A stretch of DNA of 44,691 bases from Lachnospiraceae bacterium (GTDB lineage: Bacteria > Bacillota > Clostridia > Lachnospirales > Lachnospiraceae). This document shows, one piece after another, positions 1-44,691 of the stretch. The DNA lies in NCBI GenBank assembly GCA_017551665.1, contig JAFZLB010000099.1, positions 1-44,691 of the forward strand, in the 5' to 3' direction. Position numbers and translations under genes: made by a program. Under the pieces are notes generated by a model, which searched no databases, was not told the origin of the DNA, and saw only the letters and a program-made list of their open reading frames with translations. Every line of letters begins with the position of its first letter. The stretch's first letter is position 1.

Positions 1-36
1 AACATTATGCGAACTATGTAAGCTTATACTTTCCAT
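1..36 (-). CDS. 5' end of an unknown gene, cut by the window edge
   Basis: Only the first 12 codons are present (starting MESISLHSS), reading out of the window. The start is supported by AAGGAG eight bases upstream of the ATG and by a possible -10 box TATAAT at 63-68 (minus strand); no convincing -35 is visible. Nothing can be said about function. The 145 bases between this start and the degV terminator hold no other gene, only a small GC hairpin near 105-119. Confidence 0.35.
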   Translation of the reverse strand, partial: MESISLHSSHNV

Positions 37-181
37 GGGGGCCACTCCTTGCCTGCCCCTTTATTATATCGGAACCCTGCCACCTATGTATAGCAAGTTG
101 ATCGCCGCAGAGCGGCGGGGAAAGGCCCAAGGATTATTCTATCAGATTATCGATTAAAATAAAAGAAGAATGTGTGCATAT

Positions 182-201
182 AAAAACGATAACCATTATC
201 G
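182..201 (-). terminator. Rho-independent terminator of degV
   Basis: Reading the minus strand, a 6-bp stem CGATAA/TTATCG with a 3-nt loop (187-201) is followed at once by five T (186-182). It begins 2 nt after the degV stop codon. Confidence 0.7.
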
Positions 202-203
202 CT

Positions 204-1091
204 TCAGCCGGAAATCACCCGTTCCCTGCCGTGATAACAGATGGCGAGAAAATCCGGTCCCACATGGGCACAAATCGTGGGTCCCAGATCCATGACCGGA
301 ATCTCCGCATCCTTGAACTGCGGATAGGTTTCTTTGATCAGACGGACAACGGCCTCGCAGTCCTCACGGTCATCGGCGGAGATTACGGTAATCTCCGAAG
401 ATGTTTCTTCGGACAGATCCTCCTGCATGGAAAGCACGAGTTCATGGACGGTCTTTTTGCGGCCGCGTACTTTTTTCCAGGCGAAGAGTTTTCCCTCCTC
501 CGTGACATAAATCATCGGCTTGATGGACAACAGCGTTCCGATAAACGCGGAAGCATTGGACAGACGTCCGCCCCTGCGCAGCCATTGCAGATCCTCCACC
601 ATAAAGCGGTGAATGTATTCTTTTTTATGCGCCTCGCCCCATTCGACAACTTCGTCAAAGCTCTTCCCCTCTTCCTTCAGGGCAACCAGCTTTTTGACAA
701 AGAGATGCAGTCCGCCGGTGATGCTGAAGCTGTCAATGAAGTGAATCCGCTGCGACGGAAATTCCCCGCGCAGCTTTTCGATCGCGATTTCCGCGTGCTC
801 GATGGAGCTGGAAATCGCGCGGCTCATGTCCGTGTAAATGAGATCGCATCCTTTCTCCAGAATCTCACGGAAAAAGGCCTCGTAGGTGGCGGGCTGGATG
901 GCCGAGGTCTGCAGCATCTTTCCCTCGCGCATGGCCGTGTAGCACATGTTCCGGATCTCCGGCGTGCAGTCATCCTCATACACCGTCTCTCCGATTGTGA
1001 AGGTATACGAGATGAAAGGCACCCCGTGCTCCGAAAGCCAAGATGCCTCAATATCACATGTCGATGCTGTTGCGATGACAAATTCTTTCAT
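204..1091 (-). CDS. DegV family fatty-acid-binding protein
   Basis: The 295-residue protein has the full DegV layout. An N-terminal half begins MKEFVIATASTCDI, corresponding to the usual 'IVTDSTCDL' start, and has the TSAIQP segment around residue 62. A C-terminal half carries LQWLRRGGRLSNASAFIG followed by LLSIKPMIYV. DegV proteins bind a fatty acid and, as FakB, present it to the kinase FakA for phospholipid synthesis; FakA is not in this window, so the exact role is inferred. The start is fixed by family alignment, yet there is no Shine-Dalgarno sequence: the ATG lies 2 nt after the 3' end of the upstream tRNA-Met. Both appear to be transcribed from the promoter at 1202-1230. A terminator follows immediately. 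Confidence 0.93.
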   Translation of the reverse strand: MKEFVIATASTCDIEASWLSEHGVPFISYTFTIGETVYEDDCTPEIRNMCYTAMREGKMLQTSAIQPATYEAFFREILEKGCDLIYTDMSRAISSSIEHAEIAIEKLRGEFPSQRIHFIDSFSITGGLHLFVKKLVALKEEGKSFDEVVEWGEAHKKEYIHRFMVEDLQWLRRGGRLSNASAFIGTLLSIKPMIYVTEEGKLFAWKKVRGRKKTVHELVLSMQEDLSEETSSEITVISADDREDCEAVVRLIKETYPQFKDAEIPVMDLGPTICAHVGPDFLAICYHGRERVISG

Positions 1092-1093
1092 AA

Positions 1094-1167
1094 TAGCGAG
1101 AGGGGGACTTGAACCCTCGACACCACGGGTATGAACCGTGTGCTCTAGCCAGCTGAGCTATCTCGCC
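1094..1167 (-). tRNA. tRNA-Met (anticodon CAT)
   Basis: Read on the minus strand, the 74 bases fold as a cloverleaf: acceptor GGCGAGA/TCTCGCT (with a G1-U72 wobble), D stem GCTC/GAGC, anticodon stem CACGG/CCGTG with loop TTCATAC, and T loop TTCAAGT. The stem lacks the three G-C pairs typical of initiator tRNA and resembles Bacillus elongator tRNA-Met; a lysidine-type Ile2 is less likely. CCA is not encoded. degV starts 2 nt beyond the discriminator base. Confidence 0.93.
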
Positions 1168-1201
1168 ACGTACGGTCTTACGCAAAAAGACCGACTTAGA
1201 T

Positions 1202-1230
1202 ACTATACACAACCGCCCTGAAAATGTCAA
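1202..1230 (-). promoter_or_regulatory. Sigma-70 promoter for tRNA-Met and degV
   Basis: On the minus strand TTGACA (1230-1225) and TATAGT (1207-1202) are separated by exactly 17 bases. Transcription would start about 30 nt upstream of the tRNA. Confidence 0.85.
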
Positions 1231-1261
1231 TATACTTCGAAAGCGGCCTTTTGTGCCTCCC

Positions 1262-2215
1262 TCAGCCCTCCGGCGGGAACTCCTGCGCGATGGCGCGGTC
1301 AATGGCCGCGATCTTCTCCGGGCTTAAGCGAAGGGACAGTGCCCTCACGTTCGTGCGGACGCGCTCGGCCATCTGTGCGCCGAAGAGGACGACGGAGACA
1401 AAGTCCTGTTCCATGGTCCAGCGCAGGGTCAGCTGCGGAAGCGAGGTGCCGCATTCCGCCGCAATGCGGTCCAGACGGGTCAGCAAATTCATCGCCTTCG
1501 AGAAGCCGGGCTCGCGGAAGAAGGGATAGAAGCGGTTGCGGCTGTCCATTTCTTCGTAGGTCTCCAGCGTGCGGTAGCGTCCGGTCAGCATACCGCCGCC
1601 GAGCGCGCCGTAGGCCATGGTACCCATGCCCTGCTCCGCTGCCGCCCTCAGCGTCGGCACTTTGGACTGCACCAGCATGGAAAACTGTTCCTGCGACACA
1701 TCCAGGGGGCAGACCTTGTTTGCCGCCGCCAGCTGTTCCGCCGTATGGTTGCAGACGCCGATAAAGTGTACCTTCCCGGCCTCACGCAGCTCCTGCAGCG
1801 CACCGAAGGTATCCTCCAAGGGCACCGAGGGATCCGGCCAGTGCAGCAGATAAATATCAATGTAATCTGTTCTCAGGTATTCCAGCGAGCGCTCGATCTG
1901 TTCTTTGATGTACGCGCCGGAGCCGTTCCGCACATACTTTCCGTCAATAAAGTCATTTCCGCACTTTGTCGCGATCACGCAGTCCTTGCGCTTTCCGCTC
2001 TCCTCCAGCACCCTGCCGATCAGCTTTTCCGCGGCACCCGTGTTATAGGCCGGCGCCGTGTCAAAGAAATTGATGCCCTGTTCCAGCGCTTCGTGCAGCG
2101 CGTCGAGACGCACCTCCTCGCTGTACTCGTCCCAGCCGGCACCGCCGATGCCCCAGGTGCCGAAGCAGAGTTTTGAAACCTTCAAGCCGGTGTTTCCGAA
2201 TGTTGTGTACTCCAT
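1262..2215 (-). CDS. Aldo/keto reductase
   Basis: The 317-residue protein is a standard AKR (alpha/beta)8 barrel oxidoreductase using NADPH to reduce aldehydes or ketones; the substrate cannot be told. The catalytic tetrad is visible: Asp and Tyr in FFDTAPAYNTG (about residues 50-60), Lys in IATKCG (about 83) and His in YLLHWPDP (about 124). The C-terminal part (LTLRWTMEQDFVSVVLFGA) fits cofactor binding. It starts 1 nt after the yvcK stop, so it is very probably the last gene of the transcript fliB-like, yvcK, AKR. No clear terminator separates it from the tRNA-Met promoter. Confidence 0.93.
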   Translation of the reverse strand: MEYTTFGNTGLKVSKLCFGTWGIGGAGWDEYSEEVRLDALHEALEQGINFFDTAPAYNTGAAEKLIGRVLEESGKRKDCVIATKCGNDFIDGKYVRNGSGAYIKEQIERSLEYLRTDYIDIYLLHWPDPSVPLEDTFGALQELREAGKVHFIGVCNHTAEQLAAANKVCPLDVSQEQFSMLVQSKVPTLRAAAEQGMGTMAYGALGGGMLTGRYRTLETYEEMDSRNRFYPFFREPGFSKAMNLLTRLDRIAAECGTSLPQLTLRWTMEQDFVSVVLFGAQMAERVRTNVRALSLRLSPEKIAAIDRAIAQEFPPEG

Positions 2216-2216
2216 G

Positions 2217-3167
2217 TCAGCCCTCCATCAGATAGGAAAAAATCAGATATGCCGTCTTTAACGCGTTGTGGCGGATGGTCTCCTCTTCGATGGAGAAGAT
2301 ATCCCCCTCTATGATCTCAGCACCCTGCGCGCGTACCTTGTCGCGGTCCAGATGCACAATGGTCTTGTTCTCCGTCTTCAGGTATTTGTCGATGATCCGC
2401 GCGTCGATCTCCGCGTTGTTCGCCACCACCGTTGTCAGATGCCGGTCAAACAGATAGAGATAGCGGTTCAGCACGCGCACGTGACCGCTGACGTCATAGC
2501 CGTCCGTCTCTCCGGGCTGCGTCACCAAATTGGAAACGTACATCAGGGGCGCGTCACAGGAACGCAGCACCTCTCCCACCTCCGGCGCGATCAGATGCGG
2601 AATCACGCTGGTGTACAGACTCCCCGGACTGAAGATCACAAGATCGGCGTCCTTTAAGCGCTGCTTCACCTCCGAGGTCACGGTGATGTCATGGTCATAG
2701 CGCAGACGCCGGATGTGGCGGATGTTGCGGCTGACCTCCTCCTCGCCGACGAAAGCACCGGTATCGCTCTCTCCCACCAGCTCCACCTTATCCTCCGTCA
2801 GCGGCAGCACGGTGCCCTTGATCTGTAAGAGCTGCCCCATGTACTTTGCCGCTTCCGTCAGGGAGCCCTTTAAGTCAATCAGGGCGGAGAGCATGATGTT
2901 GCGCACCGGATGATTGTGCAGTGTGCCGCTTTTCGAAAAGCGGTAGCTTAACAGACGCAGAAAATCCTCGTCCGCGTTGGACATGGCCAGAAGCACCTTC
3001 CCCACGTCCCCGACGGCCGGAATGTCCAGCTCCTCCTTCAGCACGCCGGTCGACGAGCCGTTGTCGGAGACGGTGATCACTGCCGTCACGTCCATCGGAA
3101 ACAGTTTCAGCCCCGACAGCAGACAGGACAGACCCGTTCCGCCGCCGAATACCACGACACGCTTCAT
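2217..3167 (-). CDS. yvcK: YvcK/CofD-like gluconeogenesis factor
   Basis: The 316 residues open with MKRVVVFGGGTGLSCLLSGL and continue with VSDNGSSTGVLKEEL and PAVGDVGKVLLAMSN, hallmarks of the YvcK family. A later GSLYTSVIPHLI segment also matches. In Bacillus, YvcK binds UDP-GlcNAc and supports growth on gluconeogenic carbon and cell-wall synthesis; that role is carried over from the family. The usual partners RapZ (yvcJ) and WhiA (yvcL) are absent here. Instead yvcK lies 15 nt behind a FliB-like gene and touches an aldo/keto reductase, which is an uncommon context. Confidence 0.93.
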   Translation of the reverse strand: MKRVVVFGGGTGLSCLLSGLKLFPMDVTAVITVSDNGSSTGVLKEELDIPAVGDVGKVLLAMSNADEDFLRLLSYRFSKSGTLHNHPVRNIMLSALIDLKGSLTEAAKYMGQLLQIKGTVLPLTEDKVELVGESDTGAFVGEEEVSRNIRHIRRLRYDHDITVTSEVKQRLKDADLVIFSPGSLYTSVIPHLIAPEVGEVLRSCDAPLMYVSNLVTQPGETDGYDVSGHVRVLNRYLYLFDRHLTTVVANNAEIDARIIDKYLKTENKTIVHLDRDKVRAQGAEIIEGDIFSIEEETIRHNALKTAYLIFSYLMEG

Positions 3168-3182
3168 ATTTGCTCCCTCACA

Positions 3183-4328
3183 TTACCGGTACGGTACCGT
3201 TCCCTCTCTCGCAAGCCAGGCCTGCAGCATGTTCTTTTCCATCTGCGCGCTGTGCCTCGCGCGTTTCTCATAGACCGCGATGATCCGCGCTTCCTCCGCC
3301 GCCGTCAGCGCCCCCGTCTCATCCGCGAACAGCGCGTCAAAGAGCAGCAGCAGATTCGTATGCATGACCATACAGCGGATGCGGTTCAAAAAGCTGTAAT
3401 CCTCGTAGGTCTCCGTGTAAAAGCGGAACAGCTCCGACTTAGCGTAGTGCAGATACTTCTCCGCCCGGAAAGCGTCCTTCTTCACAAACTCCTTCAGCAG
3501 GCGGTCCAGCCGCATCTGTCCCTTCCGTTCGTCCAGCCCGTCAAAGCGTTTCATGTAATACGACAGCAGACGGTAAAAAAAGGGAATCCTGCGTTTCAGG
3601 TCTTCGTGATACAGACAGCCGTTGACCCAGTCGTTGAGGATGGTCACCGGCAGCGGAAACCATGTCTCCGCGTGCTGTTCTTCTCCGGCACCTTCCTCCG
3701 CGAAGAGATCTCTTCCGCTTGCGGCGTTGGACTGCCACCGTCCCGCCAGGAGGAGCATCTTTGCAAAGGCCTCCGATAACACCCGCATGGCCTCCGCGGC
3801 TTCGCGCCCCCGGATGTCCTCCGCAGCCTGCCCCAGTACGCCAAGCAGCTCTTCGCGCGTGCGCAGCAGTGCCGCAAAATAGGCCTCGTCCGTATTGGAG
3901 CCGTGCCTGCCGTAGGATACTTCTTCCCGGACACGCTTCCAGGAAAGATCGGGCGCGGCCAGGAAGAGCCTTGCGGCCTCCACGCAGGACAAATCCAGCG
4001 TTTCCTCCGCGCGCGGACCGAAGTGCTTGCGCCTGCGCGGGTAAACCTGACAGGTCAGCGGGGGATAGTCTTCGCCCCTTGCCTTCTGCAGTCCGCACAG
4101 ACCGTCCCGGGTGTAAAAGGAACAGGTCCCGCGCCCCGCGTTCAGCTGCACATCCTCTTTGCCCCGAAGCGCCAGCTTCAGACGCAGCCCGAGCAGTCCC
4201 TTCTCCCCGCGATAGCGGGCAAGCGCTTCCTCGTCCGCGAGGATGGACCAGCCCCTGCAACAGGTCTCGGCGCAGTCTCCCTTCGCGCATTTGAAATCGT
4301 CATAAAACGAAATCCGGTCAATGTCCAT
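3183..4328 (-). CDS. FliB-like flagellin lysine-N-methylase / cysteine-cluster protein
   Basis: About 381 residues from the start chosen here. The N-terminus carries a cysteine cluster: FKCAKGDCAETCCRGW (about residues 11-26), then GTCSFYTRDGLCGLQ and PLTCQVYPRR. This is the pattern of FliB-type methylases, which modify flagellin lysines and are thought to hold an Fe-S cluster; the function is inferred from the family. The open frame continues 113 codons upstream without coding character. ATG at 4328 gives the family-typical short lead of about 10 residues before FKC; ATG at 4337 is possible. The ribosome binding site is weak (GAGGGTC just before ATG). No flagellin or flagellar gene is in view, so the target could be another protein. 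Confidence 0.75.
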   Translation of the reverse strand: MDIDRISFYDDFKCAKGDCAETCCRGWSILADEEALARYRGEKGLLGLRLKLALRGKEDVQLNAGRGTCSFYTRDGLCGLQKARGEDYPPLTCQVYPRRRKHFGPRAEETLDLSCVEAARLFLAAPDLSWKRVREEVSYGRHGSNTDEAYFAALLRTREELLGVLGQAAEDIRGREAAEAMRVLSEAFAKMLLLAGRWQSNAASGRDLFAEEGAGEEQHAETWFPLPVTILNDWVNGCLYHEDLKRRIPFFYRLLSYYMKRFDGLDERKGQMRLDRLLKEFVKKDAFRAEKYLHYAKSELFRFYTETYEDYSFLNRIRCMVMHTNLLLLFDALFADETGALTAAEEARIIAVYEKRARHSAQMEKNMLQAWLAREGTVPYR

Positions 4329-4337
4329 GACCCTCAT

Positions 4338-4391
4338 ATTATACCATACAACGCATCCCCGATACCATATTCCGGGAAAAGATGTTATACT
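4338..4391. promoter_or_regulatory. Divergent promoter region
   Basis: TATAAT on the minus strand (4343-4338) lies about 10 nt from the fliB-like ATG, so its transcript would be nearly leaderless. TATACT on the plus strand (4386-4391) lies 31 nt from the lipoprotein start. Neither has a good -35, so this is a -10-only call. Confidence 0.35.
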
Positions 4392-4416
4392 GAAGACGGA
4401 GGAAAACCTGCCCTTG

Positions 4417-5397
4417 ATGCAAAGACGCAAATCCAACCGCATACGCTTATTTGCCCTCCTTGCCGTTTTCCTGCCCGTTGTTTCCTGCGGTTCCGGCGCG
4501 AGCGCGGAAAGTCCTCCGCCGGAGACCAGGCAGACGGCGCCGCAGGAGGAAGTCTGGGAGCTGCCCGATAAGGACGGTTCCCGTGACAACACGCCCCTGT
4601 GCCTCGTCCCTTCCATGGACGGCACGGTGGTATTGAAAAACGAGCTTGCGGAAATCGACTGTTCCAATGCCGCGGAGGGCTATATCTTTGCGCGCTATCT
4701 CGGCGAAAACCCGAAGGTGAAGCTCCTGATTCAGGTGGAAGGCGGAAAACAGTATTACTATGACCTGCCCAGCGACGGGACGCCGGAGGTCTTTCCCTTG
4801 TCCGTCGGCGACGCCCTGTATGAGATCAGCGTGTTTGAAAACATCAGCGAAACACAGTACAGCCTTGCCTTTTCCGACATGCTGGACGTAAAGCTGAACG
4901 ATCCCTATAAGCCCTTCCTTTATCCGAACCAGTATGTCCGCTTTGACAAGGATTCCGAAGCGGTGAAGGAGGCTGCCGTGCTGGCGCGTCCGGCCGACGA
5001 GGATCTGGACGTGGTCTCCAATGTGTATAACTACGTCATTCAAAACATCAGCTATGACATGGAAGAGGCGGAAACCGTCGAAAGCGGTTATCTGCCGGAT
5101 CTGGACGAGGTGCTGGCCACGGGGAAGGGCATCTGTCTGGATTATTCCGCGCTCATGTGCGCCATGCTGCGTTCCCAGCAGATTCCCGCCCGGATGGAGA
5201 TCGGCTATGCCGGCACCGCCTACCACGCCTGGCTCAGCGTTTACATCGACGGCATCGGCTGGATCAACGGCATGATTGAGTTCGACGGCAAGGACTGGAG
5301 CCTCATGGATCCGACCTTTGCCGCTTCCAACGGCGACGACTTTCTGGAAGACTTCATCGGCGACGGTGACAACTATTCACTCAAGTTTATTTATTAG
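4417..5397 (+). CDS. Secreted lipoprotein with transglutaminase-like domain
   Basis: 326 residues from the chosen ATG, which gives a clear lipoprotein signal: basic MQRRKSNRIR, hydrophobic core, and a VVSC lipobox with Cys24. GGAGG lies 14 nt upstream; TTG at 4414 is an alternative. The C-terminal third is a transglutaminase/cysteine-protease fold with all three catalytic residues: Cys in GKGICLDYSALM (about 239), His in AYHAWLSVYI (about 270) and Asp in SLMDPTF (about 298). Such domains cross-link or cleave peptides outside the cell; the substrate is unknown. It lies 8 nt before the GspF-like gene, so it is probably the first gene of the pilin-like operon. Confidence 0.85.
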   Translation: MQRRKSNRIRLFALLAVFLPVVSCGSGASAESPPPETRQTAPQEEVWELPDKDGSRDNTPLCLVPSMDGTVVLKNELAEIDCSNAAEGYIFARYLGENPKVKLLIQVEGGKQYYYDLPSDGTPEVFPLSVGDALYEISVFENISETQYSLAFSDMLDVKLNDPYKPFLYPNQYVRFDKDSEAVKEAAVLARPADEDLDVVSNVYNYVIQNISYDMEEAETVESGYLPDLDEVLATGKGICLDYSALMCAMLRSQQIPARMEIGYAGTAYHAWLSVYIDGIGWINGMIEFDGKDWSLMDPTFAASNGDDFLEDFIGDGDNYSLKFIY

Positions 5398-5405
5398 GAG
5401 CAAGC

Positions 5406-6470
5406 ATGAACATCGAAGCAAGAAAACCGCACAAGCCGCTCTCCCACCATGAGCTCTCCGTCTTCTGTGCCCAGCTCTCCATGCTGATCAAAGGCGGCGT
5501 CGCTCCCTACGAGAGCGTGCGCATCCTGCTTTCCGACACGAGGGACAAGGAGGGCCAGCACATCTTAAGCGACATGATGCTCGTCATCAATACCGGCGAA
5601 AAGCTGCATGTCGCCATGGAATCCACCGGCGTCTTTCCGGACTATGTGATTCACATGGTCCAGATCGGCGAGGAAAGCGGACGCCTGGACGTGGTGCTGG
5701 ACGCGCTGGCCGCCTTCTATGACCGGGAGGACGGCCTTCGGGAAACCATCCGCTCTGCCCTGCGCTATCCGCTCATTATGATCGGCATCATGTTTTTGAT
5801 TGTCTTTGTCATCATCACAAGGGTGCTGCCGATCTTCTCCCAGGTCTTTGAGCAGCTCGGCACCGGCATGAACGCCTTCTCCGATTCGCTGCTCAGGCTC
5901 GGAGAACGCTTAAATCGTGATACCATCGTCATCGTCATCATCGTGGCGCTGCTGATCGCCTTTGCGCTCTATCTCTCCCATACGCGAAAAGGCCGGGCCA
6001 TGCTCTCGCGTTTTTCGCAAAAGTTTCCGCTGACGGCCTCGCTCCATGAGGACATCGCCGCGGGCCGCTTTGCGAGCGGCATGGCGCTGACGCTTGCCAG
6101 CGGCATGGACACCTACCAGAGCCTTGACCTGGTGCAGCGGCTTGTCGAAAACAGCGGTGTCGCCGCAAAGATTGAAGAAGCAAAGCGCCTGATCCGGGAA
6201 GAAGGACTCACCTTCCCGGAGGCCCTTGAAAAGATCGGCATCTTCACGCAGATTTACACGCGCATGGTGTCCGTCGGCTTTAAGTCCGGCTCCATGGACA
6301 CCTCCATGCGCCTGATCGCGGATCACTACGAACAGGAAACCGACCGCCGGCTGCACCACGCCATTTCCGTCGTGGAACCGACGCTGATCATCCTGCTCTC
6401 CCTCATCGTCGGCTTGATCCTGCTCTCCGTGATCCTGCCGCTGATGGGCGTCATGAGCAGTATCGGATAA
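5406..6470 (+). CDS. Type II secretion/type IV pilus assembly membrane protein (GspF/PilC family)
   Basis: 354 residues with the two-lobed T2SSF architecture. A cytoplasmic domain, HHELSVFCAQLSMLIKGG (about 14-31), is followed by a transmembrane pair around 120-145 and 175-195. A second copy of the domain follows, with FASGMALTLASGM and VGFKSGSMD, and a final membrane helix sits near the C-terminus. These proteins form the inner-membrane platform that works with a PilB/GspE ATPase to push pilins. GGAGCA lies just before the start. No ATPase or prepilin peptidase is encoded nearby, so partners must come from elsewhere if the machine is functional. Confidence 0.88.
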   Translation: MNIEARKPHKPLSHHELSVFCAQLSMLIKGGVAPYESVRILLSDTRDKEGQHILSDMMLVINTGEKLHVAMESTGVFPDYVIHMVQIGEESGRLDVVLDALAAFYDREDGLRETIRSALRYPLIMIGIMFLIVFVIITRVLPIFSQVFEQLGTGMNAFSDSLLRLGERLNRDTIVIVIIVALLIAFALYLSHTRKGRAMLSRFSQKFPLTASLHEDIAAGRFASGMALTLASGMDTYQSLDLVQRLVENSGVAAKIEEAKRLIREEGLTFPEALEKIGIFTQIYTRMVSVGFKSGSMDTSMRLIADHYEQETDRRLHHAISVVEPTLIILLSLIVGLILLSVILPLMGVMSSIG

Positions 6471-6488
6471 AGAATGTAAGGAGTAACA

Positions 6489-6833
6489 ATGGCACGTTTT
6501 TCCTACACGGGACAACGAAAAAGCAGAATACCGCACATCCCCGCGGTCCTGATCTATCTTCTGGTCTGGGTGCTGATCCTCGGGATCTTTCTGTTCGGCA
6601 TCCGCTCCTTCAGCGGCTATACCGGCGAAAAGCAGCGGGAGTCCCTGGAACACGCCCTGCAAAGGGGCATTGCTTCCTGCTACGCGATTGAGGGCATTTA
6701 TCCGCCGGATTTGGAATACCTCGAGGAACACTACGGCCTGAACTATGACAAAGAGCTCTTCTTCGTGGACTATCATCCGGTGGCCTCGAACCTGTATCCC
6801 GACTTCACGATTCTGGACAGGAGGACACCCTGA
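6489..6833 (+). CDS. Small pilin-like membrane protein
   Basis: 114 residues with a single membrane helix (about 18-42) after a basic N-terminus. An extracytoplasmic tail contains ASCYAIEGIYPPDLEYLEEH, which reads like the helix-to-sheet region of GspG-type pseudopilins. There is no Gly-x4-Glu prepilin cleavage site, so it would stay membrane-anchored rather than be processed. TAAGGAG lies upstream of the ATG. The stop codon overlaps the next start by one base (TGATG). The function is not known; its place in the GspF operon suggests a minor pilus or platform component. Confidence 0.75.
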   Translation: MARFSYTGQRKSRIPHIPAVLIYLLVWVLILGIFLFGIRSFSGYTGEKQRESLEHALQRGIASCYAIEGIYPPDLEYLEEHYGLNYDKELFFVDYHPVASNLYPDFTILDRRTP

Positions 6834-7336
6834 TGCGCACGAAACGGGACGAGCGGCACATCATTGACATAATCTTCGTGCTGGCGCTCTTTGCGCTGTT
6901 CGCAATTGCGTCCGTGCTGCTGATTGCCATCGGCGTCAGCGTGTACCGGCAGGGGGCGGAGGCCATGGGCGATAACAGCACGGTGCGTACTTCTTATGCC
7001 TACGTTTCGGAGAAAATCCGCCGCGCGGACGCGGAAGGCGCCGTGGAATGCGGCAGTGTCGGAGAATCCGATGCTTTGTTATTAAGTTATGAAATTAACG
7101 GTATTTCGTACACGACAACGCTTTATGTGTACGAGAACATGCTGACGGAGCTGGTGGCCAGAAGCGGCTTAAGCTTTCCGCCCTCGGCGGGACAGCCCGT
7201 GGCGGAGCTGGAAAAGCTGAAATGCCAGCAGGTGTCGGAGGATCTGCTGAAGATCACACTCATTGAGACGGGCGGCGAGGAGCGCAGTCTTTACGCGCAC
7301 ATTCGCAGCAATCCGTCCGCCGGAGAGGGAGAATAA
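6833..7336 (+). CDS. DUF4860-like single-pass protein
   Basis: 167 residues: a charged start (MRTKRDERHI), one long membrane helix (about 12-38) and an extracytoplasmic domain of alternating strands, including TSYAYVSEKIRRAD and LLLSYEINGISYTTTLYVYE. I recognise the pattern as DUF4860, found in Lachnospiraceae pilin-like operons; this is from memory. It lacks a prepilin peptidase site. It overlaps the previous gene by one base and ends 6 nt before the next. A role as minor pilin or scaffold is inferred only from context. Confidence 0.72.
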   Translation: MRTKRDERHIIDIIFVLALFALFAIASVLLIAIGVSVYRQGAEAMGDNSTVRTSYAYVSEKIRRADAEGAVECGSVGESDALLLSYEINGISYTTTLYVYENMLTELVARSGLSFPPSAGQPVAELEKLKCQQVSEDLLKITLIETGGEERSLYAHIRSNPSAGEGE

Positions 7337-7342
7337 GGACAG

Positions 7343-7825
7343 ATGCGGTTTCGCAGAACAAGCGGCGGCAAAAGCGGATTGTTTTTACTGGAGATGACAC
7401 TGGTCGTGTTTTTCTTCGCGCTGACCTCTGCCGTCTATGTGCGCGTCTTTGCCTCCGCGCAGCGGATCGGCCGCGAATCCAAGACCCTGACGGAAGCGAC
7501 GCTCATCGCCCAGAACCTCGCGGAAGCCTGGTACGCCGCCGGCGGTGAACTTACCGAAACCGCGGAACGCTTTGCGCTGTGTGACGCGGAGGATGAACTC
7601 CTCACGCTGTATTATGACAGCACCTGGAAGGCCCTGCCCGCGGACCGTCTGGCCGCGGCCTCTTACCTCGCATACATCCGGCAGCAGCCCGCTTCCGGCG
7701 AAGACGCCGGCAAGGGAGAACTCCGGACCGCGGAACTGAAGGTCACCTCGGTACAGGGCGATGTGGTCTACGAACTGCCGCTCGTCTGTTATCCCGAAGC
7801 ACATACAAAGGAGGGAGAACGATGA
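7343..7825 (+). CDS. Type IV pilin-like (pseudopilin) protein
   Basis: 160 residues with the one convincing prepilin signal in the operon. After a basic leader (MRFRRTSGGKSG) comes Gly12 followed by LFLLEMTLVVFFFALTSA, which places Glu at position +5 after the predicted cleavage. The hydrophobic stretch would be the pilus core helix. It would need a prepilin peptidase (PilD-like) encoded outside the window. It overlaps the next gene by 4 nt (ATGA), so the two are translationally coupled. Confidence 0.78.
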   Translation: MRFRRTSGGKSGLFLLEMTLVVFFFALTSAVYVRVFASAQRIGRESKTLTEATLIAQNLAEAWYAAGGELTETAERFALCDAEDELLTLYYDSTWKALPADRLAAASYLAYIRQQPASGEDAGKGELRTAELKVTSVQGDVVYELPLVCYPEAHTKEGER

Positions 7826-8190
7826 GACAGCGGCGCGGTTATCAGCTTCATGTCGGCACGGCCTCCATCCTGCTCGTCTTTCTGACGCTCTGCCTTTCTT
7901 CCTTTGCCGTGCTCACGCTCGTGAACGCCAACGCGGACAAGCGCTTAAGCGATAAACTCGCCGCCCGCACAAAGGCGTACTACGAAGCGGTCTCCGAAGC
8001 GGAACGTTTTATCGGGGAACAGTCGGCATCCGGCGAAAGTGCCGGCAAAGACTTCTACTTTGACGAAAACCAGTACCTGCGCGTCAGCGTCGAACACGCC
8101 GGCGGCACCGTCCAAATCACGGAATACCGCGTCTTCACGGACGAAAGGGAAATGATCTTCGACGAAAATCCCTTCAAGGTAACGCGATAG
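7822..8190 (+). CDS. Small single-pass protein, last gene of the pilin-like operon
   Basis: 122 residues. A basic N-terminus is followed by a membrane helix (about 14-36) and a polar tail with LVNANADKRLSDKLAARTKA and a short beta-rich end. It resembles PilX-type minor pilin helpers in layout only; there is no recognisable domain. It overlaps the previous gene by 4 nt. Its stop codon lies 3 bases from the convergent hsdR stop, leaving no room for a terminator between the operon and the defence island. Confidence 0.7.
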   Translation: MRQRRGYQLHVGTASILLVFLTLCLSSFAVLTLVNANADKRLSDKLAARTKAYYEAVSEAERFIGEQSASGESAGKDFYFDENQYLRVSVEHAGGTVQITEYRVFTDEREMIFDENPFKVTR

Positions 8191-8193
8191 CGT

Positions 8194-11100
8194 CTACGCG
8201 GCCAGCGCGTTTGCGTTGATCCGCTCGATGGTCTGCCGGATGCCCGTCCAGACGGACATGTCCGTAAAGATCTCCACGATGCTGCCCCTGTCCGTAAACG
8301 GCGCCTCCTGCAAAACGGATAAGTCTTTCATCATACCGTTACGGACAATGAATTCCACGATCTGATTCACAAAATAGATCTGACGGCTGTCCAGCGCGGT
8401 TTCGTCAAGATAGGCCGCAAAGGCTTCCTTGGCCGCTCTCATATCCAGACCGACAATCTCACGGACAAATTCTCCCAGAGGCTTTTCACCAAAGCTTGCG
8501 TGATAGTCCTCTTCCGTCCCGGCCTCCGACCAGAGGATGGTCTCCAGTTCCCGCACATCCTCACTGTTCAGGGGGATGTTGGTACGCAGCTTCGTAATGG
8601 CCGTCCTGTCCTGATGCTCCCGGACATAGAAGGCCGCCTTTTCCTTATAGTTTTTCAGATCGTCGTTTTCCAGTTCCGACGCGTGGATTTCCATGTTGAG
8701 GATATCGTCCTTAAAGTCGGTATCATACCTGCGGTACGCCACCGGCAGGTATTTCATCAGATCACGCAGGTTTTCGCGGATATGCTCAAACTCATGGATG
8801 CCCGCCCCCTCCAGATAGTCTGTGTGAAGAATACGGTTCAGCAGATCGGCCTGTGCACGGATTTCCGGGATATTGGCCACACCCGCGATTCCGTCCACGC
8901 GCCGGATCAGATCATGCTGCGCTCTTGTGTACTTCTTCCCCGCCAGATACGCGAGTTCGATGCCGTACAGCAGCGCATCAAAACGAACCGCGCTCACATC
9001 ATCCGGCGAAGGTAGGATCAGCGGTGCCAGCTCTTCCTTCACGACAAGCGTGTCTTCATAAGTCAAAGCCTGATAATTCTCCGGATTCGCGTACAGATCA
9101 ACATACTTGATGTGCTGCCGGACGGCGAAATTTTCCCGGTCAAGCTCCCGGACTTTTTCGCTCATCTCTTCCACGAGCGTCTGCCGGAACGCCGTCAGTT
9201 CCTCTGTCTGATACGCAAGATCCTGCAGCTTCCAGGCCATCTCGAATTTCAGGCTGAAAATCGCGCTCTGCAGCGCTGTCGTGTTGGCACCCGCTCTTCC
9301 GCTGTTCATGCGGAAGAAACGGAAGTTGCCGCAGAAATCGAAGATATAGAAAAACTTTTTGTCCTCTCCGTCCAAAAGCCCCTCGCAAAGCCTTGTCCCG
9401 CGACCGATCATCTGCCAGAACTTGGCCTTGCTGAACACCTTTTTGAAAAAAACCAGGTTCAGAATCTCCGGAATATCAATGCCGGTATCCAGCATATCCA
9501 CAGAGATCGCGATCTGCGGCAGCTTCTTCGCTTCCGAAAACTCGTCGATCGCACTCTGCGCATATTCAATGTAATTGTCTATCACCTTCACGTATCCGTT
9601 CAGATGCGGAAATTCCTCGTTGAACACCTCAAAGATCTTTTCCGCGTGGGCGTGGTTTTTGGCGAAGATAATGGTTTTCCCGATCTTCTGTCCGTAATCC
9701 ACCTTCAGGCCTTCCGACAGCACCGCCCGCAGCACCTTCCGGATGGTATCCTTGTTGAACAGCCATTTGTTCAGTGCCGCCGATTCGATTTTTTCCGGAA
9801 ACGCGCCGTTCTCGTCGGAAAAGGTTCTTTCGTATTCTTCCTTTTCCTCCTCGGAAAGGTCTTCATATACGATGCCCTCTTCGATGAATTTGACCTCCGA
9901 TTCCACCGAGCGGAAGTCCACCAAAAAGCCGTCCTTCACTGCCTGCGCCAGTTCATAACCGTAGGTCGGCACGCCCTGTTCCAGTTCAAATACATCATAA
10001 GTGTTCTTGTCCACCTCATCCTTCGGCGTCGCCGTCAGTCCGATGAGCGGCGCGTCAAACCAGTGAAAGATGTTCTGGTATTTCCTGTAAATGGAACGGT
10101 GCGCCTCGTCACAGATCACAAGATCAAAATGTCCCGTCGTGAACAGCTTCCCCTCTTCATCCCTGACGGTATCGATGCAGTGCATCATGGTCTGGTAGGT
10201 GGAAAAGATGACACGCGCATTCACATCCGCTTTTTTCTCACAAAGATTGGCGGACGAGACCTTCTCGCCGAGAAGATTCGTAAAGCTGCGCTTGGCCTGC
10301 GTCACAAGCGCTGTCCTGTCCGCCAGGAACAGCACGTTTTTGATCCAGCCGTTCTTCATCAGAACATCCATAAGCGCGATCACGGTGCGCGTCTTACCGG
10401 AGCCTGTTGCCATGACGATCAGCGCCTTCCTGCGGTTTTTCTCATCCAGCGAAGCACAGACCGCCTTGATGGCCGCTTCCTGATAATAGCGTCCGGCGAT
10501 CACGCGATCCACCTCTATGAATTTCAGACCGGAACGCGTCCCCCGCAGATTAAACCATTTCTCCAAATCACGCTTTGCATAAACGGAAGCCACCTTCCGC
10601 TCCGGATACTGCCCGTCGATGATGCGCGTCTCAAATCCGTTCGTCAGGAAGATCACCGGACGCCGCCCGTGGATGCCTTCCAGCAAATCCGCGTACAGCT
10701 TTGCCTGCTGTCTTCCCTTTTCCACACTGACGCAGGTGCGCTTCGCCTCGACCACCGCAAGCGCCCTGCCGTCCGTTCCGTACAGCACATAATCCGCGTA
10801 TCCGACACCGGCACTGTTCGGCATTCCCTCCAGGGGCACCTCGTTAATCCAGTCCGCACCTTCCGTCCAGCCCGCGTCCGCCAGCATGGAATCAATGTAA
10901 ATCTTTCTGGTATTGTATTCGCTCTGCTCCAGCGGCTTTTCGACATAGTTCTGCTGCTGTCTGTCGCGTCGTTTGCTGAGTTCTTCCTTTAAAGCCTTGT
11001 TTTCCGCAATCAGCGCCTCCAGAGACAGCAGGCTGTCCACAACTTCGGATTGCTGCTGCTGAATAAACGCCTCCCGCTCCTCCGGCTCTTCTTCCAGCCC

Positions 11101-11532
11101 CGGTGTTCTTCCGGGGAGCGTCTCATCATATTCGCGCGGCTCATATTCTTTCGCGTAGCAGCAGGCAATGAAATCAAAAAAGATGAACAGATTGTACAGA
11201 CAAAGCTTCGCCTGTTCCTCCGTCATCTTCTTCCGGTTATCATGTGCGCTGCGATTGCCGAGCTTGCGGATCAGATCCATCCGCCGCCAGATATCATTTC
11301 CGACTATATCACGAAATTCCTCCGCCCCCATCAGACTGTACAGATTGTCCTGATACGGTAAAGACAAGGCCTTGTCCACCGAATACATCCAGCGGACGGC
11401 AAACTCCATCGACCGCCTGCACTGAAACACACAGGCCGCCGCGTCAATCGGCAGCATCAGCTCCGCCGCGATCGCAACATCGGCAAACCCGGCAAACTGC
11501 GGATCGGTTGAGAGGAAGTCAAAGTTGGTCAT
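8194..11532 (-). CDS. hsdR: Type I restriction enzyme R subunit (EcoEI-like)
   Basis: 1112 residues. Order of parts: an N-terminal DUF4145/HEPN-like helical domain (about 20-125), a coiled segment, and a PD-(D/E)xK nuclease of the HSDR_N type (YADYVL about 244, VVEAKRT about 262). Next is a superfamily 2 helicase with Walker A ATGSGKTR (about 376), DEAH (about 472) and GRGTRL (about 712), and then the EcoEI_R-type C-terminal region. It translocates DNA and cuts at a distance when HsdM and HsdS find unmodified sites. All key motifs are intact. The start has no good ribosome binding site; an in-frame stop lies just upstream, and a 13-codon ORF with a strong GGAGAG precedes it. Confidence 0.95.
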   Translation of the reverse strand: MTNFDFLSTDPQFAGFADVAIAAELMLPIDAAACVFQCRRSMEFAVRWMYSVDKALSLPYQDNLYSLMGAEEFRDIVGNDIWRRMDLIRKLGNRSAHDNRKKMTEEQAKLCLYNLFIFFDFIACCYAKEYEPREYDETLPGRTPGLEEEPEEREAFIQQQQSEVVDSLLSLEALIAENKALKEELSKRRDRQQQNYVEKPLEQSEYNTRKIYIDSMLADAGWTEGADWINEVPLEGMPNSAGVGYADYVLYGTDGRALAVVEAKRTCVSVEKGRQQAKLYADLLEGIHGRRPVIFLTNGFETRIIDGQYPERKVASVYAKRDLEKWFNLRGTRSGLKFIEVDRVIAGRYYQEAAIKAVCASLDEKNRRKALIVMATGSGKTRTVIALMDVLMKNGWIKNVLFLADRTALVTQAKRSFTNLLGEKVSSANLCEKKADVNARVIFSTYQTMMHCIDTVRDEEGKLFTTGHFDLVICDEAHRSIYRKYQNIFHWFDAPLIGLTATPKDEVDKNTYDVFELEQGVPTYGYELAQAVKDGFLVDFRSVESEVKFIEEGIVYEDLSEEEKEEYERTFSDENGAFPEKIESAALNKWLFNKDTIRKVLRAVLSEGLKVDYGQKIGKTIIFAKNHAHAEKIFEVFNEEFPHLNGYVKVIDNYIEYAQSAIDEFSEAKKLPQIAISVDMLDTGIDIPEILNLVFFKKVFSKAKFWQMIGRGTRLCEGLLDGEDKKFFYIFDFCGNFRFFRMNSGRAGANTTALQSAIFSLKFEMAWKLQDLAYQTEELTAFRQTLVEEMSEKVRELDRENFAVRQHIKYVDLYANPENYQALTYEDTLVVKEELAPLILPSPDDVSAVRFDALLYGIELAYLAGKKYTRAQHDLIRRVDGIAGVANIPEIRAQADLLNRILHTDYLEGAGIHEFEHIRENLRDLMKYLPVAYRRYDTDFKDDILNMEIHASELENDDLKNYKEKAAFYVREHQDRTAITKLRTNIPLNSEDVRELETILWSEAGTEEDYHASFGEKPLGEFVREIVGLDMRAAKEAFAAYLDETALDSRQIYFVNQIVEFIVRNGMMKDLSVLQEAPFTDRGSIVEIFTDMSVWTGIRQTIERINANALAA

Positions 11533-11552
11533 GTCTGCTTTTCACATACGCC

Positions 11553-11594
11553 TTACGTGCGCCCGTCGCAAGATGTCTTTGTTTTCTCGTTCAT
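11553..11594 (-). CDS. Possible 13-residue leader peptide before hsdR
   Basis: A short frame MNEKTKTSCDGRT with GGAGAG three bases before its ATG, ending 20 nt before hsdR. It has a far better ribosome site than hsdR itself, so it may load ribosomes for hsdR. It could equally be chance. Confidence 0.3.
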   Translation of the reverse strand: MNEKTKTSCDGRT

Positions 11595-11604
11595 TATCTC
11601 TCCT

Positions 11605-11639
11605 GCATCTTGATATGCCAATCTGGAACATCAAGATGC
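11605..11639. repeat. Inverted repeat upstream of hsdR
   Basis: GCATCTTGAT (11605-11614) and ATCAAGATGC (11630-11639) form a perfect 10-bp inverted repeat with a 15-base spacer, just ahead of the leader ORF. It could be an operator or an RNA hairpin; there is no T run for termination. Confidence 0.5.
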
Positions 11640-11686
11640 GTCAGCGTTTTCGAATCTCTCATGTGCGTCACGCGCATATCGCCAGG

Positions 11687-12157
11687 TCAGAAGCCGCCCT
11701 GCCGATATGCGCGTGCAATCACATTGGATGGCTCATAGAACGCGCCACAATCATAATCATCCAGTTTCTCGCATATTTCATCGTTATAAACACGTATCAT
11801 GGCATCAACATAATCTTCTTCCGGTGTCATGGTGTCCAACACCAGACGCTGATACACCTTTCCCATTTCCAACTCTGTCGGCACATACTCCGTAAACCCA
11901 GGCGTGACATCCAGAATATGATATTCTCCTTCTGTCAGATGATAGTCTCTGATCCAGTCATTCTCGACCTGCAGCGGATTCAGTGCATGCAACACATCCG
12001 CCAGACTGATCAGCCTGCGCCACTCTTCCGGTTCGATTTGATTGATGACATCCCGATTGTGAAGAGACAGCTTCCTGGCAAGTCGTTCCACCATGTAACA
12101 CACAAAATACAGGTCATCTTCCGTAATCATCTCATCTTTATCAAAAACACTTCTCAT
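11687..12157 (-). CDS. Partner protein of the first DUF3990 module, DUF3791-like N-terminus
   Basis: 156 residues from ATG 12157, chosen because GGAGGGG lies eight bases upstream and the ATG overlaps the stop of the DUF3990 gene by 4 nt. The N-terminal half (FVCYMVERLARKLSL, later DVLHALNP) has a faint match to the DUF3791 protein at 16495-16710 (FVIYMIHACADRW, EILHTQG), so it may be a longer DUF3791 relative. The acidic C-terminal half (DYVDAMIRVYNDEICEKL) is unfamiliar. Being encoded directly behind a putative ADP-ribosyltransferase toxin, it is a candidate antitoxin; this is inference from position. Confidence 0.7.
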   Translation of the reverse strand: MRSVFDKDEMITEDDLYFVCYMVERLARKLSLHNRDVINQIEPEEWRRLISLADVLHALNPLQVENDWIRDYHLTEGEYHILDVTPGFTEYVPTELEMGKVYQRLVLDTMTPEEDYVDAMIRVYNDEICEKLDDYDCGAFYEPSNVIARAYRQGGF

Positions 12158-12606
12158 AAGGAATACCCCTCCAGATAGCGAATTGTCTGTAGTGCATTCT
12201 CCGTGCAAAAAGCAATCTGATGTGTCGGATACTTAAATTTTACCAAAAGCCAGAACGCTTCCCGTGAAATCAGACCGCGCAAAAAATCCTCCACATAATC
12301 CCATACCTGATCATCCGCCATCGGACCTTCCACGATATCAAATGGATGCGCGTTCCCGTTCCGGCACGCAGCGATAAAATCCAGCCACTCGTCCGTCATG
12401 TTCGGAAACTGCTTTACATTCAATGCAGGATTCTCCGAATATTCATATACGTTTACGACATGACCCTCTCTCTTGGTTCTCGCCCACTTCTGTGCCTGTT
12501 TCTCTTTCTCCGTGCAATAAAAACCATATCCAAAGTCCTTGGCAAATCCGTTCGTCAGAATCTTTGGCGTTTCAACGATTACATTGCTTCCGTGATACAG
12601 TCTCAT
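12154..12606 (-). CDS. DUF3990 protein, ADP-ribosyltransferase-like putative toxin (module 1)
   Basis: 150 residues. The start (MRLYHGS) is supported by GGAAGG nine bases upstream; a -10-like TATAAT lies at 12647-12642 without a clear -35. The pattern LYHGS, then GFAKDFGYGFYCTE, then QKWA is typical of DUF3990. I place that family with the ADP-ribosyltransferase fold: His of YHGS and Tyr of GFY would be the first two residues of an H-Y-E type site. It shares this pattern with the gene at 16019-16498 but is clearly diverged from it. Probable role: toxin of a two-gene module with the downstream gene. Activity and target are unknown. Confidence 0.75.
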   Translation of the reverse strand: MRLYHGSNVIVETPKILTNGFAKDFGYGFYCTEKEKQAQKWARTKREGHVVNVYEYSENPALNVKQFPNMTDEWLDFIAACRNGNAHPFDIVEGPMADDQVWDYVEDFLRGLISREAFWLLVKFKYPTHQIAFCTENALQTIRYLEGYSL

Positions 12607-12655
12607 TCTTCGCATCCTTCCGGATTGTTTTCTCAATTATCATTATACAGCATTC

Positions 12656-12758
12656 GTGGTCGCGTGGCGTTGTAACTTCACCCAAAGTACTCCTGCATCA
12701 GGCTGTCAAAGAGCAGCTGTGTTTCGTCCAAAGCCTTCTGAACCGCAACTTTTGATTT
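12656..12758 (-). repeat. Duplicated hsdS 3' end, downstream copy
   Basis: This 103-bp block is nearly identical to 12885-12988. Reading the minus strand it encodes the last residues of HsdS (KALDETQLLFDSLMQEYFG, stop) and continues past the stop. Differences are a few substitutions and one single-base gap. Confidence 0.85.
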
Positions 12759-12884
12759 TCGCGAAGCACACGAGCCACGCACATCTGCAACGGAAGGCGC
12801 GTCGGGAGCTTGCTCACGTAAGCGCCCGTACGTTTGCAGATGTATGCGGCGACAGCCGCGAACGAGGGAAGCACCGCTTCCCGA
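12759..12884. other. Structured spacer between the two hsdS-tail copies
   Basis: 126 bases with no plausible gene but three nested or adjacent inverted repeats. These are ACATCTGCAA (12781-12790) with TTGCAGATGT (12834-12843), GCGGC/GCCGC (12846-12859), and GGGAAGC/GCTTCCC (12866-12882). An open frame crosses it into the downstream hsdS tail but looks like read-through, not a protein. Confidence 0.5.
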
Positions 12885-12988
12885 GTGGTCGCGTGGCGAT
12901 GCAACTTTCATCCAAAGTACTCCTGCATCAGACTGTCAAAGAGCAGCTGTGTTTCGTCCAAAGCCTTCTGAACCGCAACTTTTGATTT
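12885..12988 (-). repeat. Duplicated hsdS 3' end, copy inside hsdS
   Basis: The in-gene copy of the repeat: the terminal 81 bases of hsdS plus about 23 bases beyond the stop. The period relative to the other copy is 229-230 bases. Confidence 0.85.
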
Positions 12989-14038
12989 GTCGACTTGTTT
13001 GACAAATTTGACAAAACCGTCCTGTAATTCCCTCGGAGGACAAATTACATCAAACTCTTTTATTTGATTCAAATGTAAATCTGGCACCCCGATCCCTTTT
13101 ATCCTGGCATCTGCCTGGTGTTTTATCGAAGGCATGGCCATCTGAATAGCGAGGAATCGCGAGTTAATTTCTTCATGCTTTGGCTTGATCAGGCAAACAC
13201 TAACATATAAACAAAACTCTCTTTTTGTATCTACATAAGCTGGGATACCGTATGTGGCACCGACTTTCGTATAAAGCACATCCCCCTTTTCAGGATGTGT
13301 ACTCTTTATCATCTTCTGATATGCTTCCTCTGAAACATATTTGCAGTCAGTGAAATCCACAATGCCTTTATTGATGTTAACCACTGACAAAAACGGATAG
13401 CCAGTTTCTGTATACATCGGCTTTGCATGCACACCGTCCGATACTTTTACAGCAAGATCTCCAAGCCGCCTCATACTGTATTTACAGGTGCCTTTCTCTG
13501 GGTCTCCGAAGAGCTCGACAAATCGGGCTTTGATGAGGGTGTCTAACCCCGACAGTTCTTTCTTTCGATCACGCATTATAGTCTCCAACGAATCCATTAT
13601 TACCATGCATTCACTTTGGCGACTCTCAGACACTTCCGGAACCATAATCTCTTCTAACACATTTTTACCAATCGCCTTAAATGTGCTCCCAGTCCCTTTC
13701 CTGTTGAGTTCCTCATTTTTCGCCTTTAATAATCGAAAGACAAACGTTCTTTTTGCCTCATCCTTAATAGAAATCGCTGCCAATCCACGCCCTATGCAGC
13801 ACTCTTCTTTAGCATAGTTCAGCGCTCCAATAGGTGCTCGTACAGAAATAAGGATATCACCAGCCCTCGCAATCTTTTTAGGCGCATTGCACCACACCCT
13901 TTCTTCCGGATATACATCACCGAAATCTGCATTGCCTTGAAAAAAAGGCAAACCATCTCGATCTTCGTTATAACTCGAAGATTCAGGTGACTGCCCCATG
14001 GTAATATCTGCGATATCCTTTAAAGCTTTATAATTCAT
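12908..14038 (-). CDS. hsdS: Type I restriction-modification specificity subunit
   Basis: 376 residues with two target-recognition domains, each followed by a helical spacer. TRD1 runs about 1-120 (ADITMGQSPESSSYN, GDILISVRAPIG) with conserved region 1 up to about 175 (LDTLIKARFVELFGDP). TRD2 runs about 190-340 (LAVKVSDGVHAKPMYTETG, KGDVLYTKVGATYG) with a C-terminal coil ending LLFDSLMQEYFG. HsdS selects the two half-sites of the recognition sequence for both methylation and cutting. It is intact. GGGGA precedes the start by four bases. It is separated from hsdM by about 3.7 kb of toxin-antitoxin-type genes, and its last 81 bases are repeated downstream. Confidence 0.94.
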   Translation of the reverse strand: MNYKALKDIADITMGQSPESSSYNEDRDGLPFFQGNADFGDVYPEERVWCNAPKKIARAGDILISVRAPIGALNYAKEECCIGRGLAAISIKDEAKRTFVFRLLKAKNEELNRKGTGSTFKAIGKNVLEEIMVPEVSESRQSECMVIMDSLETIMRDRKKELSGLDTLIKARFVELFGDPEKGTCKYSMRRLGDLAVKVSDGVHAKPMYTETGYPFLSVVNINKGIVDFTDCKYVSEEAYQKMIKSTHPEKGDVLYTKVGATYGIPAYVDTKREFCLYVSVCLIKPKHEEINSRFLAIQMAMPSIKHQADARIKGIGVPDLHLNQIKEFDVICPPRELQDGFVKFVKQVDKSKVAVQKALDETQLLFDSLMQEYFG

Positions 14039-14076
14039 AGCATCCCCACAAATGTTAATTTGCCAATCTCAAGCTG

Positions 14077-14979
14077 CTAATCTGCGCACAACGCAGTAAG
14101 GTAATTGATAAAAGCACAGCATGTCACCAACATAAACTTTGCTTCTTCAAATGTCGATGACGGACTACCAATATCGCCTGCATGTCTTATCCCGTTTGCG
14201 TCAGATGTATAACCATATAATTTTTCAAACGCTGACTGCAATCCCTTATGCATGTCAACACCGTTTTCCTCCATCTTCTTCAACACTTTTCCGAGCGTTG
14301 CTTCTTTGCCTTTCGCTCCGGTGATTATGCATCCCATTGCTTCAACCGCGCTTATACTCTCTTTGATTGAGTTTTCGTAATCCGGATTATCCCTGTCAGC
14401 AAGCAGTTTATTAGCCTTGGAAATATGGTCATATACAGGTTTGTGCTTTGTGTCCAACGTTTCGCGAATGGCATCAATTTCATACGAATCACTGATTTTC
14501 ACGATGATCTGATTAACGAACCTGTATCCAATATACTCTCTTTTGAATACACGATTTGCCTGTTCATAGATGGATGTTTCTCTATACTTTCTGCTGTATT
14601 CATCATAGTATTCACAACCTTTTTCCAATCTTAGATATTTATCCCAATACTGAATCAGTGCTTCTATCAATGTCAATACATCATCATATTCATCCTCCAG
14701 TATCGTCTTATGGATTGCGGCTACGACCATATCATCATCATAAATCTCCCTCTCATCAATGCATACAGAATATATCGTTCCCATCACAAATCTGATAAAG
14801 CTTTGCACATACGGTCTGCTGTAATATAAATCCCCTCCGTAAACTGCGCTATAAAAACTGCTAATCATGTTTTGTAATTGAACCCGCGTCCGCTTGTCAA
14901 ATTCCGTCAATTGTATTTCCCTATTCTCAGGTTTGATACCATTACGATCAGAAAAACCGCCTCGTCTACTTACTTTCAT
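14077..14979 (-). CDS. AbiJ-like HEPN-domain protein, putative abortive-infection or guard nuclease
   Basis: 300 residues from ATG 14979, chosen for GGAGAG six bases upstream; a GTG 27 bases earlier is less good. The N-terminal part (FSDRNGI, then EIQLTEFDKRTRVQLQNMI) resembles the AbiJ-NTD4 type. The C-terminal 120 residues contain KESISAVEAMGCIITG and LYGYTSDANGIRHAGD, the pattern of AbiJ-type HEPN domains, many of which are RNases; the Arg-His pair of GIRHA is the likely active-site region. It lies 38 nt before hsdS. By analogy with PrrC at the E. coli prr locus, it might act when restriction is blocked; that is inference. Confidence 0.7.
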   Translation of the reverse strand: MKVSRRGGFSDRNGIKPENREIQLTEFDKRTRVQLQNMISSFYSAVYGGDLYYSRPYVQSFIRFVMGTIYSVCIDEREIYDDDMVVAAIHKTILEDEYDDVLTLIEALIQYWDKYLRLEKGCEYYDEYSRKYRETSIYEQANRVFKREYIGYRFVNQIIVKISDSYEIDAIRETLDTKHKPVYDHISKANKLLADRDNPDYENSIKESISAVEAMGCIITGAKGKEATLGKVLKKMEENGVDMHKGLQSAFEKLYGYTSDANGIRHAGDIGSPSSTFEEAKFMLVTCCAFINYLTALCAD

Positions 14980-15031
14980 TACGTTCTCTCCAGATTCTGC
15001 GCGCACGCTCTTTCCTTACTTTTCCCATTTC

Positions 15032-15229
15032 AGATGACTACATTTTGTAGTCATCTCGGTCAGTCATAAACGCCGTCCCTGTTTAATCGGTGACGCTTTG
15101 TCACCGATTGATCCCTTCCCAACTGATCAGTTTTGTGAGCAGTTAGCTTGACTGCCCCCTGCCACCTCGTACAATGATCCCCCAAAAGAGACGATTTTCT
15201 ACCGTGTACTTTTATCGGAAATCCCGATA
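15032..15229. repeat. Cluster of four short-loop hairpins
   Basis: Four inverted repeats lie in the intergenic DNA ahead of the HEPN gene. They are AGATGACTAC/GTAGTCATCT around a 5-nt loop (15032-15056); AATCGGTGAC/GTCACCGATT, 5-nt loop (15085-15109); AACTGATCA/TGAGCAGTT, one mismatch, 6-nt loop (15121-15144); and TATCGG/CCGATA, 5-nt loop (15213-15229). The stems differ in sequence but share size. None has a T run. No gene is apparent in 14980-15255 apart from these. Confidence 0.6.
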
Positions 15230-15255
15230 GAAGTTTCTCCAAGCTCTCTTATTCG

Positions 15256-15508
15256 TCACCTTCTTCCATCTTCCATTTTTTCAAGCAATTTTGTGTCGAA
15301 GGTTGTCGCAAATTTTGCGACCACCGCTTCTCCTTCCAATTCCTCACGTTTTGCAGAAGTATTTGTATCAAGTTCTCCTTCACTATCGATTTTGCTGACC
15401 TCGGCAAAATCGTCAGGCACACAATGTCCACTGTTTTCACAAAATAGCGGAAGCAGAACCTTTCGGTCCGGCGAAGATAATAACCTCCGGCATTTTCTCA
15501 GTTTGCAT
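15256..15508 (-). pseudogene. Decayed P-loop (zeta-toxin-like) gene
   Basis: From ATG 15508 the frame reads MQTEKMPEVIIFAGPKGSAS and stops after a few more codons. The opening matches the 'IIFAGPNGSGKS' start of zeta-type toxin kinases, but the P-loop Lys-Ser is lost. A single frame shift after this point opens a further frame (from LFCENSG through VPDDFAEVSKID) to the TGA at 15256, far shorter than a zeta kinase. The ATG overlaps the end of the small gene at 15498-15683 by 11 nt, the usual antitoxin-toxin arrangement. I read it as a truncated, inactive remnant; the family call rests on one motif. Confidence 0.45.
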
Positions 15509-15683
15509 ATTGTCTCCTTCCGTCAGGGAACTCAAGATATGCCCTTCTCTCCGTAGTGTCATATTTTGCAATCGGTTCGCCCTTTATGCGCCGCTCCTCG
15601 TTGTCAATGCGGATTGCCTCCTTGAATCGTTCCGTTAGTTCCTCATCGGTAACACCACACATAGAATCTAATTCAATTGTCAT
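15498..15683 (-). CDS. Small antitoxin-like protein
   Basis: 61 residues with GGAGAG five bases before the ATG. The protein is acidic with a helical first half (DEELTERFKEAIRIDNEERR) followed by KGEPIAKYDTTERRAYLEFP and a C-terminal DGRRQY. This pattern is what I recall for small proteins encoded just ahead of zeta-type kinases in Clostridia. With the toxin frame broken, it may be an orphan antitoxin or simply not yet decayed. Confidence 0.55.
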   Translation of the reverse strand: MTIELDSMCGVTDEELTERFKEAIRIDNEERRIKGEPIAKYDTTERRAYLEFPDGRRQYAN

Positions 15684-15782
15684 AACCTCTCTCCTCTCTC
15701 ATCTCAGCCAAAGAGGAAACTTATTCGTCAAAATTGTGTAAACCAGGTACCTGCACCAGCTCCTGTGCCGTCTGTGCACGGC

Positions 15783-16022
15783 TCATTGCACACCTTCAAA
15801 CAACTCTGCCTCGGTTTCGGTCAAGATTTCCACCAGCACCTTGTAATCCAAATACTGTATGCCTTCTGTGCCGCTATGAATCATTTCTGCCAACCGGCTA
15901 TGATAAAAAACATCCATAGCCGTTTCATACGACAGACCTTTGCTTTCCGCCAAATGACCGATAATACGCTCCTCTAAATTCTCCTGATACACTTTTTCTA
16001 ATGTATTCTCATCCATCATCAT
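15783..16022 (-). CDS. Small third protein of the second DUF3990 module
   Basis: 79 residues, acidic and mostly helical (ENLEERIIGHLAESKGLSYE, then FYHSRLAEMIH). No domain recognised with certainty. The start is ambiguous because three ATG codons follow one another. The first (16022) overlaps the DUF3990 stop by 4 nt. The third (16016) has the best distance (7 nt) from GAGG. Its position behind a putative toxin makes it a candidate second antitoxin. Confidence 0.65.
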   Translation of the reverse strand: MMMDENTLEKVYQENLEERIIGHLAESKGLSYETAMDVFYHSRLAEMIHSGTEGIQYLDYKVLVEILTETEAELFEGVQ

Positions 16023-16498
16023 ACCTCATAAAACGAATCAAATGTCAGCAATGCGTCAATGGCATTTTGCGTGATAAATGCAGTCTGATCATACGACGGA
16101 TAAACCTTGATCTCTCTCAATGCACGTTCCTTGTCCCATATCCCTGAGTGATACATATCCACAACCCGAAAGACCTTATCGTTTGCCACTTTCCCGGAAA
16201 TCAGATCATAGTTCAGATATTCAATGCCACCGTCACGGCAGTCACAGACAAAATCAATCCAAGAACTCATGTCATCTCCGAAAGCCAGATGTCTCCAGCC
16301 TTCTATCTCCACTTTCATTTGATAAACATTTACGATTCCCTGCGTGTGTCCGCAAATATTCGCTTTTCTTCTCGCCCAGCGTTCTGCCTGTTCCTTCACG
16401 CTTGTCACATAAAAGCCCTTTCCAAAATCCAAAGCATGAAAAGAATGCAAAACATCCGGATTTCTTACTTCTTCAATGATGCCATGATACACGATCAT
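16019..16498 (-). CDS. DUF3990 protein, ADP-ribosyltransferase-like putative toxin (module 2)
   Basis: 159 residues. It starts MIVYHGIIEEV, then FHALDFGKGFYVTS and QAERWARRKA, the same YHG / GFY / WA pattern as the protein at 12154-12606 with otherwise limited similarity. The C-terminal SYDQTAFITQNAIDAL also parallels THQIAFCTENALQTI there. Both neighbours overlap it by 4 nt (ATGA), so the three genes are one translationally coupled operon. Likely a toxin held by one or both small neighbours; target unknown. Confidence 0.75.
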   Translation of the reverse strand: MIVYHGIIEEVRNPDVLHSFHALDFGKGFYVTSVKEQAERWARRKANICGHTQGIVNVYQMKVEIEGWRHLAFGDDMSSWIDFVCDCRDGGIEYLNYDLISGKVANDKVFRVVDMYHSGIWDKERALREIKVYPSYDQTAFITQNAIDALLTFDSFYEV

Positions 16499-16710
16499 AC
16501 CTGTACCCCTCTCACATGCAAATACTCTGTGATGTCATTTACAATAAATGTCGTACCCTGCGTATGCAGGATCTCATAGTGCGGGACCAAAAAGCCGCTG
16601 ATACAATCTGACTGCTGCAATATGCGATAAACCGCGGACGGTGTCTGGTTCCACCGATCCGCACAGGCATGAATCATGTAAATCACGAATGAAAAAACAT
16701 CCTTGCTCAT
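16495..16710 (-). CDS. DUF3791 protein, putative antitoxin
   Basis: 71 residues, beginning SKDVFSFVIYMIHACADRW and ending with HYEILHTQGTTFIVNDITEY, the length and pattern of DUF3791 proteins. These are commonly encoded next to DUF3990, which suggests an antitoxin role. AAAGGA lies six bases before the ATG, and a promoter lies at 16766-16794. It is the first gene of the three-gene module. Confidence 0.7.
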   Translation of the reverse strand: MSKDVFSFVIYMIHACADRWNQTPSAVYRILQQSDCISGFLVPHYEILHTQGTTFIVNDITEYLHVRGVQV

Positions 16711-16765
16711 TGTTTATCCTTTCTCCCCGCAATACAACTTGCGTCATTCCTTATCTTTCACAATA

Positions 16766-16794
16766 ATTATAATTCAAAGAGCAGTTATCTCCAA
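16766..16794 (-). promoter_or_regulatory. Promoter of the DUF3791-DUF3990 operon
   Basis: On the minus strand TTGGAG (16794-16789), a 17-base spacer and a perfect TATAAT (16771-16766), about 55 nt upstream of the DUF3791 start. It gives this module its own transcription inside the hsd locus. Confidence 0.65.
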
Positions 16795-16858
16795 CCACGT
16801 TTCGGGCGTTTCCTGCGTTTCCTGCGGGTCCTATGGCATGTATCAGGGGTTGGATGTG

Positions 16859-17227
16859 TTAATCCACAGAAACACCGGCATCTTCCAGTTCTTCTCTGAT
16901 CCTTTTTTGCAACTGTGGAACATCTTCCTTGACGGTGTCCCAAATGCGATCATCTTTCACCTTCTCGTATCCATGCGCAATCACATTCCGCATCCCGTAG
17001 ATTTGATGCCATGAAACATCTTTGATCTGCTCCTTGCACTCATCTGACAGCACGTTTACTGCTTCGCCTATCTGAAACAGATTCATCTTGATTGCGTCCC
17101 TGTAATCGATATCCCCGAGAAACGCATCCAAGCTGTCTCCAAATCGTTGAATACAATCTGCTATACGATCACAATGATCTAAAATGCGCAACATGCGGTC
17201 AACATCTCTTTCCTGAAACTCAACCAT
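16859..17227 (-). CDS. hepT: HepT-like HEPN toxin (DUF86)
   Basis: 122 residues of all-helical HEPN fold. The active-site motif is intact: RNVIAHGY (about 79-86), matching Rx4HxY of HepT RNases. An earlier ILDHCDRIADCIQRFG and FQIGEAVNVLSDE are typical of the family. HepT is kept inactive when the partner MntA adenylylates its tyrosine. It overlaps mntA by 8 nt, the standard order here being antitoxin first. Complete and probably functional. Confidence 0.9.
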   Translation of the reverse strand: MVEFQERDVDRMLRILDHCDRIADCIQRFGDSLDAFLGDIDYRDAIKMNLFQIGEAVNVLSDECKEQIKDVSWHQIYGMRNVIAHGYEKVKDDRIWDTVKEDVPQLQKRIREELEDAGVSVD

Positions 17228-17708
17228 AAAGCAGTACCTTATCCCTTTCTATGTGACTCCGAAAACGTCGTCCCGCGCGAGAATTATCGCTTAGCATTGC
17301 CTCGGACTCCACAAGATCAACTTTCTTTCCGATACAGTCCTCCATCAACTCCTGCAATTCCAAAAATGTCATCATCCCTTTACTCTCATCACCTTCTATC
17401 AACAGGTCAACGTCACTGGACGAGTCTGCTTCGCCTCTTGCGTAGGAACCAAAAAGATAGACTTTTTTGATGCCATATCTCTTTACAACAGGTAGCAGAA
17501 GCGTCCTGATCGCATCGATGGAAGGTATTTCTTCCGCTCCTCGGACATCCTTGCGGATCAGACTTTTGATATATCCCTGGCGATTGTTTACCTCGTCCAA
17601 ACGCAAAAGGATGTCCGCATCGGTCGTCAGATTTAGCTTCAGAAGAACCGATCGGGTATGTGTCTTATCATATTTTGCCTGTGCTTTTAATTGCGCTGCC
17701 GATGTCAT
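17220..17708 (-). CDS. mntA: MntA-like nucleotidyltransferase antitoxin with N-terminal DNA-binding-like extension
   Basis: 162 residues. The C-terminal 100 residues are a minimal nucleotidyltransferase: YLFGSYARGEADSSSDVDLL (about 84-103) supplies the GSx10DxD motif that binds nucleotide and metal. The first 60 residues are an extra domain (AKYDKTHTRSVLLKLNLTTD, then NRQGYIKSLIRKD). This looks like the ribbon-helix-helix type small proteins of Lachnospiraceae. A fused DNA-binding domain would let the antitoxin repress its own promoter, and a perfect palindrome does overlap that promoter. GGAGGG lies just before the ATG. The nucleotidyltransferase role is well supported; the RHH call is moderate. 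Confidence 0.88.
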   Translation of the reverse strand: MTSAAQLKAQAKYDKTHTRSVLLKLNLTTDADILLRLDEVNNRQGYIKSLIRKDVRGAEEIPSIDAIRTLLLPVVKRYGIKKVYLFGSYARGEADSSSDVDLLIEGDESKGMMTFLELQELMEDCIGKKVDLVESEAMLSDNSRAGRRFRSHIERDKVLLYG

Positions 17709-17733
17709 ACATCCCTCCTGATTGTTATTTGTA

Positions 17734-17767
17734 ATATGAGTATATACTCATATCTCGAGGATGTCAA
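17734..17767 (-). promoter_or_regulatory. Promoter with palindromic operator for mntA-hepT
   Basis: On the minus strand TTGACA (17767-17762), exactly 17 bases, then TATACT (17744-17739). The perfect 20-bp palindrome ATATGAGTATATACTCATAT (17734-17753) covers the -10 box and part of the spacer. A repressor bound there would block RNA polymerase. Confidence 0.85.
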
Positions 17768-17785
17768 TTTCATTCCCAAAGTCCC

Positions 17786-19285
17786 TCACCCCAACAACTC
17801 CTTCAACGCCTGAAGCTCCTTCTGCGCCTCCTTCTCCAACTCCTCAATCTTTGCGATGATCTCGCTCGTCGGCGGGTACTCCACGGGTACATACTCCGTC
17901 TTTTTGTATTTGTTGATGGAAAGATCATAGGCGTTGTCTATGATCTCCTGCACCGGCACGAAAAAGCTTTGCTCCGTGCGCTTCCGCGCTTCCTCCTGCT
18001 CCGGCGCGTGAAAGCGGGCGATGATGTCAGGAATATCATTCTCCTTTGTTTCGCTCCGCTTATCGTCCAGGCTGAAGCCGTCCGCCTTCATGTCATAGAA
18101 CCACACCCGGTCCGTTCCGCCGTGTCCGGTCTTTGTGAAAACGAGTATGGCTGTCGAAACGCCGGCATACGGTTTGAACACACCGGAGGGCATGGAAATC
18201 ACGGCCTCCAGGCGGTGTTCTTCGATCAGCGTCTTGCGGATGGCCTGATGTGCCTTGGAGGAACCGAACAACACACCGTCCGGAACAATGCAGGCGCAAC
18301 GGCCACCGGTGCGTAGCATACGCAAAAACAGCGCAAGAAACAGCAGCTCTGTTTTCTTTGTCTTGCATACCTTCAGCAGATCCGGCGAAACGGAGTCATA
18401 ATCCAGACTGCCCTTAAAGGGCGGATTCGCCAGAATCAGACTGTACTTTCCCGTATCCGGATTCTGTTCCGAAAGGCTGTCGCGGTATTCGATAAACGGA
18501 TTCTCCACGCCGTGCGTCATCATGTTCATCGCGCCAATCCGCAGCATCGTCCGGTCCATATCGAATCCGTGGAACATGTGGTTCATATAGTGTTCCTGAT
18601 TCTTCCGGTCGAAAAACACCTCTTCCTTGCGCTTTTCCTTCAGATATTCGCTCACCGCGACGAGAAAGCCGGAGGTGCCGCAGGCGGGATCACAGACAAT
18701 TTCTTCCGCGCCGGGCTCCATCAGTTCCACCATCATGCGGATGATATGTCTGGGTGTGCGGAACTGGCCGTTGACACCCGCTGTGGAAATCTTGGAAAGC
18801 AGATACTCGTAAACATCACCGCGGGTGTCCGCCGTTTTTGTCTGCGCCATCTGCTCATACATACCGTCCATGGCCGAAACTATCCGCTCTAACATCAGCG
18901 GCGTCGGTACTTTGAAAATGGCATCCCCCATGTATTTGGAATAGGCGCTTTCCTTGTTTCCGTGTAGATTTTTGATAAAGGGGAACACCCAGTCCTGCAT
19001 GATGCTGTACATTTTTTCCGCCGGAAGATCGTGGAACACGCTCCATTTCAGCTGTGTGCCGTCCACCTTGCGCTCCCCGATCTGCAGTTCCTTCGCGAAG
19101 ATGCTTTCATACGAAAGCCCCAGCATGGACGCCTCTTTCGCACGCAGATTATCGCTGCCGTCCAGATCATGTATGAACATCAGATAGGTCATCTGTTCAA
19201 TGACATCCAGCGGGTTGGTCAGCCCTCCCGTCCAAAAGATTTCCCAAAGACTGTCAATTTTGCTTTTCAGTTCCCCTGTGATCAT
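17786..19285 (-). CDS. hsdM: Type I restriction-modification methyltransferase subunit
   Basis: 499 residues. The N-terminal helical HsdM_N domain (about 1-140) contains TNPLDVIEQMTYLMFIHDL. The N6-adenine methylase core has motif I DPACGTSGFL (about 203-212) and motif IV NPPF (about 288). A C-terminal coiled end follows. It methylates adenine at the site chosen by HsdS, using S-adenosylmethionine. AAGGAG nine bases before the ATG overlaps the last codons of the upstream fic gene, so fic and hsdM are coupled. The mntA promoter begins 19 bases beyond its stop codon. Confidence 0.95.
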   Translation of the reverse strand: MITGELKSKIDSLWEIFWTGGLTNPLDVIEQMTYLMFIHDLDGSDNLRAKEASMLGLSYESIFAKELQIGERKVDGTQLKWSVFHDLPAEKMYSIMQDWVFPFIKNLHGNKESAYSKYMGDAIFKVPTPLMLERIVSAMDGMYEQMAQTKTADTRGDVYEYLLSKISTAGVNGQFRTPRHIIRMMVELMEPGAEEIVCDPACGTSGFLVAVSEYLKEKRKEEVFFDRKNQEHYMNHMFHGFDMDRTMLRIGAMNMMTHGVENPFIEYRDSLSEQNPDTGKYSLILANPPFKGSLDYDSVSPDLLKVCKTKKTELLFLALFLRMLRTGGRCACIVPDGVLFGSSKAHQAIRKTLIEEHRLEAVISMPSGVFKPYAGVSTAILVFTKTGHGGTDRVWFYDMKADGFSLDDKRSETKENDIPDIIARFHAPEQEEARKRTEQSFFVPVQEIIDNAYDLSINKYKKTEYVPVEYPPTSEIIAKIEELEKEAQKELQALKELLG

Positions 19286-19291
19286 TGTCCG

Positions 19292-20353
19292 TCACTCCTT
19301 TTCCCCGTTCCATACATACCATGTGTATCTGCCTCCGCCGATTTTCAACACCTCACCGCTGTCCATCATTTCCTTCAGCGCACGCTCCACCGTGATCTTG
19401 CTGATATCCGGGCATTTTTCCATGATCTCCGCCTTTGTCTGCCTGCCGATCGTCCGCCGGATAACTTCCCGGATTCTACCTGTTTTCGGCAGGCTTCCGT
19501 CCGCAAGCAATTCCATCCGCGAAGACAACTCGCGATATGCCGCCGTCGTCACGCCAAGCATATAGCGGACAAAGGGCAGATCATCATTTTTTCCTTCATG
19601 CCAACCCGCGGAGCTCTCCTCCAATGCCTCATAATAGCTTTCTTTGCTGTCCGCAATCTGCTTTTCGATACTGATATACTTGCCGGCAAGAAAGCCCGCC
19701 CGATACAGCAAAAGCAGTGTCAACAGGCGGCTCATTCTTCCGTTCCCGTCGTGAAATGGATGAATGCAAAGAAAATCCAGCACAAACATCGGCATCAGAA
19801 CCAGCGCATCGATGTCATCGTCACGCAATGCGGTATGAAAAGCGTCGCAAAGCCTGTCCATAGCTTCCGGCGTTTCCCATGCCGCCACCGGCGTAAAACG
19901 GACACGTTCCGTCCCGTCCACGCCTTTTTCCGCAATCACATTATCCGTATGCTTAAACGCGCCTCCGCTTTCCGTACCGCTGAATTTATACAAATCCCGG
20001 TGCAGCTGCAGGATCATCCCCGGTTTTACAGGAATAAAGTCATAGCTTTCATGTATGGTTGCCAGAACATCCCGATACCCCGCAATCTCCCGCTCGCTCC
20101 TGTTCTTCGGCGTCGTTTTTTCACGCACAAGATTTTTCAGACGCTCGTGCGTCGTCACAATCCCCTCGATACGGTTAGACGCCTCGGTACTCTGTATCTT
20201 CGCGATCTCAAGAAGCTCCGCCAGGAAATCAGCCTGCGTTTCAATAAACAGCGCCTGCCTTCCCTTGTGTTCATGAATTGTGGAAAGAAAGCTGACGATC
20301 TCCGGCGTCAGCAGCTTCTCATATCTTTCCTTGTACGAAAAAATCCGTTTCAT
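19292..20353 (-). CDS. fic: Fic family protein (AMPylator type, class II inhibitory motif)
   Basis: 353 residues from ATG 20353 (MKRIFSYKERY), preferred over the upstream in-frame ATG cluster because GTGAGG lies directly before it. The Fic core motif HPFHDGNGRMSR is intact (about 202-213). An N-terminal SNRIEG (about 55-60) fits the (S/T)xxxE(G/N) inhibitory helix, so the enzyme would be self-inhibited. The C-terminal 80 residues form a winged-helix-like segment (AEIMEKCPDISKITVERALK). Fic proteins transfer AMP to target proteins. It is the first gene of the hsdM transcript and may autoregulate through its winged helix; the target is unknown. Confidence 0.92.
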   Translation of the reverse strand: MKRIFSYKERYEKLLTPEIVSFLSTIHEHKGRQALFIETQADFLAELLEIAKIQSTEASNRIEGIVTTHERLKNLVREKTTPKNRSEREIAGYRDVLATIHESYDFIPVKPGMILQLHRDLYKFSGTESGGAFKHTDNVIAEKGVDGTERVRFTPVAAWETPEAMDRLCDAFHTALRDDDIDALVLMPMFVLDFLCIHPFHDGNGRMSRLLTLLLLYRAGFLAGKYISIEKQIADSKESYYEALEESSAGWHEGKNDDLPFVRYMLGVTTAAYRELSSRMELLADGSLPKTGRIREVIRRTIGRQTKAEIMEKCPDISKITVERALKEMMDSGEVLKIGGGRYTWYVWNGEKE

Positions 20354-20407
20354 GTCCCTCACTTCCGCGCTCAACATCATCATTTGCATTCAAAATGATA
20401 TACTTAA

Positions 20408-20436
20408 ATAATACAGCATCATTAAGATGCTGTCAA
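20408..20436 (-). promoter_or_regulatory. Promoter with inverted repeat for fic-hsdM
   Basis: On the minus strand TTGACA (20436-20431), 17 bases, TATTAT (20413-20408). The spacer contains an 8-bp inverted repeat ACAGCATC/GATGCTGT with a 5-base centre, which overlaps the edge of the -35 box and looks like an operator. Confidence 0.8.
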
Positions 20437-20530
20437 TAAGATCATCAAATTAGTCGTAAATGATGATGTTGGCTTGCGGTTTGATGATATTGAGCGGACG
20501 AAAAAATACACAACTGAACCGCGGCGCGGC

Positions 20531-20660
20531 AAGGAAGACTGTGTCAGAGCGCGCACGGCGTAGCGAGCCGTCGTCACTTGATGAGCGCGAAGCGCGAATC
20601 TAGTGACGCAACGAGCGAGCTCCGAGCGAGAGCGTCCGAAGCGCCTGACACATCTTCCTT
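20531..20660. repeat. 130-bp imperfect palindrome
   Basis: The outer arms AAGGAAGA...TGTGTCAG and CTGACACATCTTCCTT pair with one bulge. The inner arms 20572-20588 and 20592-20608 pair in 14 of 17 positions around the loop GAA. The middle is rich in GCGAGC/GAGCGA runs. No gene is seen in 20437-20715. It could be a MITE-like or REP-like element marking the island edge, or a strong RNA structure between two minus-strand transcripts. Confidence 0.6.
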
Positions 20661-20715
20661 CGCCAGCAGCATCAAAGCCTTTCTCCCTTCGCCAGCCTTC
20701 TTCAGCGCCTTCCTC

Positions 20716-22629
20716 CTACGCGCTCTTCTCCGCGCTCCCCGTATACAACTGATAATACTTCTGTCCCAGCGCGATGAGTTCGTCATGCGTGCCGCGTTCG
20801 ATGATGCGGCCCTTCTCCATGACAAGAATCTGGTCGGAATTGCGCACGGTGGAAAGACGATGCGCGATGACGAAGGTCGTGCGGCCCTTCATCAGATGGT
20901 CCATGCCGTCCTGCACGAGCTTTTCCGTGCGGGTGTCGATGGAGCTTGTCGCTTCGTCTAAGATGAGTACGGGCGGGTCCGCGATGGCGGCCCTGGCGAT
21001 GGCCAAAAGCTGCCGCTGTCCCTGGGACAGGTTCGCGCCGTCGCCCGTCAGCATGGTGTCATAGCCCTGCGGCAGGCGCTTGATGAAGCCGTGCGCGTTC
21101 GCCAGCTTCGCGGCGGCGACGACTTCCTCGTCCGTCGCGTCCAGCTTGCCGTAGCGGATGTTCTCGCGCACCGTGCCGCTGAACAGATGCGTATCCTGCA
21201 AGACCATGCCGAGCGAGCGGCGCAGATCCTCCTGTTTGATCTTGTTGACATTGATGTTGTCATAACGGATCTTGCCGTCCTGTATCGTGTAGAAGCGGTT
21301 GATCAGGTTCGTGATCGTCGTCTTGCCGGCGCCGGTGGAACCGACGAGCGCGACCTTCTGCCCCGGCTCCGCGTGCAGGACGATATCATGCAGCACCATC
21401 TTGTCGTCCGTATAACCGAAGTCCACGCCGAGGAAGGTGACATCGCCTTCCAGCGGGACGTAGGTCGTGGTGCCGAAGTCCTTGTGATAATGCTTCCAGG
21501 CCCATTTCCCGGTGCGGGTTTCGGACTCCGTAAGTTCGCCATTTTCTTCCTTCGCGTGCACGAGCGTCACATAGCCCTCGTCATGCTCCGCTTCTTCGTC
21601 CAGCAGGGCAAAAATCCGCTGCGCGCCGGCGAGCGCCATGAAGATCATGTTGAACTGCATCGTCACCTGGTTGATCGGCATGTTGAAGTTGCGGTTGAAT
21701 GTCAGGAAGGACGCGAGCGCACCGACGGTAAAGCCGGCCGTGGCGTTGAGCGCCAAAAGCCCGCCGACCAGCGCGCAGACCACATAGCTCAAATTCCCCA
21801 TCTGCGCGGACACCGGCCCGATCATGTTGCCGAAGGCGGTGGCCTTGAAGGCGCTCTGGTACAGCTCCTCGTTCAGCCGGTCGAATTCCGCGACGGCCTG
21901 TTCCTCGTGGCAGAAGACCTTGACGACCTTCTGTCCCGTCATCGTTTCTTCGATATAACCGTTCAGCGCACCGAGACCCTTCTGCTGCGCGACAAAGCCG
22001 GAAGCGGAGCGCTTGGAAATCATCGCAGAAGCGACGATCATAAGCAGCACCATCCCGAGCGACACAAAGGTCAGACGCACGCTCAACACCAGCATCATCG
22101 CGATGATCGTGACAATCGTGATGACGGAATTGACAAGCTGGGGCAGGCTTTGCGAAATCATCTGCCGCATCGTGTCGATGTCATTCGTGTAAACGGACAT
22201 GATGTCGCCGTGTGCGTGGGTATCAAAGTATTTGACCGGCAGACGCTGCATGTGCGTAAAGAGCTCCGCACGCATGCGCTTCATCGTCCCCTGCGTCACA
22301 TAGACCATGATGCGCGCCTGCACAAACTGCGCAAGAATGCCCGCCGCGTAAAAGGCCGAAACCCTTGCGATCGCGTGTGCCAGCGGCACATAATCCGGCT
22401 GCGCCGCAGTCTTCAGCGGCTCGATATAATCATCGATCAGGTTGCGCAGAAACATCGTGCCCTGCAGATTCGCGACAATGCTCGTAATGATGCACAAAAA
22501 GACCAGCACCATCTGCAGGCCGTAGTGTTGAAACACATAGCCCAGCATGCGCTTTAAGAGCTTTCCCGGCTGTTCGATTTTCGGTCTCGGGCGTCCGCGC
22601 CCGCCGCCGTGCGGCCCTGCCTGTGCCAT
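20716..22629 (-). CDS. ABC exporter, ATPase-permease subunit with the complete Walker B
   Basis: 637 residues. A basic, glycine-rich N-terminus is followed by six membrane helices (about 30-340), an inserted 50-residue segment around 365-415, then the nucleotide-binding domain. Walker A is GSTGAGKTT (about 430), the signature is LSQGQRQ (about 535) and Walker B is LILDEATS (about 555) with the catalytic Glu. Together with the gene at 22823-24565 it should form a heterodimeric multidrug/lipid-type exporter. The two are separated by 193 bases that contain a strong hairpin. Substrate unknown. Confidence 0.92.
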   Translation of the reverse strand: MAQAGPHGGGRGRPRPKIEQPGKLLKRMLGYVFQHYGLQMVLVFLCIITSIVANLQGTMFLRNLIDDYIEPLKTAAQPDYVPLAHAIARVSAFYAAGILAQFVQARIMVYVTQGTMKRMRAELFTHMQRLPVKYFDTHAHGDIMSVYTNDIDTMRQMISQSLPQLVNSVITIVTIIAMMLVLSVRLTFVSLGMVLLMIVASAMISKRSASGFVAQQKGLGALNGYIEETMTGQKVVKVFCHEEQAVAEFDRLNEELYQSAFKATAFGNMIGPVSAQMGNLSYVVCALVGGLLALNATAGFTVGALASFLTFNRNFNMPINQVTMQFNMIFMALAGAQRIFALLDEEAEHDEGYVTLVHAKEENGELTESETRTGKWAWKHYHKDFGTTTYVPLEGDVTFLGVDFGYTDDKMVLHDIVLHAEPGQKVALVGSTGAGKTTITNLINRFYTIQDGKIRYDNINVNKIKQEDLRRSLGMVLQDTHLFSGTVRENIRYGKLDATDEEVVAAAKLANAHGFIKRLPQGYDTMLTGDGANLSQGQRQLLAIARAAIADPPVLILDEATSSIDTRTEKLVQDGMDHLMKGRTTFVIAHRLSTVRNSDQILVMEKGRIIERGTHDELIALGQKYYQLYTGSAEKSA

Positions 22630-22771
22630 GTCAACTCTTAACTCCGTTCATGCGTCAAAATGTATATATCACAACTCGCAGCACCGGCCTGTCGCTGCTG
22701 CGCAGCTTTACCAGGCCTCCGCCATTCGGAACTCCATGCTATCGCATTACGTTCCTCATGTCGTTGCATTC

Positions 22772-22822
22772 GTCAAGGTCATGCCGCTGCTGATGCAAGC
22801 ATCGCAGCAGCATGACTTTGAC
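22772..22822 (-). repeat. Intercistronic hairpin between the ABC subunits
   Basis: GTCAAGGTCATGC (22772-22784) pairs with GCATGACTTTGAC (22810-22822) with one mismatch, and the inner GCTGCTGATGC/GCATCGCAGCAGC arms extend the stem to about two turns. It touches the stop codon of the upstream ABC gene and has no T run. The rest of 22630-22771 holds no gene. Confidence 0.6.
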
Positions 22823-24565
22823 TCATTGCTGCTCGTCAAAGTCTCCACCTGCAAGCGTCTGCGTTTCGTAGACCTCGCGGTAAATCTCATCCGTACGCAG
22901 CAGCTCCTCATGCGTACCGAAGCCGTGCACGCGTCCTTCTTCCATGACGATGATGCGGTCCAAATCCTGCACGCTGGAAACGCGCTGCGCGATGATCAGC
23001 TTTGTCGTGTCCCGCAGCTCCTCCCGGAAGGCTCTGCGGATCCTGGCATCCGTCGCCGTGTCGCAGGCGGAGGTGGAATCGTCCAGAATCAGAATCTTCG
23101 GCTTCTTCAGCAGTGCCCGCGCAATGCAAAGACGCTGCTTCTGACCGCCGGAGACGTTGGTACCGCCCTGTTCGATCCTGGTCTCATAGCCCTCGGGCAT
23201 TTCCGTGATAAATTCATCCGCGCAGGCTAAGCGCGCGGCATGCTTACATTCCTCTTCCGTCGCGTTTTCATCGCCCCAGCGGAGATTCTCGTAAATCGTG
23301 CCGGAGAAAAGCACATTGTTCTGTAAGACGACGGAGACCGCGTTACGCAGCACCGTCAGGTCATACGCGCGCACATCCGTACCGCCCACCGACACGCTGC
23401 CGTCACTGACATCATACAGACGGCTGATGAGATTCACGAGCGAGGATTTGGCGCTGCCGGTGGCACCGATGATGCCGATCGCCTCGCCGGATTTGATCTC
23501 TAAGTTGATGTCCGAAAGCACATGCTCCTCCGAATCCGCGCGGTAGGAAAAATTCACATGGTCAAAGCGGATGCTGCCGTCCGGCACCTCCATGACGGGC
23601 TCGGGCGGGTTCGTCAGCAGGGTCTTTTCCTCCAGCACCTCCGCAATGCGCTTTCCGGAGGCCTGCGACATCGTCAGCATGATGATGACCATGGAGACCA
23701 TCATCAGACTCATGAGAATGCTCATGCAATAGGTCAGAAGACTCATCAGATCGCCGACCGCAAGCGTATCGGAAACCACCATGTGCGCGCCGAACCAGCT
23801 GATCAAAAGAATGCAGGAATACACCGTAAAGCTCATCAGCGGTGCGACGAGCGTCATGTTCATTTCCGCCTTCACGAACATCTTGTAGATATTGTCCGCC
23901 GCGCGGTGGAACTTGGAAATCTCATGCTCCTCCCGGACATAGGCCTTGACGACGCGGATGGCCTTCACGTTTTCCTGCACGCTTTCGTTCAGATCATCAT
24001 AGCGCTCAAAAACCTGTTTGAAATACACGGACACCCGCCGGATCAAAAAGAAGGCCACCGTCGACAAAAACAGGACGGCGACAAGATAAATGCTCGCCAG
24101 CTTCGGGCTGATCATAAAGCTCATGGCCATCGCGACGATCATCGTCATCGGCGCGCGCATGGCCATGCGCAGTGTCATCATGTAAGAGTTCTGCACGTTC
24201 GTCACGTCGGTCGTCAGCCGCGTGACCAGACCGGAGGTGGAGAAATGATCAATGTTGGCAAAGGAAAAGGTCTGGATGTTGTCGAACATGGCCTTGCGCA
24301 GGTTTCGCGCAAAGCCGGCCGCCGCCCGCGCACCGAAAAAGCCGCCGCCGAGGCCGAACAAAAGCCCCACGATCGCGACTGCGATCATAATGCCGCCCGT
24401 TCTTATGATGACGCCCATGTCCCCGGCATAAATGCCGTCATCCACGATGACCGCCATGAGCCGCGGCACAAGCATCTCACAGATGACCTCGCCGATCATG
24501 CAAAGCGGGGTCAGTATGGAAGGCGTTTTGAATTCTTTGACTTGTGAAAGCAGGGTGCGAAGCAT
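22823..24565 (-). CDS. ABC exporter, subunit with the degenerate ATP site
   Basis: 580 residues: six membrane helices (about 15-310) and a nucleotide-binding domain. Walker A is GATGSAKSS (about 365, with Ala in place of the usual Gly before Lys), the signature is VSGGQKQR (about 472), and Walker B is LILDDSTSACD (about 490) with Asp replacing the catalytic Glu. The partner has the good Walker B but an altered signature (LSQGQ). This is the asymmetric pattern of heterodimeric exporters such as TM287/288, in which only one ATP site hydrolyses. It starts 15 nt after the DUF4317 gene. Confidence 0.92.
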   Translation of the reverse strand: MLRTLLSQVKEFKTPSILTPLCMIGEVICEMLVPRLMAVIVDDGIYAGDMGVIIRTGGIMIAVAIVGLLFGLGGGFFGARAAAGFARNLRKAMFDNIQTFSFANIDHFSTSGLVTRLTTDVTNVQNSYMMTLRMAMRAPMTMIVAMAMSFMISPKLASIYLVAVLFLSTVAFFLIRRVSVYFKQVFERYDDLNESVQENVKAIRVVKAYVREEHEISKFHRAADNIYKMFVKAEMNMTLVAPLMSFTVYSCILLISWFGAHMVVSDTLAVGDLMSLLTYCMSILMSLMMVSMVIIMLTMSQASGKRIAEVLEEKTLLTNPPEPVMEVPDGSIRFDHVNFSYRADSEEHVLSDINLEIKSGEAIGIIGATGSAKSSLVNLISRLYDVSDGSVSVGGTDVRAYDLTVLRNAVSVVLQNNVLFSGTIYENLRWGDENATEEECKHAARLACADEFITEMPEGYETRIEQGGTNVSGGQKQRLCIARALLKKPKILILDDSTSACDTATDARIRRAFREELRDTTKLIIAQRVSSVQDLDRIIVMEEGRVHGFGTHEELLRTDEIYREVYETQTLAGGDFDEQQ

Positions 24566-24580
24566 GACACCTCAATCCGT

Positions 24581-25723
24581 CTATTCCTTGATGCCGGTCA
24601 TGGTCTTCACCTGAATGCCATTCACCTCAATGCGGTCATCCAGGCGGATGACAAGACAGGGCCGTCCGTCGATCATGCGCGTCTCCACGAGATCTGCCCG
24701 CTCCGGATTGACAATGACCCGCACGTCCGGGCTCTTCATCTCAAAGCGCGTGGTCTCCGCGATATTGGAAGCCAGCAGCGGATAATCCTCCCGGTGAAAG
24801 GATTCGGCGTAATGCAGCTCAAAATCCTTCATCCTTGCGGGCGAAACGCCGCTGTCCCTCAGAAGCTTTTTCACATCCTCTTTCTCCAAGGTCAGCGGTT
24901 CCTCCGGATCCGTATGCTCTTCCATTTTGCGCTGCAGATTCTCGTGCAGATTCTGTACGGTCTCGAATTTGCCGTTCTCCCCGAGGGTTCTGCGGATGAC
25001 CTCCTGGAAGCCTTCCTTCTGCTCCGGGGCGCTCATCACCTCCTGCGCGCCGAAGACGGCTTCGATGAAGTCCGGCTGAATGTCCTCCGCTTTTTTCGTG
25101 TAATACAGCATCTGATGGACATTGGACGTCCTGTCTTGGAACGAGGGGAACAAAAATCCCTTGACCGGCATGTCCACGACCCAGTCGCGGAAGCGGTCCT
25201 CGATCAGATTCTTTTTTTCGTTGTAGCTTAAGCCCGCGCGGGAAAGCGCCACGGGACAGATCGCGCAGAGGATATGATCATAGACATTGTCCGAGGCATC
25301 CTCCATCCGGATGCGGTCGCTCGTAATACCCGGCACGTCATAGACCGCGTGCACCAGGATGATGTAATAGTTCTCCGGGTACTCAAAGGCCTCGATGACG
25401 CGGTCATAGAACGAATCCAGCAGCGCCTCGTCCTCCAGTTTGCTCTCCCGTAAGCGCATCAGAAAATGCTGTGTACCGCCCTTCTGCTCCTGCTCATACG
25501 GGAAGGCCAGATCAATCAGATTCTTGCCGTTCCGCCCGGAAAGGGCATGACGAAAGACATCCAGGTATTTGAACATTTCCTCGTCCGGAAGGAGCGGAAA
25601 GGCCCGGCTGTCGGTAAAGAGTTTCTTTTTTTCATAGTTGACATAGCAGCCGCAGATCCGGTCGATCGTACATCGGTCAGGCGTCAGCTGCTTTTTGATC
25701 TCTAAGGTCTCAACCCTGTTCAT
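24581..25723 (-). CDS. DUF4317 family protein
   Basis: 380 residues. Characteristic segments are CTIDRICGCYVNYEKKK near the start, YYIILVHAVYDVPG (about 135) and ILCAICPVALSRAGLSYNEK (about 170). I recognise it as DUF4317, a conserved soluble protein of Clostridia without a known role. There is no signal peptide, membrane helix or catalytic motif that I can identify. It overlaps the CheC-like gene by 14 nt and runs into the ABC exporter pair, so the four genes may be one transcript. Confidence 0.8.
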   Translation of the reverse strand: MNRVETLEIKKQLTPDRCTIDRICGCYVNYEKKKLFTDSRAFPLLPDEEMFKYLDVFRHALSGRNGKNLIDLAFPYEQEQKGGTQHFLMRLRESKLEDEALLDSFYDRVIEAFEYPENYYIILVHAVYDVPGITSDRIRMEDASDNVYDHILCAICPVALSRAGLSYNEKKNLIEDRFRDWVVDMPVKGFLFPSFQDRTSNVHQMLYYTKKAEDIQPDFIEAVFGAQEVMSAPEQKEGFQEVIRRTLGENGKFETVQNLHENLQRKMEEHTDPEEPLTLEKEDVKKLLRDSGVSPARMKDFELHYAESFHREDYPLLASNIAETTRFEMKSPDVRVIVNPERADLVETRMIDGRPCLVIRLDDRIEVNGIQVKTMTGIKE

Positions 25724-26453
25724 TGGAGATCACGACCGTTTCTTTTTTGTCCAGCTTCTTTTTGCGGAAGAGCCTGCACATGTCCACCGCGAACTGGATG
25801 GGATACAGCTGAATCATGGTCGATTCAATCCGCTCGTCGATCACGAGACGGAAGGTGATCCGCACGAAATAATCCAGCGGGGAGTGGAACATCCGGTCAA
25901 AGGTTTTGACGGAGTCCACGTCAATGCGGGAAAGGGACGGCGTCGAAATATCCACGGTCGTGGCCAGCATGGAGGACATGGAAGTGGCGCTCGTGCCCAT
26001 CATCTGGTTCATGGCCTCGGAAGCCGCCGACATGTGCATTTCATTCAGCTCCGTCGCGGCGGGATCCACCTTGCCCTCTCCGCCCATCATCATGTCCAGA
26101 ATGCAGAGCATGTCCGCGTCCTTTAAAACAAAGACATTGGACCCGGACAGCCCCTTGATGTAATGAATCTGGACGAAGGTGCAGGTGCCCTCATAACCCT
26201 CCAGCGCGTCGGAACGCAGAATCACTTCCACATTGGGCGCGGTGATGTTCACCGGATGGTTCAGCATCATGGAGAGCGTCGTGGCAGAGTTACCCATGCT
26301 GATGTTGGCAACTTCGCCCAGCACATCCTTCTGCAGCTTCGTCAGATGATCATAAATGCGGGCGTAGTTGATGCTGCTCTTGCGTTTTTTCCTGCCCTTC
26401 GCCGTCTTTTTGCTTCCCGGTTTTCTTTGTGTGACTCCCGTTATGTCTGGCAT
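25710..26453 (-). CDS. CheC/FliY-like CheY-P phosphatase domain protein
   Basis: 247 residues. After a lysine-rich start come two copies of the CheC active-site pattern (D/S)x3Ex2N: DVLGEVANISMGNSA (about 43-57) and SAASEAMNQMMGTSA (about 141-155). The family dephosphorylates CheY-P in chemotaxis. In FliY this region is followed by a FliN/SpoA motor domain, which is missing here, so it is CheC-like or a detached FliY N-terminus. No chemotaxis or flagellar gene lies nearby. The basic first 25 residues (GSKKTAKGRKKRKSS) are unusual. The promoter is probably 26502-26531. Confidence 0.82.
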   Translation of the reverse strand: MPDITGVTQRKPGSKKTAKGRKKRKSSINYARIYDHLTKLQKDVLGEVANISMGNSATTLSMMLNHPVNITAPNVEVILRSDALEGYEGTCTFVQIHYIKGLSGSNVFVLKDADMLCILDMMMGGEGKVDPAATELNEMHMSAASEAMNQMMGTSATSMSSMLATTVDISTPSLSRIDVDSVKTFDRMFHSPLDYFVRITFRLVIDERIESTMIQLYPIQFAVDMCRLFRKKKLDKKETVVISNEQG

Positions 26454-26501
26454 GCGTTTCCCCGATCTTTCTTATACAGGTGTCAGAAACAGAACGTTCC
26501 C

Positions 26502-26531
26502 ATTGTACCACACTCCCCTCCTGTTCCGCAA
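26502..26531 (-). promoter_or_regulatory. Probable promoter of the CheC-like gene
   Basis: On the minus strand TTGCGG (26531-26526), 18 bases, TACAAT (26507-26502). The -35 lies inside the hairpin 26523-26544. Confidence 0.5.
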
Positions 26532-26590
26532 TCCGTTGCGGAACAAAAAACAGTCGGGTCGGTGGTATCGCACATCCGTGTGCAGATACC
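26523..26590 (-). terminator. Possible terminator behind gdhA
   Basis: Reading the minus strand, a bulged stem GGTATC-T-GCACA with TGTGC-GATACC (26590-26564) is followed 13 nt later by TTTTTT (26550-26545). A second perfect 9-bp hairpin (26544-26523, arms GTTCCGCAA/TTGCGGAAC) then follows. The T run is not directly at the stem, so termination is uncertain. Confidence 0.4.
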
Positions 26591-26633
26591 ATATTCTTTG
26601 CATCCTTGCACGGATGTCCGCAAACGCCCGTAT

Positions 26634-29208
<2,575 letters not shown>

Positions 29209-29230
29209 ACCTTCCAAAATCTCTTCCCGC

Positions 29231-29268
29231 AAAAGAGCACAAGGCGCATCTGAGTTCCGGCGCCTTGT
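29231..29268 (-). terminator. Terminator between tRNA-Arg and the SH3 gene
   Basis: On the minus strand ACAAGGCGC (29268-29260) and GCGCCTTGT (29247-29239) form a perfect 9-bp stem, followed by GCTCTTTT. It would end the tRNA-Arg transcript or attenuate the SH3 gene. Confidence 0.7.
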
Positions 29269-29286
29269 GTCTCCTTCGCTTTGTTG

Positions 29287-29358
29287 TACACCCGACAGGA
29301 ATCGAACCTGCATTAAAGGCGTCGGAGGCCTTCGTTCTATCCATTAGACTACGGGTGC
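29287..29358 (-). tRNA. tRNA-Arg (anticodon CCG)
   Basis: 72 bases fold as a cloverleaf: acceptor GCACCCG/CGGGTGT (G1-U72 wobble), anticodon stem AAGGC/GCCTT with loop CTCCGAC, T loop TTCGATT. It decodes CGG. CCA is not encoded. The insertion sequence begins 84 bases upstream. Confidence 0.94.
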
Positions 29359-29391
29359 ATGGAAATGTTACGAATTTTTACATAACGTCTT

Positions 29392-29442
29392 ATCTTACCA
29401 CAACTGCGGCATTTCTGTCTACTGCTCCCCGGGGAGCTCCTC
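29392..29442. repeat. 51-bp target site duplication, left copy
   Basis: Identical over 51 bases to 31465-31515. It begins ATCTTACCACAACTGC and ends with the perfect palindrome GCTCCCCGGGGAGC plus TCCTC. It is a copy of the 3' end of the gene at 31492-31836, placed in front of tRNA-Arg. Confidence 0.92.
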
Positions 29443-29502
29443 GGAAGTTTGACAGTTTGACTCCAGCAACCTGATACCCCAATCTCCACAGAACTCCTTT
29501 AC

Positions 29503-29525
29503 AGACTGGATTTCCGGTCTTTTTT
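29503..29525 (+). terminator. Terminator at the left end of the IS
   Basis: Stem AGACTGG/CCGGTCT (one G-T pair) with loop ATTT, followed by TTTTT, on the plus strand upstream of the transposase. It would stop outside transcripts from reading into the gene. Confidence 0.7.
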
Positions 29526-29603
29526 GTTTGTCAAATTTTAATAATTATTTTGTGGCTATATGTAGCTATATATGGTATGATATAGTTATGGGGGTACAAG
29601 ATT

Positions 29604-31376
29604 ATGAAGTTGACGGTTTCAAAATCCAAAAATTCCGCTTCCTTCTACGTCCAAAAGAGCATTCGAAAGAAGGACGGCGGCACCACAACAATTACGATTG
29701 AACGTTTGGGAAATCTCGATGAAGTGCGCGCAAAGGCCGGTGGAAAGGATCCTTATGTTTGGGCGCAAGAGTATGTAAACGAACTGAATCGAAAGGAATA
29801 CGAAGAGCAAAAATCAATCATTATCAGTTACTCTCCCACGAAACTGCTAAAGAAAGGCGAACAGCACGCATATAACTGCGGATACCTGTTTCTACAAAAG
29901 GTTTTTTACCAGCTTGGCCTTCACAAGATTTGCGATACAATTACCGGAAGGCATTTCTTTGAATACGATCTGTGTGACATTCTTTCCAAACTGGTTTACA
30001 CCCGAATCCTTTATCCTTCCTCAAAGCTTGCAACAAACCGACAGGCGCGCATTTTCATTGAACCTCCATCTTTTGAGTTGCATGACATTTATCGCGCATT
30101 GTCTGTTCTTGCCGAGGAGAATGACTTCATCCAAGCAGAGCTTTATAAAAACAGCCAGAAGGTAATGGAACGCCGCAAGGATATTTTGTATTATGATTGC
30201 ACGAATTATTACTTTGAGCTGGAGGAAGCGGATGAATTGCGTAGATACGGAAAAAGCAAACAACATCAACCGCTTCCGATTGTAGGTATGGGACTGTTTG
30301 TGGATCATGATGGCATACCGCTTGCGTTTGATATATATCCCGGAAACCAGAACGAACAGCCGACGCTGAAGCCGTTGGAAAAGAAAATCTTACAGGATTA
30401 TGGTTTAGAACAGGTTGTCGTTTGCACGGATGCCGGTTTATCATCCAAAACAAACCGCAAGTTTAATGATCTTTCCATACGCGGAGAGCGTATAAGAAGC
30501 TTTATCACAACACAATCTGTCAAACAGCTGCCGGATTATTTAAAAGACTTTGCATTGGATCCGGATGGCTGGTACCTGGACGGAGATGATAAAACCTATA
30601 ACCTAAATGAACTGGACGAGGATATTTACTTTGACAAAGTGTTTTACAAGGATCGATGGATAAAGGAAGACCTCTCTAAACGTAAAATCAGACAGGGGGC
30701 AAAGCCCTTGGAACAGCACCTGATCATCTCGTTCTCCTTAAAATATCGAAACTATCAACGCAAGATACGCGATGGACAAATCGAGCGTGCAAAGCAGCTC
30801 ATTAATAGCGGAAAGTACAAACAGCGTCCCAAGAATCAGAATGATCCTCACCGCTTTATCGGTCATCAGGTCATGACAAAGGACGGCGAGGTATGTGATA
30901 GAGATGTTCCATATATCAATCAGGATGTGATTGCAGAAGAAGAACGGTATGACGGATTCTATGCCGTATGTACGAACCTCGATGATATGGGAGTACACGA
31001 AATCGTGCGGATCAATAAAAAACGCTGGGAAATCGAAGAGTGTTTCCGAATCATGAAAACTGAGTTTCGTGCACGACCTGTTTACTTGCAACGGGAAGAT
31101 CGCATTAAGGCGCACTTTATCACTTGTTTTATCGCGCTGATTGTATTTCGGCTGTTGGAGAAAAAACTGGATGAGAAATATACATGTGAAGAAATCATAC
31201 ATACCTTACGGAACATGACAATGCAACGCCCCGGGGAAAAGCAGGGATACATTCCGGCGTATACACGGACAGACCTTACAGATGCACTTCATGTCACTTC
31301 CGGGTTCCGCACGGATTACGAAATCATCACTGATATCAGCATGAAGCGCACAATACGCCAATCCAAGAAAAAGTAA
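29604..31376 (+). CDS. IS1634-type DDE transposase
   Basis: 590 residues, intact. DDE residues fit the IS4/IS1634 pattern: Asp in ILYYDCTNYYFE (about 198), Asp in VVVCTDAGLSSKTNRK (about 278), and Glu in the WEIEECFRIMKTEF signature (about 480), followed by RARPVYLQREDRIKAHF. It cuts and pastes the element. GGGGGT lies a few bases before the ATG. Codon use is more AT-rich than the neighbours, consistent with recent acquisition. Confidence 0.93.
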   Translation: MKLTVSKSKNSASFYVQKSIRKKDGGTTTITIERLGNLDEVRAKAGGKDPYVWAQEYVNELNRKEYEEQKSIIISYSPTKLLKKGEQHAYNCGYLFLQKVFYQLGLHKICDTITGRHFFEYDLCDILSKLVYTRILYPSSKLATNRQARIFIEPPSFELHDIYRALSVLAEENDFIQAELYKNSQKVMERRKDILYYDCTNYYFELEEADELRRYGKSKQHQPLPIVGMGLFVDHDGIPLAFDIYPGNQNEQPTLKPLEKKILQDYGLEQVVVCTDAGLSSKTNRKFNDLSIRGERIRSFITTQSVKQLPDYLKDFALDPDGWYLDGDDKTYNLNELDEDIYFDKVFYKDRWIKEDLSKRKIRQGAKPLEQHLIISFSLKYRNYQRKIRDGQIERAKQLINSGKYKQRPKNQNDPHRFIGHQVMTKDGEVCDRDVPYINQDVIAEEERYDGFYAVCTNLDDMGVHEIVRINKKRWEIEECFRIMKTEFRARPVYLQREDRIKAHFITCFIALIVFRLLEKKLDEKYTCEEIIHTLRNMTMQRPGEKQGYIPAYTRTDLTDALHVTSGFRTDYEIITDISMKRTIRQSKKK

Positions 31377-31408
31377 TAATATATAGCTACATTTTGAACC
31401 TTTTTGAA

Positions 31409-31446
31409 AATGCCGGATCCCAGCGGTCGCTTGGGATTCCGGCATT
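31409..31446. terminator. Hairpin at the right end of the IS
   Basis: AATGCCGGATCCCA and TGGGATTCCGGCATT form a 14-bp stem with one bulge and a 9-base loop, 33 bases after the transposase stop. A TTTTC tract follows on the minus strand, so it may insulate the element from the purA side as well. Confidence 0.55.
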
Positions 31447-31464
31447 TAAACTGTCAAAGATGGG

Positions 31465-31515
31465 ATCTTACCACAACTGCGGCATTTCTGTCTACTGCTC
31501 CCCGGGGAGCTCCTC
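31465..31515. repeat. 51-bp target site duplication, right copy
   Basis: The original copy: it contains the last codons and stop of the small membrane protein gene, so that gene was not broken by the insertion. Confidence 0.92.
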
Positions 31516-31836
31516 TGCCGCCGTTTCCGTCACTTCTTCCACAAAATCCTCCGCGGGCACGTCCTCCGGCGCCGCCTGCATCCGCTGAATGGCTTCCTCC
31601 ATTTCGCTTCTGTTCTCCTCCCCCTTCTGCAGCATGCGCTTCATGCTCCAGAGCATCAGCCAAAGCAGCACGGGGCCGACGATCAAAAGACCGTTAAAGC
31701 CGATGGCGACCGTCCCGATATCCGTACTCTCGTCAAAGAAGATCTTGTAAACCATGTAAATCAGGACGACGGCGATCAGGATCAGCATCATCCCGGCCAG
31801 CAGCCGTTTCAGATCGTTTTTGTTTTCCCTGTCCAT
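31492..31836 (-). CDS. Small membrane protein at the end of the purine operon
   Basis: 114 residues from ATG 31836 (MDRENKNDLKRLL), 4 nt after the purA stop, with AAGGA next to it. Two membrane helices lie at about 11-33 and 43-63, separated by a short loop, and are followed by a basic segment and a long acidic tail (MQAAPEDVPAEDFVEEVTE). No known domain. The much longer open frame reaching 32298 is a shadow of purA. Its last codons lie within the IS target duplication. Function unknown. Confidence 0.7.
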   Translation of the reverse strand: MDRENKNDLKRLLAGMMLILIAVVLIYMVYKIFFDESTDIGTVAIGFNGLLIVGPVLLWLMLWSMKRMLQKGEENRSEMEEAIQRMQAAPEDVPAEDFVEEVTETAAEELPGEQ

Positions 31837-31840
31837 TTCC

Positions 31841-33124
31841 TTATCCCTTTTTTCTGTAAATGATGTCTTCATTTGACGGCCCGTTCGAGACCATCGTAAT
31901 CGGGAAGCCCAAGCGTTCCTCAATAAATTCAATATACTTCCTGCAGTTTTCCGGCAGGGCTTCATATTCGCGGATGCCGCGGATATCGCTCTTCCAGCCG
32001 GGCAGCGTCTCGTACACCGGCTTTGCGCGCTCCAGATCCCTTGTGACCGGGAAGTCGTCCACGCGCTTCCCGTCGATCTCATAGGCCACACAGACCGGAA
32101 TCTCATCCAGATACCCCAGCGCGTCCACGACCGTGAAGGCCACCTCCGTCGCACCCTGCAGCGCACAGCCGTAGCGCGAGGCCACGACATCATACCAGCC
32201 GACCCTGCGCGGTCTGCCGGTGGTGGCGCCGTATTCGCCGCCGTCGCCGCCGCGTTTGCGCAGCTCCTCCGCCTCTTCCGCGTGAATCTCCGAGACAAAG
32301 GCCCCCGCGCCGACCGCGGAGGAATAAGCCTTCGTCACCGCGATGATGCGTTTGATCTCATAGGGCGGAATCCCCGCGCCGACCGCCGCAAAGGACGCCA
32401 GCGTCGAGGAGGATGTCACCATCGGATAGATGCCGTGATCCGGATCCTTCAGGGTGCCGAGCTGTCCCTCCAGCAAAATGTTCTTTCCCTGCTTCAGCGC
32501 GTCCCGAAGGAAGGCGCCCGTGTCGGCGACATAGGGCTCGATCATCCGGCGGTAGTCCTTGAGCACATGCAGCAGCGCCCGCTTTTCCAGCAGCGGCTTA
32601 TGATACAGATGCTCCAGCAGCGTGTTCTTCGCGGGGAGAATCAGATCCAGACGGGCATGCAGCCGCTCCTCGTCGAAGAGATCGCTGACCTGAAAACCGG
32701 TCTTGGCGTATTTATCCGCATAGAAGGGCGCGATGCCGGATTTCGTCGAACCGAAGCTCTTCTTCCCCAGCCGCTCCTCTTCATAGGTATCAAAGGTGAT
32801 GTGATAGGGCATGATGAACTGGCAGCGGTCCGACACCATGATCTGCGGGGCCTTCACGCCCCGGGAGACGATCTGCTCAATCTCCTGCACCAGCACCGGG
32901 ATGTTGAGTGCCACACCGTTGCCGATGACATTCACCACCTCCGGATGCAGCGCACCGCTCGGCAGCGTATGCAGAGCGAATTTCCCGTATTCGTTGACGA
33001 TGGTGTGACCGGCATTGGCGCCGCCCTGAAAGCGTACGACAATATCCGCCTCCGGCGCAAGCATATCCGTGATCTTGCCCTTGCCTTCATCTCCCCAGTT
33101 GGCACCCGTAATTGCTGTTACCAT
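31841..33124 (-). CDS. purA: Adenylosuccinate synthetase
   Basis: 427 residues. It joins IMP and aspartate using GTP, the first step from IMP to AMP. The N-terminal active-site loop GANWGDEGKGKITDML (about 7-22) is followed by VRFQGGANAGHTI (about 31-43) with the catalytic His. Later GGDGGEYGATTGRPRRVGWYD (about 290) matches the GTP/IMP region in a slightly altered form. AAGGAGTG precedes the ATG. It follows purB after 50 bases and lies in a long minus-strand operon with unrelated genes. Confidence 0.96.
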   Translation of the reverse strand: MVTAITGANWGDEGKGKITDMLAPEADIVVRFQGGANAGHTIVNEYGKFALHTLPSGALHPEVVNVIGNGVALNIPVLVQEIEQIVSRGVKAPQIMVSDRCQFIMPYHITFDTYEEERLGKKSFGSTKSGIAPFYADKYAKTGFQVSDLFDEERLHARLDLILPAKNTLLEHLYHKPLLEKRALLHVLKDYRRMIEPYVADTGAFLRDALKQGKNILLEGQLGTLKDPDHGIYPMVTSSSTLASFAAVGAGIPPYEIKRIIAVTKAYSSAVGAGAFVSEIHAEEAEELRKRGGDGGEYGATTGRPRRVGWYDVVASRYGCALQGATEVAFTVVDALGYLDEIPVCVAYEIDGKRVDDFPVTRDLERAKPVYETLPGWKSDIRGIREYEALPENCRKYIEFIEERLGFPITMVSNGPSNEDIIYRKKG

Positions 33125-33174
33125 TTTTTCACTCCTTCCGCCGGCTGATCGCCGGGTCTTTTCCGGTCCAAACC

Positions 33175-34608
33175 TCAGACCGTGATTTCTTCCGCCGTGC
33201 CGATCGAAGCTTCCTCCGCGCGCAGCAGCGGCTCCACCTCTTCCTTCAGATATCTTGTCACCTGCTCCGCACAGGCCCCCGTGTAACGCGAGGGATCCGT
33301 CAGCGCGGACAACGCGGCCGCGTCCTGCGGGAAGGCGGGATCTTCCGCAATCCGTTCCAGAAGATCGTTCTCCGCGCCCTCTTCCTTGACGCGTTTTCCG
33401 GCTTCCATCGCGTGCTGCCGGATCTTTTCATGCAGCTGCTGCCGGTCGCCGCCCGCCTTGACCGCGTCCATCAGGATGTTCTCCGTCGCCATGAAGGGCA
33501 GCTCCTGCATCAGATGCTTTGTGATCATCTTCTCATAGACCACCAGTCCCTCCGTCACGTTCGCGCAAAGATTCAGAATACCGTCCGTGCAAAGGAAGGC
33601 CTCCGGAATGCTCAGCCGTTTGTTGGCGGAATCGTCCAGCGTCCGTTCCATCCACTGCGTTGCCGCCGTCAGCGCCGGGTTAAGTGAATCGGCCATCACA
33701 TAACGCGCCAGCGCACAGATGCGTTCCGAGCGCATGGGGTTGCGCTTGTAGGCCATGGCGGAAGAACCGATCTGCTCCTTCTCAAAGGGCTCCTCCACCT
33801 CCTTCAGATGCTGCAACAGGCGGATGTCCGTCGCCATCTTCGACGCGCTGACGGCAATGCCGGTCAGCACGTTCATCACGCGAAGATCCTGCTTGCGGGA
33901 ATAGGTCTGCCCGGACAGCGCCACACAGGCGTCAAAGCCCGTCTTTTCCGCAATCAGCGGATCCAGGCGTTGTACTTTTTCCGGATCCCCGTCAAAGAGC
34001 TCCAGGAAAGAGGCCTGCGTTCCCGTCGTGCCCTTGGAACCGAGCAGCTTCAGGCTCCCGTTCACGACGTCCAGGTCCTCTAAATCCGTCATAAAATCCT
34101 GTAACCATAAAGCGGCGCGCTTTCCCACGGTCACGGGCTGGGCCGGCTGGAAATGCGTAAAGCCCAGCGTCGGCAGCGCCTTATAGCGGTCCGCAAAGGA
34201 CGCCAGGGAACGGATGACGCCCAGCAGCTTGCCGCGTACAATGGCAAGCGCTTCCCGCATCAGAATGATGTCCGTGTTGTCCCCCACATAACAGCTCGTG
34301 GCACCGAGGTGGATGATGCCCTTTGCCTTCGGGCACTGCAGGCCGTAGGCGTAAACATGCGCCATGACGTCATGCCGCACCGCCTTTTCCCGCTGCTCCG
34401 CTTCCTCGTAATTGATCTCATCGGCATGCGCCTTCAGCTCTTCGATCTGCTCGTCCGTAATGTCAAGACCGAGTGTCTGCTCCGCCTCCGCCAGCGCAAT
34501 CCACAGCCTGCGCCAGGTGCGAAATTTTGTTTCCGGCGAAAAGACGCGCTGCATCTCCTTCCCCGCGTAACGCCCGGTGAGCGGGGATTCATAACGGTCC
34601 TTTGTCAT
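33175..34608 (-). CDS. purB: Adenylosuccinate lyase
   Basis: 477 residues of the fumarase/aspartase superfamily. It splits SAICAR and adenylosuccinate, releasing fumarate, in purine synthesis. The signature [17 protein letters not shown] (about 285-301) carries the catalytic Ser and the Lys/Asn pair. [15 protein letters not shown] (about 100) and [12 protein letters not shown] (about 155) are the other conserved regions. It starts 4 bases after the upstream coiled-coil gene and has no strong ribosome site of its own, so it is likely translationally coupled to it. Confidence 0.96.
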
Positions 34609-34611
34609 CTC

Positions 34612-35820
34612 TTATACCCGGATTCCTTTCTCCTGAATAAATCTGTCCACCTGTTCCGAAATCTCGTCCGCGTAGCGCGGATGCTTTTTCACCAGACGCT
34701 TGATCTCTTCCTTGGCCTTGGCGATGACCTTGTCCTGGTTATAATCCATCCGGGAACGCAGCTGTTTCCGCTGCTTCAGCAGCTCGCTGCGGTACACGCT
34801 TTCGTCCGAGGACGAAAGAATCACCTCCGGCATCTTCACGAGCTTCTGCGGTTCCCGCACACCCGCGTCAAAATACATGCGTTGCAGGTCCTGCTCCGTG
34901 CGCGCGATTTCCCGCATGGTGTCGGACAGACGCTGCCTCGCGTCCTTCTCCTTCTCATAACGCGCTGCCAGGTCGCGCAGCTCCGAAGCCTTCTGCACGC
35001 CGTATTTCAGCTCATAATAATCCAGCAGGTTGCGGTTATTCACATAACGAATCTTAACGGTATTTTGTAATAATATTAAACGGTTTATAGTATTCTCTAC
35101 GGACTTCAGTTCCCTGGCCGCGGCGCTGTTGCGCAGATACAAAAACACGATGGCCACGGCCGCCAGCAGCACCGCCGCCATATAGCCGTAGATCACGTTC
35201 AGCTGAAACACCGTCTGCAGTACGAACAGCACCGCGATCACCGCGCACAGAGCCGCCATGCAGATCACGGAAAGATCATGGGTGCCGGAAAGCGTCTTTT
35301 CCAGTTCCTCCTCCCGCAGGTAATAGGCCTCGCGTTCATTGTCCAGCTTGCGCAGATCGTTCTTGATCTTCCGGTGATAATCCTCCGCGTCGGCAAACTT
35401 GCGGAGGGCCGAAGGATATTCGTCCTGCAGGCGCTCCATCCGGTTGAAGGCCTCGTCGCTCATCTGCCCGTCCCGTCTTGCCGCTTCCTCCTGCCGGCGC
35501 AAAAACTCCTGCAGGCGTCTCGCGTTCTTTTCCACCGGTGCCCGTTTCTCCGGGGAAAGCGCCTTCACCTTGTCCAGGTCATGGATCTGTCCGGTCACCG
35601 AGCCGTACTCCTGCTTCAGCTTTTCGATTTCCCTCGCGCCCTCGTACATGCGGTCCAGGCAGCCGGAAACATAGGCCCTGCGCTCGTCGTCCTCGGAGGG
35701 AATCTCCGGGGCCGCGGGTTCCGGCAATGCCGCGGCTGCGCTCCTTGCGGATTCCGCCGCTGCCCGGGGCTTTTTCCCGCGGCGCACGTTTTTCTTTTTT
35801 CGCGCGGTGATTCCTGCCAT
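34612..35820 (-). CDS. Coiled-coil membrane protein of the DUF5717 operon
   Basis: 402 residues. A very basic N-terminus (ARKKKNVRRGKKPRA) and alanine/proline linker lead to a long coiled coil (about 50-175). Two membrane helices follow (about 183-205 and 210-230), then a second coiled-coil half (about 235-400). No known domain. The layout suggests a structural membrane protein with both long arms on the same side. It lies 3 nt behind the upstream gene with AGGA eight bases before the ATG. It probably works with DUF5717 and DUF5716 products, which is inference from co-transcription. Confidence 0.75.
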   Translation of the reverse strand: MAGITARKKKNVRRGKKPRAAAESARSAAAALPEPAAPEIPSEDDERRAYVSGCLDRMYEGAREIEKLKQEYGSVTGQIHDLDKVKALSPEKRAPVEKNARRLQEFLRRQEEAARRDGQMSDEAFNRMERLQDEYPSALRKFADAEDYHRKIKNDLRKLDNEREAYYLREEELEKTLSGTHDLSVICMAALCAVIAVLFVLQTVFQLNVIYGYMAAVLLAAVAIVFLYLRNSAAARELKSVENTINRLILLQNTVKIRYVNNRNLLDYYELKYGVQKASELRDLAARYEKEKDARQRLSDTMREIARTEQDLQRMYFDAGVREPQKLVKMPEVILSSSDESVYRSELLKQRKQLRSRMDYNQDKVIAKAKEEIKRLVKKHPRYADEISEQVDRFIQEKGIRV

Positions 35821-35823
35821 CCC

Positions 35824-36669
35824 TTAATTCCTGACCAGTACGTCCCTGGTGCCGCGGTAATCGTCCTTCAGCGCCTTCACCGTTTCCGATACCGCCGCGT
35901 AATACTCTCCGCTCCTGCCTTCGTTCTTCAATGTCTTCAGACGGCGCACCCTGCGGAAGGCGTCGCTTAAGCCGTAGCCCTCTTCCGCCTTGGAAATGCG
36001 TTCCTCCAGCGTCATGGACAGCTGGTAGCCCTTCGGATCCTCCGAAAGGTATTCCAGATATTCCTTTTCCGTCATCTGCATCCGGAGGGCCGCCAGATAA
36101 CCGAGATATGCCTCCGGGTCACGGGAAATTTCATAAGAAGCGCGGAAGCTTTCCGCCGCCTGCGCGAAGCGGAACATGCGCGCGTTCATCACACCCTCGC
36201 AATACAGCAGGTGGGCGTGCTTGTCCTCCTCCGGTGCGGGCGTCGCGCGTCTGAGATCCTCATAGGCGTCGATCGCCTGGTGAAAATGCTGGCTCTCCAT
36301 GAGGAAGTCCGCGCGGGCCAGACTCTTTTCGTAGACGTCCATATCCGTGCTCTCGCGCAGCACCCGCTTCGTTTCCTCGATTTCCTCCGGGGAATTGAAG
36401 CGCACATATTCCAGTATCATCACCGCGAGCTCCGCGGCGGAAGCACGCGCGCTGAAACGCTTCTGCAAAGAGCGCGCAAGCTCCGGCAGCGCACACTCCG
36501 TCCCGATCCAGTCGGTCAGCTCCTGCGAAAAGGATTCCCTTGTCAGCAGATAGCGGTTCCGGACGATATAAAAGCACAGTTCCTCCATGCTGTGAACGCG
36601 TGAGCCGATCTGTTCCCAGTCATAAGGATGTACGGCGTATGCACCTGTGCAAAGCATCAGATTGGTCAT
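35824..36669 (-). CDS. TPR-like helical protein of the DUF5717 operon
   Basis: 281 residues, soluble and almost all helical. Repeated segments such as ADFLMESQHFHQAIDAYEDL and LLYCEGVMNARMFRFAQAAE look like tetratricopeptide helices (about 125-215). The N-terminal half (YDWEQIGSRVHSMEELCFYI) is conserved-looking but unfamiliar. It overlaps the DUF5716 gene by 4 nt (ATGA), so the two products are probably made in step. Confidence 0.75.
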   Translation of the reverse strand: MTNLMLCTGAYAVHPYDWEQIGSRVHSMEELCFYIVRNRYLLTRESFSQELTDWIGTECALPELARSLQKRFSARASAAELAVMILEYVRFNSPEEIEETKRVLRESTDMDVYEKSLARADFLMESQHFHQAIDAYEDLRRATPAPEEDKHAHLLYCEGVMNARMFRFAQAAESFRASYEISRDPEAYLGYLAALRMQMTEKEYLEYLSEDPKGYQLSMTLEERISKAEEGYGLSDAFRRVRRLKTLKNEGRSGEYYAAVSETVKALKDDYRGTRDVLVRN

Positions 36670-37970
36670 AGGTCATACTCCTCCGTCAGTACCGTACCGG
36701 AGCTTAAGGCGTATTCGCCGAATCCGAGATCCGTCACCGTCACCTTCAGCCGGTTCACGGAAAGCATCTCCATGGCAATGGACAGCCTTGTCGTGCGTTC
36801 CTCGCGCTCCGGCAGCCCCTGCAGCGAAAAGGCCAGGGATTTCGCAATCCCGCCGGACAGCGGCGTCGCCTGGATGAAAAAGCTGTCTCCCTGTTCCAGA
36901 ATCACGTCCACCGCGGCAGAAGCCTCATACCAGTTGCTGCCGCCCTCCAGGATGCCGCAGTACTGTTCCTTCCCGCGGACATGCGCCGTGATGCCCAAGT
37001 TAAAGCGCAGCTTCTCCGCGTCCAGCAGCACAAAGGAGGTCTTCTCCCCGTCCTTCTGCAGTCTGGCATTCGCGGCAAAGGCGGCGCCCTTGTTGAACAG
37101 ATTGGAGCCCTGGAAGACCTTGCGCGTGCGGCAGAGGTATTCGAGGGAGCGCTTCATCCACTTGTCCTTGAAGCCGTTGCCCAGCAGATATACCGTTGAG
37201 AACACCTTCCCGCGGGTCAGGTTCTCCACGGTGTCGTAAAAGGACGTATCCAGCATGGACAGCGCCTTTTCCCGGTTGATCTTATCCTCCGGCAGACCGT
37301 CCATGTTGAATTCCATATCCCTAAAGGTCTGCTCCTCGACGCTGGCCACCACCGGCGTCGTATGGGCGTTGAACTGCAGCACATAGGTGCGCAGCAGCTC
37401 GTAATGATAATCGCAGGCCAGTACCTGATGCTGCCACAGCTCCCTGTCCTGGCGGAGCATGTAATGATAAAAGCTCTCCGCGTAGCTCTGGAAAAAGACA
37501 TGCTTCATCGGCAGCTGCAGTGCCTTCACGATGCCGCGCAGCACCTCCACCATCCGCGCGTCCATCTGGGCGGTGGTGAACATCATGGCCCGGATGGCCG
37601 ACGCGTCCAGTTCCATGGAAAGGAGCGAGAGCGAGCGCTTCACAAAAAGCGCCAGCAAAGACACCGGGTCATATTCCTGATCTCCCACCGTGACGGGCGT
37701 TCCCGTCATGGCAAGCTCAATGAGACGGTCCACCCGGATCGCCCCCATGTCCTCGATCTGCTTTAGGGCCTCCCGTCCGAAGTACCACTGGTTGATGTCC
37801 TCGCGCCTGGCAAGTAGCGTCGGGATGTCGTAAATCTCCTGCCCCGTCAGCACGGACAGCGTCCGCGGATTGGACGCCCCGAGTTCCATAAAGCTGATCT
37901 GCGAAAAGGACATGCCGAGATCGTAGCCCAGCACATATCCCTTTGCCTTATGTGCGTTTCTCAGCATCAT
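36666..37970 (-). CDS. DUF5716 family protein, actin/Hsp70-like ATPase fold
   Basis: 434 residues. The start GYVLGYDLGMSFSQISFMEL looks like the phosphate-1 loop of the actin/Hsp70 superfamily, and later VYLLGNGFKDKWMKRSL (about 255) resembles a second nucleotide-binding strand of that fold. I recognise the pair with DUF5717 from Lachnospiraceae genomes. Function unknown; a chaperone-like or scaffold ATPase acting on the large DUF5717 protein is a reasonable guess only. It overlaps both neighbours by 4 nt, indicating tight translational coupling. Confidence 0.78.
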   Translation of the reverse strand: MMLRNAHKAKGYVLGYDLGMSFSQISFMELGASNPRTLSVLTGQEIYDIPTLLARREDINQWYFGREALKQIEDMGAIRVDRLIELAMTGTPVTVGDQEYDPVSLLALFVKRSLSLLSMELDASAIRAMMFTTAQMDARMVEVLRGIVKALQLPMKHVFFQSYAESFYHYMLRQDRELWQHQVLACDYHYELLRTYVLQFNAHTTPVVASVEEQTFRDMEFNMDGLPEDKINREKALSMLDTSFYDTVENLTRGKVFSTVYLLGNGFKDKWMKRSLEYLCRTRKVFQGSNLFNKGAAFAANARLQKDGEKTSFVLLDAEKLRFNLGITAHVRGKEQYCGILEGGSNWYEASAAVDVILEQGDSFFIQATPLSGGIAKSLAFSLQGLPEREERTTRLSIAMEMLSVNRLKVTVTDLGFGEYALSSGTVLTEEYDL

Positions 37971-40900
37971 TCCTCTTCCCTCATACGGAACAGCTGCTCC
38001 GTCAAGAATCCGACATGTTCATATTCCCCGATCAGCCGGTCAAAGGTCTCATAATCCTTCAAGGCCTCCGCCACGCAAAGATCGTTGATCATGGAGAAAC
38101 GCCCGCCGTCCTGCTGTAAGTGGCGGATATCGCTGCGGGACAGCATGCCGCTTTCCGTCAGCTGTTCCTCCGGTCCGTCCGTCGCTTCATCCTCCGAAGA
38201 CTCCGTGATGTAATACTGCAGCTCCTCTCCGAAGAACAGCATGAAGGACAGGACGTAAATGCTGTCGTACATTTCGACCATCCGCTTTGTCGTGTAGGCC
38301 TTCTTGTCCTCTTCCCCGTCCTCGCGGTGCAGCATGTAATGCGCCGTCACGCGGCGGTGCGGGCGCGTGCGGTAATGCAGAATGACGCGCTCCGAAAAGC
38401 GTCCGGCCTTGGGCAGGATGTCGGTGTACTCGGAGAAGAAGGGGAAGTAGATGTCCGCCGCGACGAGCTTTTTCAGGATCCCCTCCGCGACCTCCATGTC
38501 AAACTCTCCCGTTCTCCGTCCCGCAAAATACTTCAGATAATCCATGCCGCAGACATCGGGCAGGGGCGTTCCCGCCGCCAGCATTCTGCCGATTCTGCGG
38601 TACACAAATTCGTTCGTGACGGATTCCCGGACGAAATGATCATAGGCGCACTGCGCGAGAAAGGCGGTCTCAATCTCGTTTTTCGCGCCCTGCTGCACAT
38701 AGGCCCGGAAAATATCAATGCGCTCTCCCACATAGGCGCCGGAATACAGCATCCGGTCGATGATGCGTTCCGGCAGCGGTCCGGCCTCCACCCCGAAGGA
38801 CACTGCGGCCTTCCAGAGATCCCGCATCTCGCGGACCGTTCCGGAAAACTCCCGTACCAGGAATTCCAGCACCGTGTTGTCATAACGTCCCCGGCGGAAG
38901 GTATGGAAGATGATGGAGATAACGGCCTCATCGCCGTGATAGGCCTCGCGGTCGTTGAGCCTTGCGCACATCCGCATGATGATCTTCGGGTCAATGCCGT
39001 AGGTGCCGAAACGCTTCATCCAGCGCAGGGCACGGTCCGCGTTGTCAAAGAGCACCATCATTTCCAGCACTTCGTTGCGCCGCTGCACGCTCATCTCCGA
39101 AGGATCTTCCTCCTGCAGCGCCTCCGCCAGCTGTCTCGTGAAATCGTTGTCATGGTAAAAGCGGATGAGATGCTGCCGGATTTCCGAGCGGCAGTCCATC
39201 TCCAGGGCCGGGGACACCGAAAGCAGACGGTAGCCCGCCACGTTCTCCATGTTGATGCTGTACACACTTCCCTGCTCGCAGAGGAAAAGATCCACGTATT
39301 CCTCTCCGCCGGTGATATAGGGGCTGACCAGCTGCACGAGACGTCCCGCCAGCATCAGCTTGTCCGTATCAAAGGTAAGACCATCCGCGTAGCGTCTGTG
39401 TGATTTATCCGCCAACAGCACCACATATTCCGAGCCGTAGAGCGGCACATAGGCCACACCGTCCCGGACGGGGTAGGTGCGCTCCTTCAGCAGCTTGTCG
39501 TAGATCAGCACGATCTCCGTGATGTCCTCGTGCTCGACGCGGATTCTGGAGGTATGCAGCACCTTCAGCACCGTATGCGCGTTTTCCGCGTTGACCATGC
39601 TCTCATCCAAAAACCTTCTGTACAGGAAGGCCAGTGTCTCGTCAATCCGCCCCTGGCTGATCTGCCTCGCGCAGAACTCCTTCATCCGCGGCTCATACAT
39701 CTCATAGAAGTCACCGGCCTCGTCCCGGTGCTCGCAGATGTAGCGGTACAGCAGCGCGTTCGTGTTAAAGTCCAGATCGGAGCCGTGGGAAAAATACATC
39801 AGCACGGAGCGGGGAATCCTGGACGCGGGTGCCCCCTGCTCATCCGCCCCCACACTCATCATAAAATACTCATAGAGTCTGGTCAGGCGCAGCGAGGCCT
39901 TGATGCCGCGCTCATACCATTCATGCGCCTCCGCGTCCGTCCGCGCCCCCTTGATCAGCATAGAGCAGATTTCCGTCAGCGTCTCGTCCTGGGATTTCAT
40001 TTCATAACAGGCGCAGAGCGCGCGGAACACATCCACGCTGTAACGCTTGCTGCCCCTTGCGAGATAGACGATGCGCTCAATCAGCTGCGCGGGCAGAAGC
40101 TTTTCCCGGACCGCCATCCGCAGCATCGCGACCTCGAAATCATCGAGCCGCATCAGCGTCGCGGGATGCGAGGCACAAAGCAAGAGCGCCTCAATGTAGA
40201 TGATACGGCTGCGCGCGCCGCGGGCATACTGCTCCTTGAACAGATCCCACTTGGCGGAAACGCTGCCGGCGTATTCCTCCGAAACAAACTGCATGAGCCA
40301 GGCAATCCGCCAGTCCGTCGGATTCCCGAAATATGCGCTGCGGATGCGACGCTGCACCTGCGTGATTTCCTCGTCCGAAGCGTCCAGCAGCGTCGTCAGG
40401 TAAAGATAATAACAGTGCACGGCGTCCGTATCCGACTGCTTTAAGGAAAACTCCCGCTGTTCCCTGAGCAGCCTCGCCCCCTCGTCGGCGCGGTTGGCCG
40501 TGATGAGGTAATGCGCCTGGTACAGGGCCGGTACGGGATCCTCCGGATCCAGCGCCCGCATTTTGGACGTCAGCTCCCCGGCCTCCGAAAGCCACTTCTG
40601 TGCCGGAATCCGGCGCAGGCGGAACATGGAATACAGGCGGATCAGATCCAGGGTCAGCCGTTTTTTCTGAAGATAGTTCTCCCGGGGCGCCCCCGGCAGA
40701 ATCACGCGCACCGTCACCGGAACGCGCAGCCTGAAGTACGCGTTGGAAAAGGTCACGGAGCCGAGGTTATTCCCGGCATGCAACTTCTTCGGTTCAATGC
40801 GGAAGCGGAAGCGGCAGGTATTGCCGATAAAGTCTTCCTCATCGATCCTTTCCTTCGACAGCAGGATGAAGTCCCCGTCCGCCCGGACGTCAAGCTCCGT

Positions 40901-41566
40901 ATATCCCCAGCCGTTTCTGGAAAGCGTCAGCGTTTCCTCATTGACGGAATCCGGGTTTTCCAGCAGAATCTCCGTCCGGTCCGGCAGATAGGAAATGCTC
41001 TTTTTCTTTTTGATGGCAATGAGGAACTCCTCCATGGACTGCCCGGAAACCGGTGCGCCCACAAGACCCCTGTACACACTGCGGTACTGCGCGTCATGGC
41101 CGCTTAAGAGCAGAATGAAGTCCTCATGGTAAAAGAGGTTCATCGCCTCGTTCCAGTCGGTTTTGGCGAGATTCGCGAAGTGGAAAAGATTGCGGATTTC
41201 CCCCATGGTGGATTCGACATGCTCTAATTCCACCGTCACCACGAAGGGAAGCATGTATTCGCCGCGATTGGAAATGATGCGGAAATCGCCCTTGATGACG
41301 TCACCGGAGACAAGACCCTCCGCACGGAAACGGTAGCCGATCACGTCCTGCCCGCCGGAGAAGGCAGGGGTCAGCACTTCCATGCGGATTTCCGTGGAGG
41401 ACACAAAACCCTCCACCGGCTTATCCTCCGGTCCGAAGACGGTGAAGCTGCCCTCCAGCATCTCGCCGGGTCTCAGGGTACACTCGATCCGCTGCTCGGA
41501 AAACTCCAGCATTCCCCGTTCATATTCAAATTGGCCGTTGATCAGCCCCTCGATATGCTTATCCAA
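37967..41566 (-). CDS. DUF5717 family giant protein
   Basis: 1199 residues from TTG 41566, giving the family-like start DKHIEGLINGQFEYERG. GGAGC lies seven bases before this TTG, whereas the upstream in-frame ATG would add a 36-residue tail with no ribosome site. The N-terminal 330 residues contain beta-sandwich-like repeats (RPGEMLEGSFTVFG, SGDVIKGDFRI). The rest is helical, TPR-like, with TRP and ARG-rich helices. No signal peptide or catalytic motif is evident. It heads a six- or seven-gene operon ending in purB-purA. The function is undescribed as far as I know. Confidence 0.8.
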   Translation of the reverse strand: MDKHIEGLINGQFEYERGMLEFSEQRIECTLRPGEMLEGSFTVFGPEDKPVEGFVSSTEIRMEVLTPAFSGGQDVIGYRFRAEGLVSGDVIKGDFRIISNRGEYMLPFVVTVELEHVESTMGEIRNLFHFANLAKTDWNEAMNLFYHEDFILLLSGHDAQYRSVYRGLVGAPVSGQSMEEFLIAIKKKKSISYLPDRTEILLENPDSVNEETLTLSRNGWGYTELDVRADGDFILLSKERIDEEDFIGNTCRFRFRIEPKKLHAGNNLGSVTFSNAYFRLRVPVTVRVILPGAPRENYLQKKRLTLDLIRLYSMFRLRRIPAQKWLSEAGELTSKMRALDPEDPVPALYQAHYLITANRADEGARLLREQREFSLKQSDTDAVHCYYLYLTTLLDASDEEITQVQRRIRSAYFGNPTDWRIAWLMQFVSEEYAGSVSAKWDLFKEQYARGARSRIIYIEALLLCASHPATLMRLDDFEVAMLRMAVREKLLPAQLIERIVYLARGSKRYSVDVFRALCACYEMKSQDETLTEICSMLIKGARTDAEAHEWYERGIKASLRLTRLYEYFMMSVGADEQGAPASRIPRSVLMYFSHGSDLDFNTNALLYRYICEHRDEAGDFYEMYEPRMKEFCARQISQGRIDETLAFLYRRFLDESMVNAENAHTVLKVLHTSRIRVEHEDITEIVLIYDKLLKERTYPVRDGVAYVPLYGSEYVVLLADKSHRRYADGLTFDTDKLMLAGRLVQLVSPYITGGEEYVDLFLCEQGSVYSINMENVAGYRLLSVSPALEMDCRSEIRQHLIRFYHDNDFTRQLAEALQEEDPSEMSVQRRNEVLEMMVLFDNADRALRWMKRFGTYGIDPKIIMRMCARLNDREAYHGDEAVISIIFHTFRRGRYDNTVLEFLVREFSGTVREMRDLWKAAVSFGVEAGPLPERIIDRMLYSGAYVGERIDIFRAYVQQGAKNEIETAFLAQCAYDHFVRESVTNEFVYRRIGRMLAAGTPLPDVCGMDYLKYFAGRRTGEFDMEVAEGILKKLVAADIYFPFFSEYTDILPKAGRFSERVILHYRTRPHRRVTAHYMLHREDGEEDKKAYTTKRMVEMYDSIYVLSFMLFFGEELQYYITESSEDEATDGPEEQLTESGMLSRSDIRHLQQDGGRFSMINDLCVAEALKDYETFDRLIGEYEHVGFLTEQLFRMREEE

Positions 41567-41626
41567 AACCCCGCTCCGCGCAACAAAACATTGCCGTTGC
41601 AAAAACGGCATAAAAATCCAACTTTT

Positions 41627-41655
41627 ATGATACCATCTTTTTATAAAAGAAGCAA
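41627..41655 (-). promoter_or_regulatory. Promoter of the DUF5717-purBA operon
   Basis: On the minus strand TTGCTT (41655-41650), 17 bases, TATCAT (41632-41627). The leader contains a 7-bp hairpin TGCCGTT/AACGGCA shortly before the TTG start. Confidence 0.55.
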
Positions 41656-41677
41656 AAAGAATTGCTATGAGCACTTA

Positions 41678-41756
41678 GCGGATGTCCTGTATCCGCTTAT
41701 GTGCGAATGCACATCCCGACACTTGACGAGGTTCTTTCGAGTTTAGTGTCGGGATG
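41678..41756. repeat. Three consecutive inverted repeats between the GNAT and DUF5717 genes
   Basis: GCGGAT/ATCCGC (41678-41696), ATGTGC/GCACAT with loop GAAT (41699-41714) and the 12-bp CATCCCGACACT/AGTGTCGGGATG (41712-41756). The last lies 5 bases after the GNAT stop and probably ends that transcript, although no T run is seen. Confidence 0.55.
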
Positions 41757-41761
41757 CTTCC

Positions 41762-42439
41762 TTACACTTCCTCCCTGAAATAACAACGTAAACTGCGCAA
41801 TGCGGAAAGCAGCTCCCTCTTCCCGCTGTTCTTCGGGCATCCCAGCAGGCGGGAAAGACGCGCCGCGTCCGTCACCTTCGCCATCATGACCGGATGATCG
41901 GGCAGTACCTCGGACGCGCCCTCCGCGGCCAGGGCGTCCTCTTCCTCCTGCCGTTTCCGATACAGAGCATCCCGCAGACAGAAAACATCATACTGCTTCC
42001 GCACTTCCTCATAAGGCAGCGCGGACAGCGGATCCTCCCTGGTCAGAAAAGGACAAATCGTCTCAAAGCCGAAAGGAGTATAAATCGCCTCATTGACGGG
42101 CAGAAGAAAACAGAAGGGAATCTCCTCCCCCGCGAGAAAGCGGAAGGATTCCTTTAAGACCGCCGCCATCAGGCCTTTGCGCCGCTGCTCCTCTTCCGTC
42201 GCGACCGCCACCACATAGTACGAGGGCACTTCTTCCCCGCGGACGCAGAGCGTATAAGGATTCAAATGCAGCATGGACAGGACTTCCCCCTCGTCCCCGA
42301 AGCAGACGAGCATGGTGTTGTCCCGGCATTTTTCGCGGTAATAATAGTCCACGAAAGGCGCGGGGTCGGCAAACGCCCGCTCATAGAGCGGGCGTGTTGT
42401 CTGCTTTGTGTGAAAATCCGTGACGACCGAAATCTTCAT
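41762..42439 (-). CDS. GNAT family N-acetyltransferase
   Basis: 225 residues. The acetyl-CoA-binding motif A is [20 protein letters not shown] (about 78-97), followed by [15 protein letters not shown] (about 125) as in Eis-like GNATs. It is shorter than full Eis proteins and lacks the sterol-carrier-type C-terminal domain. The substrate is unknown. It overlaps efp by 4 nt (ATGA), an unusual pairing that could mean a role near translation, but this is only context. Confidence 0.85.
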
Positions 42440-42993
42440 GCGCGGCTTAAGTATTCTCCCGTGCGGGTATCGATCTTGATGACGTTGCCGATCTCCACGA
42501 ACAGCGGCACGTTGACCGTCGCGCCGGTCTCCACCGTCGCGGGCTTTGTCGCGCCCGTCGCGGTATCGCCCTTGAAGCCGGGCTCCGTCTCCGTGATCTC
42601 CAGCTCCACAAAGAGCGGCGGCTCCACGGCGAAGACATTGCCGTTATAGGAGTTGATCTTAACCGTCTCATTCTCCTTGACGAACTTCAGAGAATCACCG
42701 ACCACGTCCCCCGTCAGGGAAATCTGCTCATAGCTCTCGTTGTCCATGAAGTTATATAAATCACCGTCCTGATACAGGTACTGCATGTCCTTGCGGTCCA
42801 CACGCGCCTGCGGGAACTTTTCCGTCGGGCGGAAGGACTGCTCCGTCACGCCGCCGTTGATAATGTCCTTGAGCTTCGTGCGCACAAAGGCCGCGCCCTT
42901 GCCGGGCTTGACATGCTGGAACTCGATGATCTGGCAAACATTGCCGTTGTACTCAATGGTAATACCGTTTCTGAAATCGCCTGCGGTAATCAT
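42436..42993 (-). CDS. efp: Elongation factor P
   Basis: 185 residues, full length. EF-P binds beside the ribosomal P site and relieves stalling at polyproline. The modified-lysine loop is [15 protein letters not shown] (about 28-42), with Lys in PGKG the residue that receives a modification in Firmicutes. The start [20 protein letters not shown] and C-terminal [13 protein letters not shown] are typical. GGGGGTG precedes the ATG. It overlaps the GNAT gene and follows ribU after 34 bases. Confidence 0.97.
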
Positions 42994-43027
42994 AAAACAC
43001 CCCCGTATGTGCGGTTGACTGTAACTA

Positions 43028-43798
43028 TTACAGTTTACCCGAAACGGTACTGTTTTTCAACTGTTTCTTCGGTATTCCTTCCTTCATCAGCGGCGAAAGA
43101 CTCTTGTACACGGCCATCGTCACCAGGGACACCACCGTTCCCTTCAGCAGATTAAAGGGTGCCACCGCCAGGATGACAAAGCTCGTCAGGCCCGTGATGC
43201 CGGGGTTGACCGCGGTGCCTGCCGCAATCAGCGCGTCCATCGGCATACCGTAAAGGACGGCAAAGGCCGGCAGCAGATAGACCGCGTTGAACACCGTGCC
43301 GAATACCGTGATTGCGAGCGTGCCGGTGACGCAGGCGACAATCGCGCCCTTCTTGGATTTGTAGAAGCTGTAAATCACGGTGGCCGGCAAGACCAGGCTG
43401 CAGCCGACGACGAAGTTGGCCAGGTCACCGACAAAGGCCGTGCTCGTGCCCTTGAAGGCAAGCTTCAACAGAATCTTGATAAATTCCGTCATCACGCCCG
43501 CCACGGGTCCCATGGCGTAACCGCAGATCAGCACCGGGATCTCGGAAAAGTCCATCTTGTAAAAGCCCGGCGCGAAGGGCAGCGGAAAATCAAAGTAATG
43601 CAGCACAAAGGCGATGGCGGAAAAGACACCGATGACCGCGATTTTGCGCGTGGTCAGAATCCGTTCCGTATCACCGTTTCGTTTCTTCGCTGCCTTTTCC
43701 ACCGCGTACGCGATGAGGAACATGGCGATGATGATGCCGAGAAAGCTTAAGACATAAGCCGTGTGGGAGACAACTCCCTGTAACAGAGTTTCGTTCAT
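43028..43798 (-). CDS. ribU: Riboflavin ECF transporter substrate-binding subunit
   Basis: 256 residues from ATG 43798, with AAAGGAG six bases upstream and the FMN riboswitch directly before. It is highly hydrophobic with about six membrane helices. The conserved [19 protein letters not shown] (about 82-100) and [15 protein letters not shown] near the end are RibU-like. It binds riboflavin and works with the shared ECF energising module, which is not encoded here. The open frame upstream of the ATG runs into the riboswitch and is not coding. Confidence 0.93.
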
Positions 43799-43814
43799 GA
43801 TGTTCTCCTTTCTT

Positions 43815-43919
43815 CCATCCAGACTGTACTGTCGGTTCCGGAATTTCACCGGATCAGTCCCTGTCACGGGAGTCGCGGACTTTTACCGCCGGTCGGGAAT
43901 TGCACCCTGCCCCGAAAGT
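43815..43919 (-). promoter_or_regulatory. FMN riboswitch (RFN element)
   Basis: On the minus strand the conserved RFN core is present in order: CTTTCGGGGCAGGGTGCAAT, TCCCGACCGGCGGT, AAAGTCCGCGACTCC, TGATCCGGTGAAATTCCGG, ACCGACAGTACAGTCTGGAT. It senses FMN and controls ribU. The switch ends 16 bases before the ribU start, so control of translation initiation is likely; no terminator stem with T run is visible. Confidence 0.96.
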
Positions 43920-43937
43920 TAAATTGTTACAAAGCAC

Positions 43938-43965
43938 ATTATAACTGTTGCGGACGCAGTGTAAA
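43938..43965 (-). promoter_or_regulatory. Promoter of the riboswitch-ribU transcript
   Basis: On the minus strand TTTACA (43965-43960), 16 bases, perfect TATAAT (43943-43938). The -35 box falls in the loop of the upstream gene's terminator hairpin. Confidence 0.75.
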
Positions 43966-43979
43966 GTTGCGTCCGCAAC
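43947..43979 (-). terminator. Strong hairpin behind the zinc-ribbon gene
   Basis: GTTGCGGACGCA and TGCGTCCGCAAC form a perfect 12-bp stem with a 9-base loop, 13 bases after the stop of the zinc-ribbon gene. No long T run follows, but its size and place suggest a terminator. Confidence 0.65.
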
Positions 43980-43992
43980 ACTTTATCAAAAC

Positions 43993-44592
43993 TTATTCTT
44001 CTTTTTCTTCCACGACTTCGCCCTGGAGTACATCTCCCTCCGGCGCGGAAGCCGTATCTTCCGTCTTTTCCTCTTCCGGTGCGGAAATCGTCTCCGCGTT
44101 CTCGACGGTCTCGATCTCCTTGCGTTCGATCTTCGTGCCGCAGGTGGGGCAGAACTTGTCCGCCTCATCCACTTCCCTGCCGCAGCCCGGGCAGCGTTCC
44201 GTCGTCTGCTGGCCCTCGCGCTCCGGTGCCTCGTATTCCGGCAGCTTCACGCCGCAGATGTTGCAGAAGATCGCGCCCAAAGGCACCTCCGCGTCGCATT
44301 CCGGGCAGCTGCGGATGCCGCGGATGTCGTTGATCTGCGCCTGCAGCTCTTCGCTCCGCTCCCTGGATTCCCGGATCTCCCGCACGATGTCCGCGAAATC
44401 ACCGCCGACTTCCTCGCCGCGCAGATTGAAATACTCCTTGCCCAGCTGCGTGAACAGGCTCTCCTGCGTGCGTTCCTCCGCACGGATGGCGCTGTTCAGC
44501 TTGCTGACACTCGAGAGCTCCCGCGTCTTCGCCAGCGTGCTCTTTCCCGCTTCCGACAGTTTCTTCCCAAGATCGTCCAAAATGTTTGCCAT
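43993..44592 (-). CDS. Double zinc-ribbon protein
   Basis: 199 residues from ATG 44592 (MANILDDLGKKL), preferred over the ATG two codons earlier because GGAGG is then eight bases away. A helical N-terminal part (about 1-95) is followed by two zinc ribbons: CPECDAEVPLGAIFCNICG (about 97-115) and CPGCGREVDEADKFCPTCG (about 132-150). A very acidic tail rich in Glu follows. The partner or target is unknown; such proteins often act as adaptors. It lies downstream of alaS, 21 bases after its stop. Confidence 0.85.
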   Translation of the reverse strand: MANILDDLGKKLSEAGKSTLAKTRELSSVSKLNSAIRAEERTQESLFTQLGKEYFNLRGEEVGGDFADIVREIRESRERSEELQAQINDIRGIRSCPECDAEVPLGAIFCNICGVKLPEYEAPEREGQQTTERCPGCGREVDEADKFCPTCGTKIERKEIETVENAETISAPEEEKTEDTASAPEGDVLQGEVVEEKEE

Positions 44593-44613
44593 GTTCATAC
44601 CCTCCTGTACTGC

Positions 44614-44691
44614 TTACTGTAACTGTGTTGCCAATACCTCCTCCGCCTTTTGCAGCGCTTCCGCGATGCCCGCGGGGTTCTTGCCGCCGGC
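44614..44691 (-). CDS. alaS: Alanyl-tRNA synthetase, C-terminal end (partial)
   Basis: Only the last 25 codons are in the window. They read AGGKNPAGIAEALQKAEEVL and end LATQLQ, which fits the DHHA1-type C-terminus of AlaRS ('...AQAGGKDP...IDEAL'). The enzyme charges tRNA-Ala; the catalytic part lies outside. Confidence 0.75.
   Translation of the reverse strand, partial: AGGKNPAGIAEALQKAEEVLATQLQ

Follow-up and report, generated by a model that had tools for sequence, protein, structure and literature searches.

A type I restriction-modification locus of a Lachnospiraceae bacterium with variable defence cargo in two slots and a conserved site in the hsdS 3' end

How do several unrelated toxin-antitoxin (TA) and defence modules come to lie between the genes of a single type I restriction-modification operon? 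The question was raised by a locus in a draft genome of a Lachnospiraceae bacterium (GCA_017551665.1; 118 contigs, 91% complete). The window, the whole stretch of DNA that was analysed, comprises the 44,691 nucleotides of contig JAFZLB010000099.1. The first-pass annotation had proposed layered guarding, in which blocking or losing restriction would release the toxins. On balance, and with some reserve, we think it probable that the operon is a landing place for self-contained defence and TA modules, with the gap between hsdS and hsdR most likely loaded at a site in the hsdS 3' end.

The operon and the modules in its two slots

All genes named in the first-pass annotation were recovered from the ORF list and by Pfam and PADLOC profile matches, in the order given there and all on the minus strand: fic, hsdM, mntA-hepT, DUF3791-DUF3990 with a 79-aa ORF, an antitoxin with a broken zeta remnant, an AbiJ_NTD4 protein, hsdS, a second DUF3990 pair and hsdR. 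The distances held as well, with 3.7 kb between the end of hsdM (17786) and the start of hsdS (14038) and 1.4 kb between the end of hsdS (12908) and the start of hsdR (11532). We refer to the hsdM/hsdS gap as slot 1, to the hsdS/hsdR gap as slot 2, and to fic-hsdM-slot 1-hsdS-slot 2-hsdR as the chassis. The gene for the type I DNA methyltransferase subunit, hsdM (17786..19285, minus strand like every feature below), carried HsdM_N and N6_Mtase domains (Pfam N6_Mtase 4e-63; PADLOC MTase_I 2e-181), and the specificity gene hsdS (12908..14038) contained the two target-recognition stretches of a type I system (Pfam Methylase_S 5e-25). The domains of hsdR (8194..11532; Pfam ResIII 4.5e-40, HSDR_N and EcoEI_R_C, with a further SWI2_SNF2 match; PADLOC REase_I 2e-161) predict a restriction/translocase subunit with a type I N-terminal region. 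The SoFic-like Fic protein gene (fic, 19292..20389; Pfam Fic 2.4e-15; PADLOC SoFic 9e-39) is the usual upstream member of the chassis, lying at most three ORFs from hsdM in 29 of the 37 relatives in which hsdM was complete and 1.5 kb of upstream sequence was available. Promoter-like matches were found upstream of fic, mntA, DUF3791 and hsdR, their total of 21 against 14.9 ± 3.7 in shuffles being weak evidence. The terminator scan of the region gave no signal (8 vs 10.9 in shuffles), and no known RNA family reached its gathering threshold there.

Slot 1 began with a gene for a mntA-like nucleotidyltransferase antitoxin (17220..17708; Pfam NTP_transf_2 2e-14 at residues 73-139; PDC-S09 5e-20), the product of which has an additional N-terminal part of about 60 aa, followed by a gene for a hepT-like RNase toxin (16859..17227; Pfam HepT-like 4e-22). 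By Pfam, the nucleotidyltransferase and HepT-like genes were adjacent, as in a MntA-HepT type VII toxin-antitoxin system; their scores of 46.3 and 41.9 bits lay below the NCBIfam equivalog cut-offs of 60 bits for MntA and HepT. A PDC-M13 module came next, with a DUF3791 protein (16495..16710; Pfam 4e-20; PDC-M13A 2e-19), a DUF3990 protein (16019..16498; Pfam 2.7e-41; PDC-M13B 1e-45) and a 79-aa PDC-M13C-like partner (15783..16022; PADLOC PDC-M13C 1.9e-8); DUF3990 is described as a member of the ART clan (PMC7955679).

A decayed module followed, consisting of a 61-aa antitoxin-like ORF (15498..15683) and a truncated frame, presumably zeta, that reaches a stop after a short stretch in which the P-loop is broken. 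The 61-aa ORF was matched in 12 of the 100 genomes searched, its own included, and its relatives were not all read on the correct strand. In three loci (L191-L193) such relatives precede an ORF of about 200 aa with FAGPNGSGK(S/T), bearing out the earlier description of an antitoxin/zeta-like remnant; in L197 the following ORF encodes a different protein. The last gene of slot 1 (14077..15006) encodes an AbiJ_NTD4/PDC-S32 protein (Pfam AbiJ_NTD4 1e-23; PDC-S32 7e-86). Its earlier label, HEPN, is based on membership of the AbiJ/PDC-S32 family and not on a match to a HEPN model. Slot 2 held the second DUF3990 protein (12154..12636; Pfam 5e-50; PDC-M10A 7e-76) and a 173-aa PDC-M10B partner that had been left unnamed (11687..12208; PDC-M10B 1e-68). 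The component genes of PDC-M10, PDC-M13 and PDC-S32 were side by side by PADLOC profiles.

Placement and turnover of cargo in related loci

Eighty hsdR relatives were examined, and the 50 with both hsdM and hsdR in view were compared, the other 30 being left out on that ground. Variable cargo lay at the same two places, between hsdM and hsdS and between hsdS and hsdR, and 115 of the 123 cargo ORFs of at least 70 aa were on the hsd strand, vs 288 of 494 in the flanks, showing that the modules are placed non-randomly, in support of that part of the first-pass interpretation. The cargo set itself varied between loci: 132 proteins, nine of them from the window, fell into 87 clusters, 60 of which were singletons. 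One locus kept in the placement, orientation and cluster counts (L081) is atypical: its 4.3 kb hsdM-hsdS gap contains a PTS/MCP-type gene, four of the eight antisense cargo ORFs belong to it, and its pairing is doubtful. The PADLOC tally covered 114 of the 115 co-oriented cargo ORFs, the PTS/MCP-type gene of this locus being left out.

In profile searches, 20 of the 24 PDC-M10B loci inspected were without hsdM, hsdS or hsdR; these 24 were mostly the best matches from 45 places listed outside the window's own genome, some of them cut by contig ends. Two PDC-M10B places beyond the 24 do sit in hsd loci (G025, seen as L132, and G162:C163, which abuts an hsdR). Five of the six AbiJ/PDC-S32 loci inspected were likewise without hsdM, hsdS or hsdR. 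The passengers would probably act independently of restriction.

Layered guarding would have the modules wired to restriction, with blocked or lost restriction freeing the toxins by a PrrC-like logic. The modules lie within the operon and share its strand, which agrees with such wiring, and type I loci are able to house toxic modules, as PrrC and DarTG2 illustrate (for DarTG2, PMC12255303). However, the identity of the cargo varies relative to hsd, and this difference between loci argues against a wired guard. The TA-like modules each have their own partner genes, one module has decayed to an antitoxin-like ORF and a truncated frame, and no match to the PrrC anticodon nuclease was found among the window ORFs scanned with Pfam and PADLOC. 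Because the cargo turns over freely and the relatives of two modules lie mostly elsewhere among the loci examined, we rejected layered guarding as the best reading and regard it as very improbable.

The hsdS 3' end and the loading of slot 2

A site of about 18 bp, GTCGACAAATCAAAAGTT (12977..12994), was conserved at synonymous positions in the hsdS 3' end, and a tail of about 22 codons then completes hsdS. Over 63 loci, conservation was scored relative to the codon usage of the hsdS at the locus concerned, among the loci with the amino acid in question. The site codons were GTC in 32 of 38 loci (z 12.2), GAC in 48 of 51 (11.6), AAA in 60 of 60 (5.6), TCA in 46 of 54 (10.7), AAA in 58 of 60 (5.1) and GTT in 22 of 24 (4.8). 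Conservation peaked around the site, where codons 5-10 reached z values of up to 12.2 and codon 2 one of 8.3; some of the tail codons were also conserved beyond codon usage (z up to 6.9), so the contrast between site and tail is a matter of degree. The 12-mer core was exact in only 36 of the 63 loci. The exact 16-mer GACAAATCAAAAGTTG, at 12976-12991 in the window, had 16 occurrences, spread over 12 of 299 genomes from the window's family, vs no occurrence of its backwards control in the genomes listed. Fourteen of the 16 were hsdS 3' ends, one of them at a contig end next to hsdR (L131), and the two outside hsdS (L122, L125) were set aside as chance matches. About 20 hsdS copies followed the tail profile no further than position 10-13, showing divergence just past the site.

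Where loaded slots meet hsdR, no second site was found, and the loci thus do not show a simple two-site cassette. The reversed hsdR start GAAATCAAAGTTGGTCAT was rejected as a second site: it resembles the site, but codon conservation there was modest. Inverted sites, as in an hsdS inversion system, were also discarded, none being convincing among the few matches with at most one mismatch. The 12-mer core turned up in seven papers, and none of the five listed was on topic by its title.

In the window, about 104 nt of the hsdS 3' tail were directly repeated, a feature overlooked in the first-pass annotation. Copy 1 (12885..12988) comprises the hsdS C-terminal tail, the stop codon and 22-23 nt downstream. 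Copy 2 (12656..12758; tail profile 57.5 bits) is an hsdS tail remnant before the DUF3990 pair that begins within the site (AAATCAAAAGTTG), the first bases of the site being missing. The two tails were 98% identical and were separated by a non-coding palindromic segment without any gene (12759..12884). The 149-nt stretch 12759-12907 folded at -71 kcal/mol (z -3.5), a stability reached by 1 of 200 shuffles. No copy of the segment was found at E 0.01 among the other loci fetched; in one genome of the same genus (G331), 27 bp of it matched at two places and 23 bp at one more. The window's repeat could be a recent local duplication. A multi-copy mobile element was rejected as its cause, since a 171-base query found no further full copy in the window's own genome, the one further match being the first 19 bases of the other tail.

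Extra hsdS tails between hsdS and hsdR, ahead of cargo, were present in eight loci including the window. When matches to the start of the tail profile alone were left out, eight tail matches of at least 12 bits outside hsdS ORFs lay in slot 2, which made up 77.7 of the 1,377 kb, and only three elsewhere (L002, L029, L045), each of them the end of an hsdS whose ORF is short, cut or broken. Three junction tails were weak (13-15 bits; L024, L050, L073), and several were without the site. Slot-2 cargo accompanied 46 of 49 tailed hsdS vs 8 of 20 tail-less ones in 69 of the 80 relatives (11 left out), the exceptions being the eight tail-less hsdS with cargo and three tailed ones without. With tail states from the same table, the association was not significant on the hsdR tree (six independent pairs on supported branches, on average 1.6 agreeing and 0.2 disagreeing), so shared ancestry may make the Fisher test look stronger than it is. 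Pairs of loci with the same first cargo, which were few (n = 10, among 43 loci) and slightly closer in hsdR (0.81 vs 0.78), had a tail identity of 0.73 vs 0.63 for all pairs, a value reached by 18 of 5000 shuffles; in the region before the site the same pairs showed no effect (0.456 vs 0.474; 4066 of 5000 shuffles; 43 loci).

Three further loci came from the window's genus. A tail-less hsdS directly abuts hsdR in L209, and the cargo is different in L208. In L210, hepT leads straight into a complete site plus tail, and no frame of hsdS precedes them; the end of this contig lies 1.7 kb before mntA, and its hsdR is distant (48% identity). Slot 1 was without a tail-type mark of loading; hsdM-tail remnants were rejected as such a mark, the six matches outside ORFs labelled hsdM being full-length and looking like hsdM ends with a cut or mis-picked ORF.

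A linked tyrosine recombinase was present in 12 distinct relatives, and 10 distinct loci had a site on each side of the Phage_integrase-type gene, both sites in the same orientation (L039 and L132, apparently the same record, were counted once, and L194 was not counted). In L019 (Agathobaculum butyriciproducens DSM 100391), the sites enclose a second hsdS as well as the recombinase. No tyrosine recombinase was found among the locus ORFs of the window, and no close one in its draft genome (best match 36% identity).

Together with the two slots and with the co-orientation and turnover of cargo, the conserved site, the tails ahead of cargo, the divergence past the site and the paired sites flanking recombinases suggest how slot 2 may be loaded. 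A passenger would recombine at the roughly 18-bp site in the hsdS 3' end, bringing a replacement for the last 22 or so codons of hsdS and a stop codon, so that hsdS would be re-ended, not broken. Loading again and again would stack passengers, each behind an hsdS tail. Recombination at GTCGACAAATCAAAAGTT would probably be the work of a recombinase, and the likely enzyme is the hsdS-linked tyrosine recombinase present in some relatives, TvrR-like in its setting. A bolder version, which we put forward only tentatively, is that the hsdS 3' end acts as an integron-like attachment site for defence-gene cassettes carrying their own hsdS tail. A type I operon in Clostridia would then be a capture-and-express platform whose passengers can be acquired, stacked and released as circles with restriction specificity preserved.

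Ordinary homologous recombination could instead have let cargo accumulate passively in those intergenic gaps of a frequently exchanged hsd operon that tolerate it, the conserved hsdS ends being mere shared homology and the junction tails scraps of a decayed second hsdS. A second hsdS copy does occur in several loci (L019, L021, L042, L051, L081), and the filling of slot 1 without a tail mark, the degenerate state of several junction tails and the outcome of the tree-corrected test all fit this explanation. Some synonymous conservation in the tail codons fits it too, but that conservation was strongest at the site, which is also where the breaks and the better-preserved remnants begin. The joining of the L210 hepT to a full site and tail, and the paired direct sites around recombinases, also count against passive accumulation, which we regard as possible but doubtful. 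An assembly artefact, with the draft contig joining unrelated pieces or collapsing repeats near hsdS, is scarcely credible: a draft in 118 contigs and a 98% direct repeat beside a strong hairpin would favour one, but the same chassis, and junctions of the same types, were found again in independent genomes, and the hsd genes have intact frames.

Relation to known systems

EcoprrI-PrrC is a type I locus containing a toxic effector gene. The window differs in having no PrrC match among its scanned ORFs, and nothing points to inhibition by the restriction complex. DarTG2 is embedded, with RptR, between hsdS and hsdR in EPEC, where its authors suggest a potential recombination hotspot (PMC12255303). 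The TA pair in slot 2 of the window is positioned in the same way, but the modules and the host are different, and tail repeats are not reported in the available text of that paper.

The PDC and HEC families of PADLOC are guilt-by-embedding candidates (Payne et al. 2024 preprint, via PMC12988326 and PMC12255303), and most PDCs are described as unvalidated (PMC12988326). The cargo of the window, genes inside another defence system, matches PDC-M10, PDC-M13 and PDC-S32 and, more weakly, PDC-S09, so the embedding itself was already known; the difference is that several unrelated modules are stacked here in one locus. In the available text of the guilt-by-embedding literature, no statement of an hsdS-tail site as a loading point was found, and in that of the literature found, none of a mechanism by which embedded genes enter type I loci. 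Embedded defence genes now guide the discovery of new immune systems. If slot 2 is loaded as proposed, the hsdS-end site and its tail-bearing passengers would supply such an entry mechanism for type I loci, offer a simple sequence rule by which to find further passengers, and warn that an embedded toxin need not be a guard of the system that hosts it.

The pneumococcal tvr locus (SpnIV) is described as containing hsdM, hsdS, TA genes, a tyrosine recombinase, more hsdS and hsdR (PMC6265443, Nucleic Acids Res. 2018), with direct tail-end repeats of about 70 bp at the hsdS 3' end and with excision and reintegration of a circle (PMC6265443). The window shares direct tail-end repeats at hsdS 3' ends (about 104 nt, copy 2 without the first bases of the site). 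Unlike tvr, it has no recombinase, no spare hsdS and no midpoint repeat, there being no other 12-mer core with at most one mismatch in the window. The tvr locus shuffles TRD-coding pieces around one TA pair (tvrAT), whereas the passengers here are many unrelated defence genes, and the likeness drawn here is one of gene setting and repeat layout. By analogy, the locus resembles a tvr-like, cassette-loading type I chassis with no recombinase found in the window's genome. New here are the conserved hsdS 3'-end site GTCGACAAATCAAAAGTT with its tail, the extra tails before cargo and the paired sites around recombinases; if they do mark loading, guilt-by-embedding would be linked to the mechanism of tvr phase variation.

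Gene order and cargo turnover at the hsd locus

The minus strand of the window (contig C103 of a 2.57-Mb draft genome in 118 contigs, 91.4% complete) carried fic, hsdM, mntA-hepT, a DUF3791-DUF3990-79 aa module, an antitoxin-like ORF (61 aa) followed by a truncated zeta-like frame, an AbiJ_NTD4 gene, hsdS, the second DUF3990 with its partner, and hsdR, bearing out the gene content and order named in the first-pass annotation; its distances of 3.7 kb from hsdM to hsdS and 1.4 kb from hsdS to hsdR also held. In PADLOC, the DUF3791, DUF3990 and 79-aa ORFs matched the candidate defence family PDC-M13, the AbiJ_NTD4 protein PDC-S32, and the second DUF3990 with its 173-aa partner PDC-M10, and the match of MntA to PDC-S09 was weaker than those of the other window cargo. 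The MntA-like protein (17220-17708, minus strand) had about 60 extra N-terminal residues before its nucleotidyltransferase domain, which we take to resemble a ribbon-helix-helix, with no model match. Genes on the opposite strand adjoining hsdR (4321-8190, plus strand) resembled, by eye, a type II secretion/pilus assembly cluster. DUF3990 is placed in the ADP-ribosyltransferase clan in the available text of PMC7955679. A guilt-by-embedding screen had yielded the PDC families (Payne et al. 2024 preprint, as cited in portions of PMC12988326 and PMC12255303); since the window cargo matches them, such modules inside a type I locus are known in kind. A precedent for embedded modules had been pointed out before, and it exists but is wider than was then recognized. 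The more interesting point, which had been missed, is the site at the hsdS tail.

The best 80 of 569 confirmed hsdR loci were kept as relatives. hsdM and hsdR lay on one strand in view in 50 of the 80, among them one locus with no intact hsdS ORF (L029) and the atypical L081, where a gene for a 734-aa protein bearing PTS_EIIC and MCP-signal domains, which may be an insertion in the operon, lay inside a 4.3-kb gap between the hsdM end and hsdS. The chassis was fairly constant among relatives: in 29 of 37 judgeable loci, fic stood upstream of hsdM and no more than three ORFs away. Varied cargo was found at two places, the hsdM/hsdS gap (slot 1) and the hsdS/hsdR gap (slot 2), and 115 of 123 cargo ORFs of at least 70 aa were on the hsd strand vs 288 of 494 ORFs in the flanks. 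Clustering of 132 cargo proteins (the window's nine counted) gave 87 clusters, 60 of them singletons. PADLOC matches of 114 co-oriented cargo proteins included PDC-S34 and PDC-S13 (four each) and PDC-S23, PDC-S47 and HEC-01A (two each), as examples among the commonest 25 of 193 families. Slot 1 of the window was unusually full at 3.7 kb; the next longest gap among loci having hsdS, L081 set aside, was 1.7 kb (L076).

The conserved site and tails at the hsdS 3' end

A direct repeat in the window, starting with AAATCAAAAGTTG, ran from the last hsdS codons through the stop codon to a point 22-23 nt downstream of it; one copy was at hsdS and the other just before the second DUF3990 pair. The two tails were separated by a strongly palindromic, non-coding segment of 126 nt (12759-12884), a 23-27-bp part of which matched three places in a same-genus genome (G331). 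In relatives, the hsdS C-terminus often read ...Q(V/T)DKSK(V/L), and after it came a tail, for example AVQKALDEAQLLFDSLMQKYFG or AIQQSLDKLETLKKALMQKYFG. The codons GTC GAC AAA TCA AAA GTT at the start of this C-terminus were conserved far beyond codon preference, with z values of 12.2, 11.6, 5.6, 10.7, 5.1 and 4.8, respectively (63 loci, against own hsdS usage); beyond these six codons, z peaked at 8.3 (three codons upstream) and, within the tail, at 6.9. The exact 12-mer core was present in 36 of the 63 loci, and 14 of 16 exact 16-mer occurrences (in 12 of 299 genomes) were at hsdS 3' ends. Approximately 20 hsdS copies fit the tail profile to position 10-13 only, diverging right after the site DNA. 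The hsdS frame of a 741-aa ORF (L042:4891-7116) ran on beyond the site into other sequence. No second site remained at the hsdR end of slot 2. Read in reverse complement (GAAATCAAAGTTGGTCAT), the start of hsdR (11515-11532 in the window, and in relatives too) resembled the hsdS site, with modest codon conservation; on this reading, slot 2 would be bounded by imperfect inverted site copies.

Slot-2 cargo preceded hsdR in 46 of 49 loci with a tailed hsdS vs 8 of 20 with a tail-less one (69 of the 80 relatives; Fisher p 4e-6, a test that leaves relatedness in). On the hsdR tree the association was not significant, with 6 independent pairs on supported branches. Eight tails outside hsdS ORFs were in slot 2 (window, L010, L024, L043, L046, L050, L067 and L073), which made up 77.7 kb of the 1,377 kb searched; the other three matches, in L002, L029 and L045, were the ends of hsdS genes whose ORFs are short, cut or broken. 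Each extra slot-2 tail preceded a further cargo gene, and in the window and L067 no co-oriented cargo ORF of at least 70 aa lay between hsdS and the extra tail. Site-like sequence at the extra tails was kept in L046, L067 and the window, partial in L073 and absent in the others. Tails were more similar when the first cargo was the same (0.73 vs 0.63; 18 of 5000 shuffles, ten pairs only), and the sequence just before the site was no more similar in such pairs (4066 of 5000 shuffles); these pairs were also slightly closer in hsdR (0.81 vs 0.78).

Within the genus, hsdR of the window's type was found in 5 of 21 genomes, own included, and surroundings were fetched for three. A tail-less hsdS ran straight into hsdR in L209 (G312), an empty slot. 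L208 (G310) had fic-hsdM-two ORFs-hsdS-site-tail-two ORFs-hsdR, with cargo unlike the window's. In L210 (G305), whose hsdR was more distant (48% identity), the hepT frame of mntA-hepT entered a complete site and stopped within the tail, with the break at GTCGACAAATCAAAA; no hsdS or hsdM frame preceded mntA-hepT in the 1.7 kb up to the contig end, beyond which either gene may lie. The tail was followed by a gene best matching, among cargo, the L005 PDC-S23 protein; between this gene and hsdR lay a recombinase remnant and then one further ORF.

Cargo relatives away from restriction genes

Relatives of PDC-M10B, the 173-aa partner of the second DUF3990, were found in 35 of 200 genomes searched and hsdR of the window's type in 21, own included in both. 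Of 45 M10B loci listed outside the own genome, 24, mostly best matches, were fetched with surroundings; hsdS or hsdM was nearby in four (L162, L177, L184 and L187), and in one of six fetched loci for the AbiJ/PDC-S32 gene (L179), counts in which contig ends cut some stretches and hsd profiles may overlook distant types. Two more M10B places were within hsd loci, G025 (seen as L132) and G162:C163, the latter abutting hsdR. Layered guarding, in which loss of restriction would release the toxins, was thus unsupported: the cargo turns over, the modules have their own partner genes, the zeta-like module is decayed and most fetched relatives of M10B and the AbiJ/PDC-S32 gene are away from hsd, all of which argues against wiring to the restriction enzyme. 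We infer that the passengers work on their own, independently of that enzyme.

Paired sites around recombinases and the tvr locus

Relatives of a 322-aa Phage_integrase gene were present in 13 hsd-bearing stretches (12 distinct records) among 133 fetched. At ten distinct loci the recombinase gene was flanked by a same-orientation pair of sites with at most two mismatches; in L130 both sites were on one side of it, and L177 had one convincing site only. M13 and M10 modules, families that the window has too, lay between the sites in L051 and L081. Judged from these sequences, the recombinase is likely the enzyme for the site; recombination there would move the cargo, and the recombinase would carry it out. 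On a viral-collection contig (L120, IMGVR_UViG_3300021400_001404), direct sites and tails stood at each of two hsdS ends, and an hsdR was present as well; phages or prophages may thus carry the site, unless this contig contains host DNA.

In the part of PMC6265443 available, the pneumococcal recombinase TvrR, acting through direct tail-end repeats at hsdS around a phd-doc-like TA pair, excises a circle and reintegrates it. No recombinase was found in the window locus, no close recombinase in its genome (a 91.4% complete draft), and no midpoint repeat in the window. We therefore do not class the window as a tvr locus; it has the look of a tvr-type chassis that is now locked. The paired sites around the recombinase in its relatives are close to the arrangement described for the pneumococcal tvr locus in that portion of PMC6265443.
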